From: a virus | Strand: one strand, 5' to 3' | IMG/VR virus record: IMGVR_UViG_3300046534_001341 | Span: 1 to 64,000 of that record | Length of the DNA stretch: 64,000 bases | In this document: piece by piece, positions 1-64,000 of the stretch | How positions within the stretch are numbered: position 1 is the stretch's first letter | Layout of the letters: every line of letters begins with the position of its first letter | Notes under the pieces: model-generated | Databases searched by the model: none | Told to the model about the DNA's origin: nothing | What the model saw: the letters and a program-made list of their open reading frames with translations, nothing else | Program-made: the position numbers and the translations under genes

Positions 1-2
1 TC

Positions 3-380
3 AAGCTTTATATATTCAAAGATGGTAAAGGCTCTGAACAACTTGTTGAGCGTGATGTGTTCATGGCTCTTCAAGACCACGAATGTGTTGCTGGTATCCT
101 GTTGGTTAGCGAAGAAAAAGCTACCAAGGAATCAAACTACAAAGATGGTACTGGTGAGTACCGCGAGTTCAATGAATTCGGTAAGTGGTTTGATTCAGAA
201 GGCTTCACTGCCACTGAACGTGCTGGTGAGCTAAAAGACCCTATCTTCATTCATGATTGGAAGAAGAAAAACATGGATCAAACACAGATCCGTAAGGCTA
301 AAAACCCTGGCGCCGCTGCTGGTGGAACTGCCGGTGCACCTGCTGCTGGTAACACAACTACCAAAAGCTTGTTTGCCTAA
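3..380 (+). CDS. single-stranded DNA-binding protein, C-terminal part (5' truncated)
   Basis: The frame is open from the first bases of the window, so the gene starts upstream and only its last 125 codons are seen. Gene order (SSB, then a RuvC-like gene, then the convergent virion RNAP) matches the N4 right arm, where SSB is gp45. A folded part is followed by a low-complexity Gly/Ala/Thr linker and a short tail ending K-S-L-F-A, the usual layout of an SSB with a flexible C-terminal partner-binding peptide. In N4 this protein acts in replication and recombination and activates host RNA polymerase at late promoters. The identification is by position and layout; the DNA-binding residues are outside the window. 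Confidence 0.6.
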   Translation, partial: KLYIFKDGKGSEQLVERDVFMALQDHECVAGILLVSEEKATKESNYKDGTGEYREFNEFGKWFDSEGFTATERAGELKDPIFIHDWKKKNMDQTQIRKAKNPGAAAGGTAGAPAAGNTTTKSLFA

Positions 381-943
381 TGGCCTGCATCCGTGTGGTG
401 GGGTTAGATCCATCCATGGCTGCTTTCGGGATATCGCTTGGTATCCTGAATCTCGACACTGGGGAGTTTGATCTCCAGTGTATTGAGGTCGTAGATACTG
501 CATCTAGTAAAACAAAGCAGGTGCGGAAAAACTCGGACGACCTAGAGAGAGCCAGGAAAATTCAAAAACAACTTATAGAAATGCTCCCCGGAGCTGATCT
601 TGTTTGTGTCGAGATACCCGTAGGAAGTCAGTCAGCTAGGGCGATGGCCAGTTATGGAATGTGTATAGGGATCTTAGCATCCATAAATATACCCATGATC
701 CAATTAACGGCTACAGAACTCAAGTTGGCTGCCACCGGCAATAAAAATGCCACAAAAAAAGACATGATTGATTGGGCAACTTCAACCTATCCGGATACCA
801 TGTGGTACTCGAAGAAAGTTAAAGGACAACGATCATTCACAAATAAAAACGAGCACGTAGCGGATGCGACCGCTGCCATTCATGCCGGAGTTAAAACCGA
901 TGAATTTAAGCTCATGCGACTGGCGTTCAACGCCAAGGAATAA
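380..943 (+). CDS. RuvC-like Holliday junction resolvase
   Basis: The 187-residue protein has the RuvC/RNase H-fold signature: a first-strand GLDPS motif with D10, a VCVEIP strand with E78, and a C-terminal NEHVADA motif giving H159 and D162. These are the expected metal-binding acidic residues for cutting branched DNA, probably to resolve replication and recombination intermediates before packaging. The start overlaps the SSB stop by one base (TAATG), implying translational coupling. Length is close to cellular RuvC. Catalytic residues appear complete. Confidence 0.85.
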   Translation: MACIRVVGLDPSMAAFGISLGILNLDTGEFDLQCIEVVDTASSKTKQVRKNSDDLERARKIQKQLIEMLPGADLVCVEIPVGSQSARAMASYGMCIGILASINIPMIQLTATELKLAATGNKNATKKDMIDWATSTYPDTMWYSKKVKGQRSFTNKNEHVADATAAIHAGVKTDEFKLMRLAFNAKE

Positions 944-944
944 T

Positions 945-1379
945 ATGCAAACCCTCATTACTCTTACACAGGAAGAGATAATTGAAGCCATCCGACGTTT
1001 TGTAGAAGCGGAAGGTGTAACTTTGGATGGGATGGAGGCTGAGATTTCAATCAACGCTGTACGTTCCCCAACAGGTTTCAATGCCACTGTGCAGCTAGAG
1101 AAAGCTGGTACCAAGAAAAAAGCTGCCCGCCGTCCTGCCCGTGTGGTACCTGCAAAGGTTGCCTCAGAAGAAGAAACCACTACTGAAGTAGTTCCTGAGA
1201 TTCAGGAAACTGAAGACACTGCCGTTGCTGTACCTGAAGTAAGGGAAGAATTGGTGGAAAACGATCTACGCGATCCGAAAGATGAAGTGGTAGAGAAATC
1301 ACCATCAATCTTTGATGTTCCTGCTGTAGAAGAAGCGCCTAAGGCTGCTCCTAAATCATCTTCAAGCTTGTTCGATTAA
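945..1379 (+). CDS. small acidic-tailed protein with SLFD terminus, replication block
   Basis: The start at 945 follows the RuvC stop directly and has AAGGAA upstream; a longer in-frame start exists but would lie inside the resolvase gene. Residues 1-50 look folded; the rest is an Ala/Lys then Glu/Val/Pro-rich disordered tail. The extreme C-terminus is S-S-L-F-D and there is an internal S-I-F-D about 20 residues earlier, echoing the S-L-F-A end of the SSB two genes upstream. No enzyme family is recognised. The tail suggests a binding role in the replication block, but this is inference. Confidence 0.6.
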   Translation: MQTLITLTQEEIIEAIRRFVEAEGVTLDGMEAEISINAVRSPTGFNATVQLEKAGTKKKAARRPARVVPAKVASEEETTTEVVPEIQETEDTAVAVPEVREELVENDLRDPKDEVVEKSPSIFDVPAVEEAPKAAPKSSSSLFD

Positions 1380-1382
1380 GCC

Positions 1383-1589
1383 GTGAAAAAATTCCTACTG
1401 GGATTTCTTATAGCACTACTCGGCACAGGTGTAGTAATAGCCCTGCCGTTTATTGCCGCAATCGGAACAGCCATCTTTATCTTCGTATTAATCCTGTTTG
1501 CTTCAGTTTCATACTTGAAGCATGCGGAAGATGAGAAGAAAATAAAGGCGGAGGGGGACTCTAAAAAGTCCCCCGACTCCCCCGATTAA
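1383..1589 (+). CDS. small membrane protein
   Basis: This 68-residue GTG-start protein has two hydrophobic stretches (about residues 4-22 and 25-45) followed by a charged, Lys/Asp/Ser-rich cytoplasmic-type tail. It is the last plus-strand gene before the convergent virion RNAP gene, and the two stop codons overlap (1586-1589). Function is unknown. Confidence 0.6.
   Translation: MKKFLLGFLIALLGTGVVIALPFIAAIGTAIFIFVLILFASVSYLKHAEDEKKIKAEGDSKKSPDSPD
1553..1574. terminator. hairpin at convergent gene ends
   Basis: A GC-rich inverted repeat (GGGGGACT, six-base loop, AGTCCCCC) lies inside the last codons of the plus-strand membrane protein, just before the convergent stops. It could slow or end transcription from both sides, but neither strand shows a good U-tract, so it is only a terminator-like hairpin. 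Confidence 0.35.
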
Positions 1590-4500
1590 AGCAAGCCTTC
1601 CACTGCATTTATTGTACCTATCTGGGATAGACCCATCTGAGGCGCGTGGATAGTATCCGCGATGTTGATGCTGGAGTCCCAGATATCTGGTAGGTCACCT
1701 ACAAAACCCTGTAAGGCGAATAGCATGAACACCCTTGCAGGGTTCTCGTGCATGGTTTCGGCCATCACCTTAAGAATTCTGATTCTATATTTCGAGAACC
1801 AAACCACACCCATATCATTCCCGTACTGGGTATACTTATGAGTTGGTAGGTCGTAGTTAATGAATATATTAACTATCTTCTCGATAGAATCCTTTTTAGA
1901 TAGTGGATCAACAGCCCTAGTGGTGTAGTGCTTATGTAAAGCGTAACGCGATACAAAATCACTCAACTGCGCTGCTTGATTAAGTGTCTTGTATACCTCT
2001 GAATCCTGAAGGATCAGGGCATTACTAATTATTTTTTTAACTGTGCTTGGTGTCTTACTACCGAAGTCAGTAAACTTATCGATGGCTTGAGCAGCTTTTG
2101 ATTTGTACGAATACTCATCCTTGCTTGCCGCTATATCCTCTACCACTGTTTGGTAGACACCTGCCTCAACTAATTCCCTTACTGGGTTATTAGCTAAATC
2201 ATTTTTAAGCTCTACCACTCGTGCCTTCTCTTTGTTGAGGTTGATACCAGGGTTGCCAGCTTCCTTTGCTTTAACCAATCTCTGTAGTTCCAGCAACTCA
2301 GCATAATCTTTTTGATACGCCCTAGCTCCACTGAACGCCTCTGCCTGATGCTTAAGAATATTCTTCATCGGTACACCTAATACTTTCAACATCACTCCGT
2401 TACTCACAGTGTTAGCTGCCGTAACAATGAATGATTTGATTACGATGATGTCCTTCAAAGACTTCACTACTTCTTGCCAAATATTCTCTGCAAATTTAAG
2501 TTTGCCTGCTGCTTGCTTACCTAAGAATAACTCAGCCGCCCCTAACAACATTTTTTGGTGGAACTCTCGCTCCTCTTTAGGCATCTGGAAAGCATCAGCT
2601 ACACTCAACTTACGTTGGCCGAATACCATATCAACTAGATCATTACGAACAAGCATCGTGTCACCACCCCAGACCTGTTTAACTTTCTGTCGGGCTTCAT
2701 TAGGTAATGCAAAGTAAATCTCACGTAGGCGCTTATCAGGACTCCTAGGGCCAATCTCTACGTATGAACGGAAACGAGTTGAGTACTCTTTATCGTATTG
2801 TTCTTTCAAGGCATCGATAGATTTATTGTTGATGGATTCACTTGAAACCTTATCAACAATATTACCGGCCATGGCCCCCATCACATCCTCAAAGCGGTTA
2901 TTTTTTTGAAGTAAGGAGTCTTTAGTTTGTTCCTCCATCATGTAACGATAACTAACCACTTCACGTAACTGGTTCAAAACAGGGACCATGAAATTTGATT
3001 TGATCTTGGTTGGGTCCACATCCCTGTCCATAAACATTTCATTAATGGCTTGCTGCTTATTAGCTTTGATAGTCGCCACATCCAACCGACCATTCAAGCT
3101 TGGTGAGTCATCGCCTGCCTGAGTACGTAAATTAATTGTGTCGGTACCTTTAGCTACCTTACTGGTTCGAGAGGTCACACCAGCATCATAAGTAGACAGG
3201 CCACCGTGACGTGATACGTATCGATAAACCGGAACCGTATTCAGGTCATTAGCATCACGAACTACCGGGCCACCCTCACGCTTGTACATACGCTTAGCTA
3301 AATCATCTCCCTCATTCTCAGTGGCATAAGTCACATCGATATGGGGATTCACGATCTCTTTGGTGTAGCCTTTTACCATGGCGTTAGAGCCGACAAATAA
3401 GCGCTTCTTAGACTCAGCTTTAAGGGACTTGTGCTGCCATAGAGTGAACGTAATACCATTTTCAGTAGCAGTACCCCCATCATCGTTACGAGCTGTTTCA
3501 GACAGAATTAATTCGCTTAGAGCGTTCCTGTGATCAATGGCTGTATATTTAACGGCAACCAGAGAAGCTAGGCGGTCCACTAATATCTCAGCAGTATCGA
3601 TCACATCTTGGTTAGGTTTATCTTTACCAGTACCAGAAAGGTCAGCTATCTGCTTGGCATTCAGTAACAAATGCTGTTCAGACTTACGGCCTGTAGCCAT
3701 GTAATAACCCAGTGCTACAGCAGATCTCTTGTAGAACCCACGGTGATTACCGAACTTATTCAACTGATTCTTCAGGCTAGTTATCTCAGTAGTCAGGTCG
3801 TTATTACCTTCCTTCAACATCTGGGCTAACTCAGGTAGTGAGTAAGCATCAGTAAGAGAAACCAAATCTGTCTTAATCATCGCCTTGGATATTGCAATTT
3901 TTTGGTCATCAGTAAGCTCACCCTTGAATTGTTTCAGGAGTGTTTCAGATACAGACTCTGCAATCATTTTACGCTGACGGTCAATTACCATATTACCTAC
4001 ACGCCCTAGGTCATGGAATGTTCCGTTATCATCTTGGCGCCCTAAGGCCTCAGTGATGGTAGCGTTCATGAAACCCTGCTGCCCCTGTCGAACAGTGTCA
4101 CGCATATTTTGGTAAGCGTTCGCAACATACTTAGCACGATCAGACGCAACCAGAGCAGTTATGGCACCAGTGGCACGAACTACAGCGAACTGTGAACTTT
4201 TGATTGGAGGCAACTCAGCAGCCTTAATTATCTGGGACTTGGTGAAAGCTATAATCTCATTCATGCCTTCAATAGTTTTAGTACCCGCAGCTTCCATGCT
4301 ACGAACTAAGTCGGATTTATGACGCTGTTCGATGTTGGATAGTTGAGTGAATAAAGCATCAAGCTGAGCATCAGCAGTGGCCTCCGTAACCTTGTGCATA
4401 CGGTCAGTGATAAATGTCACAACCATATCAAATATATTACCCATAATATCAAGCAACGAACCCTTGAATATACCATCTGGCTTGAGCCTAGATTGTAGGG

Positions 4501-7500
4501 AGCCTAGCTTTGTCTTGAATTTAGCGTTGGTCATACCGAATGCCATGAACTCGTGTAGGTAATCGGCGGTTTCTAACGTCCTATTTAACCCTGTGGTCTC
4601 ATCTATACTCCGCACTGGGGCATTGGATACCAAATTGAATATATGATCGTGACGAGCTTTAGCGGCGGCATATTCATCAGAATAGCTCGGATCCGAAGGA
4701 AGTAGGTTCTCGTTGGCCATAAAGTCTTTGATTGTGAAATTCTCTTTTGCCAAAGCATGTAGTCTTTTTAGCTGACGTTGGGCAACTGATCGTCCATTGA
4801 TACCTGCACGGGATACGTTATGGACCAACTCATGTAGGTAAACTTCCTGTGCTGACATACGAATACCATTAACCAGCATCCCGCTTGTAGCAGGAGTTGT
4901 GCCATTGGCTTGGTGAACTATGTACATATCCAGACCGGTAGTGGCACCCATGGTCTCGCTGTCAGGACTATCCTTACGATGTAGGTTGAAAGGTACCAAT
5001 ACTTTATTGATTGAACCCTTCAACAATTTACGTAGGTAATTACCGTGCTCAAGTGACTCAGGCACAAACTGCTCTTGGCTGCCTAAATTATCAAACACAT
5101 CCTCTGAGTTCATAGCGTTGACTGCTTCAATAGTCTTGGCTTGGAAAGTATCAGGGTTGATGCCACCGTTAGTGGAGCCTAACGAATCAATGAAGTTATC
5201 CAATATGTCATTTAACTTAGTGGTGGTCTGCTCAGACTTACGAAGCTCTGTACCATCAGCAAGGTACTGGCCCTGTATGGTGTGGTCTTCTAAATTGGCC
5301 AACTTACCTAAGTCAACTTCACGCACAGTGTTTGCCATCTTCACTTGGAACACTTGAAGTTCATTACGGCCCTTAGGTACAGTAGTATCTTCATGTAAAT
5401 TTTCTCTGGCTGCTGTAAGGGCCACCTCTAAGTACCTAGAGTTACCATTCTCATCATCTAACTCAGTGGCTAGTGCCATGGTACGAGTCAACGCATCTTG
5501 AGCAGCACCCATAACTGAGTATTCACTATGAACCTTGTTATAGCCTTTATTCATGGTTTGGCCTTGAGCTTTAGTTTCAGCCTGACCAACAATGATTGCA
5601 TCGTGTACGTTCAGTGCATTGTTGTTTTCTAAGTAGGTGAACATAGTTGCAGCATCGACACCTTGGATACCCATAACTGTTGGGGCAACACCTGGAGCAA
5701 TCATCTCCATCTCAGTGGCATTAGCTTTACTGCTTTTGTTCTGGCTACCATTAGGGGGGGTCTTATAAACCTGCTCCGTTAACAGAGCCTTCTTACCAGA
5801 AAATCTTGCAGCCTTAAACTTAGCAACATTGATTCCTGTATCAACCTTACCTTCCTGCTGTGAGAAGAATGAGTGCATAACTGGTGAACCCTCCATCAAA
5901 CGCTCACGGATAATGGTCATCTCAGTTTCAGGTAGTGTGGTCACATCACGGATAAGCTCGCCAGATAGGTACATTTCTTCTTGACGTTGGGTAACAAGAT
6001 CACGATACATTTTGTCGTAGGTCTGGAACACGATGTCCATGGCAGAGTTAATTAACTTACCTTTCTCTTTGAAGTCACTGAACTCAGTATCGATGGCTTC
6101 AATAAGCTCAGTACCGTAGGTGGTCTCAGCGAACTCACGGATGTGCATCTCAGCTTTGTAAGGCATCTTGTATTGTAGGGCTGCTGTTATATCCACAGAG
6201 CCGTTGTTGTTTTTAGGAAAAGAGAATCCACCGTTAGGTGCAAGAGTGTTTACAGTGTTTTCTAAGTCCCATAACAACTGACCCCCCTTCTCAGCATCAG
6301 TCTCAGCAATGGCACCCTCAATTTGGGAGTAAAAATTTGATATGAAACCGTCACTTACTAACTGCTTGATGCTGACATTACCCGCACCATAAACAGTTTG
6401 TACCAGAGGTGCTTTGGCAGAATTACGGTTGATGTCTCCATATAGCGAAGATGCTGCCTCAAGTACCCGAGGACTGGCATTAATAGATTTAAGCCTTTCA
6501 GCCCAAATACCAGCCAGAGCCACATAGCTATCAACCGAGCTGTCTTTGGTGATGTGCTCAAGGACAGAATCTTGGTTACCAAATAGCATACCTGTACGTT
6601 CCAATTTGTTGCGTACGTCAGCTTGGTCAGCACCCGCATTAAGCTGAAGGATACCAATGGCAGGGCCGTTGGTTAAACCGTCTATCTCACGGAAAATATC
6701 TGACTGGAATGTATCCTTGCCAGCATTCTGAGCCGCTACCATCGCAGCCAGACTAACGAGACCGTCGAGGGCGTAAGCACCTTCCTCAATCGAACCGTAA
6801 TCACCCGGTCGTACCTTACGAACAGCTATCATAATATCTTGCTGCATCTGCTCTTCATTGATGTCGTCAGTACCGATTTTATTTATGGCCACAACTGCGG
6901 CCTTTATTTCATCATCCTGAATCAACTCACGTATCTGCTGTAACGACACCTCAGGCATTTGCTTATCAGTGCTTATGTCGAATGCCTCAGCAATGGCCAT
7001 CATGAAGTCATTAACTTGACTTGGAACAGTAAGATTCACTTCACTGTTGAAGCTTTCCTGTTTAGCGAAGTGACGGTGTATCTTACTGGTCTGCATGTTG
7101 AAAGTATTACTCTGCTGCCCAGCACGACCTTGCTTCCAAATATTGTAAGAGTTGTAGAACGGGGTATCTTCACCTTGGTTCATTACGTCATCAATGTGGT
7201 CATTCAAATATTCTATTTCACGAGTGACCTCAGCATTGGCCGCCTCTTTACCAAGTAAGTTCTCTGCATGGACTTTACCCTCGATACCACCAATGTAGCC
7301 GTACAACTCCATTTGACTTTCTAATGGTAAGAACTGGTGTACAGCAACCGAACCGATCTTTAATGTCCAAGGACGAGCCTGATCTTTACCTATTATCTCA
7401 CGTAGGTTTTCAGGAACCTTCTGCCCAGTATTCTCCATGGTTTGAACTACGTTCTCTGGCGATACAAACGATGGCTTGACCTTGGCAGACTGAACTGAGA

Positions 7501-10500
7501 ACAATTTGTCCATGATACCGTCAGCAGCCTTCAGACCTTCTTTGATGTCAGTAACTATATCTATAGGTACATCTACCATTTCACCGAACGCATTCTCTTC
7601 TTGTTTGGTAGCAACCTTGTAGAAGGTCGTTACCGTGTTATCGGTGTTGGCTTGCTTGTCAGCATCGATGGCACCTACAGAAGCTTGTGCAGTTATCTCA
7701 GTTTCATTAGTCAATGCGGCTATCTGGTTAAAGGGGATTTCAGTAGTAGTTAGGTACCCAGAATCTTGGAGCATGTGGAGTGCCATTAGACCAACTGAGT
7801 GTTCAAGCTGGGATTTCATATTACCTGGGGCATCCTTACCAGCCTTAATACCTAGGGTCTTCATGACATCTTTACCAATTGAACTGGCCAACACACTACG
7901 ACTAACACCAACCTTGCCTAATAACTCACGAGCAGCAGAGGCCACATACTCTTTACTACCACGACCTATAATTGCGTTGATATCACGATCTTGATTATAA
8001 AGAGTATCCCCTGCACTTGTGGCCACCCAGTTATAAGCACCCATGGCAATTGAGGATATTACGTTTGGATCAAAAGTACCGTCCACACCGGCCAGGTACT
8101 GCATGTAATCCTGGTGTAAGAAACTTGCACGAGCTTTGAATAGCTTCTTGAATGACTTACCCATCTCAGCATTGAAGTTGAACATGGAGTTTAAGGTACT
8201 GACCTGCTCGATGCTTGTAGGCTCATCTAAGTGGATTTCCACTGAATCCTGAACATCCACTAAGCTAGAGAAGAAATCCTCCACAGAGGTTAGTATATTA
8301 CCACTAACGTCGGTATCTTTCTCACGACGAGTAGTGAAGTATTGTTGGACCATATTCAGGTTGTAAAAGCGACCTACACGATCTTTAGGTGACATCCCCT
8401 CAAGGTCTACAGAGTGCCCTGTAAGACGACTGGCCATGTTATAGGTGTTTGGTTCTTTGAAGAATCCCATGTCCGTCAGTGCATCCACAGCGGCTCGTGT
8501 GTCATTGGCTAAACCCTTACGGCTCAGACCTTGCTTAGCTTTGATTGCGTCAGGGCGATTGTCATTACGACGCGCCATGAATTCTTCTTGTTTAACTGGG
8601 GTATCCAAAAATTTGGCCATCTGCTTCTGGGTAATACCCTGTTGGCTCAATGATTGGATTACTCGAGTATCCTGCTCGGATTCATTAAAATTTTCCAAGG
8701 TCAGCCCTTTACCACTTTCAGCTATCGGATACGGCTGCGCCTCCTCCTCTGCTTTCGTGGCTTGGTCTTCCGTAGGCGTCGGGCTGACAAAAGAAAACTC
8801 GTTTTCTTTTTCAGAGCGAACATCAGCCGTAGGTATAACTGTGTCGGAAGTCGTGGAAGCCTCACCGCCTTGTTGAGGTTCCTTAAACAAGCCTACGGTA
8901 GGCTTCGCCTCCTCCGGTTTGTTTAACTCTCTCAACTTCGTCGTTTCAGCTACACTTTGTTCCTCCTGAAGAGGCGTAGCTGAGGAGGACTTGTCCGACG
9001 ATAAGCTGGCAGCCGATGAAGGGGCATCGGTAGCTAATGTCCGTTCGGTCGAATTACCTGAGGAAACCTCAGATACTTCATCCCTGACGGCGCTACCTTT
9101 AACTCTATTCCTGCCCTGAACCACAGCAGCACGTAAAGCATTAGCCTCTTGAACCACAGTATCTACTAACGGGTTATTTGGTAGGTTCGAGTTACGGTGA
9201 ATCTGAATAGGCTTTCCACGGGCAGTCGTGTACGTTGAACCAACAAGATCAATAGCAGCTTGGTGTTCGTCCGTAGGCTTGTAGTTAGCAGGCTTACCTT
9301 GGAAAGGTTTATACGCTGCAACAAAGTCACGAGCTTTTTGGCTGTGGCCGCGAGTAAATACCTCAAGTGTTTTTAGTGCCTTAGCAGCTCCGTCAGTGTT
9401 ACCTAACTCTAAGGCAGAACTGATTCGTTGCTGGTGGGTAGAGATGCCTGCATTGTCATTACCACCAGATATGATTTCACTGTTGGTGCCATCCAAAGTC
9501 TGTATAGCCTTCTGTACTTTGATGTGGTCTTTGATTTCAGTCTTTTCTTCTGGGCTGATTGTATTGTTGTCTAGTAATGTTTCGGCTTCTTCAATAGAAA
9601 CAGTTTCTGGGCTCATACGCATTGAACCAAGAACTCTAGCAGCCGACTCAGGTGTGTTTTCCTTGGCCAATTTTTCTATAGAGGAATTTTCAAAAAATTT
9701 TCTGGAGGCTCCCTGCTGAATTGCCCCCAGTCGTTCGATGCCCTGATCCATCTCTTCCTGAAGTGTTTCCACCTCTTTGGCCAGAGATCTTTGTAACTTA
9801 GGATCCCTAGAAGTAGCCATCTTCTTAGTAAGTGCATCAACCTTTTCGTCTGCCTTAGTAATTAACTCGACAGCTTCAGCAGCATTCTTAGTACGTTCTT
9901 CTTGAGTTGTGCCCTCAGCATCGTTGCGCTCATGTATGGCAGCAAGGGAGGTCGTAAGCTCGTAATCTGAGGCTTCTGTATCAGTAACAGTACTAACGTC
10001 ACCACTCTCAACTACCGCATCCACAGTCGCTTTAGCGGCAGCCTTAGAAGCCATGTCATTCTTCTGAGTTTGAATGGTATCTTTAGCACCCTGAATTGTA
10101 TTGGCAACACCACCTACGGCAACACCGGAAGCAGTACCTACAACTAGCCCAGCACCTGCTGCCGTACCTACACCTTCAGATAACTCTTGGTCTTCATCGA
10201 CGTATAGTTTGGTTGCCACGTTACCTGCAGCAGCTCCTGACCCACCCTGAATCGTTTCCTCGGCACCTTCTGATGCAGCGTTACGACCAGTCTTAGTAAT
10301 GATTGAACCAACAGCACTACCTGGAGTAAACAAACTACCTTCAAACTTGGCAGCCCCGGTAAGCTTAGATGCGACGGCACCCACAGAACCTGATATAGCC
10401 GCGGTAACATCGAACACCCGGTTAGAAACTTTCATACGGGCATCTTCAAAGCTATCACCCTGAGCCATCAAATCTAGGAAGTAAGGGGAACCTTCTTCTA

Positions 10501-11374
10501 GCGTGGCCTGATCCAAGTTAAGAACTTCTGCCTTGGCATCCAATCCATTACTCATACCTTCAGTCACAGCAACTGTGGCCAGACCAGCAGTAGTAGCGAT
10601 CTTAGCTACAGCTTTTTTGCCGACTTCGGATGCAAGGAACTTCTTCTGTGCCACTGGAGTTGCTTTACTTAATAGGGATGTAGTTAGTGCTTTACCCGCG
10701 GCACCACCAAGGAACATCTGAGGCAACGACTCCACCAGACTATCCACAGTAGCAAGAGGGTTAGAGGCTTGGGCCACAACCGAGTCAACAAGGGCTTCAC
10801 CTTGCTCACCAAAAAATTGTTTAACTACGTTCTCACCTTCAACACGCATACCTTCGATACGATCTTTAGTGGTGGTAGCAGCCTCAGCTACTTCTTCCAT
10901 CTGGAACTGAGTCTTATCGGACTGCATGCTTGACAGGAAGTCACGAGTAACACTGAAGTTTTTGGAGTGACCGCCTGTCACCTCATCTAATGATGGGATC
11001 TCTGAGCCAGTGAACTCACCTTTAGCAAGCGAACGTCCTGCAGCATCCACAAGGGTGGCTGGGTTGTATCGGGAAACTAAATCAGCAGCACCATAAGCAA
11101 TACCACCAAGAGCCACAGCACCTTTGGCCACAGACAATGCAGTATCACCTACAGCTTCACCGGCAGAGCGGTTCTGGTTACGTCGATTGAATTTATTACG
11201 AAGAAGGTCGTTCTCTTTATTGTGGGTACCAAGCAAGGCTTGCTTAGCAGTAGAGGCGTTGATCACGCCATCCCTTTTAGCTTCTTCCTGTGCCACCTGA
11301 CTATCAAAAGCTGCTGCTTCTTCAGTGGTATTGAAGTCGAATGTAAAGTCCGAAGGGGTGCCGTAATCAGCCAT
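1586..11374 (-). CDS. virion-associated RNA polymerase (N4 gp50-like)
   Basis: This 3262-residue protein is close in size to N4 gp50 (about 3500), which is packaged, injected with the DNA and transcribes early genes from single-stranded hairpin promoters. T7-family motifs are in order and at N4-like positions: a GR motif with R1417, motif A DGLTNGP with D1565, motif B with K1654 and Y1662 (the canonical eight-residue spacing), and motif C VHDA with D1925. The N-terminal third is Gly/Ala-rich with amphipathic stretches typical of injected proteins, then a Ser/Thr/Glu/Pro-rich linker near residues 750-880. Downstream of the polymerase is an HELVH motif (H2181, E2182, H2185) with a later HEFMAFGMTN (E2275), which looks like a zincin metallopeptidase domain. 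The frame is intact throughout. Confidence 0.95.
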   Translation of the reverse strand: MADYGTPSDFTFDFNTTEEAAAFDSQVAQEEAKRDGVINASTAKQALLGTHNKENDLLRNKFNRRNQNRSAGEAVGDTALSVAKGAVALGGIAYGAADLVSRYNPATLVDAAGRSLAKGEFTGSEIPSLDEVTGGHSKNFSVTRDFLSSMQSDKTQFQMEEVAEAATTTKDRIEGMRVEGENVVKQFFGEQGEALVDSVVAQASNPLATVDSLVESLPQMFLGGAAGKALTTSLLSKATPVAQKKFLASEVGKKAVAKIATTAGLATVAVTEGMSNGLDAKAEVLNLDQATLEEGSPYFLDLMAQGDSFEDARMKVSNRVFDVTAAISGSVGAVASKLTGAAKFEGSLFTPGSAVGSIITKTGRNAASEGAEETIQGGSGAAAGNVATKLYVDEDQELSEGVGTAAGAGLVVGTASGVAVGGVANTIQGAKDTIQTQKNDMASKAAAKATVDAVVESGDVSTVTDTEASDYELTTSLAAIHERNDAEGTTQEERTKNAAEAVELITKADEKVDALTKKMATSRDPKLQRSLAKEVETLQEEMDQGIERLGAIQQGASRKFFENSSIEKLAKENTPESAARVLGSMRMSPETVSIEEAETLLDNNTISPEEKTEIKDHIKVQKAIQTLDGTNSEIISGGNDNAGISTHQQRISSALELGNTDGAAKALKTLEVFTRGHSQKARDFVAAYKPFQGKPANYKPTDEHQAAIDLVGSTYTTARGKPIQIHRNSNLPNNPLVDTVVQEANALRAAVVQGRNRVKGSAVRDEVSEVSSGNSTERTLATDAPSSAASLSSDKSSSATPLQEEQSVAETTKLRELNKPEEAKPTVGLFKEPQQGGEASTTSDTVIPTADVRSEKENEFSFVSPTPTEDQATKAEEEAQPYPIAESGKGLTLENFNESEQDTRVIQSLSQQGITQKQMAKFLDTPVKQEEFMARRNDNRPDAIKAKQGLSRKGLANDTRAAVDALTDMGFFKEPNTYNMASRLTGHSVDLEGMSPKDRVGRFYNLNMVQQYFTTRREKDTDVSGNILTSVEDFFSSLVDVQDSVEIHLDEPTSIEQVSTLNSMFNFNAEMGKSFKKLFKARASFLHQDYMQYLAGVDGTFDPNVISSIAMGAYNWVATSAGDTLYNQDRDINAIIGRGSKEYVASAARELLGKVGVSRSVLASSIGKDVMKTLGIKAGKDAPGNMKSQLEHSVGLMALHMLQDSGYLTTTEIPFNQIAALTNETEITAQASVGAIDADKQANTDNTVTTFYKVATKQEENAFGEMVDVPIDIVTDIKEGLKAADGIMDKLFSVQSAKVKPSFVSPENVVQTMENTGQKVPENLREIIGKDQARPWTLKIGSVAVHQFLPLESQMELYGYIGGIEGKVHAENLLGKEAANAEVTREIEYLNDHIDDVMNQGEDTPFYNSYNIWKQGRAGQQSNTFNMQTSKIHRHFAKQESFNSEVNLTVPSQVNDFMMAIAEAFDISTDKQMPEVSLQQIRELIQDDEIKAAVVAINKIGTDDINEEQMQQDIMIAVRKVRPGDYGSIEEGAYALDGLVSLAAMVAAQNAGKDTFQSDIFREIDGLTNGPAIGILQLNAGADQADVRNKLERTGMLFGNQDSVLEHITKDSSVDSYVALAGIWAERLKSINASPRVLEAASSLYGDINRNSAKAPLVQTVYGAGNVSIKQLVSDGFISNFYSQIEGAIAETDAEKGGQLLWDLENTVNTLAPNGGFSFPKNNNGSVDITAALQYKMPYKAEMHIREFAETTYGTELIEAIDTEFSDFKEKGKLINSAMDIVFQTYDKMYRDLVTQRQEEMYLSGELIRDVTTLPETEMTIIRERLMEGSPVMHSFFSQQEGKVDTGINVAKFKAARFSGKKALLTEQVYKTPPNGSQNKSSKANATEMEMIAPGVAPTVMGIQGVDAATMFTYLENNNALNVHDAIIVGQAETKAQGQTMNKGYNKVHSEYSVMGAAQDALTRTMALATELDDENGNSRYLEVALTAARENLHEDTTVPKGRNELQVFQVKMANTVREVDLGKLANLEDHTIQGQYLADGTELRKSEQTTTKLNDILDNFIDSLGSTNGGINPDTFQAKTIEAVNAMNSEDVFDNLGSQEQFVPESLEHGNYLRKLLKGSINKVLVPFNLHRKDSPDSETMGATTGLDMYIVHQANGTTPATSGMLVNGIRMSAQEVYLHELVHNVSRAGINGRSVAQRQLKRLHALAKENFTIKDFMANENLLPSDPSYSDEYAAAKARHDHIFNLVSNAPVRSIDETTGLNRTLETADYLHEFMAFGMTNAKFKTKLGSLQSRLKPDGIFKGSLLDIMGNIFDMVVTFITDRMHKVTEATADAQLDALFTQLSNIEQRHKSDLVRSMEAAGTKTIEGMNEIIAFTKSQIIKAAELPPIKSSQFAVVRATGAITALVASDRAKYVANAYQNMRDTVRQGQQGFMNATITEALGRQDDNGTFHDLGRVGNMVIDRQRKMIAESVSETLLKQFKGELTDDQKIAISKAMIKTDLVSLTDAYSLPELAQMLKEGNNDLTTEITSLKNQLNKFGNHRGFYKRSAVALGYYMATGRKSEQHLLLNAKQIADLSGTGKDKPNQDVIDTAEILVDRLASLVAVKYTAIDHRNALSELILSETARNDDGGTATENGITFTLWQHKSLKAESKKRLFVGSNAMVKGYTKEIVNPHIDVTYATENEGDDLAKRMYKREGGPVVRDANDLNTVPVYRYVSRHGGLSTYDAGVTSRTSKVAKGTDTINLRTQAGDDSPSLNGRLDVATIKANKQQAINEMFMDRDVDPTKIKSNFMVPVLNQLREVVSYRYMMEEQTKDSLLQKNNRFEDVMGAMAGNIVDKVSSESINNKSIDALKEQYDKEYSTRFRSYVEIGPRSPDKRLREIYFALPNEARQKVKQVWGGDTMLVRNDLVDMVFGQRKLSVADAFQMPKEEREFHQKMLLGAAELFLGKQAAGKLKFAENIWQEVVKSLKDIIVIKSFIVTAANTVSNGVMLKVLGVPMKNILKHQAEAFSGARAYQKDYAELLELQRLVKAKEAGNPGINLNKEKARVVELKNDLANNPVRELVEAGVYQTVVEDIAASKDEYSYKSKAAQAIDKFTDFGSKTPSTVKKIISNALILQDSEVYKTLNQAAQLSDFVSRYALHKHYTTRAVDPLSKKDSIEKIVNIFINYDLPTHKYTQYGNDMGVVWFSKYRIRILKVMAETMHENPARVFMLFALQGFVGDLPDIWDSSINIADTIHAPQMGLSQIGTINAVEGLL

Positions 11375-11385
11375 CTGTTTACCTA

Positions 11386-12945
11386 TTAGTTATTTTGTCG
11401 TTGTAATCTCCGCTGGATAATAGCATCTGCTGACGCAGTTCCGGTAACTATCTTCGCATCCTTTTTGTACTGCTTAAGTTTATTGGAAGCATTTGCCCTT
11501 TTTTTGGCATCAACACCTAGACGAGCTCGGTCCACTTTAGCTTGAGATGTTTTGATCTTTTCCTTGCGGGTCTTGCCCTCAGGATCGGTAGCAATAATCC
11601 TAACCAAATCCTCAAACTTCTTGATATCAGTGGTTGGGTTACCCCACGCCTCCTCCTTATTCTGGGTAGAACCCATCAAAGCAGATTCGATCATCCAAGG
11701 CTTAACCTCGTAATCAACCCCATCTTTGCTGTAGCTCTGACCTGAAAGAGTAGTAATGATATTTTGTAGTTTCTCACCACCATGGGCATTAGAGAAGCCA
11801 TCCATCCAACTACCTTGAGGTGCTCGCTCCATAGCCAACTGACGTACTGAGTTCAGGGTAGTAGATTCTAAACGTGCAGTTTCTTCAGGGGATGTAGGAT
11901 TCAATGCAACCAATCGTTGGTGCTCTGATTCCATCTGTGTGAACTGAGCATCAGCCTGAGCATTATCCTGATTGATTTCAGTGGTGTAACGGGCCTGAGC
12001 TTGGTCACCTAAACCAGAATTACTAGCTAACCCAGCAGTCACAGCATCCATACGGGTTACTTGATCAGTACCTGTAATACCGGCTGCAGATAATTGACGA
12101 CGTGTACGGTCACCTAACTGCTCGTCGGTAAGTGCTTGGCCAAACCCTTTAGTTTCAGCGGCTACATCATCAGTACGTGCTTCAAGCCGCATACGGAACT
12201 GTTCCTCTGCACCTACACCCTCGAACTCAGTACCGGATACGTCGTAATTACCATCCTTATCCAGAGATACACCTGAGGTACTGGCAGCAATTTCCTTACG
12301 AGCATCAGCAATTATCTTGCTGTTGGTGTTACGCTGGTTCTCGTTATTGGCAATATTACTATCAACTATCTGACCACCTTTGATCTCTCGCTGGCGGTTC
12401 TGCTCAACAAGAGCACGTTCGTTGAATGAACGGTTGCCTGATTCAAGGGCACCCATTAATCCAGTCTTGTCACGTATATTGGATTTAGCCAACATCTCAC
12501 GAGCATCTGTGTATCGTTCAGAAGCAATGAGATTACCGATCTCCTGAGCCTCTGGAGCCTCCTCACGGGAGAATGCAGCATTCCGGTTAGCGAATGTATT
12601 GGCCTGCTCTTTAGCTATGGCCTGGTCGCGCCCCTGGAGCTGAGAGAATACACGTCCCTGATCGGCACGACTTAAACCAGCAACATTGTTACCAGCAAAA
12701 GTACCGTTCTGACGGGCCTGCTCTAACTGCTCAGTATTCAAGCCATCAATCTGTTGCATGAACCCTTGTGCTCCGGCGGCAGATTCCTCTACCTCACCAG
12801 CACGAGTACGATCAACAAATCCTTGCCCAGCCTGATTGATTGTGTCCAACCCACGAGACATCTGATCTGAGCTATTGGTCAGTAAGCTATTGGCAGCCGA
12901 GTTACTCGGTGCGTTCACGTTACGCCATGTGATAGGTGCTGCCAT
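11386..12945 (-). CDS. Gln/Ala-rich inner-virion protein, next to virion RNAP
   Basis: This 519-residue hydrophilic protein is rich in Gln, Ala, Asn and charged residues and is predicted mostly helical, with no catalytic motif seen. It ends 11 bases before the virion RNAP start. In N4 the genes between gp50 and the capsid gene encode virion proteins, some ejected with the DNA. That role is inferred from position and composition. Confidence 0.6.
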   Translation of the reverse strand: MAAPITWRNVNAPSNSAANSLLTNSSDQMSRGLDTINQAGQGFVDRTRAGEVEESAAGAQGFMQQIDGLNTEQLEQARQNGTFAGNNVAGLSRADQGRVFSQLQGRDQAIAKEQANTFANRNAAFSREEAPEAQEIGNLIASERYTDAREMLAKSNIRDKTGLMGALESGNRSFNERALVEQNRQREIKGGQIVDSNIANNENQRNTNSKIIADARKEIAASTSGVSLDKDGNYDVSGTEFEGVGAEEQFRMRLEARTDDVAAETKGFGQALTDEQLGDRTRRQLSAAGITGTDQVTRMDAVTAGLASNSGLGDQAQARYTTEINQDNAQADAQFTQMESEHQRLVALNPTSPEETARLESTTLNSVRQLAMERAPQGSWMDGFSNAHGGEKLQNIITTLSGQSYSKDGVDYEVKPWMIESALMGSTQNKEEAWGNPTTDIKKFEDLVRIIATDPEGKTRKEKIKTSQAKVDRARLGVDAKKRANASNKLKQYKKDAKIVTGTASADAIIQRRLQRQNN

Positions 12946-12946
12946 A

Positions 12947-13408
12947 TTATGCCCCCACTACTCGTCCATTAGCACCACGAACACCCCGATCTTCTAGGTA
13001 TTCCTCTTCGGTACCAAAATTCATATTACCGTTGCTCTTGGCAGAATCCGCAAGAACAGCGTATTTATCTGATAACTGGTTATTCACGAGACCTGCTTGA
13101 GTGTTGAAGTTTAGGCTAAACTGCTTCTTGTTCTCAGCAAGCTGATCCTTAGCCAAACCGTAATTCTTGTAACCCATATAAGCATTAGCCAAACCATTGA
13201 ATGCTTGGACACCCCCCATGAAATTCTGGCCCATAGTGGAGCCCTGACCAAAAGCTGGAGGCTGGTTGTTGTTGCCAAAATTCATTTCAGTGCCGGGGGC
13301 ACCAAATGAGTTAGGGTCGATGTCCATAGGGTTCTGTGGTGTATCCAGCCCCTGCACACCAAACATAGACTGTTGTGGTTGGTAGGTACTTCCGAAATTA
13401 AATTCCAT
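12947..13408 (-). CDS. small virion protein (N4 gp52-like by position)
   Basis: This 153-residue protein has an Asn/Gln/Gly/Pro/Met-rich first half and a helical second half. It sits one base from the 11386-12945 gene. Position and size fit the small N4 virion protein gp52; no motif confirms it. Confidence 0.5.
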   Translation of the reverse strand: MEFNFGSTYQPQQSMFGVQGLDTPQNPMDIDPNSFGAPGTEMNFGNNNQPPAFGQGSTMGQNFMGGVQAFNGLANAYMGYKNYGLAKDQLAENKKQFSLNFNTQAGLVNNQLSDKYAVLADSAKSNGNMNFGTEEEYLEDRGVRGANGRVVGA

Positions 13409-13419
13409 ATTTCATGTCC

Positions 13420-15444
13420 TCAAACATATTTATTAGATAAGTCAGTGCCTTTTGGCAACTGAAGCGCACTGTCATGCCACCCACGAAGAGCATCAAAGCC
13501 GATCAATCCAGGGTTATTATGTAACGTCCTGAAGTAAAAAGCTTCTGGTCCTTCCTCAGGCAACCACTTGTATTGGTGCTCCAACACATACAGCGGGTCA
13601 ATATTACCGTTTGAGTCCAGTAGGTCTTGTGAGGCTACCAGTTGTTCAGTCAGGCGTTCCTGCTCTTCTATTACCGTTTCTGATTCTGAGATGAGATCTT
13701 CCATCTTATCTTCATAGTAACCAGAAACACTTACTGTAACTGCCAACACAACCTGAAGTAATGTGATCGCTGTAGGCATGGTCGTAAGTACCATATCTAA
13801 GTTACCTGTAGATATGGCTACAATGGTAGCTATAGCGGCAAGTATCAAAGCTAAATCACCACCGATCGTATTAACCAAAAAGTCTACAGCAATCTTGATT
13901 GCTATCTGGGTACCTACGTATACAAGTAACTCCCCTAAGGTAGCTATCTCCGGTTGGAAAAAAACAATAGCTACAATGATCAGCACTATTTGTATTAGTT
14001 TAAAGAAAAGGGGGTCCTCATACCACTCCCAACTGGTTTTTACTACAGCATGCACAACCATAACCATACAGTCATAATATAAATCAGCCCGCTCAAGGGT
14101 CTCTTCAGTAAAGCTATCAACCAATGACATAGCTAAAGGGATTATAAACATAGCATCGTCTTTAAGACTACCATCAAGACCAGTAACTACAACCTTGTTG
14201 CTGTGAGGCCTACCCGTATGAACTAAACCATGTACTAATACTTGTTGATATTGGGTCGTATTTATCTGCTGCCTAAGTATGTACTCGCTAGTAGGGGAAC
14301 TATTTTTAGGGAGTGTTGCAACATTTGTTCTTGTAGTGGTGCCAATTGGTCCTAGGTTACCCTCCACAATCTGCACATCAATGTAGTTGTACTCAAATTG
14401 CATACGGGCATCACGATCTGCGATGGATATTTTGGTAGTGGGGCGATGCACCAGAACCGTCCTCCTAGTGGTTTTAGCACCAACCTGCTTGGTAGAAAGC
14501 GATTCATCCCACAATTGCTTCGTGGATTTTGTTCTTACGGATAAAGTCAGGAAGTAATCGAATAAATACCTGAGAGTCGTTGGGGAATCTGATTGTATGT
14601 CAGCAGCAAACATAACCATTACATCATAAATATCATTTATGTCTGGGTTTTCCATTACGCTGTCTGTGATGCCCTGTAAATCCATACCCAAAGTACCCAT
14701 CATTTTCTTAGAGGTGTTTAATAAGTCACCATCAAGGGTATCTACCAAGTTTTCCTTATCGGATCTTAGAATAACAATAGGTAGGTACGTGCTGTCGCTG
14801 TACACACCAGTCGATACCCCCAACTCTGCATGAATCGCAAGCTTAGGGTTATACGACCAGTACAGAGGTGTCTGGCTAGCGTCGTTTGGCATGTAGTAGT
14901 GTACGTTGTAATGCTCATCATACAGCTCAGCACCGGGCACCGTGTAATTTCTACTTACGGGGGCTACCCCATCCAAGAAATTGATCGATATAGTACCAGC
15001 ACCTCCTCTGAATTCAGCATCCACGTATTTAAGCACACCTGTAGGAACAAAATCAGGAGCCGCTACGATGAGTGTAGCTGGGTCCATACCTAAGTTATCC
15101 CTAAGATACTGGTGAGCTATGTGGTCCACCTCAGGGGTGTCTAAAGCAGCCTCAACTATATGGACAGGACTGCCTTCCTTGAGGTTTAGGATATCGAATA
15201 TAGGTATCAATGGTACGAAGCCAACGGTCATATCTCCCTGAGGTAAACCAGGGGAATATTTATCTTTACCGTATTTGACGTATCGATCTACTGCATGGCT
15301 GAAGTTGGTACGTAAGGCTTGAATAACTGAGGTACCGGCGTCCTGTCCTTTCAGGATACCTTCGATGATATTTTCCTTCATTACATCAGGACTATCCTCG
15401 ACCATACGTAAAGTCATTACTGCTACATCTGTTCGACTAGGCAT
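13420..15444 (-). CDS. membrane-interacting inner-virion protein
   Basis: This 674-residue protein has a long soluble N-terminal part and a hydrophobic section at about residues 475-580 with three or four potential membrane segments, followed by a Glu-rich coiled coil. Such segments in a capsid-operon protein suggest an ejected protein that helps form the channel for DNA and virion RNAP entry, as proposed for N4 and T7 inner proteins. The family was not recognised, so the role is inferred from position and topology. Confidence 0.55.
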   Translation of the reverse strand: MPSRTDVAVMTLRMVEDSPDVMKENIIEGILKGQDAGTSVIQALRTNFSHAVDRYVKYGKDKYSPGLPQGDMTVGFVPLIPIFDILNLKEGSPVHIVEAALDTPEVDHIAHQYLRDNLGMDPATLIVAAPDFVPTGVLKYVDAEFRGGAGTISINFLDGVAPVSRNYTVPGAELYDEHYNVHYYMPNDASQTPLYWSYNPKLAIHAELGVSTGVYSDSTYLPIVILRSDKENLVDTLDGDLLNTSKKMMGTLGMDLQGITDSVMENPDINDIYDVMVMFAADIQSDSPTTLRYLFDYFLTLSVRTKSTKQLWDESLSTKQVGAKTTRRTVLVHRPTTKISIADRDARMQFEYNYIDVQIVEGNLGPIGTTTRTNVATLPKNSSPTSEYILRQQINTTQYQQVLVHGLVHTGRPHSNKVVVTGLDGSLKDDAMFIIPLAMSLVDSFTEETLERADLYYDCMVMVVHAVVKTSWEWYEDPLFFKLIQIVLIIVAIVFFQPEIATLGELLVYVGTQIAIKIAVDFLVNTIGGDLALILAAIATIVAISTGNLDMVLTTMPTAITLLQVVLAVTVSVSGYYEDKMEDLISESETVIEEQERLTEQLVASQDLLDSNGNIDPLYVLEHQYKWLPEEGPEAFYFRTLHNNPGLIGFDALRGWHDSALQLPKGTDLSNKYV

Positions 15445-15458
15445 GGACGAGATTCCTG

Positions 15459-16373
15459 TTATTCAGTGAAGGTATTATTTGTGGCGTTATTAATTGCAGT
15501 ATCTATTATAGCCTTAATGCTAGGACCGTCCACACCATTGTCCCCTGGTAGGGATGCCGCAGAAGAATCTGAGAATCGAACTATCCAAGCATCGACCATC
15601 ATCTTCATGACCTTCTGTTCAGAGTCACGTTGAAATCCTTTTGTTTGTTGTTCACGTAAACGATTCTCTTGGAAGATTACCCCACCACTAACATTAGATC
15701 GTGTACCACCATTCTCAACAGCACCTGTAGAGTCATACGTGTGTACTGTGCTTGAAGTCTGAGCTTGTTCAGTAGCTCGCTTCTGTTGAAGCAATAACTT
15801 CTCAGAGGTAACCTTATTAAGTTGCTCATCGATAACCAGTTTAGTGGATGCAGAATTAATAGTCTTCTGTAATGTATCTGCTTTGCTGGCACCGATAACA
15901 CCATCAACGATGTTATCCACGGATAAGAACTCACCCGTATCTAAATCATAAGTAGGTACTGAGTCACTGGTCTGAGCTAATTCAGTAACAAATTTTTGCT
16001 TAATCAATCGCCCTTCAAGTTCGGCGTTGATGTTCTGCTGTGCAAACAGCTCTTGCTGCAACGAAGCATTAATTATTTCCTGCTCGACCTTAATACGCTG
16101 CACATCAAGTAAGGCAGCTTGGTTAGCGGAGGATTGTTTGTTCAATGCAAATTGAGTTGCCTGAGACATAACGGCTGTAGTCAACTCAATAAACACCTTG
16201 GCGTAATCAGGCCCACTTATCCGCTTACTCTGGTATGCCTTATCCATACGGACTTGGACGGCATCCATCAGACCCTCAAACATACCGGCGTTAACGTCGG
16301 TCACATCAGTGATCTCAATAGGTTTGATCGAGACAGGTAGCTGGTCTACTGGTAAGGGGATAGGTAGTGGCAT
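15459..16373 (-). CDS. coiled-coil virion protein
   Basis: This 304-residue protein is dominated by Gln/Glu/Ala/Leu-rich helical segments. Two internal sections resemble each other: each contains an L-x-Q-x-R-x-T-E-x-A-Q-T-S type stretch followed by a YD-containing turn (about residues 125-150 and 195-220), suggesting an internal duplication. It lies in the N4-like gp54 position and is probably a virion component. No enzyme motif is seen. Confidence 0.5.
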   Translation of the reverse strand: MPLPIPLPVDQLPVSIKPIEITDVTDVNAGMFEGLMDAVQVRMDKAYQSKRISGPDYAKVFIELTTAVMSQATQFALNKQSSANQAALLDVQRIKVEQEIINASLQQELFAQQNINAELEGRLIKQKFVTELAQTSDSVPTYDLDTGEFLSVDNIVDGVIGASKADTLQKTINSASTKLVIDEQLNKVTSEKLLLQQKRATEQAQTSSTVHTYDSTGAVENGGTRSNVSGGVIFQENRLREQQTKGFQRDSEQKVMKMMVDAWIVRFSDSSAASLPGDNGVDGPSIKAIIDTAINNATNNTFTE

Positions 16374-16385
16374 AGGTTACTCCAA

Positions 16386-16988
16386 TTAGTCTTCTAGGTT
16401 GTTACGTTGCTTTTGGTCACGAGCCAAGGTGTCTAACTCTTTAGTGGTTAGTGGTTTAAGGACTCGAACTGAGAATTCCTTAACTAATTTACCTTTACGA
16501 ACCTTGTTACCACGAGGGCCTTTAACTGTATGGAAAACCTGGCACTGTGCCTCTTCGATATTGTCCAAGATGATCTTAGGTATGTGGAAACCTTCTTCTA
16601 CATCAAAAGGAACAACCTTGGTGATGGTACCGATAACAGAGTTACTTACAGAGAACATCTGAAATTCTTGTTCCTGCTTGCGGGGGTTCATACAGCTCAC
16701 CACACAACGAACCAAACGAGTAGCTTCTTTGTGTAGGCGTGCACGACGCTGTGGGGTGGTTTCTGCTTTAGGTGCTGGCTTTGTTGTTTGTACCGGAATT
16801 TCAACTATAGGAGCTTCTTCAGAGGGTTTAGGCTCCATAGCTTCTTTCACTAATAACTTCAACTTATCCAGCCCCATGGATGGGTGGTGGGATAGGCCTA
16901 GTGTTTTAGCACGGGCACGCAGCATTTCAATTTCAGTGGGTGCTTGTGCATCCAACTTATCTTGTTGTTCTTCAGTAACATCTACCAT
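16386..16988 (-). CDS. virion-operon protein with HeH/SAP-like helical motif
   Basis: This 200-residue protein has an N-terminal helix-turn-helix-like segment around residues 22-50 (LRARAKTLGL, then GLDKLKLLV) resembling HeH/LEM/SAP nucleic-acid-binding modules. A Lys/Pro/Glu linker and a compact C-terminal domain follow. It lies directly downstream of the capsid gene, across a terminator, in the N4 gp55 position. A DNA-contacting virion or maturation role is possible but unproven. Confidence 0.55.
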   Translation of the reverse strand: MVDVTEEQQDKLDAQAPTEIEMLRARAKTLGLSHHPSMGLDKLKLLVKEAMEPKPSEEAPIVEIPVQTTKPAPKAETTPQRRARLHKEATRLVRCVVSCMNPRKQEQEFQMFSVSNSVIGTITKVVPFDVEEGFHIPKIILDNIEEAQCQVFHTVKGPRGNKVRKGKLVKEFSVRVLKPLTTKELDTLARDQKQRNNLED

Positions 16989-17048
16989 GTTCTTTCCTCA
17001 ATCCGATTTTTTAGTTAATTGATGTAGGAGGGGGAAACCTCCTATACC

Positions 17049-17070
17049 AAAAAAGCCACCCGAAGGTGGC
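17049..17070 (-). terminator. rho-independent terminator after major capsid gene
   Basis: On the minus strand the stem GCCACC/GGTGGC closes a four-base loop and is followed by six T residues. It lies 21 bases past the capsid stop codon. It would let capsid mRNA be made in excess of the downstream genes. Confidence 0.85.
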
Positions 17071-17090
17071 TGATTTAAACTACTTGATTA

Positions 17091-18527
17091 TTACCAAGTT
17101 GCAACGGTTTTAACCAGTGCGATACGTTCAGGACGTAAGGCCATGAAGCCGTAGTACCACTTGATTGACATAAAGCCTAGCTCGCCGTACGGATCATCAC
17201 GAGAGTAAGCTTGTTCAGTTTCAGGCTTAACGTGCTTGATCTTGAACTTAACAGTCTTACCATCAGTCTGGAAACCGATAGTAGTGAAAGATGCATCACC
17301 AACAACCAACATTGGGAATACATCGTATTTACCACCAGTTTCACGGTAACCGTCGTTACTAGAAACAGTTGCGCCAGCAGCAGACCAATGCATCATTTCA
17401 GGAACAACCACGATACGGAACTGATCGATTGAACCAATCTCACCTTCAAGAAGGGTAGTCGCGTTACCGTACTGACGAACTGGAATGAACGCCTGGTTAC
17501 CGAAAGTATCAAGCATGGCTTTAACCATAGGCTCTAACTCGTTACCGATGTACATGATACGAGCAGAGTCGATAGTCTTAGTATCAACCATTCGAGTACC
17601 AGTGATGATCTTGGTGTTCTTAGGGCAGCGGTTGTTATCCAAGTCGATTGATAGACGCATCAGATCGCCGTAAGTAGGAAGGGAAGCAACGCTACCATTC
17701 TCACCAGTAAGAGTAGAGGTAGTAGTGGCTTCACCACCGAAACGAATAACACCAGCAGCATTCAATAAATCGATCTGCAAAGCATCTTCAGTCATTTCAC
17801 TAGCGCCAAGAACCATCTCACGAGTTACGTGCATGTCCAATTCAGCGTCAGTATCAAAGTCCAAAGACTCTTTGGTGTATTCATCGAAGAAACCGAACTT
17901 CTCAAGGTTGCCCTCGATTTGCTTACGTGTGAAACCAACGCGGTTAACACGACCACCAGTTTCAGACAGGGCAGGCATCTTGGCAGCGATTGTGCCAACA
18001 TCCTTACTTGAGCCGTATAAGTTACCTGATTCAGGGACTACGGTTGCAGTCTGCGCTTCAGTCGTATCGATAACCCAAGCTGGGTCACGAGCTTCAAGGA
18101 TCGCTTTGACTTTAGTGATGCTGTCATTAGCAGATACGGTGATGTCCAAACCAGACATCTGACCAACCACAATCAAGGCAGCGGCATTCGTAGCTGCGAT
18201 AGCTGCGGCAGCGTTGGCACCTTCACGCATAACGTATTCAGTGGTGTACTGATTGTCTTCGGCTTCATCAGGACGACTGATGCCAATGGTTGCTGACATC
18301 ACAGTAGAGGCGCCGTTGGCATCAATACCCTGATCGTTAATGTTGGCATCATCCAGCAAAGGTAGGTAGATATATTGAACGATCTTCTTACCCATGTTTT
18401 TAGGCATGGAGATTGTGTCGGCTAACTGACCGAAGAACTGCTTCTTCTTCGCTTCAATGAGAGCCTTTTTGTTATAAAAGTCAACGCGAAACTGCGCGCC
18501 GATCGGGTCGCTATACTGCATAGTCAT
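17091..18527 (-). CDS. major capsid protein (N4 gp56-like)
   Basis: The 478-residue protein matches the N4-type major capsid by position (between scaffold and inner-virion genes), by length class and by a characteristic C-terminus with a DPYGELGFMSIKWYYGFM segment followed by an LRPERIAL motif. An Ala-rich insertion near residues 100-190 makes it somewhat longer than N4 gp56 (about 400). An AGGAG ribosome site nine bases upstream supports the ATG at 18527. A terminator follows it. Confidence 0.9.
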   Translation of the reverse strand: MTMQYSDPIGAQFRVDFYNKKALIEAKKKQFFGQLADTISMPKNMGKKIVQYIYLPLLDDANINDQGIDANGASTVMSATIGISRPDEAEDNQYTTEYVMREGANAAAAIAATNAAALIVVGQMSGLDITVSANDSITKVKAILEARDPAWVIDTTEAQTATVVPESGNLYGSSKDVGTIAAKMPALSETGGRVNRVGFTRKQIEGNLEKFGFFDEYTKESLDFDTDAELDMHVTREMVLGASEMTEDALQIDLLNAAGVIRFGGEATTTSTLTGENGSVASLPTYGDLMRLSIDLDNNRCPKNTKIITGTRMVDTKTIDSARIMYIGNELEPMVKAMLDTFGNQAFIPVRQYGNATTLLEGEIGSIDQFRIVVVPEMMHWSAAGATVSSNDGYRETGGKYDVFPMLVVGDASFTTIGFQTDGKTVKFKIKHVKPETEQAYSRDDPYGELGFMSIKWYYGFMALRPERIALVKTVATW

Positions 18528-18560
18528 GATTTTGTGCTCCTAATGGATTACAGGGTTGGG

Positions 18561-19697
18561 TTAAAACTTGTTGCCCATAGCCAGAATCTCCTCATCTGTC
18601 GCATTAAGCGGATCAAACGGAGCAGACTTCTTGCTACCAGGCGAACTCTTTGTCGAGCCAGCGGCTCGCTTCTTGTCTTTAAGTACTTTTGGGTCTACAG
18701 CTTTCTTAGCGGCTGGCTTCTTAGCAGGGGCTGTTTGTTGCCCTGTGAACATATTGTTCTTCTGCATGTGATTACCAACCTGCTGATAAGCTTCAATATC
18801 AGAAACACCTTTCAACCGCCCCAACATCCTTTCTTTATCAATCACTGTTTGAACCTGTGCATACGTACCGTTCTCGATATGTGCATTGATGGTTCCAATG
18901 ATTGAAGGATCTGCAACGATGGCTTCTTTACTGGACTTGTCCCACTTAGTGCTTACGACTTTGAGAGTTTCTTGGTAGCTGCTTGTTCCTTCGATTGCGT
19001 CAAAGGCAGCGTCAAGTTCTACTTCTTGGTCACCAACATTGTAAGTTTTAGGCTTATAAGAATCCCCCGCACCTTCGTTACTAGATTCAAGTGGGTCGTA
19101 ACCGCTTTCCTTGATCAGTGCTGCGATGGCTGCAGGGTCTTTCTTATCCAGATCAATCAACCGGTTTATTTTGTCTTCACTCAACAAACCGTTGTTGTCT
19201 AACATCTTCATCATACGAAGGTGCGGGGCCAGGCCCGTCATCTTCTTACCGTAGTTTGCTCCCATTTGCATAAGTTGTAGGGCTTCATCCACATTCTCTA
19301 TGCTGATGTCCTTCCCATTTGCTTTGAAAGTACGGAGTCTTTCAGGCAATAGTTCTACTTCTTTTTCAGGAGTATCTACTACTTCTCCCTCTGCGTCTAC
19401 CTCAGCGTCTTTATCTTCATCTGAAGTATCTACACCACCTTCATCCGTAACGTCGTCAGAGGCATCCTTATCAACCTCTGTGCCGTCATCTGAAGAGGCA
19501 TCATCATTATTATCAGGGCTGGTTGAAAGGTCGTCATCAAGATCACCGGCAGGAGTATCATCTTCCCCTTCCCCTTCCGGGGCCGGGGCCGGGGCCGGGT
19601 CTTCTATACCCGGTAGTTCCATTTCCATGAAGTCTTCATCCGACATGTCTAGGGATTCAAGGCTAGCACCTTCAGCGGCTACAGTATTTACAGACAT
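18561..19697 (-). CDS. capsid scaffold-type protein (N4 gp57-like)
   Basis: The 378-residue protein has a very acidic, Asp/Glu/Ser-rich disordered N-terminal third with an Ala-Pro repeat, a helical middle, and a Lys/Ala/Ser-rich basic end (about residues 325-365). An acidic body with a basic C-terminal tail that docks to capsid is the typical layout of scaffolding proteins, and the gene lies directly upstream of the major capsid gene. No sequence motif is decisive. Confidence 0.65.
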   Translation of the reverse strand: MSVNTVAAEGASLESLDMSDEDFMEMELPGIEDPAPAPAPEGEGEDDTPAGDLDDDLSTSPDNNDDASSDDGTEVDKDASDDVTDEGGVDTSDEDKDAEVDAEGEVVDTPEKEVELLPERLRTFKANGKDISIENVDEALQLMQMGANYGKKMTGLAPHLRMMKMLDNNGLLSEDKINRLIDLDKKDPAAIAALIKESGYDPLESSNEGAGDSYKPKTYNVGDQEVELDAAFDAIEGTSSYQETLKVVSTKWDKSSKEAIVADPSIIGTINAHIENGTYAQVQTVIDKERMLGRLKGVSDIEAYQQVGNHMQKNNMFTGQQTAPAKKPAAKKAVDPKVLKDKKRAAGSTKSSPGSKKSAPFDPLNATDEEILAMGNKF

Positions 19698-19698
19698 A

Positions 19699-20037
19699 TT
19701 ACTGACCCTCTTCTTCAGCTATTTCATCACGGGTAATTTCATCCGCTTTCAATGAACGCTCTAACTGCTGGCCCTGTATGGAGATTGTAGAGAAGTACTG
19801 GCGTAGGTATGCAATAGCATCAATCTCACGCATAAGGCCTGACTGGTGCTCAGGGGTCTGCATCTGGGGTGCGCCACGTAGTAATACTAATCGGGATGCC
19901 TCATCAGAAAAGTAACCAGTATCGATTACCGTCTGGAAGTCTTTGTTCTTACTTAAACGAGAAAGGGCAGCGTTTTTAGCGATGCCCTTTTTTGCGGATT
20001 CAATTGAGATTTCGATTGCTTGTGATTCTTGTGACAT
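19699..20037 (-). CDS. small helical protein between portal and scaffold (N4 gp58-like)
   Basis: This 112-residue protein is highly charged and mainly helical, with no catalytic motif. It is one base from the scaffold gene and downstream of the portal, the N4 gp58 position. It probably assists head assembly. Confidence 0.55.
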   Translation of the reverse strand: MSQESQAIEISIESAKKGIAKNAALSRLSKNKDFQTVIDTGYFSDEASRLVLLRGAPQMQTPEHQSGLMREIDAIAYLRQYFSTISIQGQQLERSLKADEITRDEIAEEEGQ

Positions 20038-20078
20038 GGTATAGCCTCGTGTCCTGACCTTTCGGTTCAGATAGTGGT

Positions 20079-20095
20079 GGGGGCAAAATGCCCCC
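20079..20095. terminator. hairpin between portal and scaffold genes
   Basis: A GGGGGC/GCCCCC stem with a five-base loop lies in the 70-base gap downstream of the portal stop. There is no U-tract on the minus strand, so it may act as an mRNA stability or processing structure rather than a true terminator. Confidence 0.35.
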
Positions 20096-20107
20096 TAGTT
20101 TTGCTGA

Positions 20108-22267
20108 TTACTCAGCGGATTTCTTTACAGCTTTCTTGTCTTCAAGGCGTTCTTTCATTGCCCCTTGTACAAGATCACGTTCAATATTTGATGCAGCTTG
20201 TTCTCCTGCCAGCTCTAAGCTTCTAGCCTGCTTCACACCCGATTCAGTTTCAACATAATCCAAATCTTTCAGATCTGCTGTACTTCCAATCTCACGGGCC
20301 TTAGCTTGGTCTAACATAGCGTTGGCTTGATTCTCTGGACCCTTAGACATCTCTGTCTGGATCTGAGCTTTCAATAACTGGATCTCTAACATGGCTTTCT
20401 CTTGAGCCACTGGATCTGGTTTAGGCTCAAACTTAGCGAGTTTACGTGCTAGGTGCGGCATCTTACGCAATGTAGCTATCTCTGCCAAGATTAATTTTCG
20501 TAGGCCTGGATCTTCAGATGGCCCAAGTGTCTGCAACATGAAGGCCAACTCTTGTGCTTTCTGCTCATCAGCTTCTGGAGTAGAGATCGTCAAACGAAGG
20601 TCAAAGTTCTCAGTCAACTGGTCGCGACGTATGACCACAAACTCTTCAGCCGTAATACGAACAGTCTCTTCCTCTGACAAGAATTCCCCATTCATTGAGG
20701 CGATCATCAAACCTGTTTGGCGGATACCTTCACCTAGTCTAAGTAGGATGTCGAACTCTCGCTTGGCAGCAGCATCAAGGGCAGACTTACCTAAACCAGT
20801 ACTCTCACCTAACGAAGCGCCTGTGATACCAGAGCTGAATGCCTTGATACCTGTAAGGCTGTCAGCGTCTGCAAACTGCATATTAAGCATGAGGCTGGCT
20901 GATTGTGGGAACTCAGGATAAGTGTGCTGGAAGAAGGCCATACGAGGGTCTATGGCACCATTGTACTCATAATCCTCACCAGCGTCGAACTTACGTTTGT
21001 TGGTGATATCTAATGCATCCTTACGAGTACCCATCTGGCCATTGGCACTTTTACCAAGTAGATCCACCATACCACGAGTAACAGCACCTACGATCGCCTG
21101 ATTTTCAACAAGCAGGGCGCCGTCAGGCTCACCGTATATTGAGCGTCGAATAGGTAAGTAAGGTACCGATACGAATGGTAGCTTCTTATTCGGGAAAGGA
21201 TTCTCCTCCATTCGGATAAGGGTGTCACCTACCCATGTAGCAACAATCGGTTTAGTAATACCTGAACCATCGATATCGTAGTAACCCCAATACTCGTAAG
21301 CCACAAACTTCTTACGGGCGTCATCATCGAAACCAAAGGTCTCATCGTCGTCACTCTCATGGTCTGGAGTCGATAGAACTGAGTTAGCCTCGATACTTAT
21401 CTTATCCAGGTTCTTGTAGATACCTGCCTTCTTGAGGTTAGATTTGGATGTCTCAAAGCTGTAGATAATAAACTCAGCCTTATCCAAATCACCCTTACAA
21501 GTAGGGTCTATAATTACGTTACGGTTGTCACACACCTCAACGGTAGGTTTGTTTACTGTAGTACGGAACTCAGATTGCTCCTCCTCACCAACCTCCACAG
21601 CAGTGTGTAATTGTCCGGTACGCATAGTGAACTCAAAAGCCTCACGTATCTCCTCAGGTAATTGCTCATAAGCTAGTGGGTCATTTTGTGATAAAGCACC
21701 CGTGATTTGATGTTGGCGTGCATGCTTAGGCTCATTAGATTGATGTATCTCAAAGATCGGGACCATGAATTTATCTTCTATTTCTTGGAAGTCCCAGCCG
21801 GTACGCACAATAACCGTACCTTCATCAACTAGAGTGCGTACATAGTCATTGATAAACTTGATTTTCTGCAACTGGTTATTGAACTGGTGGTTTAGCAACA
21901 AACCATTTTGAACAGATGAGTCTTTATCCTCCGAGGTCATAGGCTCAGCATTGTACAAATCATCAGTGCTTAGGAATGGTTGACTTAAGGCAGAGTAACG
22001 CCACTCAGCATGTTTACGTATTAGTTTGGGCTGCACAGAGGATTGTTTTTTGCTGGTCTTTATCTTAGCTGATCCAGTGACATTCAGGTTATCAAGCCAT
22101 GTACGTATCTTAGACATCTGGGTGTCGTGACCTGATTTGGCCTCTGACAGGTCAGCCTTCAAATCTTTTAAGGTAGGTTCTTTTTCCCAGTCGGTAAGTT
22201 CATTGGGGTTATCAATATCATCCACCTCAATACGATCATCGGTCTCTGTAGTCTCATTCTCTGACAT
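20108..22267 (-). CDS. portal protein (N4 gp59-like)
   Basis: The 719-residue protein lies at the head of the capsid operon, upstream of scaffold and capsid genes, as in N4 (gp59). It has the mixed alpha/beta body of podoviral portals with a long helical, Lys/Glu/Ala/Gln-rich C-terminal barrel-like region from about residue 590. The central region (about residues 385-530) carries the Gly/Ser-rich AFSSGITG-type loops and the helix pair expected of the stem. A minus-strand TATAAT box about 48 bases upstream probably drives it. It forms the dodecameric DNA gate. Confidence 0.88.
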   Translation of the reverse strand: MSENETTETDDRIEVDDIDNPNELTDWEKEPTLKDLKADLSEAKSGHDTQMSKIRTWLDNLNVTGSAKIKTSKKQSSVQPKLIRKHAEWRYSALSQPFLSTDDLYNAEPMTSEDKDSSVQNGLLLNHQFNNQLQKIKFINDYVRTLVDEGTVIVRTGWDFQEIEDKFMVPIFEIHQSNEPKHARQHQITGALSQNDPLAYEQLPEEIREAFEFTMRTGQLHTAVEVGEEEQSEFRTTVNKPTVEVCDNRNVIIDPTCKGDLDKAEFIIYSFETSKSNLKKAGIYKNLDKISIEANSVLSTPDHESDDDETFGFDDDARKKFVAYEYWGYYDIDGSGITKPIVATWVGDTLIRMEENPFPNKKLPFVSVPYLPIRRSIYGEPDGALLVENQAIVGAVTRGMVDLLGKSANGQMGTRKDALDITNKRKFDAGEDYEYNGAIDPRMAFFQHTYPEFPQSASLMLNMQFADADSLTGIKAFSSGITGASLGESTGLGKSALDAAAKREFDILLRLGEGIRQTGLMIASMNGEFLSEEETVRITAEEFVVIRRDQLTENFDLRLTISTPEADEQKAQELAFMLQTLGPSEDPGLRKLILAEIATLRKMPHLARKLAKFEPKPDPVAQEKAMLEIQLLKAQIQTEMSKGPENQANAMLDQAKAREIGSTADLKDLDYVETESGVKQARSLELAGEQAASNIERDLVQGAMKERLEDKKAVKKSAE

Positions 22268-22314
22268 GGGGGGTATCCGTATTATGTTAATAAGTAAAGG
22301 TAGGTGGGGATGGT

Positions 22315-22320
22315 ATTATA
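22315..22320 (-). promoter_or_regulatory. -10 box of putative sigma70 promoter for portal operon
   Basis: A perfect TATAAT on the minus strand lies in the divergent gap between the portal gene and the plus-strand kinase gene. No good -35 box is present at the usual distance, so it may need an activator, as N4 late promoters do with N4 SSB. Confidence 0.45.
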
Positions 22321-22385
22321 AATTGTGAACTGTGGCAAAGGTATATACTATATGCGCTTTTCCACACTTCGATACAGGAACCTAT

Positions 22386-22946
22386 ATGGCAATCCCTATT
22401 CTGTTAGGCATCACTGGTAAAAAGAGATCAGGCAAAGGCACCATAACCGCCTACTTACAAAAAACCTATGGCTTCAAAGAATACCACTTCTCCAAACCAA
22501 TCAAAGAAGGCCTCATGGCCATGTTCGGCCTAACTCGCGACCAAGTATACAAAGGTGATCGTAACGAAATCATACCTGGTTTAGGTATGTCCATACGTGA
22601 CCTGATGACATCCTTGGCTAATGACTGGGGGCACGACATGGTTACCCCTGACATCTGGTTGTTGCCTGCTAAAGTTCAGATAATGACCCATAAAGAATTA
22701 GGTACCTTATTGCTTATATCTGATGTGCGTCGTGACAATGAAGCCGAGTTAATCCATGATGCTGATGGCCTTATCTTAGAAGTAACCTCCCGACACACTA
22801 ATAAGATTAGGCCTGATCATAAAATTGAAAGTGGTATAAGCTCTCATCTTATTGACGAGACTGTTCATTGGTCTGGTACGTATGCTTACCGTGAGGAGTT
22901 GTATATTAAACTAGATAAGTTCATGGCCACCATCAGGAGAGACTAA
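22386..22946 (+). CDS. deoxynucleoside monophosphate kinase
   Basis: The 186-residue product has an N-terminal P-loop GKKRSGKGT (G11, K17), a Y-x-F-S-K-P-I-K segment after the first helix-strand unit, and an LLISDVRRDNE motif near residue 115. This pattern is characteristic of phage dNMP kinases such as T4 gp1. It would convert dNMPs to dNDPs for phage DNA synthesis. The chosen ATG has AGGAA six bases upstream; a longer in-frame start at 22332 lacks a good site. The gene faces opposite to the surrounding late genes and its stop overlaps the endolysin start. Confidence 0.85.
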   Translation: MAIPILLGITGKKRSGKGTITAYLQKTYGFKEYHFSKPIKEGLMAMFGLTRDQVYKGDRNEIIPGLGMSIRDLMTSLANDWGHDMVTPDIWLLPAKVQIMTHKELGTLLLISDVRRDNEAELIHDADGLILEVTSRHTNKIRPDHKIESGISSHLIDETVHWSGTYAYREELYIKLDKFMATIRRD

Positions 22947-23389
22947 TGAGTCGTAACTATAAATTCAGTAACAGAAGTCAAAGCATCATAAATAGCACCC
23001 ATACAGTTATGCAGCGTTTGTGCCAAGAGGCTTTGTTCATAGCCAACGCACGCAAACTACATTGTCCAGATTTCGGCATTAGTCGTGGGCGATCTACCAC
23101 TGAAGAGCAGGCAGCTTTATATACTAAAGGTCGTACCAACCCTGGAGCCATAGTCACTAACTGTGATGGTATCAAGAATCGGTCAGTTCATCAGGACGCA
23201 CTGGCTATCGATTTTTATGGTTACGTGGATGGTAAGACTGATTATTCGGATGGAGTGATTGCGCTCATTGCCACCTGCTTCATGGAGGCAGCTAGCAACT
23301 TACGCATTAACATTGACTGGGGTGGTAGTTTTAAATCAATCAGTGACGGGGCACATATTGAAGTGATCTTATGGGATGAACCTAACTAG
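22946..23389 (+). CDS. M15-type peptidase endolysin
   Basis: The 147-residue protein has the M15 (L-alanyl-D-glutamate peptidase type) signature: an SVHQDALAID motif giving zinc ligands H82 and D89, and a GAHIEV motif giving H137. An R-S-x-x-E-Q-x-x-L-Y-x-x-G-R-T segment typical of these phage endolysins precedes it. It would cut the peptide stem of peptidoglycan. No signal peptide is seen, so a holin is expected to release it. It overlaps the dNMP kinase stop and converges with the spanin genes, sharing eight bases with the o-spanin end. Confidence 0.9.
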   Translation: MSRNYKFSNRSQSIINSTHTVMQRLCQEALFIANARKLHCPDFGISRGRSTTEEQAALYTKGRTNPGAIVTNCDGIKNRSVHQDALAIDFYGYVDGKTDYSDGVIALIATCFMEAASNLRINIDWGGSFKSISDGAHIEVILWDEPN

Positions 23390-23735
23390 GTCCTAGACCA
23401 CTCAAATATTTCTTATCAATGTTGCATATCTCGATCTCTTGTACCGAGGACTTGTAAGCGTTGATAAGAGATTCATTTACGTACACCCCCCCTATTTTTT
23501 CTAAAATTGGCACCTTGTGTTGAACCAATCTATTTATGGGTAGCGACATCGTACGATACTCAGTCTTCATCACTGGCTTGCAAGATGAGAATAAGCCCGT
23601 CGGGAATCTCGGCCCGAAGATAACTAGCAACAACAGTATCGCTATTGCGTAATTTTTCCATTTCGATTGCTTTAGCTTGGTTATCTGAGTAGAGGTGTTT
23701 AATCTCTTTTTCAGTGACGAGAGCTGCAGCCGCAT
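23382..23735 (-). CDS. o-spanin-like lipoprotein (Rz1 type), out-of-frame overlap with i-spanin
   Basis: This frame begins inside the i-spanin gene and extends beyond it. A positively charged start (K-W-K-N-Y) is followed by a hydrophobic stretch and a Cys in a lipobox-like L-F-S-S-C, so the mature lipoprotein would be anchored to the outer membrane. The start is uncertain: the ATG at 23735 has a close GGAG site, and another lies at 23753. It is longer after the lipobox than classic Rz1 and not Pro-rich, so o-spanin is inferred from architecture. The stop overlaps the convergent endolysin gene. Confidence 0.6.
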   Translation of the reverse strand: MRLQLSSLKKRLNTSTQITKLKQSKWKNYAIAILLLLVIFGPRFPTGLFSSCKPVMKTEYRTMSLPINRLVQHKVPILEKIGGVYVNESLINAYKSSVQEIEICNIDKKYLSGLGPS

Positions 23736-23886
23736 AGTCTCCAATTTTTCCATAGTACTTATCCACCAATTCAGATTGCTCAACCACCGTTTGGCTAAGC
23801 TGTTTGTTGTTTTGTGACAGTTCCCCATTTCCATGGGCCTGCCACCCGTTGATCCCGAGGGATATGAGTAAAATTATTTCAAGCAT
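23560..23886 (-). CDS. i-spanin (Rz-like)
   Basis: This 108-residue protein has an N-terminal signal-anchor (residues 2-12, hydrophobic) followed by a Gln/Glu/Lys-rich periplasmic coiled coil, the standard i-spanin layout. The ATG at 23886 overlaps the holin-like gene stop and has AGAGGG nine bases upstream; a start at 23913 is also possible. It would pair with the overlapping lipoprotein to fuse inner and outer membranes at the end of infection. Confidence 0.7.
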   Translation of the reverse strand: MLEIILLISLGINGWQAHGNGELSQNNKQLSQTVVEQSELVDKYYGKIGDYAAAALVTEKEIKHLYSDNQAKAIEMEKLRNSDTVVASYLRAEIPDGLILILQASDED

Positions 23887-24091
23887 TCGGATGTACCCTC
23901 TTGTCTTTATCATCCACCATGGCAGTCCATTTATACAAACCTACCGTGGTACCTACGAACAAATATATAGGGGAAGATAGGGCTAATAACCCTGGGTCGT
24001 ACAAACACATGCCAGGGTAACCAATCAACCCCATAAGCAACGACAGCCAAGCCATGTACCTACGATTCTTCCAGTAGTCTAGTGTGTTCAT
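23879..24091 (-). CDS. putative holin / two-helix membrane protein
   Basis: This 70-residue protein has two hydrophobic segments (about residues 12-32 and 34-54) and a short charged C-terminal tail rich in Asp, Lys and Arg. It lies directly upstream of, and overlaps, the i-spanin gene. Size, topology and neighbours fit a small holin, but no family was recognised. Confidence 0.55.
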   Translation of the reverse strand: MNTLDYWKNRRYMAWLSLLMGLIGYPGMCLYDPGLLALSSPIYLFVGTTVGLYKWTAMVDDKDKRVHPNA

Positions 24092-24110
24092 ATTTAAATC
24101 CTTATGTTGC

Positions 24111-24124
24111 GGGGCCGAAGCCCC
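24111..24124 (-). terminator. hairpin after adhesin gene
   Basis: The minus strand can form GGGGC-TTCG-GCCCC, a stable stem with a TTCG tetraloop, seven bases after the 1379-residue gene stop. There is no U-tract, so it may stabilise the mRNA end rather than terminate strongly. Confidence 0.4.
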
Positions 24125-24130
24125 TATTAG

Positions 24131-27100
24131 TTAAACCTTCAGAAGGCGTATGCCGTTTAGGTTAGAGTTATTTTTAGGATCTATTGTGACTGAAAGTAAC
24201 CCATCACCGCCAATTACCGTAATCTCATCGAAGATAACAAGATCCACGTAAGGCTGAGATCTACCACCAGTATCATGAAGTGTGCCATTCAAGGTTACAT
24301 CAATTGCCCCATCATCATTGGTATTCTCACGGTAGTGTATGGTTACCACCTGTACTCTCCATGTCTCACCAACAACAAAATCTGTACCTGAGTACACAAA
24401 CCTAGCTGTGTCATTAGCAGCCATGTAAACGTACCTACCCCATAGGTTTACATGTATGTCTAAACCCTTTTCAGCCAACCTAGCCAATACATTGGTATCA
24501 GAAGCAGCCGTGCTATCTAAATTACTCCAACTATCAATACTACCACCACCCGCAGGGTTGTCATACGTGATTGACATATCAGTCACTACATCCGCATCAT
24601 TCCTCCACATACCACCTAAAGTTATAGGTGTAGTATTTAAGCTACGTATCCAGTTTATAGCCTCACCACCTGCACCATTACCAGCACCATTACCAGATGA
24701 GTCACTATAGCCCGCATCTAGGTTCTGTGTTGCACCACCTGAGTTACCGAAAGAAAACCAGTACTGCACATTTTTAACTGTAACGGTAATAGTATAACCA
24801 GTCGTGGTAGTTGAACCGTAAGCGTTAGTGAAGATACAGGTATAAACTGAACCTGAATCCGACAGCAAAGCATTTGATGAGTAAGATGTGTTAGTTGCCC
24901 CAGCAATGTCGACACCATCTTTCTGCCATTTCTGGGTAGTCGCACCTACAGCCGCAGCCGAAACAGTGAATGGCTCGCCTTCAATACGGGTATCACCAGA
25001 AGTAGGTTCCTGAGAGATCGTGGGTGGGGTAGATAAAATAGACATAGTAGCTAACCTAGATGTGGTCATACCGCCTGCATTGGTGGCAGTGCGTTTGTAC
25101 ACCCTGTTGTTATGTCCTGCGGTGGTAGTAACTGAAAGATCAAAGGCAGTCTCACCATTCATCAGTACATCATCTTCGTACCACTGACCTGATGATTCAC
25201 TACTCACCAAAGTTCTGAATATTACAGTCTCACCGGCGATGGTGTCTATATCCAAAGGTTCAAGGGTATAGGTAACAGCTTGGGGTGTAGCCGCAGGAGT
25301 ACCATCAGTAATCTTATTGAAGGTTACATAAGATAAAGCGAATGCCTGTCCTGAACGGGCAGCAAAGGAAACCGTAATGGCACCAGCAGAACTAGCCTTA
25401 ACCACTTTATCGTAAACGACGTGGGCATCCTTGTTGGCGTTCATCTCCCCTAGAACATCATTTACATTAGCATCAATTAAGTTATCTCCTGCACCCCAAT
25501 GTACTCCGATCACTACACGGTAGTTCACACCAGAATCAAAACCAGCAGCGGTAAAAGCAATAGTCTCCCCGTTAAGGACAGCAGAACCATTTTCGTCTAA
25601 CTCTACATAGGGTGCAAATACATCCGTAACAGGGTTAGAGTTACCTCCGTAACCACCACCACTCAATCCACCAGATGATAATGAGGTGATTGTACCTATA
25701 CCTGTACCGTCAGTGTCCTGTAACGAACCTTGTGTACTTAGTGTATTGAACTGGCGTATGCCATTGATGACCTTACCCCCGGCAGTGATGGTGTGGTTGT
25801 ATAGATTACCTGGGGTACTAAATGAGGTCGCATTACCAGAACCAAAATCTATAATCACTTCTTGTGGGGGTATTACAGCAACAGCCTCCACATTCAAAGT
25901 AAGGGTTATATCCACTTCTTGCGCTGTAGTATCCTCGTAAGTAAATACAACAACCGTATCCCCTAATAGATCCCCACGAGGTGTGAATGTGAACACCCCA
26001 TCAGTTAAATCAGTAGAGGTGAAATCAGCACCTGTAATAGTTTTAACTGTCATACGGGAAGCAACGATTGGAGTGTCATCCCTCAAGTTTGAGGCTGAAG
26101 GTATATTGATTTTACCCTCAACAGCCTGGGTACCTGTACGTGAAAAAGAATTTCCGATGGGAACAGCCCCATCAGCTAAACCATTAACAATAGACTCGTT
26201 TTGAATCACATCAACAGCCGTGATTATGTCGGCAATGAACTGAGAAGACATACCATATTTGGTTCCTACGTTACCGCCGCTCGGTATTTCAAATAGGTTA
26301 TCTGCGGCTGAGATACCAGTCAGACATTTGAAAGTAGCTAAGGCATTCACATACGCCTGCCCATAACTTGGGTGGAATGTGTCGTTACCGCCTGAGTATA
26401 GGTGAGTAACAGGAGGGAGGAAATTCACACTACCTACACTTTGGGTGTTGGTGATGTAGGCTGCATCCATATTACCCAGTTCTTCCATGATCTCAGCAGT
26501 ACGTATAATCAACATACCGTGCTTAGCTTGTAATTGATCTGAGTTAATCAAAGCATTTGGTAAGGTACCAACATCAGTGGACCCAGCCCAAGACTGGTAC
26601 ATGATAGGGATCGCTCCCTTGGCTTCCGCATCTGAAGCCATATCGACCATACGATCAATCCAACCAATAGAGCCCGCCCCTGGGGCAGAGTTTGCCACAA
26701 CCGGATCAGCCGTAATACCAGAATCACTACCATAGGCAGAGTAGATGATAACCGACGAGCTGGTGGCTTGTGTGTGGGTTTTGGCGGCAGAGCTGTTTAT
26801 ATTGTCCGAGCCTTGATCTATGAAGTTGAAATCATCAACGTAACCGGCAATATTATTTGCTAGGTACATTTGGCCAACCATTTTATAAACTGATGGGTTG
26901 TGTACATCAGGAGGTGTCGTAGAACCTGCAGTGTTATAACCAGTCATAACATAATTCATAGTCGACCAACCTGAATAGGCGATCAATGTAGGTATTTCGA
27001 CAGAGGCTGCGGCCACAGTAATAGTGATGGTAGCTACAACATCCACACCTATCCCATCACTAGCTGTGACAGTCAATGATTCCGTCTGCTCAAGTGGACC

Positions 27101-28270
27101 ATTATATATGATCTCGTTGGTGGCAGTACCCGGTAGGAAGTTAGATGAGCCTGTTACCGCAAATGTAACATTATCCCCGTCAGCATCTGTAGCAGGCCCT
27201 AGGATTATAGTTAAGTCATTACCCACAGAAGTATTTAGGTTTTGGTCTATCACCGCCGGAAGGCTGTTAGCGTCAGCAGCAGTAACATCTATTCTTACGG
27301 TGCCGTCATCGGTACCACCACGACTATCATTACCGGTAACAACCATAGTCACTGAACCAACAGTGGCTGAGTTGAATGTCATGATACGCCCGTTGATAGT
27401 AAAATCAGAGCTACCAACAGCGGTGTAGATAATTGCATCCCCATCCGCATCATTTAACGGCCCTAAGGTAATTGATAGGTCTTCATTCTCAATTACAGTC
27501 AGAAGTAACTGATCAGGCACTACTGGATTATTAGGGTTCAAAAACACAACCCCAATTGTCAACGTACCTGTATCAGAGACCGTACCATCAGAACCACTAA
27601 TGACTATGGTTCTAGTCCCTTCTGTGGCAACATTGAGGGTTAATTTGTTTGTGGTGATTGAGTACTCAGCACTATTGGTGGCAGAGTAAGTAATCGTATC
27701 CCCATCGACATCAGTTAATGGGCCAAGGGTTACCTCATAATTTATACCTGTAGTGGTACTTAGATTTTGATCGTTAACCACAGGAGCGTTGTTACCGTCA
27801 GCGGCTTCAGTCACTGTGATGGTGGATTGGGCTGTGCCTGTATTTCCGGCGGCATCAATAGCACTGTAGGTAACCGTGTACACATTCTCGGTAAGGGGGT
27901 CAGGATGCGAAGCCAAGTTATTGGTTACGACAAGTGACCCATCGATATCATCCAAGGCACTACTTGAAGAAATATAAAGAGCTAATGAGGCGTGGGTAAT
28001 GCCAGCAGCACCGTAGGCATAGATTCTTGTGGTGGGACCGGGGGTAGTAACCACAGGATTATTGGTATCTGGGGTAGGTGTTTCACCACCACCACCTCCA
28101 CCTAACCATCCTGCGCCACCCTGTTCGGTCGTTATAATTTCACTGATTGAACCATAAGTAGCTTCAAGCTCTCGGTACACAGCAGCCCCGTTACCAACAC
28201 CAGCTAAACCTCGGGCACCCATCAGCACCTGTACGGTCTTCACCTCACGGATTTTTACTTTATCAACCAT
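24131..28270 (-). CDS. large receptor-binding/tail appendage protein with SGNH-hydrolase-like domain
   Basis: The 1379-residue protein starts with a short anchor and a poly-Gly hinge near residue 60. Three cadherin-like repeats follow at about residues 165-415, each with a D-x-DGD core. Next is an SGNH/GDSL esterase-like domain with S433/S436 in a YSGWS turn and a C-terminal DTFHPS block (D630, H633). Another cadherin-like unit, two copies of an F-G-S/N-G beta module (about 820-990 and 1205-1379) and an Ig-like domain around 1115-1195 (WQKDG, then YTC) complete it. The layout suggests a surface-binding appendage that deacetylates or cleaves host polysaccharide. N4 appendage genes lie in this region, but the domain content differs. 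Confidence 0.7.
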   Translation of the reverse strand: MVDKVKIREVKTVQVLMGARGLAGVGNGAAVYRELEATYGSISEIITTEQGGAGWLGGGGGGETPTPDTNNPVVTTPGPTTRIYAYGAAGITHASLALYISSSSALDDIDGSLVVTNNLASHPDPLTENVYTVTYSAIDAAGNTGTAQSTITVTEAADGNNAPVVNDQNLSTTTGINYEVTLGPLTDVDGDTITYSATNSAEYSITTNKLTLNVATEGTRTIVISGSDGTVSDTGTLTIGVVFLNPNNPVVPDQLLLTVIENEDLSITLGPLNDADGDAIIYTAVGSSDFTINGRIMTFNSATVGSVTMVVTGNDSRGGTDDGTVRIDVTAADANSLPAVIDQNLNTSVGNDLTIILGPATDADGDNVTFAVTGSSNFLPGTATNEIIYNGPLEQTESLTVTASDGIGVDVVATITITVAAASVEIPTLIAYSGWSTMNYVMTGYNTAGSTTPPDVHNPSVYKMVGQMYLANNIAGYVDDFNFIDQGSDNINSSAAKTHTQATSSSVIIYSAYGSDSGITADPVVANSAPGAGSIGWIDRMVDMASDAEAKGAIPIMYQSWAGSTDVGTLPNALINSDQLQAKHGMLIIRTAEIMEELGNMDAAYITNTQSVGSVNFLPPVTHLYSGGNDTFHPSYGQAYVNALATFKCLTGISAADNLFEIPSGGNVGTKYGMSSQFIADIITAVDVIQNESIVNGLADGAVPIGNSFSRTGTQAVEGKINIPSASNLRDDTPIVASRMTVKTITGADFTSTDLTDGVFTFTPRGDLLGDTVVVFTYEDTTAQEVDITLTLNVEAVAVIPPQEVIIDFGSGNATSFSTPGNLYNHTITAGGKVINGIRQFNTLSTQGSLQDTDGTGIGTITSLSSGGLSGGGYGGNSNPVTDVFAPYVELDENGSAVLNGETIAFTAAGFDSGVNYRVVIGVHWGAGDNLIDANVNDVLGEMNANKDAHVVYDKVVKASSAGAITVSFAARSGQAFALSYVTFNKITDGTPAATPQAVTYTLEPLDIDTIAGETVIFRTLVSSESSGQWYEDDVLMNGETAFDLSVTTTAGHNNRVYKRTATNAGGMTTSRLATMSILSTPPTISQEPTSGDTRIEGEPFTVSAAAVGATTQKWQKDGVDIAGATNTSYSSNALLSDSGSVYTCIFTNAYGSTTTTGYTITVTVKNVQYWFSFGNSGGATQNLDAGYSDSSGNGAGNGAGGEAINWIRSLNTTPITLGGMWRNDADVVTDMSITYDNPAGGGSIDSWSNLDSTAASDTNVLARLAEKGLDIHVNLWGRYVYMAANDTARFVYSGTDFVVGETWRVQVVTIHYRENTNDDGAIDVTLNGTLHDTGGRSQPYVDLVIFDEITVIGGDGLLSVTIDPKNNSNLNGIRLLKV

Positions 28271-28656
28271 TACCGCACCACTCCTTTAATAAATTGAATT
28301 CTACCAGTTAATACTGTTGTTACGAAACCATCTGAGTATGTAAGACGACAACCGTACACAAAAGTTTTCTTGGTTTCGTTGCCTGTTAGAAACAAGGCCG
28401 TCTTGGATTGATCAATAGAGAACTGAAGTAAACTAGGGGTAGGGTCAAGCACATCCCCATCAGTTGGTATCACCACACCCTCAGAAGCATCAGAGGTAAA
28501 TAACGTATCCACAGACAATACAGAATTACGTATTTGTAGCTCCACGGTGGCGCCTACGAGATCTGTGACTGGCTCACCCTTATCATCCAACAAGGATAAA
28601 TCAATAGAAAGCGTGTTCCCGACTATATGGTCGAAGTGATATTGTTGTATAACCAT
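28270..28656 (-). CDS. small tail-operon protein
   Basis: The internal ATG at 28656 is chosen because AAAGGTAA lies just upstream and the longer frame would overlap the ThiE-like gene. The 128-residue product is beta-rich, opening MVIQQYHFDHIVGNT and with a DDKGEPV turn. This resembles small phage baseplate or fibre-attachment proteins with a BppU-like N-terminal fold. It overlaps the adhesin start by one base, suggesting it connects or chaperones that adhesin. The family is not certain. Confidence 0.5.
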   Translation of the reverse strand: MVIQQYHFDHIVGNTLSIDLSLLDDKGEPVTDLVGATVELQIRNSVLSVDTLFTSDASEGVVIPTDGDVLDPTPSLLQFSIDQSKTALFLTGNETKKTFVYGCRLTYSDGFVTTVLTGRIQFIKGVVR

Positions 28657-28660
28657 GAGT

Positions 28661-29260
28661 TTACCTTTTAGTTGTTTTGGTTTCTTGGAAGCCGCGCACC
28701 TTACGGTATATATCACCAGAGCGATACACATCCCCTATTATTGCTGCATCTTCACACCCGAACATAAGCATATTAATGTAGTTATCAGAGGTTATCCCAC
28801 CAATGGCAACAACCGGTTTATCTGTAGCAGCAGTAATACGTTTGAGGGATTCTACCCCTATGGGGCGGTTGGCGACAGTCTTTGTGGTTGTAGAAAAAAT
28901 TGGACCCACACCGTAATAGTCAGCCAAGTCATTCATTTGATCTGGTTTAGTTATGGTGAGTCCAATTTTTATGCAGGGTGAGAGGTATCGCCGTGCTACA
29001 TCAATAGGTAAATCCAGTTGCCCAATATGCAGGTAATCTGCCTCAACAGCGTTGGCAATATCCATACGATTATTGATACATAACTTATTACCATACTTAG
29101 AGGTGATCTCTTTGACCCTTAATGCTGTGTCAAGTATGTGGCCATCGAACCCCAGGGGGTATGAGAATTGGATCACATCAGCACCAGCTCTGGCCACCTC
29201 CTCGACTACCTGGAGAAGATTATCTACATGGCCATCAACGTAACTAGTAATGAAGTGCAT
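28661..29260 (-). CDS. ThiE/TenI-like protein (thiamine phosphate synthase superfamily)
   Basis: The 199-residue TIM-barrel protein has ThiE landmarks in order: INNR-x-D near residue 63, LHIGQLDLP near 77-85, GVGPIFSTTTK near 116-126 and a VAIGGI strand near 150. ThiE joins hydroxymethylpyrimidine pyrophosphate and thiazole phosphate to make thiamine phosphate. The usual Q-x-R-x-K pyrophosphate site is replaced by V-I-Q-F-S-Y, and the Mg-binding Asp of I-N-D-R is Asn here. The active site is therefore altered, as in the ThiE paralogue TenI. The gene is translationally coupled inside the tail operon: start overlaps the upstream stop, and the next gene starts four bases after its end. Finding it among tail genes is odd. 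Confidence 0.75.
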   Translation of the reverse strand: MHFITSYVDGHVDNLLQVVEEVARAGADVIQFSYPLGFDGHILDTALRVKEITSKYGNKLCINNRMDIANAVEADYLHIGQLDLPIDVARRYLSPCIKIGLTITKPDQMNDLADYYGVGPIFSTTTKTVANRPIGVESLKRITAATDKPVVAIGGITSDNYINMLMFGCEDAAIIGDVYRSGDIYRKVRGFQETKTTKR

Positions 29261-30528
29261 TAAAACAACCTATGTGAGAATTCCACAACACGCCCATAAG
29301 GCTTATCTGCCCAATAGAATACGTTTCCTACATACGGGAACCGACTGGCTGAGAGACTCTCACGGAGGGCTAACGGCATATCGGTAGTAGATTTCACCTT
29401 ATGGTTCGCTTGCACCACCACGCCTTCAGGAGAGGTCTTGTCACTACCAGTATCCTCATAGATAAATAGAACCTCTAGGGTGGTCATATCTATTTCAGCA
29501 GATCGGGCATCAGGGTAGATTTCGTATAAATCTGAGATGGTGCCTTCTTGATACTTGGCAGAGTATTTTTTGCTACCGAAAGTCCACGTCACACCGTAGG
29601 CCAGAATATCGACATCCCCTTCACGGTAAATACAGTAGTCATTCAGAAACACTGAACCATCATCGATAAGGTTATGGAACTGCCCACGGATGATCTTATT
29701 AACCCCAACAAATTTTTCCTGTATTACATTAAGGGAGAAACCAACCGGCACCTCGACATCACCATTAATATCCGCAATAGCATTTACAATCTCTTTGATT
29801 GGTCCACCTTGTGAATACGTGGCCACAAATTTGCTATACATGTGTAGGGTACGTGGGGTAGTCCAAGTACGGGATTTGTAATCAGCGTAAGTAGGGCACT
29901 CAAGTTCCCACGTATAGAAGTTTTTAATACCTGCAGTCAGGATGAAATAATCACAAATATCATCGATAACCACATCGCCATGGTTGTAGTGATCAAACAA
30001 GGCCACATCGTATGTACCCTCGTGTGTGTAAATATCACCCTGTATAATAGTGATATTGGTTAAGTCGAAGCCCTGGGCCATGAATACATCTATGACTCTC
30101 GGATCCGATTCAATAACCGTCACAGAATTCACGGAGGCTTTGTTGGCCACAAGCAGAGAAGTAATCCCCATACCCAAACCACCTATGACCACATCCCCAA
30201 CAGCATCGTAATACTGAGAGTAGAGTTGGTTCATGGACGAGTGGGAGTTCGTCATCCAAACCACATTCCCAAGCATCAACAAACTGGAGTCGCCTAAATT
30301 AATTATGGATACCCCGTCAGAGTCAACCGTCTTGAAAGTAATCTGGTTGGTCTCCCCCTCATTGCTCTTCAGCTCACCACCGGAAATATAGTAATCCGAC
30401 GTGTTCATGGAGGTACGTACAATAGGGTCGATGATGGCAGCCTGCTCAGAAGTGAGAGGGATACCATCAACAATATCTATTGAAATGAACTGCCCAGAGT
30501 TTGGGATGTACTCGGTTAAGTGGTTCAT
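29260..30528 (-). CDS. SAM-binding / spermidine-synthase-like protein in tail operon
   Basis: The 422-residue protein contains a class I SAM-binding Rossmann core: GDVVIGGLGMGITS around residues 110-125 (motif I), VTVIESDPRVID around 135-146 with the acidic residue ending strand two, and GDIYTH...YDVALFDHY around 163-182. The preceding beta hairpin (SSLLMLGNVVWMT) resembles the N-terminal domain of spermidine synthases. The last 200 residues form a beta-rich domain I do not recognise. It may be an enzyme acting on host surface or virion, or a structural reuse of the fold. It is coupled to the upstream tail gene by a four-base overlap. Confidence 0.65.
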   Translation of the reverse strand: MNHLTEYIPNSGQFISIDIVDGIPLTSEQAAIIDPIVRTSMNTSDYYISGGELKSNEGETNQITFKTVDSDGVSIINLGDSSLLMLGNVVWMTNSHSSMNQLYSQYYDAVGDVVIGGLGMGITSLLVANKASVNSVTVIESDPRVIDVFMAQGFDLTNITIIQGDIYTHEGTYDVALFDHYNHGDVVIDDICDYFILTAGIKNFYTWELECPTYADYKSRTWTTPRTLHMYSKFVATYSQGGPIKEIVNAIADINGDVEVPVGFSLNVIQEKFVGVNKIIRGQFHNLIDDGSVFLNDYCIYREGDVDILAYGVTWTFGSKKYSAKYQEGTISDLYEIYPDARSAEIDMTTLEVLFIYEDTGSDKTSPEGVVVQANHKVKSTTDMPLALRESLSASRFPYVGNVFYWADKPYGRVVEFSHRLF

Positions 30529-31679
30529 ACTAGGGGGTACATCCTTAGGGTAGCGGTGTAATTCATTGCGGGGCCGTTATTTATGCTGTGGTTAGATAGG
30601 AATAACATACCCTGCACCATTCGTAGAATAAAGGCGTTCATCTGTTGTGGGTAGTAAACACCGTTATATACTGTACCAGATGAGGATTGACGCAGAGCAC
30701 CAACAATACCGTTATACTGGACTTTGAATGTGATGAGGACATTCTCATCTATTATTACAGCTATCATCTTACCGAAGTGTTGGATGAGGGGACCTAGATT
30801 CACTAGGTTGTGTATACCAGAAGCTGTTACGGCATTAGCATTAAGAACTGCCACATATGGAGAATCTAGGCTCAACTCAGGTGGTGGAGCGTTTGTGTCG
30901 AATATTGTGTTATTACCTTGACGGACTAGTGTACGACCGTTGGTGACATTTAAACGCATACCAGAACCATTTACGGTAGGGTTCACCATATATAGGGGAG
31001 TCTCGACACCCCCCGCCTCTACGGCTGAGTTCAGGTACAAAGGTATTGCACTAGGTAAAGCAGCAGACTGCAAGAATTTAATACCCCCCATATTAACCCC
31101 CTCCACTGAAAACTCAGAAGAGTTGATCACAGTCCCTGAAGACCCGTCGAAAGGGAAGGGGTCGATGGTACCATTGAGTCTAAAGTTATATATTATTATA
31201 TAAGCCGGTAGCTCATCAGAGTGCCCCCCCAACATTAAAGCAACCCCATTTGTGTGGTCCCCATAAGTGAAGACTGTCGTGCCTTGTGGGCCAGGTCCTT
31301 GAGATACGATGTAACCATAACTAGGTATCGAGTATACTGCACCTGGTTGTGCCGCCGTACCTGTGGTCAACCTAGCAGTGATGATTTTGTAGGTAGCACT
31401 CACAAGGGAGAAGGCGTAGCCCGCACGTATTTTCGCAAGTTGTGCAGGTGTCATATTCGACAACGAGGTGCGAGTGTAGTTAACCCCTACATTAGTCCTC
31501 CCAGATAAAGTGCTATACGAAGTGTGTATTCCTGGGGCAGTAGCAATATCATATTGTAAGTAAGTCAAGTCAGTGTGGAATATTGAATCCGCAACAGGAG
31601 CCCCCCGCATTGCTGCGAGAGTATGTACATTACGGGTGATATGACATTTGGTAGAGCCCTTACCAATAAATAAACTCAT
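30525..31679 (-). CDS. tail fibre-associated protein
   Basis: This 384-residue beta-rich, Gly/Ser/Thr-rich protein lacks recognisable enzyme motifs. It overlaps both neighbours by four bases, within the fibre cluster. Composition and context support a virion tail or appendage component, with the last 150 residues (repeated N-N/G-x-x-N turns) looking like a binding domain. Confidence 0.55.
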   Translation of the reverse strand: MSLFIGKGSTKCHITRNVHTLAAMRGAPVADSIFHTDLTYLQYDIATAPGIHTSYSTLSGRTNVGVNYTRTSLSNMTPAQLAKIRAGYAFSLVSATYKIITARLTTGTAAQPGAVYSIPSYGYIVSQGPGPQGTTVFTYGDHTNGVALMLGGHSDELPAYIIIYNFRLNGTIDPFPFDGSSGTVINSSEFSVEGVNMGGIKFLQSAALPSAIPLYLNSAVEAGGVETPLYMVNPTVNGSGMRLNVTNGRTLVRQGNNTIFDTNAPPPELSLDSPYVAVLNANAVTASGIHNLVNLGPLIQHFGKMIAVIIDENVLITFKVQYNGIVGALRQSSSGTVYNGVYYPQQMNAFILRMVQGMLFLSNHSINNGPAMNYTATLRMYPLV

Positions 31680-33853
31680 TTAATATGAATCTCCGAAGTG
31701 TCTAAATTAATCATCATGGTGTAGTTGGCTGCTGAACCGCCGGAGTTATATATCACACCTGTGTCGATCTTGTTAGCACTTAAGGTACCAGTAATCGCAG
31801 AACCTTCTACAGTCAATCCTTGGGTGTTTATGTGTTGGGCTAGTACAGAACCATCCACAAGCAAATTACCATCGATAACCTCTTGAAGAAGTACCCAGCC
31901 AGAGACGTAATCCCAATACCTAGATTCTGTGTACTTAGGTATGGCGGCTGGGTTATGTAAAGTAACTACATCGAAAGGGATTTTACCTATCCCAGCAGAA
32001 GTAATAGCTGCCTCGGCTTCAGTGTTAGACCAAGCACTTCCAGAGATGGTTCGGTAGAACCTAGACGAACCCCTCTCACCATCTTCACCTGCAGTCCCTT
32101 CACCACTAACTGTAATGGTTAAATTATCTACACTATCTCCGTCACCAGAAAGGAATGCCCCAAGGGATTGGGCAACAGTAACTTCAACAATAGAGGTGTA
32201 GAATATAGTGCCATTCTTGCGGTAGTACACGACACCTCCTACATTAGATATAGACAACACATCTGTGTTATTAACAGCACCGAAACTACCCCTGTCAGAG
32301 CCTCCCTCAATAACCGATATTACGTTAGTTGAGCCATTACGTATGATTCCATAGGATAGGTCGCCAATCGCTCCTAAGGCGGCCCCAACACCAGTATCTG
32401 GACGAATACCCACCAGCATATTAGCTGAAGCGTTAGTGGTGAATGAGAATAACCAACTACCTGTGAAATATTCGACGCTGATGGCTTTAGCCGCGTACAG
32501 GCCATCCACCGTGGACAGGATGGAATTAGGGGTAACACCTGAATTGACTATAGCTAGTAGGGTGAAATTACCGGCACCGGCTATACCATCCTTACCACTG
32601 AATTCCGCAGGTATAGACCACCCGTTTTGGCTCCATGAATTATCAGAGGGATTGTGTTGATATATGGATTTAGATACCCACGTAATCTCATCAGGTGCAG
32701 AGGCACTTGGATCATCATCCCAACCGGTCGGAGTAGTCTCTTGTTGGAGGGTACCATTGAATGCGCCCCCAGTTGGTGTAGGAGGGATACTCACTTGGTT
32801 AATAAAGATGTAAGAAGTGAATCGACCATTAGCAGCATCCAGGTAGTCGACACCTTTTTGTGGTGTGTACCCGTCTTCCCCGGAGAATTTTACCGGGAAA
32901 TCCCAATCAGTACCTACCCAGTTCTCCCCAATTTTTTCGTACTTGCGGGTGGAGAACCAAATAAATACACCAGTCGTCGGCGATGCTGGGTCATCTGACC
33001 AACCTGTCGGGAGTAGTTCACTTTGCGGCGTACCATCGAATGAGCCTCCTACAGGTAGAATTGGTTGTAGTGCGGATAATTTATAGATGAATGAGATGAA
33101 TACACCATTATCACCATCGAAAAAGTCGACGCCTTTAAGTGGGGTAATACCATCTTCACCTGAGAACTTGGCTGGAGAACTCCAACCGTTCAACTTATTC
33201 CAAGATGAGGTACCATTATCTACATAACGAGTACTGCACACCCAAGTGTATTCACCCTGAGCAGGGGAGCTGGGGTTATCGGTCCAACTAGTGGGAACGG
33301 TTTCTGACTCCCCATCGAATGAGCCATTGATTGGGTCACTAGGTTGGAGGGTGGAGTTTTGGAATATGTACGATGTGAATGCGCCACCATCACCATCAAA
33401 AAAATCAACACCCTTAGTTGGTGTGACGCCATCAGTACCGGTCAGCCTAGAAGGTATAGACCAACCGTTGTTGTTCCAAGTACCTTGGTCATCCTCAGCA
33501 ATGTATGTGGTCGCACTTATCCAAGTGTATTCATCTACATTAGGTGAACTAGGGTCATTGGTCCAGTTAGTAGGTGGGACGCTAGTTACCCCATCAAAGC
33601 TACCCCCACCGGCCACATCTGGTGCCACGAGGGCATTACGGAAAGCAAAGATAATCGTGTTACCTTTACGCCCATCGAAGTAATGCAGCCCCTTCTGTGG
33701 AGTATCCCCATCGTCTCCTTTGACACCTTGGTTTAATTGTAGGTGCTCGGCCACCAATAGAATCTTATCTAGGTTCTCCGCGACCTGACGAACCTTGTCG
33801 TATTTAGAATTGAGGTACTGGTCCACAACCCCATTCAAATTATTGTTGGACAT
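31676..33853 (-). CDS. modular tail fibre with four collagen-like/tip repeats
   Basis: The 725-residue protein starts with a helical anchor (residues 1-40), followed by four tandem units of about 93 residues (43-415). Each begins G-x-DG-x-TP-x-KG and carries an F/YDG turn, a conserved FDG motif, a W-x-DDPS/NDPS segment and a GWS-x-P end. A beta domain follows, then a C-terminal region with a DGNLLVDGSV motif like the end of lambda J-type and other phage host-specificity proteins. The repeats are probably a spacer that extends the receptor-binding end. The start overlaps the upstream connector stop by one base. Confidence 0.7.
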   Translation of the reverse strand: MSNNNLNGVVDQYLNSKYDKVRQVAENLDKILLVAEHLQLNQGVKGDDGDTPQKGLHYFDGRKGNTIIFAFRNALVAPDVAGGGSFDGVTSVPPTNWTNDPSSPNVDEYTWISATTYIAEDDQGTWNNNGWSIPSRLTGTDGVTPTKGVDFFDGDGGAFTSYIFQNSTLQPSDPINGSFDGESETVPTSWTDNPSSPAQGEYTWVCSTRYVDNGTSSWNKLNGWSSPAKFSGEDGITPLKGVDFFDGDNGVFISFIYKLSALQPILPVGGSFDGTPQSELLPTGWSDDPASPTTGVFIWFSTRKYEKIGENWVGTDWDFPVKFSGEDGYTPQKGVDYLDAANGRFTSYIFINQVSIPPTPTGGAFNGTLQQETTPTGWDDDPSASAPDEITWVSKSIYQHNPSDNSWSQNGWSIPAEFSGKDGIAGAGNFTLLAIVNSGVTPNSILSTVDGLYAAKAISVEYFTGSWLFSFTTNASANMLVGIRPDTGVGAALGAIGDLSYGIIRNGSTNVISVIEGGSDRGSFGAVNNTDVLSISNVGGVVYYRKNGTIFYTSIVEVTVAQSLGAFLSGDGDSVDNLTITVSGEGTAGEDGERGSSRFYRTISGSAWSNTEAEAAITSAGIGKIPFDVVTLHNPAAIPKYTESRYWDYVSGWVLLQEVIDGNLLVDGSVLAQHINTQGLTVEGSAITGTLSANKIDTGVIYNSGGSAANYTMMINLDTSEIHIK
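32610..33727 (-). repeat. four in-frame tandem repeats of about 280 bases
   Basis: The coding repeats of the fibre gene are diverged but clearly homologous at protein level (TPxKG, FDG, DDPS, GWSxP). Such arrays change length by recombination and can alter fibre reach. Confidence 0.7.
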
Positions 33854-34578
33854 TAAACAAACCCTCTACTTGAGAACTTAGTTTCAGGGGCCTCCTCCTT
33901 CTGGACGATGCCTTTATTCTCAATCTCCATACATGCGCGCTCGTACTTAGCTTCATACATAGCACCATTATTTGTACCCTCAAGGCTTGGGACAGAGGCA
34001 TGTACTCGGGCAGCCACAAACAATAACAAGCATTGCATGTACGTGTACGGTAGAACCACTTCATTGGTGGAAGCATCAAGATTATCATTGACAATTTTTG
34101 GGTGGTTCTTTCTGTAATGTACAACCATAGCTTTATCATCGCTTGGGAAAGGTACAGTCAGAGTATTGAACTGAGGGAGCCATAATGAGTAAGGGTCGCC
34201 GGATTTATTTAGAGTAAGTGGTTCACCCAACTCATCAACAACACGTTCTATTTTTAGGATGCCACCGACAAAGGGGTCAGCCAATGAGTCAACTATGTAA
34301 TGGTTGGCGTCTACTTGGTATGCACCCTCATAATTAGCCGCAGTACCATTGGCGGGTATGAGTGTGTAATCAGATACCGACTCAAACTGCTGGACAAATA
34401 ATTTACCAGACATAAGTGGGAATCGTGAGTGCAACGCAGTGAGGGCCATATTGATGTGAGGTATTACAGTATCATAGCTACCGTAATCCATAGCACCGCT
34501 TTCGTGCTCATCATATTCATTGGCTAGGGTAGATAACTCCCCTCGTGCAAGCTGGTCTAAGATCTCAGAAAGAAGCAT
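33853..34578 (-). CDS. head-tail connector / tail tube-type protein (N4 gp67-like by position)
   Basis: This 241-residue protein lies between the fibre gene and the large terminase, where N4 encodes a head-tail connecting protein (gp67). The N-terminal segment (LLSEILDQLARGELSTLA, then a helix with MALTALHSRF) resembles adaptor proteins that attach to the portal. It is the most likely adaptor, but the evidence is position and general pattern. Confidence 0.6.
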   Translation of the reverse strand: MLLSEILDQLARGELSTLANEYDEHESGAMDYGSYDTVIPHINMALTALHSRFPLMSGKLFVQQFESVSDYTLIPANGTAANYEGAYQVDANHYIVDSLADPFVGGILKIERVVDELGEPLTLNKSGDPYSLWLPQFNTLTVPFPSDDKAMVVHYRKNHPKIVNDNLDASTNEVVLPYTYMQCLLLFVAARVHASVPSLEGTNNGAMYEAKYERACMEIENKGIVQKEEAPETKFSSRGFV

Positions 34579-34609
34579 ATCATTTACCTAGTTAGAAAAT
34601 TTTAACCAA

Positions 34610-36205
34610 TCATATTATATATGATGATAAATTGCTGGGTGTATAGTCATCTTCAACCTCATAAATGTCAGTATCACCACCAATTAATCGAGCCAAGGCT
34701 ACTTCTTGGGATGGTTTCCAGGGTGTAAGGGAGGACAGCATCGCAATAGTATCAAGGAAGTCATCATTCTTAGATTTGAACCCACCAACAGATATGAGCG
34801 ATAGTTCATTTATACACTCCATCATTTCAGGGGAGGTTTTGCGTTCCTCAGGGAAGTACATCTTGTTGGCCTTAAACATCGGTAAGATGATATTGAAACG
34901 AGTCATCTTATCCGTGTTAGGGCGAATCCCCGGCTTACCTTTGTTGTCCTCAGAGGCAAGGGTGAACATAATATTACGATCCAGCATCTCACGTTGAATC
35001 CACGGTATAAAACCACCCTGTTGACCAGAGACTTCTATACCTACTTGTTGTGGTGTGTACATCTGAGCTAACCGGAACAGGTCATCCACATTCTTATCCA
35101 TGAGTTGCTTCTTGCATATACCATCAACCCAGTACCAATTACCATGGTAATCATAAGCCCATACTGATATGACACTGAAATCGGCGGCACTACTTTCACT
35201 GGTCGCGAAATCGGTAGTAATATAGAAGTTAAAACGATTCCGGTTATCGAGGATACTGGCCCGTCGATACCATGAGATGTCGGAGTCCTGAACCATTCTA
35301 TCTTCTTCGGACATGATACGTAGCATCAATTCTTGGTTGAATGTATCGACCCGACCTGACTTCACGGCCTTGGTATACTGGTTCAATACGTAGTCGTAAT
35401 CGAATCGATCTTCCCATGAGCCTTTGAACTCCTCACGAGAGCAGGGAAAAGTTTCACATACAGGATACACACTAACTGCCCACACACCAGATTCGACTGC
35501 TTTGTATAAGGGGTCACGAGCGTTAAAGGGGGTACCTGACCAAATGATCTTACGCTTCTTAGGGTGAAGTGCGTAATCTATGGCCTTGTATATAGTGTCC
35601 TCTACGTCGGCTATAACCGTAGCTGATCTTGCATCCGAGTCACTAATCAAATCATCGAGTAATGCCAGTACAGGACGGCTACCATTCTCCCTGGTTCCAC
35701 GCACACCTGTCTTGGCGCCATAGCCTGAGACCACAAACGAGTTACCCTGGCTGTTGATAAACTCCCAACGTATGTCGGTGAACTTAATCTCAGGTATGTA
35801 GGTCTGTAGAAATTCAGAGTTGTTCCAACGATACTCAAGGGACTTACGCATCTTCTTGATGCCGTTGTCTATACTATCCGAGACATAAAGGGCATAAGGC
35901 ACCTTACCGAAAGTAGGTATCATACCGAATACACCGATATACAGGATCAAATATTCTTTGAGGGTAGACTTAGCAATACCACGATGGCACATGTTCAAGG
36001 TGTCTTTATCACCTCGGGCAATAAAGTTATCAATCATTTTGTAGTGGACCACAGGTGTCTTGTTCTCAGACTCACCACCATCAACTAGCTTAATGAAGTT
36101 GACGAATTCTAAGGCAAATTCACTAGGCACATAGTGGGCATCTGTAACGTAGGATACTTCGTTCAGCCAATCTTCGACTGATTTTTCAGGAATGTCATTA
36201 GCCAT
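34610..36205 (-). CDS. terL: terminase large subunit (N4 gp68-like)
   Basis: The 531-residue protein has an ATPase motif HRGIAKST (K79, S80), a Walker B-like VLALLDDL around residue 190, and an RNase H-type nuclease core starting at FYITTDFA (D332), with further acidic residues near the C-terminus (DDFLDTIAM). It pumps DNA into the prohead and cuts concatemers. The Walker A is the classical terminase variant with R/K before the Gly. Gene order with the connector downstream and the putative small subunit upstream agrees with N4. Confidence 0.9.
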   Translation of the reverse strand: MANDIPEKSVEDWLNEVSYVTDAHYVPSEFALEFVNFIKLVDGGESENKTPVVHYKMIDNFIARGDKDTLNMCHRGIAKSTLKEYLILYIGVFGMIPTFGKVPYALYVSDSIDNGIKKMRKSLEYRWNNSEFLQTYIPEIKFTDIRWEFINSQGNSFVVSGYGAKTGVRGTRENGSRPVLALLDDLISDSDARSATVIADVEDTIYKAIDYALHPKKRKIIWSGTPFNARDPLYKAVESGVWAVSVYPVCETFPCSREEFKGSWEDRFDYDYVLNQYTKAVKSGRVDTFNQELMLRIMSEEDRMVQDSDISWYRRASILDNRNRFNFYITTDFATSESSAADFSVISVWAYDYHGNWYWVDGICKKQLMDKNVDDLFRLAQMYTPQQVGIEVSGQQGGFIPWIQREMLDRNIMFTLASEDNKGKPGIRPNTDKMTRFNIILPMFKANKMYFPEERKTSPEMMECINELSLISVGGFKSKNDDFLDTIAMLSSLTPWKPSQEVALARLIGGDTDIYEVEDDYTPSNLSSYII

Positions 36206-36276
36206 GGGAGGCCCTTAAATAAAAAGTAATCCTACGACAGTAACACATTACCGGTCGTGATTCATTTTACTATGGT

Positions 36277-36708
36277 CTAGTTTGGGTGGGGTGTATCTTT
36301 CTGGGTAGACGTAACTGATACCATGTTATTCCTAATCTGCATTATTGTCCTCAATTCTATGACTGAGTTATTGAGGCTAGCCACAGATTTTACGAGGCTG
36401 GTTTGAATAGTGGCGATTGATTTCAGACCCACGTAACCAACTATTGATTCTTCACGTAATTTGTTGTGGGCAATTGCGGCTAGACGGGTGTCTTTGGTAT
36501 TCTGGAGTACGTTTTTATTGGTGTGGGCAATTTCTATTACCAAGGTACTTACTGCGGCGTACAAGTCTTTGGTTTCACGACTTTGATTTTCTACATTTTT
36601 CAGACGGTTATCCATCACTTGGGTGGATACGTACCATGATGCTACCCCAATGATTGTTGTAACTATTAGTGCGGTCACTATCTTTGGTGTGTCGATTAAA
36701 TTAGTCAT
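36277..36708 (-). CDS. membrane-anchored coiled-coil protein, late block
   Basis: The 143-residue protein has one N-terminal transmembrane segment (about residues 10-28), then a long helical region with Asn, Thr and Lys that looks like a coiled coil. It has its own sigma70-like promoter (TTGACC, 18 bases, TATACT) 78 bases upstream. The layout resembles i-spanins or superinfection-exclusion proteins, but the spanin pair is already present elsewhere, so the function is open. Confidence 0.55.
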   Translation of the reverse strand: MTNLIDTPKIVTALIVTTIIGVASWYVSTQVMDNRLKNVENQSRETKDLYAAVSTLVIEIAHTNKNVLQNTKDTRLAAIAHNKLREESIVGYVGLKSIATIQTSLVKSVASLNNSVIELRTIMQIRNNMVSVTSTQKDTPHPN

Positions 36709-36785
36709 GGTACTGCCTTAATGAGTAGACTGCCTTAACAAGCCCTATGGGCGAGACAAACCAACCTTGTTAAATGGATGGTTGC

Positions 36786-36815
36786 AGTATACTTATTATA
36801 GGTCGGCAAGGTCAA
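36786..36815 (-). promoter_or_regulatory. sigma70-type late promoter
   Basis: On the minus strand TTGACC is followed after 18 bases by TATACT, upstream of the 36277-36708 gene. The same two hexamers and spacing recur at 37553-37582, which supports a real host-polymerase late promoter, as N4 late genes use host RNA polymerase. Confidence 0.65.
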
Positions 36816-36823
36816 TTAATAAC

Positions 36824-37522
36824 CTAGGGTATTTGGTTGATTTCCTTCGGTTGATCTATGATCACGGAATGAGCCACATCTTTGGCATTGGATCGGCCAG
36901 CAATTATGTCCTGCTTCTGTTGAGCCACTAACAAATTAACAGCACCACGAAGATCCTGAATCGTCTTATCTTCTTTGATGCCAATATCGAGCTCAATCTT
37001 CTTGGTCTCAGGCATCTTCAGGTGGGTAAGTATGCTGTTGGCTGCATCACTACGGACTTTCTCGCTGGTGGCTGTTTTGGCCAAAGACAGTTGTATGTTG
37101 AGAGCACTCTGGTACATATCTGCATTCAGGATGTGGCTGGGTACTATGGTCTGCTCCAAAACCAAGTTCACAAGCTTATTTTTGTTATACGAAGACACGT
37201 ATGAGGCAATATCCTTCTCACTAGTGTTGTTGTTCACATAATTTTGGAAGCGGACGGGGAATGCCCTAGTGAAAGCCACTATATTACTATCACCCATTAC
37301 TTTGAAGCCAACATACCTCACCGCATCAAGATATTGACCTACCTTGAACTTGCCGTCAGCTAAAACAGAGGTGTAACTCAAAAGATTGTCTCGGTATATC
37401 TCACGCAAGTCAGGGTCTTTGAAGGTGGTGTTAATATGATCAACCATAGCTATAGTTACATTTTTTTGAAACTGTTTAGGCATGACTCGGTGTAACTGGT
37501 CTATGGAAATATCTGAACTCAC
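36824..37522 (-). CDS. putative terminase small subunit / packaging protein
   Basis: This 232-residue, mostly helical protein lies two genes upstream of the large terminase, in the N4 gp69-like position. Its middle region (QSALNIQLSLAKTATSEKVR, then NSILTHLKMPE) resembles helix bundles of small terminases that bind packaging sites. No definite helix-turn-helix is visible. A sigma70-type promoter lies 31 bases upstream of the ATG. Confidence 0.55.
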   Translation of the reverse strand: MSSDISIDQLHRVMPKQFQKNVTIAMVDHINTTFKDPDLREIYRDNLLSYTSVLADGKFKVGQYLDAVRYVGFKVMGDSNIVAFTRAFPVRFQNYVNNNTSEKDIASYVSSYNKNKLVNLVLEQTIVPSHILNADMYQSALNIQLSLAKTATSEKVRSDAANSILTHLKMPETKKIELDIGIKEDKTIQDLRGAVNLLVAQQKQDIIAGRSNAKDVAHSVIIDQPKEINQIP

Positions 37523-37552
37523 AGGGAGATCCTTATAATGGGTTTATAGGGG

Positions 37553-37582
37553 AGTATATCGGGTGGGTATAGTAGAGGTCAA
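37553..37582 (-). promoter_or_regulatory. sigma70-type late promoter
   Basis: On the minus strand TTGACC, an 18-base spacer and TATACT precede the putative small terminase gene. The hexamers and spacer length match the promoter at 36786-36815. Confidence 0.65.
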
Positions 37583-37666
37583 ATAGTTGGTGCGCTATGC
37601 ACCTATCGTCACTACGTTCCTCTGGTACCCGCACCCTGCACTTAGCAGGGATTAGGGGATTAAGGG

Positions 37667-37849
37667 TTAATTTTCCCTTTGTACCAGTGGAACAGGTTCG
37701 TTGGTAAATTTATGAAGATTCTCTTGCTCAAGTTTATCAACCAAAGCAAGAAAACACACAAAAAGTACAAGAAAACACAGAGCAATACCGGAAGAAGTTG
37801 CTTTAGGCTCATCTTGATCTTCATACGGGTCCTTCTTATTTTTGTTCAT
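37667..37849 (-). CDS. small single-pass membrane protein
   Basis: This 60-residue protein has an N-terminal Lys/Asp/Glu-rich segment, one transmembrane helix (about residues 20-38) and a short charged tail. It is the first gene of the minus-strand block and directly follows a strong sigma70-like promoter. A GAGG site lies upstream of the ATG. The function is unknown; a holin-antiholin or membrane effector role is possible. Confidence 0.55.
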   Translation of the reverse strand: MNKNKKDPYEDQDEPKATSSGIALCFLVLFVCFLALVDKLEQENLHKFTNEPVPLVQREN

Positions 37850-37881
37850 GCGATTACTACCTCATTTCTAGGGTGTGCTTA

Positions 37882-37910
37882 GTTATAAAGTACCGTTAAG
37901 TATATAGCAA
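37882..37910 (-). promoter_or_regulatory. sigma70-like promoter for first late-block gene
   Basis: The minus strand has TTGCTA, 17 bases, then TATAAC, about 33 bases upstream of the 37849 start codon. It stands back to back with a plus-strand promoter at 37920-37948, forming a divergent control region. Confidence 0.65.
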
Positions 37911-37919
37911 TAAGTTTGG

Positions 37920-37948
37920 TTGACGAAGTTATGGGGTTACTGGATACT
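37920..37948 (+). promoter_or_regulatory. sigma70-like promoter for early leader and Tad2-like gene
   Basis: TTGACG is followed by 17 bases and GATACT. The expected start near 37955 gives a leader of about 135 bases that contains the interleaved inverted repeats at 37962-38057. It would allow host RNA polymerase to make the anti-defence gene immediately on entry. Confidence 0.55.
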
Positions 37949-37961
37949 ATGCCTGTTAGCT

Positions 37962-38063
37962 CTTGGCGGGACCGACATACCAGACCACTTAAATGTTAGC
38001 TTCCTCGTATTGCCCGCCAAGGTATTACGAATATGGGGGAGTTAACATTTAAGTGGTTTTTTT
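37962..38063 (+). promoter_or_regulatory. structured leader: interleaved inverted repeats with terminal T-tract
   Basis: Two perfect inverted repeats interleave. Arm A (9 bp, 37962-37970) pairs with 38013-38021, and arm B (15 bp, 37984-37998) pairs with 38043-38057. Seven T residues follow arm B' (38057-38063), and the ribosome site of the next gene starts 14 bases later. In RNA this is pseudoknot topology, or two competing hairpins, the second shaped like an intrinsic terminator. It could work as an attenuator or a protein-binding leader. The 15-bp repeat would also form a DNA cruciform. Confidence 0.6.
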
Positions 38064-38089
38064 ATATCTTAAACAAAGAGGAACGACCC

Positions 38090-38596
38090 ATGACCCCATA
38101 CATTGGAACCAAACTACTAAACGCCGAACCTATGGCCTTAGGTGAGTACAATACCCTACAAGGTTGGTCACTCCCTGAAGGACAAGACCCCGACACTGAG
38201 GGGTACTTAGTTGAGTACGTGGGAGGTGGTAAACCGAACCATAAAGACTTCAATGGTTTCATCTCGTGGAGCCCTAAGGATGTATTTGAGGCCTCTTATC
38301 AAAAATCCGGCTCTATGTCTTTTGGTCACGCAATCGAAATGATGAAGCTAGGTTGTAAGGTGTCTCGGAAGGGTTGGAACGGTAAAGGTATGTGGGTTAT
38401 CTACAACCCTGGCAGCCAAGGCCAGACCCATGCAATGTTTGACGGCTCTGTTTACAAAAGGCATGGCCTAGATAATTGTGAAATCTTACCTCACTTCGAC
38501 ATGTACACAGTTAACGCTGAAGGCCGTCGTGCGATGTTACCTGGTTGGTTAGCTTCCCAATCAGACATGGATGCCAGTGACTGGGGGATAGTTTAG
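38090..38596 (+). CDS. DUF2829 (Tad2-like) anti-Thoeris candidate with extra N-terminal domain
   Basis: Residues 85-168 match DUF2829: MSFGHAIEMMKLGCKV, then SRKGWNGKGMW, HFDMYTVNAEG and a C-terminal PGWLASQSDMDASDW. This is the fold of Tad2, which traps the cyclic ADP-ribose-type signal of Thoeris defence. Residues 1-80 form a separate common phage domain (YIGTKLLNAEPM at the start, GYLVEY and FISWSPKDVFE near its end). The ATG at 38090 is chosen because AGAGGA lies seven bases upstream; a longer frame begins inside the leader hairpin. As first gene after the divergent promoter it is well placed for immediate anti-defence work. Domain assignment is strong, Thoeris inhibition is inference. 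Confidence 0.82.
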   Translation: MTPYIGTKLLNAEPMALGEYNTLQGWSLPEGQDPDTEGYLVEYVGGGKPNHKDFNGFISWSPKDVFEASYQKSGSMSFGHAIEMMKLGCKVSRKGWNGKGMWVIYNPGSQGQTHAMFDGSVYKRHGLDNCEILPHFDMYTVNAEGRRAMLPGWLASQSDMDASDWGIV

Positions 38597-38775
38597 TGTC
38601 TTACGACGCACTACCTATACCTGATCGGTACCAACCAGAGCCTAAGGCCCCAACACCTACTCTTCAAACAATTGGGGGGCAGACGCCCCTATACTGGGCA
38701 ATCAAGTCGGCCAACCTAGATATGGAGGCAGAAGTGTTAGATTTCGATGAATCATTGCTGCAGTTTGAAGAATGA
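38596..38775 (+). CDS. small acidic protein, GTG start
   Basis: A GTG at 38596 overlaps the previous TAG and has GGGGGA seven bases upstream; the frame runs 59 codons and its TGA overlaps the ATG of the next gene. The product is Pro-rich at the start, has a TPLYWAIKSAN segment and an acidic end. Tight coupling on both sides supports a real gene. The function is unknown. Confidence 0.6.
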   Translation: MSYDALPIPDRYQPEPKAPTPTLQTIGGQTPLYWAIKSANLDMEAEVLDFDESLLQFEE

Positions 38776-39020
38776 CACACGAAGGGTTAAAGCGGGCTCA
38801 GTGGCTCGTCAAACAAATCAAGAACACTGAACAGAACCTCAACCAAGATCAGCACGTAGAAGTTAATGGTTACGGTGGGTGGTCTATGTGCAACATACCT
38901 GAGGTACATGACGCACTGGATGAGTTAAAGAGAATGGGGGATCAAATTATGAAAGCACAAGGCCGTGCCACCCTATCATCAATGAAAGCAGAACTTCTAT
39001 CCTTAGGAGTGGAGGACTAG
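38772..39020 (+). CDS. small helical early protein
   Basis: This 82-residue protein has a GLKRAQWLVKQIKNTEQNL helix, a GYGGWSMCNIPE turn and an amphipathic C-terminal half. It overlaps the upstream gene by four bases. No family is recognised. Confidence 0.55.
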   Translation: MTHEGLKRAQWLVKQIKNTEQNLNQDQHVEVNGYGGWSMCNIPEVHDALDELKRMGDQIMKAQGRATLSSMKAELLSLGVED

Positions 39021-39024
39021 ACAT

Positions 39025-39048
39025 AAAAAAGCCCCTGTGAAGGGGCTT
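39025..39048 (-). terminator. rho-independent terminator of minus-strand early pair
   Basis: On the minus strand GCCCCT-TCAC-AGGGGC is followed by six T residues, 38 bases past the stop of the 39087-39356 gene. It ends the short minus-strand operon before it can run into the plus-strand genes. Confidence 0.8.
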
Positions 39049-39086
39049 AGTAGATATGTATCACCTGTCTTGTCGGGTAAGTGAGG

Positions 39087-39356
39087 TTACACAGTACACC
39101 TCATCAACAATGCTTTCAACCTCAAATCTTTGCCATCCACGAACTTAACCTTCTGCGGGTTATCCCCCAAAAATTTGTATATTAGATCACTCACGAAAGT
39201 ACACCCCACCTTTTCATGACCCAACTCAGCACGAATAAGGTAGTGGGGTAACTCAACTTGTTCCTGACTACGCATCATCTGCTTCATAAGCTCAACCGTG
39301 TAATACCTGTCAGGCTTACTCCCCTCATAAACGAATCTTACATAATCATCACTCAT
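39087..39356 (-). CDS. small early protein with LKALL C-terminal tail (minus strand)
   Basis: The ATG at 39356 overlaps the stop of the upstream gene; a longer in-frame start lies inside that gene. The 89-residue product ends RLKALLMRCTV, which fits the LKxLL tail seen in many plus-strand early proteins. It is followed by a clear terminator. The function is unknown. Confidence 0.55.
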   Translation of the reverse strand: MSDDYVRFVYEGSKPDRYYTVELMKQMMRSQEQVELPHYLIRAELGHEKVGCTFVSDLIYKFLGDNPQKVKFVDGKDLRLKALLMRCTV

Positions 39357-39745
39357 GCCACCACCGCCTTCATAACCGCGGTACCGTAATCCGCTGCCCA
39401 ATCAATATTCGTAATAGGCTCAGGCTTCGGCCCAACAAGCAAAGCTCTCAACTTAATAACCTTATCTTCCTCATACCTAACCGCAGTCACAACGTCACTA
39501 TCAACAAGGTTATTGGCCCAAGTCCTACCACGTTGACTCTCAGGCAAAACAACAATCATAGGTACCGACTCACCATGTGCCGCCCAAATAGCATTAGCAA
39601 CACCTGAACCATTAAGCTTAACAACGACATATCTCTCCACACCATCTGGGTGTAAGAACATAATAGTGCCACGAGGTTGAATCATAATAATCATCCGCCA
39701 AGGAGAAGGGACGACCATCATACACCTACAACTAAGATTCGCCAT
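39353..39745 (-). CDS. small early protein with internal KLRALL motif (minus strand)
   Basis: The start is uncertain: ATG 39745 has GGAG 12 bases upstream, and GTG 39763 and later ATGs are possible. The product has a beta-rich middle (GVERYVVVKLNG, MIVVLPESQRGR) and, about 25 residues from the end, KLRALLVGPK, close to KLKALIGPK in the 47846-48319 protein. It is the first gene of a two-gene minus-strand operon inside the plus-strand early region. Confidence 0.5.
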   Translation of the reverse strand: MANLSCRCMMVVPSPWRMIIMIQPRGTIMFLHPDGVERYVVVKLNGSGVANAIWAAHGESVPMIVVLPESQRGRTWANNLVDSDVVTAVRYEEDKVIKLRALLVGPKPEPITNIDWAADYGTAVMKAVVA

Positions 39746-39897
39746 AGACAGTATTCGCTCCACATAATTTTTTAGAAAAACTATTTTGAGATTTGTGATA
39801 ATTGGGTATGAGTTCAGTACTGATGGAACGGGAACCGTAAATCGGAAGTACCCCCCCTACTTCAATCCTAATACCTATCGCCTACCCACCCTCGTCA

Positions 39898-39913
39898 TCC
39901 ACCTAACGGTGGA
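39898..39913 (+). promoter_or_regulatory. TAAC-loop hairpin 1 (candidate early promoter)
   Basis: TCCACC-TAAC-GGTGGA, a six-base-pair stem, lies 86 bases before the next gene. It is the most diverged of six hairpins with the same TAAC loop in early intergenic gaps. The remaining gap (39746-39999) also holds CCAGC-GTA-GCTGG at 39942-39954, a five-pair stem with a three-base loop like N4 promoter hairpins. Confidence 0.4.
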
Positions 39914-39999
39914 GTAAGGATGATACGTAGCACTAGCTCATCCAGCGTAGCTGGCACGTGGAGACCAGCAACTTAATTCAATCATTGGAGCATCACATC

Positions 40000-40212
40000 A
40001 TGTGGGCAGCAATAGCACAAGTATGGGCATTCATCGGATCACTAGCATCAGCAGCTAACAACGCAGCTACAGCTATCGAGAAATGCACCTTGGTCGCAGA
40101 CCAAGCAGCAGACAACTTCCTAGCCGAAGAGTCAGCTAAACAAGCAGAACGCAAGATCATCCTTGCATCACGCTTAGCAGCCATTCAAGCAGAGCACGAA
40201 GCAGTAGCCTAG
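40000..40212 (+). CDS. small Ala-rich helical protein
   Basis: The ATG at 40000 has GGAG ten bases upstream; a longer start at 39958 lacks one. The 70-residue product is Ala-rich with a hydrophobic N-terminal stretch (MWAAIAQVWAFIGSLASAA) that could be a signal anchor, then a helical Glu/Ala/Lys region. The function is unknown. Confidence 0.55.
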   Translation: MWAAIAQVWAFIGSLASAANNAATAIEKCTLVADQAADNFLAEESAKQAERKIILASRLAAIQAEHEAVA

Positions 40213-40382
40213 TAGCAGCCTCCTCAGGGAGGCCTTACTACTTATACACACCAACACACTACACACCCTCAAAGATAGCTCCTATGAAAGGAGAGAGGCT
40301 CAGGATTGGTTATATCACGGTATATCTACCGAATAGGCCTTCCTGACAAGTCAGGCTAAACCGATACATACCCGATATGCTC

Positions 40383-40397
40383 CCACTAACGTGGTAG
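40383..40397 (+). promoter_or_regulatory. TAAC-loop hairpin 2 (candidate early promoter)
   Basis: CCAC-TAAC-GTGG followed by TAG and AAGGGTAATC, 39 bases before the next ATG. The whole 40213-40435 gap also has two other small hairpins (CTCCT/AGGAG near 40280 and CCTGAC/GTCAGG near 40340) and no convincing ORF. Confidence 0.5.
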
Positions 40398-40435
40398 AAG
40401 GGTAATCTCATACATCTAACTCAAGGTAAATACTT

Positions 40436-40750
40436 ATGCTAAGTAGCACACATGTAATCCCTTACATAGACACACTTTTAGGTATGTACTGTGAGTACAA
40501 ACAGAACAAGTACATAGTAGTAAACGATTCTATTAGTGGTCTTGTTAAGATCACGAGTGGAACAGTACAACTACATGTAAAAGTATCTAACGTGGTCTTC
40601 CTCAAACTTCCTCAAGCACCAATTGTCAGCCATAAAGGACTGTCATACATAAGGACTGTCAAAGGACACATCTTCAGTTTAGCAACAGGCAGACTTATGA
40701 AGTGGGGGGTTAACAACGGAGACCGCAAAAACATACTGTCTGCGGAGTAA
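40436..40750 (+). CDS. early protein of unknown function
   Basis: This 104-residue beta-rich, basic protein starts at ATG 40436 with AAGGTAA upstream. Pattern: alternating hydrophobic strands (YIVVNDSISGLVKIT, VSNVVFLKLP) and a GRLMKWGVNNGDRK end. No family is recognised; a TAAC hairpin lies 5' to it. Confidence 0.55.
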   Translation: MLSSTHVIPYIDTLLGMYCEYKQNKYIVVNDSISGLVKITSGTVQLHVKVSNVVFLKLPQAPIVSHKGLSYIRTVKGHIFSLATGRLMKWGVNNGDRKNILSAE

Positions 40751-40764
40751 ACACATACCTCATA

Positions 40765-40780
40765 ACCACTAACGTGGTAG
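40765..40780 (+). promoter_or_regulatory. TAAC-loop hairpin 3 (candidate early promoter)
   Basis: ACCAC-TAAC-GTGGT then AG and TGAGGTAATCA, nearly the same downstream sequence as hairpin 2. It lies 33 bases before the 40813 start codon. Confidence 0.55.
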
Positions 40781-40812
40781 TGAGGTAATCACACAAGTCT
40801 AGGAGAAGTCTC

Positions 40813-41250
40813 ATGAAGTATTGGGCAGGCACTACAATCACATCAATGACAGGCAGCAACATCTTCGTCTTCGGGTCTAATCCTGAAGGCAGACATGGAA
40901 TGGGTGCAGCTAAAGCAGCAATGGCCTTTGGTGCTAAGTATGGTAAGGGTCGTGGTCGTCAAGGCAACACCTACGCACTACCAACAAAGAACCTGAAGGC
41001 TGGGTTCTATGAACGGGCATCAGGCATCACCTATGAGAATGCTGGTAAGCGCAGCATTACTCTTGAGCAGATCAAAGACAACATCATTGAGTTGTACAAA
41101 GATGCTCATATGAACCCCACACTTACTTACTTCGTTGTCTACCAAACCAACAGTAATAACCTCAATGGGTATTCACCTAATGAGATCATCGAGCAGTTCA
41201 CCTCATTGGATATGCCGGACAATATACGCATACACAACAGCTTTCGATAG
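40813..41250 (+). CDS. A1S_2505-type phage non-structural protein (VFGSN-GRHG-GAAK family)
   Basis: The 145-residue protein opens with IFVFGSNPEGRHGMGAAKAA, followed by YGKGRGRQGNTYALPTKN, the hallmarks of a widespread phage family annotated as A1S_2505-like and structurally suggestive of macro-domain or nucleotide-binding folds. The middle contains an ITLEQIKDNIIELYKDA helix and a YFVVYQTNSNN strand. An ADP-ribose or nucleotide ligand would fit the neighbourhood with a Tad2-like gene, but this is inference. AGGAG precedes the ATG. Confidence 0.7.
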   Translation: MKYWAGTTITSMTGSNIFVFGSNPEGRHGMGAAKAAMAFGAKYGKGRGRQGNTYALPTKNLKAGFYERASGITYENAGKRSITLEQIKDNIIELYKDAHMNPTLTYFVVYQTNSNNLNGYSPNEIIEQFTSLDMPDNIRIHNSFR

Positions 41251-41263
41251 GCTAACGCCTTAG
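41249..41263 (+). promoter_or_regulatory. TAAC-loop hairpin 4 (candidate early promoter)
   Basis: AGGC-TAAC-GCCT followed by TAGTTAGGTATCAA. It overlaps the last two bases of the preceding stop codon and lies 35 bases before the next ATG. Confidence 0.5.
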
Positions 41264-41294
41264 TTAGGTATCAATAGAACTATTGGAGAAGTCT

Positions 41295-41510
41295 ATGCCA
41301 GCTCAAGAACTACTAGCACAAGCCTCATTAGGTGAGTCGTACCCAAGCCATGAATACTCATGTGCTATGTACATTGCACCAATCAACCTCGATGGGCTCA
41401 ACAACATCGAGATACATGCACCAACCCAAGAAGAAGCAGAAGCTATTCGCTCTCTTGTGTTTGAGGCAATCCAACACATTCACTCTTTAGGAGAGTCGCA
41501 TGGTAACTAA
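41295..41510 (+). CDS. small acidic early protein
   Basis: The ATG at 41295 has GGAGAAG upstream; the earlier in-frame TTG at 41283 overlaps that ribosome site. The 71-residue product has an Ala/Glu-rich start, a CAMYIAPINLDGLNNIEI strand and an EEAEAIRSLVFEAIQHI helix. The function is unknown. Confidence 0.55.
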   Translation: MPAQELLAQASLGESYPSHEYSCAMYIAPINLDGLNNIEIHAPTQEEAEAIRSLVFEAIQHIHSLGESHGN

Positions 41511-41610
41511 ACCTATGATCCAAGGCTTTCTCATAGCCCTCACAGTCGTTGTACTTAGCACAGTAGCCATTAGGCTACTTTGTATGTACGCAGTCTCAAT
41601 CGCCGCTTAA
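41500..41610 (+). CDS. 36-residue membrane peptide
   Basis: An ATG at 41500 with an AGGAGAG site five bases upstream opens a 36-codon frame that overlaps the previous stop. The product is almost entirely one transmembrane helix (GFLIALTVVVLSTVAI) with a basic N-terminus. The strong ribosome site argues for translation. Confidence 0.55.
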   Translation: MVTKPMIQGFLIALTVVVLSTVAIRLLCMYAVSIAA

Positions 41611-41626
41611 ATCCAAGGAGAACGCT

Positions 41627-41800
41627 ATGGATGTCATGCCTAAACCCGCAGGACACGGTGAGTGTAATAACTCGACCAAATATTGCACTACATGTGGTGC
41701 CTGTAACCCACCTAGAACACCTTGTCGTAGTTGTGGTGGACGCACACAAGTAAGTAACCCAACTCAAGTAGGTTATCCAGATAACTACAAGACCTTTTAA
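41627..41800 (+). CDS. small zinc-finger-like protein
   Basis: A CCAAGGAG site precedes ATG 41627; the 57-residue product has three paired cysteines: YCTTCGAC and PCRSCGG, i.e. C-x2-C-x2-C then C-x2-C. This suggests a zinc ribbon. The next gene has nearly the same ribosome-site leader (AATCCAAGGAGAAC). The function is unknown. Confidence 0.6.
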   Translation: MDVMPKPAGHGECNNSTKYCTTCGACNPPRTPCRSCGGRTQVSNPTQVGYPDNYKTF

Positions 41801-41815
41801 TCCAAGGAGAACACC

Positions 41816-42061
41816 GTGACTAAAATTAGAACTTATGGGTATCAATGCCCATTCGATGGTAAGAACTTACAAGCTGATCTCGTTATTGGTCTTAAAACAT
41901 TGATTGGTCGTCGTGTCACTCGTAGCGCCAATGCGTCTATGGGCACGATCATCGACACTGAAATGTCTGATCATGGTTGTGTGATTATTCATGTCACTTG
42001 GGATACGGGCCACAAAGGTAATACCTATGGGCCAGCCTCACTAATCATAATACCTGACTAG
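41816..42061 (+). CDS. early protein, GTG start
   Basis: The GTG at 41816 follows AAGGAG. The 81-residue product contains YQCPFDGKNL, a basic RRVTRSANA segment and a beta C-terminal half (CVIIHVTWDTGHKG). No family recognised. Confidence 0.55.
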   Translation: MTKIRTYGYQCPFDGKNLQADLVIGLKTLIGRRVTRSANASMGTIIDTEMSDHGCVIIHVTWDTGHKGNTYGPASLIIIPD

Positions 42062-42070
42062 GAGAATACC

Positions 42071-42319
42071 GTGCCTACATTGGTTGAGTTCAAAGAACAG
42101 ATACTGGGTACGCTACATGACGAGGAAGCCATTCAAAAAGTTGAAAGGTATTTCGAGTTATTAGCGGACCATGAAAACCATACCGCAGAAGAGATCACCT
42201 CACATACCCGTGAGATGCTAGACCTGCATACATTGAAGCCAAAGCATGTAAGTATGTTGTACAGCTACTACATGAACTCTAAATACTATCAATCAATCAA
42301 AGATCTAGGCTTTAGATAA
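42071..42319 (+). CDS. early helical protein, GTG start
   Basis: This 82-residue GTG-start protein has AGGAG upstream, overlapping neither neighbour. It is helical and acidic, with an LVEFKEQILGTLHDEEAIQK start and a HVSMLYSYYMNSKYY end. It is the last gene before a strong terminator. The function is unknown. Confidence 0.55.
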   Translation: MPTLVEFKEQILGTLHDEEAIQKVERYFELLADHENHTAEEITSHTREMLDLHTLKPKHVSMLYSYYMNSKYYQSIKDLGFR

Positions 42320-42328
42320 ACACCTCAT

Positions 42329-42352
42329 AACCCCACGGTTGTGGGGTTTTTT
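42329..42352 (+). terminator. rho-independent terminator
   Basis: AACCCCAC-GGTT-GTGGGGTT with six T residues, ten bases past the 42319 stop. It closes the first early transcription unit. Confidence 0.88.
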
Positions 42353-42415
42353 CGTTTACACACCTTTACACACCTCGCGTGTTTACTGCACATGCGTAGC
42401 CAGTCCGAAAAAAAG

Positions 42416-42446
42416 GGGCTAACGCCCTAGTAAGGGGAATCACCCC
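42416..42446 (+). promoter_or_regulatory. TAAC-loop hairpin 5 with second hairpin (candidate early promoter)
   Basis: GGGC-TAAC-GCCC, then TAGTAA and a second stem GGGG-AATCA-CCCC. It lies 32 bases before the 42478 ATG and just after the strong terminator, so a new transcription start here would make sense. Confidence 0.55.
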
Positions 42447-42477
42447 AACCTTTTAATCACTCCGGAATACAAAAATC

Positions 42478-42750
42478 ATGGCATATCCTAGCACTGCTCC
42501 ATCTCAAGCAAACCGCAACAGCATTAAAGTGGCGGCTGCATTCTTGAACATCACCATCAAAGACTCTGCCGGTAACCCTCGACGCATCGGTGGACTGCCT
42601 TTGTACGCAGAAAACAAAACTCACGTTGGTATCCTAGCTAAGTTACAAGCTACGGAAGAAGCTAAGGCTGGTAGTAAAGAGTCTAAGTTCAAGTTTGTTG
42701 TTGACTACGAATTACGTTTAAACGACGCAGATGAAGTCGTTACATTCTAA
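42478..42750 (+). CDS. early protein of unknown function
   Basis: This 90-residue protein looks like a compact beta/helix domain: NSIKVAAAFLNITIKDSAGN, a GGLPLYAENKTHVGIL segment and a FKFVVDYELRLND end. It is flanked by the hairpin promoter candidate and a downstream hairpin, as a single-gene unit. The organisation suggests high expression. No family recognised. Confidence 0.6.
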   Translation: MAYPSTAPSQANRNSIKVAAAFLNITIKDSAGNPRRIGGLPLYAENKTHVGILAKLQATEEAKAGSKESKFKFVVDYELRLNDADEVVTF

Positions 42751-42759
42751 GTAGTTCCC

Positions 42760-42786
42760 AAAGGGCATCCATATTGGGTGCCCTTT
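42760..42786 (+). terminator. hairpin after 42478-42750 gene
   Basis: AAAGGGCATCC and GGGTGCCCTTT pair around a five-base loop (one T-G wobble). Only a broken T-run follows (ACTTTGTTT), so termination is likely partial. Confidence 0.5.
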
Positions 42787-42807
42787 ACTTTGTTTGGGGA
42801 TAGAACC

Positions 42808-43038
42808 ATGGAACCATCAATAATATTAGCCTCTATAGGCGGTGCAGTCATTTGGGGTCTTATCAAGGTGGTGCTCCAAGCCATCTTTGGTAACCGTAAG
42901 AGGCTCAAACCTGTACCTTATGTAGGTCACATGCAGTATTGCCGTGATCACATGCAAGAACCAAATCAATCACATTATGCAGACCACAACTGTGATCACT
43001 GTAAAGCCTTAGCCAAATTTGAATCGGAGCGCGGATAG
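42808..43038 (+). CDS. membrane-anchored small Cys/His protein
   Basis: The ATG at 42808 is preceded by GGGGAT. The 76-residue product has one N-terminal transmembrane helix (IILASIGGAVIWGLIKVVL), a basic stop-transfer region, and a Cys/His-rich tail (YCRDH, then HNCDHC) that could bind zinc. The function is unknown. Confidence 0.55.
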   Translation: MEPSIILASIGGAVIWGLIKVVLQAIFGNRKRLKPVPYVGHMQYCRDHMQEPNQSHYADHNCDHCKALAKFESERG

Positions 43039-43039
43039 T

Positions 43040-43360
43040 ATGAAAAAAGTATTAGATACAACTACACCACATGTGTTTGTTAACCCACTATCCGTTCAAC
43101 GTAGTTTTGTGCCTCTTGGACGCTTCGTTGATACACCGATGGATGGTGGTGTGTTACCTCGTGAATACGACCTGTATGCCATTATACATCCAACAGCCAA
43201 CGAGCTGAGTGATGTGAAGATAGGTGTACGCTTTGGTGCCAGTCTCAACGACAAGATGAGTGATGACCTGTCTCGCATCAACAACAGTGGTGTCCATACT
43301 CCAATGGATGAAGTAGCAAAACGTGCAATCAAGCACCTATTTTTTACAAGGAAGAAGTAG
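43040..43360 (+). CDS. early protein of unknown function
   Basis: The ATG at 43040 follows the previous stop by one base and has GGAG upstream. The 106-residue product is beta-rich with a YDLYAIIHPTANELSDVKIG core and basic end. No family recognised. Confidence 0.55.
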   Translation: MKKVLDTTTPHVFVNPLSVQRSFVPLGRFVDTPMDGGVLPREYDLYAIIHPTANELSDVKIGVRFGASLNDKMSDDLSRINNSGVHTPMDEVAKRAIKHLFFTRKK

Positions 43361-43361
43361 T

Positions 43362-43667
43362 ATGAACCGATCACCTATGTATAAAAACATGTGTGGGCGT
43401 CAAGTTGACCCTGACTTCACTGAGAAGCAGCTAGTGCCTGAGATACAGAAAGCTGCTTTATCACTGATCAAGTGTGAGGCTGCTGTACATGCTGGTAACC
43501 CTGAGGCTGAAGCTGCTTTCGATGATCTTAGTGCAAACCTTAAGTTTGAAATCAGCAACAACATGTTCCTTGTTAAAGGGACGATCATACTGCGTGAGTG
43601 TGCTAAACAGTTCGACTTAGCCATCCTTGCAGCACATGAGTCCACCCAACAGCGTTACTGCTACTGA
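43362..43667 (+). CDS. early helical protein
   Basis: ATG 43362 with AAGGAAG upstream is preferred to an in-frame start inside the preceding gene. The 101-residue product is helical (QLVPEIQKAALSLIKCEAAV, ILRECAKQFDLAILAAHEST). Its stop overlaps the next ATG. The function is unknown. Confidence 0.55.
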   Translation: MNRSPMYKNMCGRQVDPDFTEKQLVPEIQKAALSLIKCEAAVHAGNPEAEAAFDDLSANLKFEISNNMFLVKGTIILRECAKQFDLAILAAHESTQQRYCY

Positions 43668-44017
43668 TGGATACTCAAATCGATCTAGTCTTTAACCCAA
43701 CTCGTAAACGGAGAGTCACCGTGACTTCAAACATCAAGAAGATTCCGCATACACCTACAGAATTTGTAGCTAAAAACCGTGATAACAAGGCTGTTGTAGC
43801 CCAGTTGTCTATCTTTCCTGCTGGTCGCTTACAAGAACTAGCCCAAGCATTGGGTTTAGTTGCTGTCCGTGAGGGTATGTCTCGTCCTACACATCTAGCT
43901 GTTCGTGAAGGATATATGGCGTACACCAGCTCTGAAGATGGTAAGTCCAGTAAAATGTCTTACACCAATAAGGGTATTCGTTACATAAAAGAATACTTAC
44001 ACCACATCCCTAAGTAA
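43667..44017 (+). CDS. early protein; GTG 43721 is an alternative start
   Basis: The ATG overlaps the upstream TGA (TGATG). A GTG at 43721 with GGAG seven bases upstream would give 98 residues and may be the true start. The product has a basic N-terminus, an LSIFPAGRLQELAQALGLVA helix pair and a C-terminal IRYIKEYLHHIPK. Possible DNA-binding helices, no family recognised. Confidence 0.55.
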   Translation: MDTQIDLVFNPTRKRRVTVTSNIKKIPHTPTEFVAKNRDNKAVVAQLSIFPAGRLQELAQALGLVAVREGMSRPTHLAVREGYMAYTSSEDGKSSKMSYTNKGIRYIKEYLHHIPK

Positions 44018-44024
44018 CTTCAAC

Positions 44025-44040
44025 GCCCTCACAAGAGGGC
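44025..44040 (+). promoter_or_regulatory. intergenic hairpin upstream of 44063 gene
   Basis: GCCCTC-ACAA-GAGGGC, six pairs with a four-base loop and no T-tract. It sits 22 bases before the next ATG, similar in placing to the TAAC hairpins but with a different loop. Confidence 0.35.
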
Positions 44041-44062
44041 AACAACCACTACAGAAGAGAGA

Positions 44063-44857
44063 ATGAAAATGTCCCAAGCAAAGAATGTACAAGTATCTGG
44101 TACCGTCCCACATAACGTAGTTGAGCGTGATCAACAGCTAAGCACTCAGATTGATGAAACCGTCAAGATGAGTAAGTACAAGATCAAGCGCACGTTGGAA
44201 GCTGCACGAGTTATTGCACAGGATAACTACGAAGCCAAACAGGAAGCGTGGGTTCTTGCTTGTAAACCAAGAAAGGTAATAACCGATCGTGTTATGGCAG
44301 CAGCCAAAGAATATGCGCTTACTGCCTTGATGCCTATGCTTAACCTATTGGTTGACTACTGCGAATCCGGTGAATCAGGTACATTCTTTGATGATAACCG
44401 TGACGAAGAAGTACCTCTGGAAACCATTGCCAACAAGATGGTATACATAGAGCACTCATACGGCATGCCTTCAGCAAATGAATCACAAAGCATCTGGGTG
44501 TGGTACTACGTGAACGTATTCGCACATGTCTCAAGCAATGCAGGCAACCTTGGTGATTACGAGGATATCCTCATGACACCTAAACATAAATACGTGACCA
44601 TACCTCTGACTCCCGAAGAAACTGCGATCATCGCGCTAGGTGACAACTTGTCTAGTGAGAAGCACCTATTCAACCTTGAGATCAACGAGATCGACACCAA
44701 GCTGAAGAACCTTGACAACATCACTGAAGACATTGAATTCGCATTGCTACAAAGCAAGGCTAAGTCTGAAGGTAATACTCAGGTGACCGACGTGTCAGAT
44801 CAAATCACTAAAGCCATACTGGCCGGTGAAAACCCTAGTGTAATGCTACTTAAATAA
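44063..44857 (+). CDS. early protein of unknown function, 264 residues
   Basis: One of the largest early products: helical throughout, with acidic middle (GESGTFFDDNRDEEVPLETI) and two hydrophobic-heptad regions (YALTALMPMLNLLVDYCE and INEIDTKLKNLDNITEDIEF). ATG 44069 is an alternative start. No enzyme motif is seen; a host-interaction role is plausible from its early position. Confidence 0.6.
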   Translation: MKMSQAKNVQVSGTVPHNVVERDQQLSTQIDETVKMSKYKIKRTLEAARVIAQDNYEAKQEAWVLACKPRKVITDRVMAAAKEYALTALMPMLNLLVDYCESGESGTFFDDNRDEEVPLETIANKMVYIEHSYGMPSANESQSIWVWYYVNVFAHVSSNAGNLGDYEDILMTPKHKYVTIPLTPEETAIIALGDNLSSEKHLFNLEINEIDTKLKNLDNITEDIEFALLQSKAKSEGNTQVTDVSDQITKAILAGENPSVMLLK

Positions 44858-44890
44858 ACCACCAGCCCAGCTAACACAGTGGGCATCATT

Positions 44891-44905
44891 GTCACCTCCG
44901 GTGAC
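44891..44905 (+). promoter_or_regulatory. three-base-loop hairpin
   Basis: GTCACC-TCC-GGTGAC, a six-pair stem with a three-base loop, 28 bases before the 44933 ATG. This is the stem and loop size of N4 virion-RNAP promoter hairpins. Confidence 0.35.
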
Positions 44906-44932
44906 CTACCTGACCAATATTTGGAGAAAAAC

Positions 44933-45223
44933 ATGAAGTCGTTACTAATTATTAACATAGTGATAGTTGCATCAGTGGCCTTAACAATCCAAGTTTTAAA
45001 CATGCATAAACCAAAGCCTTCATTTGGAGGGTTAGTCTTTGAAGTGATCACTACGCCTGTAGATACTATATCTAAAGGGGATGAGTGCAAGATGCTTGGT
45101 ATGAACGTGACTGTATTTCAGGTACGTAAGGCCACTGTAGGCTTTGCAGATGTGGTGACTAACGATTTAACACTACTTAATGTACCTCGACGAATCCTCA
45201 AGAACTGCACACCTCAGCCCTAA
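44933..45223 (+). CDS. secreted or membrane-anchored early protein
   Basis: ATG 44933 with GGAG upstream. The 96-residue product opens with a hydrophobic signal-anchor (LLIINIVIVASVALTIQVL), then a beta-rich domain with two Cys residues (ECKMLG, then KNCTPQP) that could form a disulfide in the periplasm. The function is unknown. Confidence 0.55.
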   Translation: MKSLLIINIVIVASVALTIQVLNMHKPKPSFGGLVFEVITTPVDTISKGDECKMLGMNVTVFQVRKATVGFADVVTNDLTLLNVPRRILKNCTPQP

Positions 45224-45253
45224 TGGCTGAGGCCATTTCAGGGAGAAGATAGA

Positions 45254-45445
45254 ATGCCTGATTCAAAGATAGCTCATAACTTCGTTCGTGGTATTACATA
45301 CAATTGTGTTAAGTACGATGCCACGTATGCCCAGTACCTAAACCGCATTGGTGAGTTGTACTCAGGTCTAGCCATAAATGAAACCACCTACAAAGAACTA
45401 AAACTAAAGAGATTTCTTGGAGTTATGCCATGTCGAGGTCAGTAG
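45254..45445 (+). CDS. family A small protein 1, LKxLL-type tail
   Basis: First of four adjacent small proteins with a shared plan: R-x-x-Y-x-C-V-x-Y-D-x-x-Y-x-x-Y-L in the middle and an ending Y-K-E-L-K-L-K-R-F-L-G. The 63-residue product overlaps the next gene by 16 bases. The tail fits the recurrent LKxLL pattern. The function is unknown. Confidence 0.6.
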   Translation: MPDSKIAHNFVRGITYNCVKYDATYAQYLNRIGELYSGLAINETTYKELKLKRFLGVMPCRGQ

Positions 45446-45624
45446 CTGAAAGCGCCCATAGGCGTTGTGTCTCCTATCAAGGGTACGAACAAGCAGTCGA
45501 TCGTAAGAACTCCCGATGGGATAGAGACACCATCGACGACACCCTATCAATGGAAGAGTTCATTCAGGTGGGTAAAGAAATCCGCTTAAAACAACTACTT
45601 ACGAGGCACCAAAATGGTATCTAA
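45430..45624 (+). CDS. family A small protein 2, LKQLL tail
   Basis: This 64-residue basic protein contains HRRCVSYQGYEQAVDRK, an acidic helix and the tail GKEIRLKQLLTRHQ. The layout matches its neighbours (Arg/Tyr-rich front, E-x-x-L-K-x-L-L end). The codons of the tail also provide GAGG, a ribosome site pointing to the ATG at 45614. Confidence 0.6.
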   Translation: MSRSVAESAHRRCVSYQGYEQAVDRKNSRWDRDTIDDTLSMEEFIQVGKEIRLKQLLTRHQNGI

Positions 45625-45635
45625 GCTTGTATTCC

Positions 45636-45857
45636 ATGGGTAATGGTTGTCACACAGCTAAGAAGATAGAGCTGCAAGGTAGGACTGATTACATCCGTGC
45701 TGGGTATAAATACTCCACTTACCTACGCATGATCACCTTACGTAATATCGGGCGCCATCCTCCTCAAATAATCACACCTATAACTGAAGAGGACTACAAC
45801 CAGCAGCTCAAAGAGCACGCACTCAAGGAACTGATCTCATGCAACGTGACCCAGTAA
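45636..45857 (+). CDS. family A small protein 3, LKELI tail
   Basis: Start uncertain: ATG 45636 lacks a ribosome site and an in-frame TTG lies at 45627, while an ATG at 45614 with GAGG upstream opens only nine codons (ending at 45643) in a different frame. That suggests a frameshift near the start or an unusual initiation. The 73-residue product has GYKYSTYLRMITLRNIGRHP, an EEDYNQQLKEHALKELI end and overlaps the next gene. Confidence 0.5.
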   Translation: MGNGCHTAKKIELQGRTDYIRAGYKYSTYLRMITLRNIGRHPPQIITPITEEDYNQQLKEHALKELISCNVTQ

Positions 45858-46009
45858 ATGTAAGCCTGTGGCGGTCGTACGCTGATTTCAGGCACTCGTA
45901 CTACACGTACACCAAAGCCCTCAGTTCTCATTGCACACCAGTTTCTGAAGAAGTGTACAATCAACGACTCAAAGAAAACAAACTCAAATCACTTTTAATA
46001 GGTAAATAA
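45839..46009 (+). CDS. family A small protein 4, LKSLL tail
   Basis: An ATG at 45839 opens 56 codons: WRSYADFRHSYYTYTKALSS, then EEVYNQRLKENKLKSLLIGK. The EE-x-YNQ-x-LKE-x-x-LK segment is nearly the same as in the preceding protein, which establishes paralogy. AGGA precedes the start and the gene overlaps its neighbour, so it is very likely translated. Confidence 0.65.
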   Translation: MQRDPVNVSLWRSYADFRHSYYTYTKALSSHCTPVSEEVYNQRLKENKLKSLLIGK

Positions 46010-46010
46010 C

Positions 46011-46202
46011 TTGAAACAAATATGGATATCACAAGATATTGTTAATAGTACTATCACAGCAGGTATCGAAAGCCGTAAGGGTAAGATCGTCAGGGAGAAG
46101 GTGTTCCCTGACACCACCCCAAAACAGATAGTCGATGAATGGGCCAACAAGGAAATCGACATGATGGAGTTACTAATGCTGGAAAACCAAAGTGACACCT
46201 GA
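46011..46202 (+). CDS. family B small protein 1, TTG start
   Basis: The TTG at 46011 follows AGGTAAATAAC and is the only reasonable start. The 63-residue product has a K-V-F-P-D-T-T-P-K-Q-I-V-D-E-W segment and ends NKEIDMMELLMLENQ, a weaker form of the common tail. It belongs to a row of proteins with an (I/V)-x-x-W helix before the tail. Confidence 0.55.
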   Translation: MKQIWISQDIVNSTITAGIESRKGKIVREKVFPDTTPKQIVDEWANKEIDMMELLMLENQSDT

Positions 46203-46437
46203 CCCAACTGAGTTCTGGAGGGATATTACATTGAAATCAGCAGAAGGATACACCTGGGGATGGGAGAAGCAGCGTAGAAACTACGAGGCCACCATCCACT
46301 TCGATGGCTTTCAAGTCATAACCAAGAACTTCCCTATAGGTACTGAGCCAGATGTAATGGCTGCATGGGCCAAAGGGGAGATCCAAGTACGTAAACTCAA
46401 AGACCTTATCGCGCCTCCGGCACGTTCCAACCCGTAA
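46192..46437 (+). CDS. family B small protein 2, LKDLI tail
   Basis: GTG start overlapping the previous gene. The 81-residue product has GYTWGWEKQRRNYEATIHF near the front, KNFPIGTEPDVMAAWAKGE, then VRKLKDLIAPP. The pattern GY-x-W, beta strands, K-x-F, W helix, LKxLI is shared with 46957, 47207 and 47846. Confidence 0.6.
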   Translation: MTPDPTEFWRDITLKSAEGYTWGWEKQRRNYEATIHFDGFQVITKNFPIGTEPDVMAAWAKGEIQVRKLKDLIAPPARSNP

Positions 46438-46462
46438 TTTAACCTAAATAACTGAGTAACAA

Positions 46463-46741
46463 ATGATCCAAATTAATGAAGTATTCTCATGTGAACGCGA
46501 CAAATACCAATGGTTGCTTCACCAAAAGAAACCTAAGGGTAAACACCCAATCACAGGTGAGTTATCCACAAAAGAAAGCACCTCTGTCACATACCACTCA
46601 AACCCTGAGCAGATCATGAATGTGGTGATAAATCGCAGCTTAGGTAAATGTGAGTCACTTGTAGAGATGCGTGACATGCTCGTAGAGAGCCGTGAGATGG
46701 TCTCTAAGGCATGTGCGGCTATAAGTAAAGCCAATACATAG
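46463..46741 (+). CDS. early protein, possibly diverged family B
   Basis: This 92-residue protein has YQWLLHQKKPKGKHPITGE near the front, like the GY-x-W motif of its neighbours, and a helical C-terminus without the LKxLL tail. The function is unknown. Confidence 0.5.
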   Translation: MIQINEVFSCERDKYQWLLHQKKPKGKHPITGELSTKESTSVTYHSNPEQIMNVVINRSLGKCESLVEMRDMLVESREMVSKACAAISKANT

Positions 46742-46754
46742 GTGAGGTATAAAT

Positions 46755-46964
46755 ATGGCCAGATACTGGGTTAAATTCAAACGTATCAAGAAGACTAATC
46801 GAGTGATGGCAAGCTTGGTTATGCCCACTAATGCAGGGCCAAAAGTCATGGCCCAGAAAAGCTTCCATGCTTACCAAACCTCTTATGGGACTATTGACCC
46901 TAACGTCCAGAAATGGGCAAGTCCCTTAGTGAACATGTATCGGCTGCTATCTCCACATGGGTGA
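46755..46964 (+). CDS. small basic family B-like protein
   Basis: The 69-residue product opens ARYWVKFKRIKKTNRVMASL, carries a QKSFHAYQTSYGTI segment and ends VQKWASPLVNMYRLLSP, keeping the W helix and a degraded tail. It overlaps the next gene by eight bases. Confidence 0.5.
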   Translation: MARYWVKFKRIKKTNRVMASLVMPTNAGPKVMAQKSFHAYQTSYGTIDPNVQKWASPLVNMYRLLSPHG

Positions 46965-47220
46965 GCTAAGTGAGATCTACCCTAGGGTACACAGAGCAAT
47001 TGCAGCACCTTGGGAACCGAAGTACACGAGAGGGTTCGCTTGGGTAATACCTCCTCACACCAATCTTAGTGAGGTGAAAGTAATCATCCGAGTCAACTCA
47101 AAACAACAACGAGAAGAGACATTCAACGCTACAGACATAAAAGCTATAGCGAAGTGGATTAACTCACAGACCAAAATCTTAAGGTTAGTCATGCCGGGGG
47201 TGTCTAGTGACAGGAGATAA
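46957..47220 (+). CDS. family B small protein
   Basis: This 87-residue product has GFAWVIPPHTNLSEVKVIIR, then a DIKAIAKWINSQTKILRLVMPG end. GF-x-W, central strand, W helix and LRLVM match the family B plan. ATG overlaps the previous gene. Confidence 0.55.
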   Translation: MGELSEIYPRVHRAIAAPWEPKYTRGFAWVIPPHTNLSEVKVIIRVNSKQQREETFNATDIKAIAKWINSQTKILRLVMPGVSSDRR

Positions 47221-47488
47221 CACACAACCTGATAAGATAGTTGGGCGGATAAGATTACATACCCAACCAATTAATGGATTCTACTGGTCTATGTTCCACG
47301 AGCACCCAGATGGTGTGTACGTAATGGCTTCTTACTCAGACCCAATTGTAGTTGTAATACAGCTTTACGACAATACTAAGACATTCCCTGCCTCTACACC
47401 ATGTAGTGACATTGAGGGTTGGGTACTAAAAGAAACCAAGAAGATAAACCTGAAGAATTTACTTTTTACTTGTACCAAAACCAATTAA
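47207..47488 (+). CDS. family B small protein, LKNLL tail
   Basis: GTG start overlapping the previous gene. The 93-residue product has GFYWSMFHEHPDGVYVMAS, a CSDIEGWVLKETKKINLKNLL end. The tail and the W helix are clear. Confidence 0.6.
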   Translation: MTGDNTQPDKIVGRIRLHTQPINGFYWSMFHEHPDGVYVMASYSDPIVVVIQLYDNTKTFPASTPCSDIEGWVLKETKKINLKNLLFTCTKTN

Positions 47489-47537
47489 TTATAAACCCAA
47501 AGGTGGCTACGGCAACCGAAACATAAAGGTATAAACC

Positions 47538-47846
47538 ATGAATAAATTAGCATTAGTAATAACCATTGCGGCTATGGTTGGATGCGCATCTGCACCACGT
47601 CAATTGCCTGTATTGGTAGATGGTAACAACTATCTAGCTATGGGCACCGACTGCTCGTATGGCATGATGAGCCAAAATGTACCTAATCAGCTTGACTGCT
47701 ACAACGAAGACAAAAAGTACACAGGCAATCGTAAGCCTATGACAGCCAAAGAGCTTAAGGACTTCTGGGCAATACGAGACCAGAACATCACAGACCGTCA
47801 GGTTGATCGATTGAAAACACAGCTACGTAATGGCCGAGGACGTTAA
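47538..47846 (+). CDS. lipoprotein of unknown function
   Basis: A Lys-containing start, hydrophobic segment and M-V-G-C lipobox (Cys17) make a good signal peptidase II site, so the 102-residue product should be a lipoprotein. The mature part has two further Cys (DCSYGM, LDCYN) that could form a disulfide. An early phage lipoprotein may alter the host envelope or block superinfection. It overlaps the next start by one base. Confidence 0.7.
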   Translation: MNKLALVITIAAMVGCASAPRQLPVLVDGNNYLAMGTDCSYGMMSQNVPNQLDCYNEDKKYTGNRKPMTAKELKDFWAIRDQNITDRQVDRLKTQLRNGRGR

Positions 47847-48319
47847 TGCTAGAGATTACGCAGGAAATTAATTACTACTGTAAAGATGTTAATGGGTACT
47901 CATGGGGGGTGACTCAGGAACACAACCGAGCCAGCCCCATCAAGGTTGAGATTCATACCAAGCCCAGTATAAAAAAGACATTCATCTCCAGCACCCCTAG
48001 AAATAGGATCGTAGATTGGATCACCCAAGAGACCGCTAAGCTCAAGCTAAAAGCCTTGATAGGCCCTAAGGCCAAAGTAGAGTTGGGAAACCCTTGGGAG
48101 GGTTTAGTGAAACTTTCAGGGCAGATGAATCAGGTTAAGACTTGCGGGAGAAGAGTAGGAGTCATCATCTTTGATAGTATAGATAACTACTACGAATCCA
48201 ACGCCACCCAGTACGTATCCAGCACCAACATACCTGAGTCCAACCAAGCCGCCGCCTTTGATAAACAAACCGGTAAAAACAAATCCAAAACTAAATACAA
48301 CAGCCCATACGGGCCATAG
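47846..48319 (+). CDS. family B protein with C-terminal extension
   Basis: The first 75 residues follow the family plan: GYSWGVTQEHNRASPIKVEI, a NRIVDWITQETAKLKLKALIGPK end. A further 80 residues, polar and Asn/Ser/Lys-rich, continue after the motif, so the LKALI is internal here. Its KLKALIGPK is very like KLRALLVGPK in the minus-strand 39353-39745 protein. Confidence 0.6.
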   Translation: MLEITQEINYYCKDVNGYSWGVTQEHNRASPIKVEIHTKPSIKKTFISSTPRNRIVDWITQETAKLKLKALIGPKAKVELGNPWEGLVKLSGQMNQVKTCGRRVGVIIFDSIDNYYESNATQYVSSTNIPESNQAAAFDKQTGKNKSKTKYNSPYGP

Positions 48320-48327
48320 GAACCACC

Positions 48328-48597
48328 ATGGAACAGTTTATTGTAGTCATAGTTATAGGGATCTTCTTCTACTACCTAGGATCTAGGGATGGTAAGAAGG
48401 ATCAGTACAAAAAGGACAAGGCCATGATGGGGGTTATGGAATATGCCACCATCAAAGCATTTAGGCAAACTAGAGAAAAATGTTTATTGAACGAAATTTT
48501 GATTGCAAAGATAGCCTTACTAGAGAAAAACAAAAAAGAAATAGATGAAGTCAGTGGTAAATCATCAATTAATACAGGCAAGACCAATGCTGAATAA
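48328..48597 (+). CDS. small membrane-anchored coiled-coil protein
   Basis: This 89-residue protein has an N-terminal transmembrane helix (FIVVIVIGIFFYYLG), then a Lys-rich cytoplasmic part with a coiled-coil helix (ILIAKIALLEKNKKEIDE). The function is unknown. Confidence 0.55.
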   Translation: MEQFIVVIVIGIFFYYLGSRDGKKDQYKKDKAMMGVMEYATIKAFRQTREKCLLNEILIAKIALLEKNKKEIDEVSGKSSINTGKTNAE

Positions 48598-48931
48598 AAA
48601 CATACACATAAAAACTGGGATGCTACTCGTAGTAAAGAAAACCTTCTGGACTACTGCTGCCCACAAGGTTGATACTTTCCACGTGAAGTATCAAATACCT
48701 AAAGGTACCATCCTTGAAATACGTTACCCGTATGAGTGGCACTTCCGCTTTGGAGACAATTGCTGGGCACAAGTACCAGCAGAAACACTGGTTAAGTGTT
48801 GTGAGTTCTTTGGTGTGATCCATGAAGATGTAAGGTTCAATAACAATAATAGCCTACCTGAAATCATGGAAGAAAATCTGTACTACCCTGCATCTGAATA
48901 TAAATTGGTTCGTTCCGAATCTGCAAAATAG
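48590..48931 (+). CDS. early protein before RNAP1
   Basis: ATG 48590 overlaps the preceding stop and is preferred to a start at 48545. The 113-residue product contains aromatic-rich strands (VKKTFWTTAAHKV, YEWHFRFGDNCWAQV). No family recognised. Confidence 0.55.
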   Translation: MNKNIHIKTGMLLVVKKTFWTTAAHKVDTFHVKYQIPKGTILEIRYPYEWHFRFGDNCWAQVPAETLVKCCEFFGVIHEDVRFNNNNSLPEIMEENLYYPASEYKLVRSESAK

Positions 48932-48942
48932 TTGTTCTCTTC

Positions 48943-48972
48943 CGGCTAACGCCGTAGGGGGCAACGTCCCCC
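48943..48972 (+). promoter_or_regulatory. TAAC-loop hairpin 6 with second hairpin, upstream of RNAP1
   Basis: CGGC-TAAC-GCCG, then TAG running into GGGGG-CAACGT-CCCCC. It lies 35 bases from the RNAP1 start. Placing one copy exactly before the RNAP genes would let the virion polymerase switch on the next polymerase. Confidence 0.55.
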
Positions 48973-48991
48973 ACACTTTAAGGAAATATCC

Positions 48992-49972
48992 ATGGAAATC
49001 AAGAACCTAGAACAAATGTGCATTGAAGACCGCTATTCTCGTAGCAACATCCGTGCTCGTGTCCTTCTGGACATCATGGATAGTGTTGAAACCGATCTTG
49101 CTATAGCCTTCGACAAGGCAGCACAGGCCATTCACAACTATGCCTACGGAAAAGTATCACAGACTTATTGGTCATCCAAACTGGTGCGTGTACAGCACCT
49201 ACGTAACCTATTAGATAAAAAAATGACCATCAATGATCTTGTACTTGAGATCTTAATTATCGTTATGCCTATGAAGACCGCTCAGCCTATACAGGGGCCG
49301 TGTGGTCGCTTAGGTGGTATGTTAGGTTACGGGGATATATTCGATGGCGTAAAGACGGCTGCGGAGCTACTAGCAGTAGTGTGCTTCTCAGACCTTTACG
49401 ACATCATTCCAGCTAGGGAAAGCGAGGGCGACAGTATGTCTATAATGCCACGTTACTCCCTAGAAAATGAAACCAATCAGTTCATTTCAGACACCAAGTA
49501 CCTACCTCCTATGATCTGTAAGCCTGAAGTATTGACTCGCAACTTTCAGAGTGGGTACCTAACCATAGAAGACTCAGTGATCCTGAAGGGTGTGAACCAC
49601 CATGAAGAGTATGTATCTCTGGATGTGCTCAACATGGCTAATGGTACCGCGCTAGCCTTGGACACTAACATCTTACGTATGAAGGAAAAGCCTAATAAGC
49701 CGTTCGATTCACTACATAAAGATGGGTCTGTACCAACAGTTAAAGTGATCTTGGAACGTGAGAAGAACTTTTTGGAACTGAAGGCAGCATCAAAAATTGT
49801 GTACAAAGAGTTACTAGATAACGGCAATGAGTTCTTCAACTGCCATAAATTCGACTCTCGTTCACGCAAGTACTCTCAGGGGTACCACGTCCACATTCAG
49901 GGAAGTGAGTATAAGAAAGCCATTATTAACCTGGCTACGGAGGAAGTGATCACAGATGGTATTATCTTATGA
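48992..49972 (+). CDS. RNAP1 subunit of heterodimeric N4-type RNA polymerase II
   Basis: This 326-residue protein corresponds to the N-terminal half of a T7-like polymerase. Its end carries the DxxGR-equivalent motif FDSRSRKYSQGYHVHIQG, followed by KAIINLA, matching the T7 segment before motif A. In N4, gp15 and gp16 split the enzyme at the same place and together transcribe middle genes. The usual Gly of DxxGR is Ser here. The gene is longer than N4 gp15 (about 270). A hairpin element lies just upstream. Confidence 0.88.
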   Translation: MEIKNLEQMCIEDRYSRSNIRARVLLDIMDSVETDLAIAFDKAAQAIHNYAYGKVSQTYWSSKLVRVQHLRNLLDKKMTINDLVLEILIIVMPMKTAQPIQGPCGRLGGMLGYGDIFDGVKTAAELLAVVCFSDLYDIIPARESEGDSMSIMPRYSLENETNQFISDTKYLPPMICKPEVLTRNFQSGYLTIEDSVILKGVNHHEEYVSLDVLNMANGTALALDTNILRMKEKPNKPFDSLHKDGSVPTVKVILEREKNFLELKAASKIVYKELLDNGNEFFNCHKFDSRSRKYSQGYHVHIQGSEYKKAIINLATEEVITDGIIL

Positions 49973-50187
49973 AAATGCCTGACAGACCTTTCGGTACATT
50001 CCCCTACGACATCTTCAATGTGATTACAGATCATGAAGGGGAGTTCGTACAGCACGCCGTGGCCAGACACTTCACCATGTCCCTGAGTAATGCCCAGCAA
50101 TGGGTTGATTACCATGAATATTCAATTAAGCGACTAAAGCTTAGAAAACTCTTGGAAAGTAAAAATGGAAGAACCAAGGCTACCTAA
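49969..50187 (+). CDS. family C small protein 1, LRKLL tail
   Basis: A 72-residue protein overlapping the RNAP1 stop by four bases: PDRPFGTFPYDIFNVIT, a helix with HFTMSLSNAQQWVDYH, and a KRLKLRKLLESK tail. It is paralogous to the following gene (F/IPxDI, H-x-T/D helix, W-x-x-x, tail). Its position between the two RNAP subunits hints at a link to the polymerase. Confidence 0.6.
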   Translation: MKMPDRPFGTFPYDIFNVITDHEGEFVQHAVARHFTMSLSNAQQWVDYHEYSIKRLKLRKLLESKNGRTKAT

Positions 50188-50404
50188 AGGCATGATCCCA
50201 CCTGATATCTACAGGATTATTATAGGCCGTATTGACGGTGTTCATGCAGTAACGGCTTTGTGTCATTACACAGATCTAAACGAAGAAGAGGCATCAGATT
50301 GGTTTGCCTTCTATAAGTGGGCAGCAGCAAATCGTGAAGCCCGACTAGAACAAGCACACAAAGAAAACCAACTCAAAATATTACTAAGACTCAAAAGGAA
50401 ATAG
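50165..50404 (+). CDS. family C small protein 2, LKILL tail
   Basis: A 79-residue protein overlapping its paralogue: PKGMIPPDIYRIIIG, ALCHYTDLNEEEASDWFAFY, then KENQLKILLRLKRK. The gene lies two bases from the RNAP2 start, and its tail codons carry the AGGA ribosome site of RNAP2. Confidence 0.65.
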   Translation: MEEPRLPKGMIPPDIYRIIIGRIDGVHAVTALCHYTDLNEEEASDWFAFYKWAAANREARLEQAHKENQLKILLRLKRK

Positions 50405-50406
50405 CA

Positions 50407-51402
50407 ATGCAAACATTCTCAGGTTTAGATTATACAAAGATCGCCGTAGCAAATGCCTTCGGCAATGATAAAGATGTCTGGGATGATCGCATTGATTGGG
50501 CTGAAAAGTTCCTTGAGAAGCAGTCGGCTCATACGATGCGTAAAGCAGATGAGCCATTCTTAATGAGGAAGGCTGTGAACGCTTACAACGATGCAGTGGC
50601 TGGTAAGGCTACTGGTTACATAATGGGCCTAGATGCCACGTCCTCAGGGCTTCAGATAATGGCTGCCTTGAGTGGTTGCCTGACTACTGCCCGTAACGTG
50701 AATCTTATCAATACCGGTTCAAGAGAAGATATATACCTGAAAGTAACCAAGCGCATGCAGGAACTGTGCCCTCACCTAAACATCACACGTAACCTTCTAA
50801 AGCACCCAATCATGACGTTCTTCTACAACTCTAAGGCGCAGCCTGAAGGTGTATTTGGAAAGGACACCCCTGAGCTAGATGCTTTCTACGAAGTACTGCA
50901 TGAACTCCTACCGGGAGCCATGGAAGTAATGCGCATGATTCAGGCATGTTGGAATCCTGAAGCCACTGAACATAAGTGGACCGCACCTGATGGACACGTA
51001 TCTATACCTTTGGTTATGGACTACGTAGACACCAAGATCGAAGTAGAAGAGTTAGGTAAGGCTACATTCACCCACCGCGCCAAGATCGTTATGTCTGATG
51101 AGCGTGGCTTATCATTACCGGCAAATGTGAACCAATCGATTGATGCTTACATCGTTCGTATGATGTATCGCATGGCTCATAGTCAGGGTTGGGAAATCCT
51201 AACAGTACATGACGCATTCTTCTGCACACCGAATAATGTGAATCGTATGCGTATGAACTACAACAAGATCTTATCTAAGATCGCCTCATCCAACATGCTT
51301 TGTGACATCTTGAAAGAGATCACAGGCAATAAGGGAACTATCAAGAAGATGTCTACTACACTTCCTGGCTTGATCCTTAAAGCAAACTATTCACTTAGCT
51401 AG
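50407..51402 (+). CDS. RNAP2 subunit of heterodimeric N4-type RNA polymerase II (catalytic)
   Basis: The 331-residue protein carries the T7-type catalytic motifs: motif A GLDATSSGLQ with D76, motif B LLKHPIMTFFYNSK with K132 and Y140, and motif C TVHDAFF with D269. It is the catalytic palm-and-fingers part, equivalent to N4 gp16, and needs RNAP1 to act. It is separated from RNAP1 by two family C genes. Confidence 0.93.
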   Translation: MQTFSGLDYTKIAVANAFGNDKDVWDDRIDWAEKFLEKQSAHTMRKADEPFLMRKAVNAYNDAVAGKATGYIMGLDATSSGLQIMAALSGCLTTARNVNLINTGSREDIYLKVTKRMQELCPHLNITRNLLKHPIMTFFYNSKAQPEGVFGKDTPELDAFYEVLHELLPGAMEVMRMIQACWNPEATEHKWTAPDGHVSIPLVMDYVDTKIEVEELGKATFTHRAKIVMSDERGLSLPANVNQSIDAYIVRMMYRMAHSQGWEILTVHDAFFCTPNNVNRMRMNYNKILSKIASSNMLCDILKEITGNKGTIKKMSTTLPGLILKANYSLS

Positions 51403-51441
51403 GAGCTAACCACGGAAAAAGAACGACATATTAGAATCTGT

Positions 51442-51470
51442 TAAGTACGTTAACAATAAACTTTATGGGG
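51442..51470 (+). repeat. direct repeat, copy 1 (gene leader)
   Basis: A 29-base leader that ends in the ribosome site TATGGGG recurs at 51661-51689 with 27 matches. It contains AATAAACTTTA, AT-rich as expected for N4-type middle promoters, so it may be a promoter plus ribosome site copied with the gene. Confidence 0.6.
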
Positions 51471-51471
51471 A

Positions 51472-51663
51472 ATGAAAATGGATGATTACACAGTAAAACG
51501 GATGGGTCTTATATTAGCTGTTCAAGCAGAAGTCGAGGGCATGAAAGCTGCTAACCTAGTGAGTGATTTACAAGAGTATGGCGGAGGGCATTTCGATGAA
51601 AAAGCCGAAGAAATACGTAATATAGTTAACGCTAATGACCACCAGTTAGATTTAATGGGCTAA
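51472..51663 (+). CDS. small acidic protein
   Basis: The 63-residue product (ATG 51478 is an alternative start) is helical and acidic (LILAVQAEVEGMKAANLVSD). It sits between two copies of a repeated leader. The function is unknown. Confidence 0.5.
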   Translation: MKMDDYTVKRMGLILAVQAEVEGMKAANLVSDLQEYGGGHFDEKAEEIRNIVNANDHQLDLMG

Positions 51664-51689
51664 GAACGTAAACAATAAACTTTATGGGG
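51661..51689 (+). repeat. direct repeat, copy 2 (gene leader)
   Basis: Second copy of the 51442-51470 leader, immediately upstream of the 51696 ATG. Confidence 0.6.
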
Positions 51690-51695
51690 TACAAA

Positions 51696-51980
51696 ATGAG
51701 TGATACAACACAATTAAACAAACCTCTTTGGCATCAGAACCTGACATATGGGCAGGTGGAGGCCGAAGCAGAAAAGGACTATCCTAAGGTTATATACAAT
51801 CTGCATGAGGATTGTTTATGCCTACGCGAAGAGCTGGCGGCTTTGAAAGCTGATCGCGGGCTGCTCGTCACTGCGCTTTTATCAATTGTAGATTCTAATA
51901 GCTTCGATCCAGATGATGGGCGCTATATGTCAAATATTGCAGAACTAGCATTAAAAAAGGCGGCGACAAATGGAGTCTAG
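51696..51980 (+). CDS. small phage protein of unknown function
   Basis: ATG 51696 follows GGGG in the repeated leader. The 94-residue product has a KPLWHQNLTYGQVEAEAEKD start and a helical EELAALKADRGLLVTALLSI middle ending LALKKAATNGV, a pattern of generic phage accessory proteins. The function is unknown. Confidence 0.55.
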   Translation: MSDTTQLNKPLWHQNLTYGQVEAEAEKDYPKVIYNLHEDCLCLREELAALKADRGLLVTALLSIVDSNSFDPDDGRYMSNIAELALKKAATNGV

Positions 51981-52047
51981 ACAGGTGATTACAGCGGTAG
52001 TGCTGAATGCTCAAAAGCTCACAAACCAGATAGAGGAAAAATCATGA
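51970..52047 (+). CDS. 25-residue peptide, possible
   Basis: An ATG overlapping the previous gene opens 25 codons that end overlapping the next ATG, so coupling could allow translation. The peptide (VVLNAQKLTNQIEEKS at its end) has no recognised role; it may be only a coupling leader. Confidence 0.35.
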   Translation: MESRQVITAVVLNAQKLTNQIEEKS

Positions 52048-52241
52048 AAGCAAAAGAACTACGTGATGAATTCTGGGATGATCATGCTTGCCCCTCTTGG
52101 GGACGGTTAGGTACAACAGCCACGCAGAACGATTACCCTGAAGAAGTCCGAATGGCTTGGACAGACTTCTTATACTTCTCACACGATGCAGGAAACATCT
52201 CTGCAGAAGTCATGGACAACACCTTACTGGCTCCTGAATAG
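52044..52241 (+). CDS. small acidic protein
   Basis: The 65-residue product is rich in Trp, Asp and Glu (LRDEFWDDHACPSWGRLG, VRMAWTDFLYFSHDAG). AGAGGAA lies before the ATG. It is the last gene before a strong terminator. Acidic small proteins of this kind can be DNA mimics, but nothing confirms it. Confidence 0.55.
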   Translation: MKAKELRDEFWDDHACPSWGRLGTTATQNDYPEEVRMAWTDFLYFSHDAGNISAEVMDNTLLAPE

Positions 52242-52282
52242 GGCCGCCTCCGTCGGCTGTTTGCCCTGTTCGTAATAGAAGT

Positions 52283-52318
52283 CTCGCTAGCGAGGAAAAA
52301 GTTATGAAACCGATAGGC
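52283..52318 (+). promoter_or_regulatory. palindrome and five-codon leader ORF
   Basis: A perfect 12-base palindrome (CTCGCTAGCGAG, 52283-52294) lies in the 168-base gap after 52241. It is followed by GAGGAAAAA and an ATG with only five codons. It may be a remnant gene start or an operator-like site; the rest of the gap is the terminator below. Confidence 0.3.
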
Positions 52319-52358
52319 TAAAAACCTAAAACACCCAAAAGCCTACCATAGGCAAACG

Positions 52359-52394
52359 AGCCCCTAACCTTAACCGGTTGGGGGCTTATTTTTT
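52359..52394 (+). terminator. rho-independent terminator
   Basis: AGCCCCTAACC and GGTTGGGGGCT pair around a six-base loop with TATTTTTT following. It separates the RNAP2 transcription unit from the Cys-rich gene array. Confidence 0.85.
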
Positions 52395-52409
52395 GCCAAA
52401 GGAGGCAAT

Positions 52410-52649
52410 ATGAACGAATTAGATCTTATGAATTTACTGTGGGTAGTGTGGTTTATTTTATGCACCATCCTATCCTTGGGCTTAGCTATTTATACTAAGT
52501 GCGGGGGTGACGCACTGTTATTGATTTTAATGGCTGGTTTCTTTGGGCCGTTTATATGGGTGCTAATAGGTTTGGCCACTCTCATATTATTGATGGCGTT
52601 TTTAGGGGAGCAACTCCTTAAATTCCTAAGGAGGGGGCATGACCAATAA
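52410..52649 (+). CDS. two-helix membrane protein
   Basis: This 79-residue protein has two long hydrophobic helices (about residues 9-27 and 34-66) and a basic end. GGAGGCAAT before the ATG is a near-ideal ribosome site. The gene overlaps the first Cys-rich gene. It may anchor or partner the following proteins. Confidence 0.6.
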   Translation: MNELDLMNLLWVVWFILCTILSLGLAIYTKCGGDALLLILMAGFFGPFIWVLIGLATLILLMAFLGEQLLKFLRRGHDQ

Positions 52650-52854
52650 GGCAGTATTAGACGAAGATGAGTGCATCGTGTGCACGCACAATAAACATGC
52701 AAAAGGCATAATATGGAGGTTGAGGGTGAACAACATTATGACAGATAAGCCTGTTGAAGGTGTAAGAAGAGAATTCGTATATTGCAGTTATTGTGATGCG
52801 GGCAAAGAACTAGCCAAACAGGAGCTACTACGTGAGCTACTTATCAAAAAATAA
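52639..52854 (+). CDS. family D Cys-rich protein 1, LRELL tail
   Basis: The 71-residue protein opens the array: C-x2-C (ECIVCTH), a basic loop, then FVYCSYCDAGKELAKQELLRELL. Family plan: C-x2-C, 25-40 residues, Y/F-C-x-[YWF]-C, G-x-x-L/M-x-K/E, helix and LKxLL tail. Four Cys would make a zinc finger. AAGGAGG is upstream. Confidence 0.65.
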   Translation: MTNKAVLDEDECIVCTHNKHAKGIIWRLRVNNIMTDKPVEGVRREFVYCSYCDAGKELAKQELLRELLIKK

Positions 52855-53026
52855 CCCTAGAAAGATCTGCCCAGTATGCAAGGATACAGGTAAGACCTGG
52901 AAAAACCTACCTAGCGGTGTGCTAGATAAAAGTCCTAGAGGGGTTACATACTGCTGGTGCCCTGTAGGTGAGAAAATGGAAAAAAAGAAAGAACTCCGTG
53001 ACCTGCTTATGGGAGTTAAATCATGA
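52832..53026 (+). CDS. family D Cys-rich protein 2, LRDLL tail
   Basis: GTG start with GGAG eight bases upstream. KICPVCKDTGKTWKN, then YCWCPVGEKMEKKKELRDLLMG. The CPVCKDTG front resembles DnaJ-type Cys repeats. 64 residues, overlaps both neighbours. Confidence 0.65.
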   Translation: MSYLSKNNPRKICPVCKDTGKTWKNLPSGVLDKSPRGVTYCWCPVGEKMEKKKELRDLLMGVKS

Positions 53027-53283
53027 CAGAAGGGTGTAAGGCGTGTGGTTTTGGGTTGCTACCGAAAGAGTATAAAAAATTTGAAGAGCTTCAGCACGAG
53101 CAGGGGTCGACCATCCCAATGCAGTATTGTTTTTGTGCTAATGGACAGAGACTAGCCAAAGAGGGTCGGCTACGTAATCTACTAACAGGAGAAAAATCGA
53201 ATCAATATACGGTACCTGACGACGTAGATTACAAAGATGCCGAGGATAAGGTAAGGGATTGGTTGGACTTAGGGGTTATATAG
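53023..53283 (+). CDS. family D Cys-rich protein 3, LRNLL motif
   Basis: 86 residues: CKACGFGLLP, YCFCANGQRLAKEGRLRNLLTGEK, then 24 further acidic residues, so the tail motif is internal here as in 47846-48319. Confidence 0.65.
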   Translation: MTEGCKACGFGLLPKEYKKFEELQHEQGSTIPMQYCFCANGQRLAKEGRLRNLLTGEKSNQYTVPDDVDYKDAEDKVRDWLDLGVI

Positions 53284-53480
53284 TGGGTTACTTAGGTAGG
53301 AAATATAACTATAAAGAGCAGTGCAGGACATGCGGGGGCAAGGGTAGATACCGTGAACGTAGAGCCCCTGATCCTAATGACCCCCATAGGGGTCGTAACC
53401 CAACTCAACTATGCCATTGCCCTGCAGGTGAACAAAAGGCTCGTGATGAGGCTTGGGATCGGATACAGAATGATAGTTAG
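53283..53480 (+). CDS. family D Cys-rich protein 4, tail lost
   Basis: A GTG overlapping the previous stop gives 65 residues with CRTCGGKGRYRER, then LCHCPAGEQKARDEAWDRIQ. The Cys core is intact but the helix ends without LKxLL. An upstream in-frame TTG is also possible. Confidence 0.6.
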   Translation: MGYLGRKYNYKEQCRTCGGKGRYRERRAPDPNDPHRGRNPTQLCHCPAGEQKARDEAWDRIQNDS

Positions 53481-53658
53481 ACATGTTGAATGCAGGGCCT
53501 GTACTAAAGATGCTTGGGACTTACCCAGATGTGTCATAAACCGTACAGCACCTGACGGGTCGTTTAGACGAGCCAGTTCTTTTTGCCTGTGTGCGGTAGG
53601 TAGGCACCTACTTCAGGTTTACTCACTCAAACAATTATTGAAAGGAAAGAGGATATGA
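53470..53658 (+). CDS. family D Cys-rich protein 5, LKQLL tail
   Basis: ATG 53470 gives 62 residues: ECRACTKDAWDLPRC, then FCLCAVGRHLLQVYSLKQLLKGK. The tail codons also contain GGAAAGAGG, the ribosome site of the next gene. Confidence 0.6.
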   Translation: MIVRHVECRACTKDAWDLPRCVINRTAPDGSFRRASSFCLCAVGRHLLQVYSLKQLLKGKRI

Positions 53659-54104
53659 ATGACCTAATACTGTGGGCAGTAGTGACGGCAGTGATGTCAG
53701 CGCCTGTAATACTACTCATGAAAATATATGAGTGGAAAGCTTGCGTGCTCTTTGGGCACCACCCCAGTGAGTGGACGTGGGCGCAGGATGGGTATAACTC
53801 CCCTGTGCCTAATGAAGAACGGATCTTGTTCAGCCAGATGCACGGGCATTGTCGCCACTGCAAAGTGGAGGTACGTACGTTTAGTGAGCAGCATAGACTT
53901 ACAGCCTATTACACCAAAGAGCAGTGTGCCCAGTACGGGTATGAATTCGTTGATAAGAAAGAATACGAACTCAAGAAACTGCTTCTAGGTAAACGTAACG
54001 ACGATGACCTATTCACTAGAAGTAACCAGATAAATTCAGGCATGCCTATGTTGGGCACAACAGGAAGGGTGATCAAAGTCGGCTTCCCTAGGAAGCTTAT
54101 ATGA
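53655..54104 (+). CDS. membrane-anchored His/Cys protein with LKKLL motif
   Basis: The 149-residue product has an N-terminal transmembrane helix (ILWAVVTAVMSAPVILLM), then C-V-L-F-G-H-H and, 35 residues on, HGHCRHCKVEVRTF, a likely zinc site. KKEYELKKLLLGKR follows near residue 115, then a 35-residue polar end. It is not a simple family D member but carries the same tail motif. Confidence 0.6.
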   Translation: MNDLILWAVVTAVMSAPVILLMKIYEWKACVLFGHHPSEWTWAQDGYNSPVPNEERILFSQMHGHCRHCKVEVRTFSEQHRLTAYYTKEQCAQYGYEFVDKKEYELKKLLLGKRNDDDLFTRSNQINSGMPMLGTTGRVIKVGFPRKLI

Positions 54105-54250
54105 AACAAACAACCAAAAAGTGTCCCAAGTGCGGCAACACTCATCTGATCTTACTACAATCCCAGAACCTCAAGGTCTGTATGAACCATAAACCTAAAG
54201 CAGTCCTAATTCCTTGGTTCTTGGATAAAGGACAAAGGCCTTTACTATGA
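54101..54250 (+). CDS. 49-residue zinc-ribbon protein
   Basis: ATG 54101 overlaps the previous stop and the frame ends overlapping the next ATG. KCPKCGNTHL, then KVCMNHK gives a C-x2-C and C-x2-H knuckle pair of a small zinc ribbon. No LKxLL tail. Likely translated because of double coupling. Confidence 0.6.
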   Translation: MKQTTKKCPKCGNTHLILLQSQNLKVCMNHKPKAVLIPWFLDKGQRPLL

Positions 54251-54450
54251 GAAAAGCTGTCACGTTTAACCCACACTGGGTGGGTGAGGAGCCTGCTTGG
54301 GACATCCGTTTATTAAATGGGGATCACCACCGCAGCGTTACTAAAACTACTATTTTAGCTGTAAGCACTAGAAGACATGGCACCAGTGTATTGGAGTGCG
54401 ATGTTCAAGATTACGGCACACACCACTTAAAAATAGCAGCGCAGAAATGA
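54247..54450 (+). CDS. small protein in Cys-rich array
   Basis: The 67-residue product lacks Cys pairs and the tail. It is beta-rich and basic (FNPHWVGEEPAWDIRLLNG, KTTILAVSTRRHG). It overlaps both neighbours. The function is unknown. Confidence 0.5.
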   Translation: MRKAVTFNPHWVGEEPAWDIRLLNGDHHRSVTKTTILAVSTRRHGTSVLECDVQDYGTHHLKIAAQK

Positions 54451-54632
54451 GCAAGTGCGGTATGTGCTCTCATGATGCTGTACATACCGCGACAGGTATA
54501 TTACCTCCCCTGCATGATTGGGGTACATTTACCTTTTGTCGTTGGTGTGTGAAGGGCGCCCAACTCAAAAAAGAACAGGCACTTAGGCAACTACTTAGAG
54601 GAGACCCTCCATGTGCAAAACCAGAGATATAA
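54447..54632 (+). CDS. family D Cys-rich protein 6, LRQLL tail
   Basis: ATG 54447 overlaps the preceding stop. KCGMCSHDAVHTATG, then FCRWCVKGAQLKKEQALRQLLRGD. 61 residues. The tail codons contain AGAGGAG, the ribosome site of the next gene, so protein motif and ribosome site share bases. Confidence 0.65.
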   Translation: MSKCGMCSHDAVHTATGILPPLHDWGTFTFCRWCVKGAQLKKEQALRQLLRGDPPCAKPEI

Positions 54633-54877
54633 GTAAACCTGAAGAATGCGTAATGTGCTCAGAGGGTTGTGACCCAGCCGCCACAGGCAGAAGACCCCAC
54701 AAAAAGTTCAGTACTGAATTCTGCGTTTGGTGTGATCTAGGTATACAGTTGGAAAAGGAACATAACCTCAAGAAATTACTTCTCAATGATAAGAAACCCC
54801 GAACAATTGCCGATCTTATACGCAAACAAATGAATGCAAAAGGGGCGGCCTCCGGCCGCTTTGTTCCCAAAAATTAA
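54611..54877 (+). CDS. family D Cys-rich protein 7, LKKLL motif
   Basis: 88 residues: ECVMCSEGCDPAATG, then FCVWCDLGIQLEKEHNLKKLLLND, with a 25-residue basic extension ending in a short GAASGRFVPKN. It is the last of the array and lies 21 bases before the AAA+ gene. Confidence 0.65.
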   Translation: MCKTRDISKPEECVMCSEGCDPAATGRRPHKKFSTEFCVWCDLGIQLEKEHNLKKLLLNDKKPRTIADLIRKQMNAKGAASGRFVPKN

Positions 54878-54898
54878 TACACCCAAAAAGGAAATACC

Positions 54899-55948
54899 AT
54901 GCAGCAGATTACAGCAGTACAAGCACCAGAGTTATTGATGGATGTAATGAAGGCCGGATTGGTTCCGATGATAGTATCATCCCCCGGCATTGGTAAGTCG
55001 TCAATCGCCAAGCAAATTGCAGAAGACCGTAACCTGAAGGTTATTGATTTACGTTTATCTCAGTGTGATCCAAGTGATCTACTTGGTTTTCCCTCAATCA
55101 ATAAAGACAAAACCAAAGCTGGTTATGTACCAATGGATACTTTCCCTATTAAGGGTGATCCAATACCATCACGTACGGTTAATGGTGTAGTCAAACCTTA
55201 CGCAGGCTGGTTACTTTTCTTAGATGAAATGAACTCAGCAGCAAAGTCAGTACAAGCAGCGGCTTACAAAATAGTCTTGGATCGACAAGTTGGCCTACAT
55301 GATCTGCATAAAAGCGTAGCTGTAATGGCAGCCGGTAACCTATCTACGGATAAGGCGATCGTGACTAAACTTGGTACGGCCATGCAATCACGTATGGTTC
55401 ACTTTCACCTACGTGAAGACTTCAAGTCTTGGATGGCATGGGCGGCGACTTCAGGTATTGATTACCGCATCACTTCTTTCTTGAACTTCAAGCCAGAAGC
55501 GTTATTCAATTTCTCACCTGACCACAATGACTGCACTTTCGCATGTCCTCGTACATGGGAATTTGTGTCTAAGATCGTGATTAATTGGAAAGAGATTGGT
55601 TCTGATAAATCACCTTTAATCGGGGGCACAATCGGTGAAGGTATGGGTCGTGAATTCCTAGCCTTCTGTCAGGTGTTTGGGGAACTCCCAACAATCAGTG
55701 AGATAGTTAACAACCCTATGGGTACTAAGCTGTCTGACGAGCCTACAGTACGTTATGCCTTAACAGGTATGATTGGGTCACACATCACCCCAAATAACTC
55801 AGATGCGTTAATGAAATTTGTTGATCGTATGCCTGTGGAATTTCAAATCATCACGCTTCAATCAGCACTATTACGTGACCCTAGCCTATTGTCTCAAGGC
55901 TCTGCATTCGATGCTTGGGTTACCAAACACGCTTCACGTTTAATGTAA
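54899..55948 (+). CDS. AAA+ ATPase, MoxR-like (N4-type)
   Basis: The 349-residue protein has Walker A SSPGIGKSS (K33) and Walker B LLFLDEMNSA (D109, E110), with an AAGNL sensor segment around residue 143, as in MoxR/CbbQ AAA+ proteins. The vWA/metallopeptidase-like gene two genes downstream is its usual partner (MoxR-vWA pair). N4-like phages keep this pair next to the RNAP genes, but its role is not settled; it may remodel host or replication complexes. Confidence 0.88.
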   Translation: MQQITAVQAPELLMDVMKAGLVPMIVSSPGIGKSSIAKQIAEDRNLKVIDLRLSQCDPSDLLGFPSINKDKTKAGYVPMDTFPIKGDPIPSRTVNGVVKPYAGWLLFLDEMNSAAKSVQAAAYKIVLDRQVGLHDLHKSVAVMAAGNLSTDKAIVTKLGTAMQSRMVHFHLREDFKSWMAWAATSGIDYRITSFLNFKPEALFNFSPDHNDCTFACPRTWEFVSKIVINWKEIGSDKSPLIGGTIGEGMGREFLAFCQVFGELPTISEIVNNPMGTKLSDEPTVRYALTGMIGSHITPNNSDALMKFVDRMPVEFQIITLQSALLRDPSLLSQGSAFDAWVTKHASRLM

Positions 55949-55952
55949 GGTA

Positions 55953-56609
55953 ATGAATATGACGACTCTCGCTGGATTCTTAAAAGAAGTAGAGAACCAT
56001 AAATTAACAGTGGTTCGGGATGACGGTTTGAATCGTCATATTCGTTTAGCAGAACCAGGCACAGGTAACTGTCAATTTGATTTAATTACTTGGCCTGGTC
56101 ATCTGTGTGTCACTGGGGATTGTGGAACTTATGTATTCCAAAGGACCAATGACATGTTTGAGTTCTTCCGCCAGAACCAGAAAGGCGAGAAGGAACTGCG
56201 CATCAATAGTGGATACTGGTCTGAGAAACTACTCAGCACATGTAATCACGGTGGTGTTAAAAAATTCTGTACAGATTTATTCAAGAAACAGTTGGATGAC
56301 TACATAGAAAACCACTGGGAATTTGAAGATGACGACGACGAAGAGCTTAAGGCTGTCGAAGTTAAAGCAAAAGTTTTAGCAGAAGTAAATGAAGAAATTG
56401 TCACCATACTTGATATGGGTAAAGACATGGCCTTGAACGCAGCCATGACTTTCAAGTCCGAATATGGGCACACTTTTGAAGATTTCTGGGATTACGAATT
56501 CGACAAGTATACCCACCACTTTTTGTGGAACCTATACTCCATTGCATGGGGTATTCAACAATATGACCTCAGCAAGGAATCAGAATGTCCTACTCCAAGC
56601 AAGACTTAG
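55953..56609 (+). CDS. conserved N4-type protein between ATPase and vWA genes
   Basis: This 218-residue, acidic protein has a beta-rich front (DDGLNRHIRLAEPGTGNCQF) and helical back with a DDDDEELK patch. Its position between the MoxR and vWA partners suggests a third component of that complex. No motif recognised. Confidence 0.6.
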   Translation: MNMTTLAGFLKEVENHKLTVVRDDGLNRHIRLAEPGTGNCQFDLITWPGHLCVTGDCGTYVFQRTNDMFEFFRQNQKGEKELRINSGYWSEKLLSTCNHGGVKKFCTDLFKKQLDDYIENHWEFEDDDDEELKAVEVKAKVLAEVNEEIVTILDMGKDMALNAAMTFKSEYGHTFEDFWDYEFDKYTHHFLWNLYSIAWGIQQYDLSKESECPTPSKT

Positions 56610-57754
56610 AAACAGCTTTTGATAAAGCAAAAATTGGTTTGATGACTAAGCACAACAGCATATTCATCACGACCATCCTATTCTCCCTGAAGCATACGTG
56701 GGACGAATCCTGCAAGACTGCTGGGACGAATGGGGTCGATTTGGTAATAGCGCCCACATGGTTCATGAGTATGACTGCAGGAGCCCGTATGGGCCTACTA
56801 GCGCATGAAGCATGGCACGTTGCTTTCAACCACATGACCCGTGGTGACAGCTACGAGCATAAGGAATACAACATTGCTGCTGATCATGTAATTAATGTGA
56901 TGCTGAAGGATGCTAGTTACGAGCTCCCTGAGGGGGGTTACGGAGACTTTAAATACCGTGGTTGGAGTACCGATGAAGTGTATAAAGATCTGCAATCTAA
57001 CCCAAAGCCGCCGCCACCTAAAGGTGGTGAAGGTTCAGGGGGCTGCGGTCAGGACATTAAGTACCCAAGTGATGAAAAAGACAAAGATGGTAAGGGTAAT
57101 ACCCAAAAACAAAAAGACAACCTTCAGCGCAAGATAGAAGACACCCTGATCAAAGCCACCACCCAGTCGAAAATCATGGGTGACGCTGCTGGTACGATCC
57201 CAGGAGACATCTCCCGAATGCTGGATGAACTTCTTAATCCAAAATTGGATTGGAAGACTTTGTTGAGCAATTATATGAATGCCTTCGCTAAAGAAGACTA
57301 TTCGTATCAGCGCCCCAACAAACGATTTATGCCTGATTTCTTTTTACCTGGTATGCACAGTGAAAGTCTCGGTGAGATTTGTTTTGCATGTGACGCCAGT
57401 GGTTCTGTATCGCAGGCAGATTTTACTGCGTACTTGAATGAAATTAATTACGTGAAGGAAGAGTTGAATCCCGTCCTCACTACCATTATCGATTTCGATA
57501 CTCGCATTAATAATGTTCACTCTCTCGGACAAGATGATTCGATTGAAGGTATTAAATTTACAGGTGGTGGCGGTACAAACCTCACTCCAGTATTTGATTA
57601 CTACAGTGACCGCAAGCCTGTTGTGCTAGTGGTCTTTTCGGATTTGTACTGTTCAATGATTAAGAATGATCCAGGCTACCCAGTTTTATGGGTGTGCGTG
57701 AACAACCCACGGGGCCAAGTAAATTTCGGCACCATAATTCATATTGACCTTTAG
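56585..57754 (+). CDS. vWA-domain protein with metallopeptidase-like HExxH
   Basis: The 389-residue protein has an N-terminal metallopeptidase-like domain with LLAHEAWHVAFNH (H74, E75, H78), and a C-terminal von Willebrand A-like domain whose MIDAS starts DASGS (D270, S272, S274), a layout like DUF2201. A Gly/Pro/Lys-rich linker is at about residues 145-185. MoxR ATPases act with vWA proteins, so it should work with 54899-55948. The start overlaps the preceding gene by 25 bases. Confidence 0.85.
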   Translation: MSYSKQDLETAFDKAKIGLMTKHNSIFITTILFSLKHTWDESCKTAGTNGVDLVIAPTWFMSMTAGARMGLLAHEAWHVAFNHMTRGDSYEHKEYNIAADHVINVMLKDASYELPEGGYGDFKYRGWSTDEVYKDLQSNPKPPPPKGGEGSGGCGQDIKYPSDEKDKDGKGNTQKQKDNLQRKIEDTLIKATTQSKIMGDAAGTIPGDISRMLDELLNPKLDWKTLLSNYMNAFAKEDYSYQRPNKRFMPDFFLPGMHSESLGEICFACDASGSVSQADFTAYLNEINYVKEELNPVLTTIIDFDTRINNVHSLGQDDSIEGIKFTGGGGTNLTPVFDYYSDRKPVVLVVFSDLYCSMIKNDPGYPVLWVCVNNPRGQVNFGTIIHIDL

Positions 57755-57765
57755 AAAGGAAAACC

Positions 57766-58749
57766 ATGTCTACAGTATTCGTAGAATCCGTACAGGCAAG
57801 TATCTGTGCAGTGACAGGTAAGCGTATCGACACATTAGTTTGTGAGTATCCGCGTGCCATTCACGCCCAGTTACTTACTCACGGTGTGTTTAGTAAAAAC
57901 AGTTCATCATCTCGTGCTGTACCAATTGCTTCGGCAATTGCTCAGATACGAAAAAGCCCAGCTAAGCCGATATTTACGGCTAAGCAAACAGGTATGCAAG
58001 GCGAGCGCATTACAGATACTGGGCGTTTAACTAGTATCAATATAGCGCACAATTTATGTATGGAATTCGCAATAACCACAGCAAATTGGATGGATGCCAA
58101 TGGCGTCCATAAACAAAATGCTGCCCGTTACCTTGAAACATTCCAAAATATTCGCATCGTGTTGACTTCAACAGAATGGGAAAACTGGGATTGGTTACGT
58201 ATCGATGCCGCTGCTCAACCTGAAATTCAGGAATTGGCTATTGCCATGAAAGCTGCACGCGATGCTGCTGAACCAATGAAGTTGGATGCTGGTGAATACC
58301 ACGTTCCTTTCGTTGAGCGTAATCGTAATGTTGCTGGCAAGCTGGAGTACTTCACCAAAGAAGAAGTAAAAGTAGGGGGTGCTGTATTAGCGGATATCTT
58401 CAACCAAGTCGATCTGAAGACTGCCATTGATATTTCGATGTCATGCTGTGCACAGGTTTCTTACCGTAAGCTTGATAACTCAGCAGAAAAAGCTGAGGAC
58501 ATTATCCCCAAATTATTTGGTGGTAAGAAAATTCATGCAAGCCCTGCGGAACACCAAGCAACCCCAATCGATGCCAAGTTCCACGGTAAAGCACCAAAAT
58601 TACCCTTACAGGTAATCATGGCCAGCCTTCCGGCTGGTGTAAATGCAATAGGTATTGATCTGCAATTCCGTTCGGGTAACTTCACGAACTGGATACAGCA
58701 GCGTCAAATTATCGAAGGTCATGACGCGGCGTTAATGCCGAAGGTTTAA
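57766..58749 (+). CDS. ThyX-like flavin-dependent thymidylate synthase
   Basis: The 327-residue protein has a ThyX-signature-like segment near residues 36-50, THGVFSKNSSSSRAVP, compared with RHRxxSxNxxSxR. It would make dTMP from dUMP using FAD and folate, serving DNA synthesis with the dNMP kinase and MazG-like enzymes. The two Arg that flank the His in the consensus are Thr and Gly here, so the flavin or substrate site is modified. Length agrees with the longer phage ThyX group. Confidence 0.75.
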   Translation: MSTVFVESVQASICAVTGKRIDTLVCEYPRAIHAQLLTHGVFSKNSSSSRAVPIASAIAQIRKSPAKPIFTAKQTGMQGERITDTGRLTSINIAHNLCMEFAITTANWMDANGVHKQNAARYLETFQNIRIVLTSTEWENWDWLRIDAAAQPEIQELAIAMKAARDAAEPMKLDAGEYHVPFVERNRNVAGKLEYFTKEEVKVGGAVLADIFNQVDLKTAIDISMSCCAQVSYRKLDNSAEKAEDIIPKLFGGKKIHASPAEHQATPIDAKFHGKAPKLPLQVIMASLPAGVNAIGIDLQFRSGNFTNWIQQRQIIEGHDAALMPKV

Positions 58750-58752
58750 ACC

Positions 58753-58983
58753 ATGTTGAATGGCATCGTTGTAATGCACGGCGGCGTCATTGAACGCTGT
58801 GGTGTAAGTAGAGGTTACGGACCGGTGGAAGTATGGAAGGATTCAATACATCAACTCACTGTAGAGGATGTACCTGACGACCCAACGGAACGTACCATTT
58901 GGTTAACAGAGTTTGCTCAAAAAATGTTTGAACTTGGGCAGGCACACAAAGGTCGTGAGACCAAAGTGAGTGAATATGATTGA
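58753..58983 (+). CDS. small acidic protein between thyX-like and mazG-like genes
   Basis: This 76-residue protein is compact with a WLTEFAQKMFELGQAHKG helix. It ends overlapping the MazG-like start. It is probably cotranslated with the nucleotide genes. No family recognised. Confidence 0.55.
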   Translation: MLNGIVVMHGGVIERCGVSRGYGPVEVWKDSIHQLTVEDVPDDPTERTIWLTEFAQKMFELGQAHKGRETKVSEYD

Positions 58984-59560
58984 AGGTTACAAACAAATGG
59001 TAACTGATTTGGCTAAACCAGGTCAGGCCATTGTTGATTCAATGTCAGCAGAACGAGCACATTGCTTACACATGGCCGTAGGTCTTGTAGGTGAAGTAGC
59101 AGGTGAGCTACCAGTAAGTACTTCTATGGAAAACCTGATTGAAGAATTAGGTGATGTGGAGTTTTACTTTGAAGGTTTGATGCAGGCATATACTATCCCT
59201 GCTTTGTTAGATGTGCCTGAAGGCATTAACCCAGATCTTAGTAAATTACCCTCTATACTAGCCTTAGTTGTTATTGCTGGTGATATCATGGATGTGGTTA
59301 AAAAGCACGTCATCTATGGTAAGGAAGTGGACATGTTGAAGTTGGTAAATAACATGTCAGCTTTCCGTCAAATCCTCAACGCTATTGAGGGCGGTATGGG
59401 TGAGGACATCTCTCAGGGGATTATACTTGAAGCCAACATGCAGAAGTTACTGAAAGGTGAAACTGCACGCTACAAATCTGGTTCGTACTCCGATGATCAG
59501 GCAACTGATCGCGCGGACAAAGCCAGTAATGTAGTAAACATAAACAAAAACAAAGACTAA
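58976..59560 (+). CDS. MazG-like nucleotide pyrophosphohydrolase
   Basis: The 194-residue all-helical protein has the MazG pattern GLVGEVAGEL, then ENLIEELGDVEFYFEGL, with Glu/Asp residues arranged as in the E-x2-E and E-x2-D metal sites. It would hydrolyse NTPs or dNTPs (possibly dUTP or (p)ppGpp-like) during phage growth. Start could also be the GTG at 58970. NMQKLLKGETARY near the end resembles but is probably unrelated to the LKxLL tail. Confidence 0.75.
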   Translation: MIEGYKQMVTDLAKPGQAIVDSMSAERAHCLHMAVGLVGEVAGELPVSTSMENLIEELGDVEFYFEGLMQAYTIPALLDVPEGINPDLSKLPSILALVVIAGDIMDVVKKHVIYGKEVDMLKLVNNMSAFRQILNAIEGGMGEDISQGIILEANMQKLLKGETARYKSGSYSDDQATDRADKASNVVNINKNKD

Positions 59561-59720
59561 ATGTTTTTGTTTTTACTGACGCTGGTGTTCATGAGATTAG
59601 TCCCCTCAGAACACCAGCAAGAGCTAGAACCTAAAGGTTCCAATTGGCAGTTAACTCTGCACAGACAAAAGTCACCGCACGTTTTTAGAACGTGTATTGG
59701 GACTATAGCCTGAAATATAC
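59542..59720 (+). ncRNA. structured intergenic RNA candidate
   Basis: The gap after the MazG-like gene holds a series of inverted repeats. These are an 11-pair A/T stem across the stop codon (59542-59552 with 59562-59572), a perfect 10-pair stem GCTGGTGTTC/GAACACCAGC (59581-59590 with 59609-59618), GAACC/GGTTC (59627-59640) and CACGTT/AACGTG (59678-59694). No ORF is convincing. It may be a regulatory RNA or an mRNA 3' end; a tRNA is not supported. Confidence 0.4.
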
Positions 59721-59721
59721 T

Positions 59722-59762
59722 AAAAAAGCCGTACTCCTTCTCTCGTTGGATGCGGCTTTTTT
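59722..59762. terminator. bidirectional-type terminator
   Basis: AAAAAAGCCG and CGGCTTTTTT pair over a 21-base loop, with T-runs on both strands. It follows the structured stretch and separates the nucleotide genes from the helicase block. Confidence 0.75.
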
Positions 59763-59788
59763 TATTTGATTAATTCTGAGGTCAATTT

Positions 59789-60004
59789 ATGCAAAACAAA
59801 TTTACATCACAATTGATTAAGTTCACAGAAGAAGCAATACCTAAATTGGAAATACGTGCGCTAATACTTACAGGCGATGCTGGTAAGGTGGAGCAGAAAA
59901 AATTAACCCGAGCAAGAGTACAGTTGCATAACCTACAGTGGTATGGCACCTGCCACGCCCCGCAAACACCCTCACAAAAATTAAGGAAGAATTTCAGTGG
60001 CTGA
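59789..60004 (+). CDS. small basic protein
   Basis: This 71-residue product has a helical LIKFTEEAIPKLEIRALIL front and a basic Gln/Lys-rich end. Its end overlaps the next gene, and its codons supply the AAGGAAG ribosome site of that gene. The function is unknown. Confidence 0.5.
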   Translation: MQNKFTSQLIKFTEEAIPKLEIRALILTGDAGKVEQKKLTRARVQLHNLQWYGTCHAPQTPSQKLRKNFSG

Positions 60005-60659
60005 ACCATTATTTTATTTACGTAGTCGTCACGGCGACACAGGCAACAACGTCATGTTCCATGCAAAGATGGGGAGTGGTTACACCACTAATTTGGATGA
60101 CCTACACCTGTTCACAATTGCTGAGGCACAAAAACAATTAGGTTATAGCATCCGTTCTCTACCCTTACTAGCAGACGAAGTAGATAAGTTATCTATTAAA
60201 GCTGTGGACATGCAGAACCTAGACCATGAAAAGAATAACGAACACAAAAAGAATTCACCTGATGTATTTAATATACAGTTAGGTGGGCATTACAATGGTA
60301 ACGACATCGCATTCATAACCGGCAGTGGTGTGACTTATGACTACAGTAAGGCAGAGACCTTTACAGTAGATGCAGCTCAGAAATATTTACTGGCTCACCA
60401 AGGGGATAGCCTTTTCATCTGGAACCAAGCCTATTTAGATAGCATCGCCCGTCGTACTTTTCAATCCCACAACATAAACACCCGCAGCATGACCACCAAA
60501 CCAGGTATCGTGTATAAAAAACCACGCAAAAAACGCCCCACCACTGGCAAGACAAGAATTAACTGTCCTGACTGTGGACGCATTCATTGGCAGTACAACC
60601 CTTACGATTTTGAGGGCTGTGCCCATATAAGTTGTAAGGGTTGGCGTTCAAGCTATTAA
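59997..60659 (+). CDS. protein with internal duplication and C-terminal zinc finger
   Basis: GTG start with AAGGAAG upstream. The 220-residue product shows two related units (F-x-L-R-S-R-H-G-D-T-G-N-N-V and F-N-I-Q-L-G-G-H-Y-N-G-N-D-I, each followed by G-Y/V-T-x and an F-T-x-A/D-A-Q-K helix), a basic Lys/Arg/Pro linker and a C-terminal zinc-finger pattern NCPDCGRIH, then GCAHISCKGW. It probably contacts nucleic acid near the helicase. No family recognised. Confidence 0.6.
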   Translation: MAEPLFYLRSRHGDTGNNVMFHAKMGSGYTTNLDDLHLFTIAEAQKQLGYSIRSLPLLADEVDKLSIKAVDMQNLDHEKNNEHKKNSPDVFNIQLGGHYNGNDIAFITGSGVTYDYSKAETFTVDAAQKYLLAHQGDSLFIWNQAYLDSIARRTFQSHNINTRSMTTKPGIVYKKPRKKRPTTGKTRINCPDCGRIHWQYNPYDFEGCAHISCKGWRSSY

Positions 60660-60671
60660 TAAGGAAAAAAC

Positions 60672-61931
60672 GTGACACAAATAACACTATCATCAGAGCA
60701 ACAAGTAGCCTTGAACATGGCTATGGAGTTCCTCCTAGACTCAGAATCTACTGAGATGGTTATTGATGGCTTCCCCGGAGTTGGTAAAACAACTTTGGTC
60801 GAGCACATCCTAATGGCAGCGAGAGCACGAGCAAAAATGCTCAAGCTTTTAACTAACCGTGGTCACCAATTAAACGTGTACCTTACTGCCACTACCAATA
60901 AGGCAGCTAACGTACTTGGTGCTATGACTAAAGAAGATGGTATGAGTATTCATTCTCTTCTTGGTTTACGTCCGGTACCTGATCACCGCACAGGCAAAAT
61001 GAACCTAAAGCAATCACCCAACCCAAGAGCTATTGACGATGCTCTCATCATTATTGATGAGGCCTCCATGGAAAACATGGAGCTATTAGAAGTTGTTCGT
61101 GGTCGTACGCAACGCTGTAAAGTAATTCATGTAATGGATTCGTACCAGTTGGCTCCGATCGGGGAAAGTCATTGCCCAGTTTCAACCGAAGTAAAAAAAC
61201 AAGCCAAGCTTAAAATCCCTCAGCGTTACGGCGGTGAGATTGCTAAGTTAGGCACTCAGTTCCGCCATGCAATTGATACGGGTGAATTTACTCCGATCAT
61301 CCCAAATGGTGCTGAAATTATCAAAGCTGATGGACCTACATTTCAGAGTATGGTGGATACTGCATTTAATGGTAAGCAGGGTGTGGACCATGCTCGTATC
61401 ATTTGCTGGACTAACGACAAGGTTAGGCAGTACAACGATTACACTCGTAATCTAGTAACGCAGTCAGAATTCTTTGAACCAGGTGAGATGGTTATCACCA
61501 ACAAACCTATAATGTCCAAGAAGCAAACAGCTTACTCTACTGACTCAATTGTTCAGGTTTCAGATGTGGATTCATACGTAGGTGAAGAGTATGGTGTGAA
61601 GGGTATCTGGTACACGTTGTCTGGAAATACTGAAGTATTCCAAGCTCTGAACCAATACGATGTTAAGCAGCGTTTAGATGCCACAGTCAAGTCGAAAGAT
61701 TGGGCTACTCACTACATGCTCAAAGATTTCTTCGGTGACCTCCGGCCAGTAAATTCGTGTACATCCCACAAGAGCCAAGGCAGTACTTACGACATCGCGT
61801 TCGTAGATCTTGACGATATAGGGGGGTGCCGTAAACCAATTGATGTTGCTCGTATGCTAAATGTGGCATCGACTCGTGCATCTCAGCAAGTCGTCTATTA
61901 TGGGAACTTACCAGCCAAATATGGAGGCTAG
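60672..61931 (+). CDS. SF1 DNA helicase (Dda/RecD-like; N4 gp37-like)
   Basis: The 419-residue protein has motif I DGFPGVGKTT (K39), motif II IIDEAS (DExx form), the Q-motif-like start SSEQQVALN, and motifs V/VI HKSQGSTYDIAFVDL and NVASTRASQQVVYYG. This is the Dda/RecD branch of SF1, as in N4 gp37, and should unwind DNA 5' to 3' at the fork. GTG start. It lies shortly upstream of the DNA polymerase as in N4. Confidence 0.92.
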   Translation: MTQITLSSEQQVALNMAMEFLLDSESTEMVIDGFPGVGKTTLVEHILMAARARAKMLKLLTNRGHQLNVYLTATTNKAANVLGAMTKEDGMSIHSLLGLRPVPDHRTGKMNLKQSPNPRAIDDALIIIDEASMENMELLEVVRGRTQRCKVIHVMDSYQLAPIGESHCPVSTEVKKQAKLKIPQRYGGEIAKLGTQFRHAIDTGEFTPIIPNGAEIIKADGPTFQSMVDTAFNGKQGVDHARIICWTNDKVRQYNDYTRNLVTQSEFFEPGEMVITNKPIMSKKQTAYSTDSIVQVSDVDSYVGEEYGVKGIWYTLSGNTEVFQALNQYDVKQRLDATVKSKDWATHYMLKDFFGDLRPVNSCTSHKSQGSTYDIAFVDLDDIGGCRKPIDVARMLNVASTRASQQVVYYGNLPAKYGG

Positions 61932-61932
61932 T

Positions 61933-62448
61933 GTGACTGAATTTAAACCCCAGTTTAGGGCACAACTTCTTAGTATTCTCATGCAGGCTTTATTCGTAAA
62001 GCAGCATGAAGAAATTAAGAAGGAAATCAACGCAATTATTTTGGATAATAGTTACAACTCTTCTCCAAGAGCCTTTGCTTTTCGTTATAAAAACAAAGCT
62101 TATATCGATGAGGGGCTGCCTAATTACACCCCAAAGATTGAACTGCACGTAGACCATCGAGCCACCATGGATAATATCCTAGTGCGGCAACAGCACATCG
62201 AGATGGAGTACATTCGTATAGATGCGTACATCACTCGTTGCATGAATTTATGTAAAACAGTTTCAGATCTGTACGTAACGATACCTGAGCAGTTACATAA
62301 GTTTTTCCCATCTACTATCACCACCCACAAAAGTAGAGGTAACAGCCCACTGATTTTAAGTGAAGCTGAGGCCACTCGTTTTGCGCGGGAAAATGAAGTA
62401 GCTCATGCAAGTTTGATGCGACGCCTATTAACATTAATTATTATTTAG
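61933..62448 (+). CDS. conserved protein between helicase and DNA polymerase
   Basis: The GTG at 61933 is preferred because GGAGG lies five bases upstream; an ATG at 61921 is also in frame. The 171-residue product is helical with FRAQLLSILMQALFVKQHEE and basic C-terminal half. The N4 gp38 position suits it. No function assigned. Confidence 0.55.
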   Translation: MTEFKPQFRAQLLSILMQALFVKQHEEIKKEINAIILDNSYNSSPRAFAFRYKNKAYIDEGLPNYTPKIELHVDHRATMDNILVRQQHIEMEYIRIDAYITRCMNLCKTVSDLYVTIPEQLHKFFPSTITTHKSRGNSPLILSEAEATRFARENEVAHASLMRRLLTLIII

Positions 62449-62458
62449 TGGGGTAAGT

Positions 62459-62704
62459 ATGTCAGAAGTAGAACTGTTAAAAGAAGTAGAAGATGCCCAC
62501 TTACGCATCGAAGGCTTGAAAGAAAGAATTATGAACCTAGAGCATTACATAGGTTTACGTTCTCATTCATTTGATGGCTACCGCCGTCAGTACGATTTCC
62601 ATCAGATAAAGAAGGATATGGTATATCGTAACCGTCCCCAGTCTTTATTTGAAAAAAGAAAGGCTAAACAAGATGAAGCACGTCCTTTTCAAAGAGGCGG
62701 ATAG
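62459..62704 (+). CDS. small coiled-coil protein
   Basis: This 81-residue protein starts with a coiled coil (VELLKEVEDAHLRIEGLKER) and ends basic. It overlaps the DNA polymerase start by 32 bases, suggesting coupled translation. The function is unknown. Confidence 0.55.
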   Translation: MSEVELLKEVEDAHLRIEGLKERIMNLEHYIGLRSHSFDGYRRQYDFHQIKKDMVYRNRPQSLFEKRKAKQDEARPFQRGG

Positions 62705-64000
62705 TTACCCAATAGCAATATTGGTTAAGGATTCCGCTCTACAAAAACCCAAGCTTGAGAATCATTACGTCAAGCCTTTGATGGCAATGGGTATTCCTGA
62801 ACAGGACATGATTGCTTTCAGTCTGGATTATGCAGGCAAGAAAAAACCTACCGTAGCTATCTGCAGAAAGTACTTACAGACGCTTATGCCTGCGCTAGAA
62901 AGCTTACAAACGAAGTTGCTATACGTTGCTGACGCTAATTACTTTAAATTGCTCACAGGGCTTAAGAAAGCGGATGCGTATTATGGCTACAAGAAGCCGT
63001 GTGTCATTGAAGGTTATGAACACATGGAAATAGTACTAGGTACCAATTTTGGTATGTTGTTTTTCAAACCTGAAATGCAGCAGAAGCTGGATATGTCCCT
63101 GAATGTGGTGAGTACTGTCTATGACGGTACCTACCAAGAACTGGGGGTGGATATAATCCACTCTGAGTACTACCCAGACAATGTTTGGGACATCAAGGGG
63201 TCATTGGCCTTACTTCACCAGTTCCCTGAGCTGACGGTGGATATAGAGGCCTTCAGCCTTGAGTTCCACAAGGCAGGTATCGGCAGTATTTCATTCGCCC
63301 ACGATGAACATAACGGGATTGCATTCTGCTGTGATTATGAAGGCGAGGGTTACGATGCCCAAGGTGAACCATACGTAAAAGGTGATGGTTCATACGGTAA
63401 GCAGATAGATAACATTGAGGTGAAGAAACTCCTGCGTGAATTCTTTGAAGAATACGAAGGCAAGTTGACTTACCAAAATGGTAACTACGACATCAAAGTT
63501 TTGATCTATGAATTGTTCATGGATAATTTATTGGATCAGGAAGGCCTACTTGAAGGCCTGGAAGTAATGACCAAGAGTATCGACGACACAAAGTTGATTA
63601 CATACTTGGCCACAAACTCAACCTCTGGAAATAGTCTCGGCCTCAAGGGCAATGCTCACGAGTACGCAGGTAACTACGCCGAGGAAGAGATCAAGGATAT
63701 TCGCCGAATACCTGAGAAGAACCTACTCCGGTATAACCTAGTGGATTGCTTATCTACTTGGTTTGTGAAAAAGAAAAATTGGCCGATCATGGTAGCTGAT
63801 AACCAGTTGGAAATTTACAACACTATCAAAATACCGAGCGTGAAAGTAATACTACAGGTTGAGTTGACTGGTATGTGCTTAAACATGGACAACGTGATTA
63901 CAGCCAGTGCTGAATTAAACAAGATCAAAGACACACACTTGGATGCTATTACTAATTCTACTGTGGCTCAAAAATTCCTGAAGCTAATTCGACAGGAGGA
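62673..64000 (+). CDS. DNA polymerase, family A type (N4 gp39-like), 3' truncated
   Basis: An ATG at 62673 opens a frame with no stop to the window end (442 codons seen). Proofreading exonuclease motifs are present: Exo I LTVDIEAF (D and E), Exo II YQNGNYDIKV and Exo III YNLVDCLST. The polymerase palm should follow beyond the window. Helicase and small genes directly upstream match the N4 order. Identification of the exonuclease is firm; the N4-type polymerase is by context. Confidence 0.88.
   Translation, partial: MKHVLFKEADSYPIAILVKDSALQKPKLENHYVKPLMAMGIPEQDMIAFSLDYAGKKKPTVAICRKYLQTLMPALESLQTKLLYVADANYFKLLTGLKKADAYYGYKKPCVIEGYEHMEIVLGTNFGMLFFKPEMQQKLDMSLNVVSTVYDGTYQELGVDIIHSEYYPDNVWDIKGSLALLHQFPELTVDIEAFSLEFHKAGIGSISFAHDEHNGIAFCCDYEGEGYDAQGEPYVKGDGSYGKQIDNIEVKKLLREFFEEYEGKLTYQNGNYDIKVLIYELFMDNLLDQEGLLEGLEVMTKSIDDTKLITYLATNSTSGNSLGLKGNAHEYAGNYAEEEIKDIRRIPEKNLLRYNLVDCLSTWFVKKKNWPIMVADNQLEIYNTIKIPSVKVILQVELTGMCLNMDNVITASAELNKIKDTHLDAITNSTVAQKFLKLIRQE

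Follow-up and report, generated by a model that had tools for sequence, protein, structure and literature searches.

The early region of this phage encodes a series of small proteins that carry a recurrent LKxLL tail, and this recurrence is confirmed as a real observation by our analysis of the window, meaning the whole 64,000-nucleotide stretch of viral DNA examined here. Judging from sequence, we lean slightly towards a docking role for the tail, as a short helical motif that small early proteins of N4-like phages with otherwise unrelated bodies carry at the C-terminus or close to it, and that would serve one common partner. Its general form would be h-[KR]-[LMT]-x-x-L-[LI], with LKxLL as the version found in this phage.

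Tailed genes in the window

When scored as L[KR]xL[LI] within the last 30 residues, the motif was found in 11 of the 29 small ORFs located between 45 and 55 kb, against a shuffled expectation of 0.28 and a maximum of 3 motif-bearing ORFs in 500 shuffles, while the remainder of the window yielded 1 of 39 small ORFs (0.17 by shuffling). The shuffled-composition control proposed in the initial annotation therefore did not reproduce the motif frequency, and chance arising from composition was rejected. With tails followed by a trailing extension included, the strict motif is present in 15 ORFs of the 45254-54877 region (starts at 45430, 45627, 45839, 46192, 47207, 47846, 49969, 50165, 52639, 52832, 53023, 53470, 53655, 54447 and 54611), and three more ORFs carry looser tails (45254, LKRFL; 46957, LRLVM; 46011, MELLM), which together account for the eighteen tailed products originally claimed. 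All 14 tail strings listed for this region, as well as the RLKALL attributed to a minus-strand protein, could be found in the translated ORFs. In four of the 15 strict ORFs (47846, 53023, 53655 and 54611) the motif is not terminal, and begins 36-90 residues before the end. The relevant features are as follows.

39087-39356, minus: small ORF ending RLKALLMRCTV
39353-39763, minus: ORF with KLRALLVG 32 aa before its end
45254-45445, plus: small early ORF, loose tail KLKRFLG (core 45404-45418)
45430-45624, plus: small early ORF, tail RLKQLL (core 45586-45600)
45627-45857, plus: small early ORF, tail ALKELI (core 45822-45836)
45839-46009, plus: small early ORF, tail KLKSLLIGK (core 45983-45997)
46011-46202, plus: small ORF, loose tail MMELLM, weakly related to the 46192/47207/47846 group
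46192-46437, plus: small early ORF, tail KLKDLI (core 46396-46410)
46957-47220, plus: small ORF, loose tail ILRLVM (core 47179-47193)
47207-47488, plus: small early ORF, tail NLKNLL (core 47450-47464), body related to 47846
47846-48319, plus: ORF with internal tail KLKALI (core 48047-48061), then an 85-aa extension
48992-49972, plus: RNAP1, N4 gp15-like RNAPII subunit (phrog_2166, E 2.6e-70)
49969-50187, plus: small ORF between RNAP1 and RNAP2, tail KLRKLL (core 50140-50154)
50165-50404, plus: small ORF between RNAP1 and RNAP2, tail QLKILL (core 50372-50386)
50407-51402, plus: RNAP2, N4 gp16-like (phrog_2051, E 9.7e-109; PF00940)
52639-52854, plus: Cys-knuckle (CxxC...CxxC) small ORF, tail LLRELL (core 52828-52842)
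52832-53026, plus: Cys-knuckle small ORF, tail ELRDLL (core 52994-53008)
53023-53283, plus: Cys-knuckle small ORF, tail RLRNLL (core 53170-53184) plus extension
53259-53480, plus: Cys-knuckle paralogue without the LxxLL tail
53470-53658, plus: Cys-knuckle small ORF, tail SLKQLL (core 53626-53640)
53655-54104, plus: N-terminal membrane segment and CxxC, tail ELKKLL (core 53970-53984) plus extension
54447-54632, plus: Cys-knuckle small ORF, tail ALRQLL (core 54582-54596)
54611-54877, plus: Cys-knuckle small ORF, tail NLKKLL (core 54767-54781) plus extension
54899-55948, plus: AAA+ (MoxR-like) ATPase, N4 gp24-like, family-conserved; candidate partner
56585-57754, plus: DUF2201 metallopeptidase/vWA-like protein, N4 gp25-like (PF13203, PF09967); candidate partner
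61861-62448, plus: N4 gp38-like protein (phrog_4881), ending SLMRRLLTLIII, its version of the conserved, tail-related terminal peptide of the family

The split RNAPII genes are a Schitoviridae trait. Homologues of a 3262-aa ORF (1586-11374), a candidate for the giant virion RNA polymerase that would be a second such trait, occur in other N4-like contigs. Once the tail was removed, the 18 bodies fell into 14 phmmer clusters, so that the four N-terminal families initially proposed were too few. Six of the tail proteins have Cys pairs and one has a membrane segment. Some resemblances do exist: the last 21 aa of ORF 45627 are 62% identical to ORF 45839 while their N-terminal parts are unlike, and ORFs 54611 and 54447 share 43% identity across 51 aa. 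Searching Pfam, PHROGs, PADLOC and PDB with the tail proteins gave no informative family, a match to phrog_4881 being explained, and a near-DNA search in phages gave no match.

Distribution among N4-like phages

The tail is a wider Schitoviridae feature with a lineage-specific consensus, and is not confined to this phage. Arrays of this class, each with its own wording, were found in other uncultured contigs and in cultured Vibrio phages, the latter scored on the depositors' genes. Tails were present in 23 of 34 small genes of pVa5 (4.2 expected), 13 of 31 of PJN101 (2.7), 17 of 32 of 1.026.O (3.4) and 15 of 24 of 1.097.O (2.2); in none of these four phages was the observed count reached in 3000 shuffles, and an N-terminal control gave a much weaker signal. 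Support also came from the array of lineage L228, scored only once the pattern was fixed, and likewise from that of lineage L261 in the analysis of the RNAP1-RNAP2 gap. No excess over shuffling was seen in the cultured N4-like phages PT15-A5, Piffle, phiA41 and D496, and the excess in N4 is weak. In T4, used as a control, the general pattern is mildly enriched (7 of 42 against 3.4) with no LKxLL, which indicates that the general pattern carries an approximately twofold background.

The highest concentration was found between RNAP1 and RNAP2, where 75 of 195 small genes are tailed (20.3 expected), compared to 173 of 1593 elsewhere (109 expected), and the gap remains enriched when the main array lineages are left out (46 of 159 against 16). 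A search for a partner gene shared by the tail-bearing phages, as the initial annotation had suggested, found no gene confined to them, and in a tree of the AAA+ protein, whose deep branches are weak, the tail-bearing lineages do not form one clade. We infer that the tail binds a partner, which would be a phage complex present in all tail-bearing genomes. RNAPII is the leading guess, made from gene position only, and the best single candidate, RNAPII or its middle-transcription assembly, is put forward tentatively; the AAA+/vWA pair or a host protein would be our next guesses.

Members of the conserved gp38 family end in a way similar to the array tails (RMVTNLLI, RLTTNLLEDN), in many cases behind an apparent charged/proline linker, such as PDVPDFLKVRLTTNLLEDN. 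The gp38 tail is closer to the array of its own genome than to others (permutation p = 0.017 over 12 lineages, with relatedness ignored), a co-variation that rests mainly on two lineages.

Constraint on the tail and competing explanations

The tail is specified at the protein level. Residues following the LL (G/K, E/D) do often overlap a GGAG/AGG site, which would agree with the tail being a coding by-product of the next gene's ribosome site or of repeated DNA; in Vibrio phages, however, 15 of the 35 small genes with no start within 25 nt downstream are still tailed, where shuffling overall would give about one in nine, and synonymous codons within tails are nearly as varied as expected from genome usage. 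The claim that the ribosome site does not force L-K-x-L-L thus stands; the coding origin is largely refuted and in our opinion highly improbable, and DNA repeats or recent gene conversion were rejected as sources. Between Vibrio orthologues, tail identity is 64% against 50% for the bodies (higher in the tail in 12 of 13 pairs). The pN/pS of tails in Vibrio pairs is 0.30-0.32 against 0.42-0.75 for bodies, and because proteins without the tail show 0.28-0.47 over their final 13 residues, the constraint is not unusual among C-termini there.

The main rival to docking makes the tail the closing helix of a small, fast-diverging paralogous fold, or of a few such folds, in which packing against its own domain would keep it conserved; most of the supposedly unrelated bodies would then be unrecognisable relatives. 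We consider this rival unlikely. In the L228 array, AlphaFold2 predicts one compact beta domain with five strands and a confident C-terminal tail helix (pLDDT ~91-95), as such a fold element would be. That model found no match in PDB or BFVD at E<=0.001; among viral proteins the best match (E 0.15) is uncharacterised and comes from Pseudomonas phage Littlefix. Seven of 12 bodies in the L228 array cluster, the L261 array has several related pairs, and window bodies 46192, 47207 and 47846 are mutually related. Against this explanation, the 17 tails of 1.026.O sit on 17 body clusters and the 23 of pVa5 on 22, Cys-knuckle and membrane proteins included, so that, together with the clusters in the window, the claim of a tail common to sequence-unrelated bodies held. 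Moreover, the model of ORF 52832 would have the tail within a single helix (residues 44-60, pLDDT ~80) leaving the Cys-knuckle, in a model that is weak as a whole (61.9), and the gp38 family often bears its related peptide behind the apparent linker.

An amphipathic membrane-targeting helix of the MinD/FtsA type would bring early proteins to the site of the N4 transcription machinery, the inner membrane. Such a helix would fit the short, terminal, lysine-containing tails of the window lineage and the tight membrane association of N4 RNAPII and gp2 in infected cells (PMC4496689). It was nonetheless rejected, as it fails a simple moment test: the helical hydrophobic moment is 0.16-0.36 for tails and 0.22-0.38 for shuffled tails in four sets. 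Mean net charge spans +2.75 (lineage G001) to -1.8 (pVa5), with +1.9 in the window and -1.7 to -1.8 in the Vibrio phages. We regard this explanation as improbable. About equally improbable is a degradation or processing tag limiting the lifetime of early proteins; C-terminal placement and a common hydrophobic patch speak for it, but the wording differs between lineages and a C-terminal degron was rejected, given that the motif is internal in four window ORFs.

Returning to docking, a peptide that is specified at the protein level and found on unrelated bodies fits the originally proposed recruitment of varied domains, while the amphipathic character attributed to it was not borne out. Each body would perform its own task, with the tail gathering the bodies at one shared site. 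Perhaps, and more speculatively, this might be a plug-in system in which a large, fast-changing collection of unrelated small effectors would attach, each by a lineage-specific C-terminal helix, to one putative hub. The RNAPII of the phage itself or its replication complex might be that hub, its pocket changing in step with the tails.

Significance and comparison with known systems

Most early phage genes are small orphans that resist assignment one at a time, and a common tail would class dozens of them at once, offer a rule at the sequence level by which their counterparts in other Schitoviridae could be annotated, and point to a single partner, with a possible handle on how early and middle infection is organised in N4-like phages. 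Consistent with the initial annotation, no description of such a tail was found in the literature searched, on N4-like phages and beyond.

In encapsulin cargo loading and microcompartment encapsulation, a short terminal peptide sends unrelated proteins to one place. The phage tail is likewise a short terminal peptide common to unrelated proteins, although here no shell or capsid-like partner was identified and it is early phage proteins that bear the peptide. LxxLL helical docking motifs have identical leucine spacing in a predicted helix, but there is no known receptor of that type here, and the K/R preceding and surrounding the first leucine is lineage-specific. MinD and FtsA share with the tail a short C-terminal helix with lysines and leucines; the phage tail differs in its moment, not above shuffled, and is acidic in Vibrio phages. 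With regard to N4 RNAPII (gp15/gp16) and its cofactors gp1 and gp2, no tail protein is known as an RNAPII binder and N4 has no genes between gp15 and gp16, whereas here tail genes adjoin or sit between the RNAPII subunit genes in the same early operon. Lastly, in the N4 gp38 family the leucines are usually one residue further from the K/R than in array tails, and N4 gp38 itself ends THLIF, but the family resembles the arrays in its terminal R-x-x-x-N-L-L, which is among the better conserved stretches of that protein.

The tail in the window

Translation of the window ORFs placed the tails where the initial annotation had put them, and the strict pattern L[KR]xL[LI] was found within the last 30 residues in 11 of the 29 small ORFs between 45 and 55 kb, while only 0.28 were expected once each C-terminus was shuffled. 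Outside 45-55 kb the strict pattern occurred in the window at about chance level, and the tail scan did not find it at the ends of proteins longer than 200 aa; 15 window ORFs carry it when those with an extension after the tail are included. The bodies of the 18 window tail proteins (that is, the proteins without their tails) form 14 sequence clusters, with Cys-knuckle and membrane types among them. In the ORF at 47846-48319, possibly a fusion or a frameshift, the motif lies at residue 68, and the 85-aa extension that follows it has a high content of N, S, and K.

The tail is set at the protein level and not in the DNA. The codons beneath LKxLL vary among tails, and in pairs of tails sharing a residue the codon was identical at a frequency of 0.33 in the window (0.27 expected from genome codon use), 0.36 in the uncultured contig G001 (0.38 expected), and 0.29 in the cultured Vibrio phage pVa5 (0.29 expected). 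The residues following LL do overlap ribosome sites, as previously annotated. Ribosome-site coding as the only origin of the tail, however, is contradicted by the 35 Vibrio phage genes that have no start in the 25 nt after them, 15 of which still carry it.

Tails in related phages

The window phage is N4-like (Schitoviridae). Its IMG/VR contig, of 76,845 bases, carries split RNAPII genes (RNAP1, 48992-49972, and RNAP2), an N4 gp24-like AAA+ ATPase, and a gp25-like DUF2201 protein. No near DNA match to the window was present in the phage collection searched, Alteromonas phage PT15-A5 has the nearest RNAP2 among cultured phages (44% identity), and the AAA+ protein tree had weak support at depth. 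The window RNAP2 (50407-51402) is about 80 aa below the size seen in most cultured N4-like phages, a short form also found in PT15-A5 and several uncultured relatives. Beyond the window, the ORF at 65739-66017 of the same contig has an HNH-like HLHHCHKT motif, and a relative of it lies at 14098-14400 of G001.

The same LKxLL tails are found on the small early proteins of G001 (L126; 9 against 0.92 expected) and of a second uncultured contig, G002 (L088; 5 against 0.68), while counts were near chance in six other uncultured contigs. A more general pattern, [LIM]xx[LIMV][LIM] within the final 12-14 residues, was set after viewing Vibrio phage 1.026.O and then used on other genomes, with PJN101 and contig L228 tested only once it was fixed; genes were the depositors' own calls in cultured Vibrio phages and came from a simple longest-ORF rule in environmental contigs. 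It was found in 17 of 32 proteins in 1.026.O (3.4 expected), 15/24 in 1.097.O (2.2), 23/34 in pVa5 (4.2), and 13/31 in PJN101 (2.7), and the N-terminal control gave a much weaker signal. The T4 region examined contained no LKxLL and had the general form in 7/42 (3.4 expected), so that a roughly twofold excess of the latter is to be taken as ordinary background. Tail wording differs by lineage, as listed below, and the papers on N4-like phages that were read, all open-access, do not mention a shared tail.

Tail wording by lineage
G001: KLKxLLxG
Pontosvirinae: KMxxLLE
PJN101: KxEELLD
L228: FRMALLILG
L261 (array): FKTxLLLxG

Among 97 distinct loci holding both RNAPII genes, the general motif occurred in 75 of the 195 small ORFs that lie between RNAP1 and RNAP2 (20.3 expected) and in 173 of the 1593 in the rest of those loci (109 expected); with the main array lineages removed, and the L261 array still included, the former count was 46/159 (16 expected). 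Three ORFs occupy this interval in Pseudomonas phage LIT1 (L007:6836-7691), ending in LPADLRAMLVIWSLDQLLE, EPSAIALLAGY, and IPKELQALLTIYGL. Other runs of small proteins were also seen. After the AAA+ region, L095:14705-18561 holds about a dozen small ORFs in tandem, each of ~80-100 aa, sharing another C-terminal helix of the YEEALxxIDxLIK type. In Pollock-like phages (L004:2477-5926, L166:3833-8419) small Cys-rich early proteins occur in a row; in Pollock itself, several have a common MNKELxxIL N-terminal helix and some end in a hydrophobic helix.

Between orthologues of 1.026.O and pVa5, identity was 64% in the last 12 residues, 82% at the three core tail positions, and 50% in bodies, with pN/pS at 0.30-0.32 for tails against 0.42-0.75 for bodies. 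Because proteins without the tail gave similar values over their last 13 residues (0.28-0.47), constraint on the tail is not in itself special.

Possible function and partner of the tail

On sequence grounds, the tail seems to behave as a short docking motif for a putative partner, as it is small and terminal, sits on unrelated bodies, and has a wording that is kept within a genome and shifts between genomes. Alternatively, the tail might be a fold element of its own domain. The best evidence for this is the AlphaFold2 model of an L228 array protein, well predicted (pLDDT 84.1), in which five strands are followed by a C-terminal helix (67-75), and for which a structure search returned no PDB or BFVD match at E<=0.001. 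The model of a window Cys-knuckle protein was weak overall (pLDDT 61.9), with an unbroken helix (44-60, pLDDT ~80) running from the second knuckle through LL. A membrane helix failed the test on moment, as the helical moment of the tails is not above that of shuffled tails; their charge spans +2.75 to -1.8.

A similar ending is found on gp38 (phrog_4881), which is encoded after the helicase and, in N4, sits between helicase and DNA polymerase. In the 110 homologues in the fetched loci, the end ranks among the more strongly conserved parts of the protein (R 0.67, N 0.71, L 0.81, L 0.65; column mean 0.33), and an apparent charged or proline-rich linker precedes this peptide in many members. In G001 it reads KIKLKNLLLG, worded as the array tails are, and matching between gp38 ends and arrays gave a permutation p of 0.017 over 12 lineages, a value driven by G001 and G002 that ignores kinship. 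Such a link is suggestive only, because in most members the spacing is one residue off that of the array tail. Neither gp38 nor a helicase of this kind was detectable in the tail-bearing phage 1.026.O, and hence neither can be the universal partner. Based on gene position, the candidate we favour is RNAPII, which in N4 acts with gp2 in a membrane-bound complex (PMC4496689).
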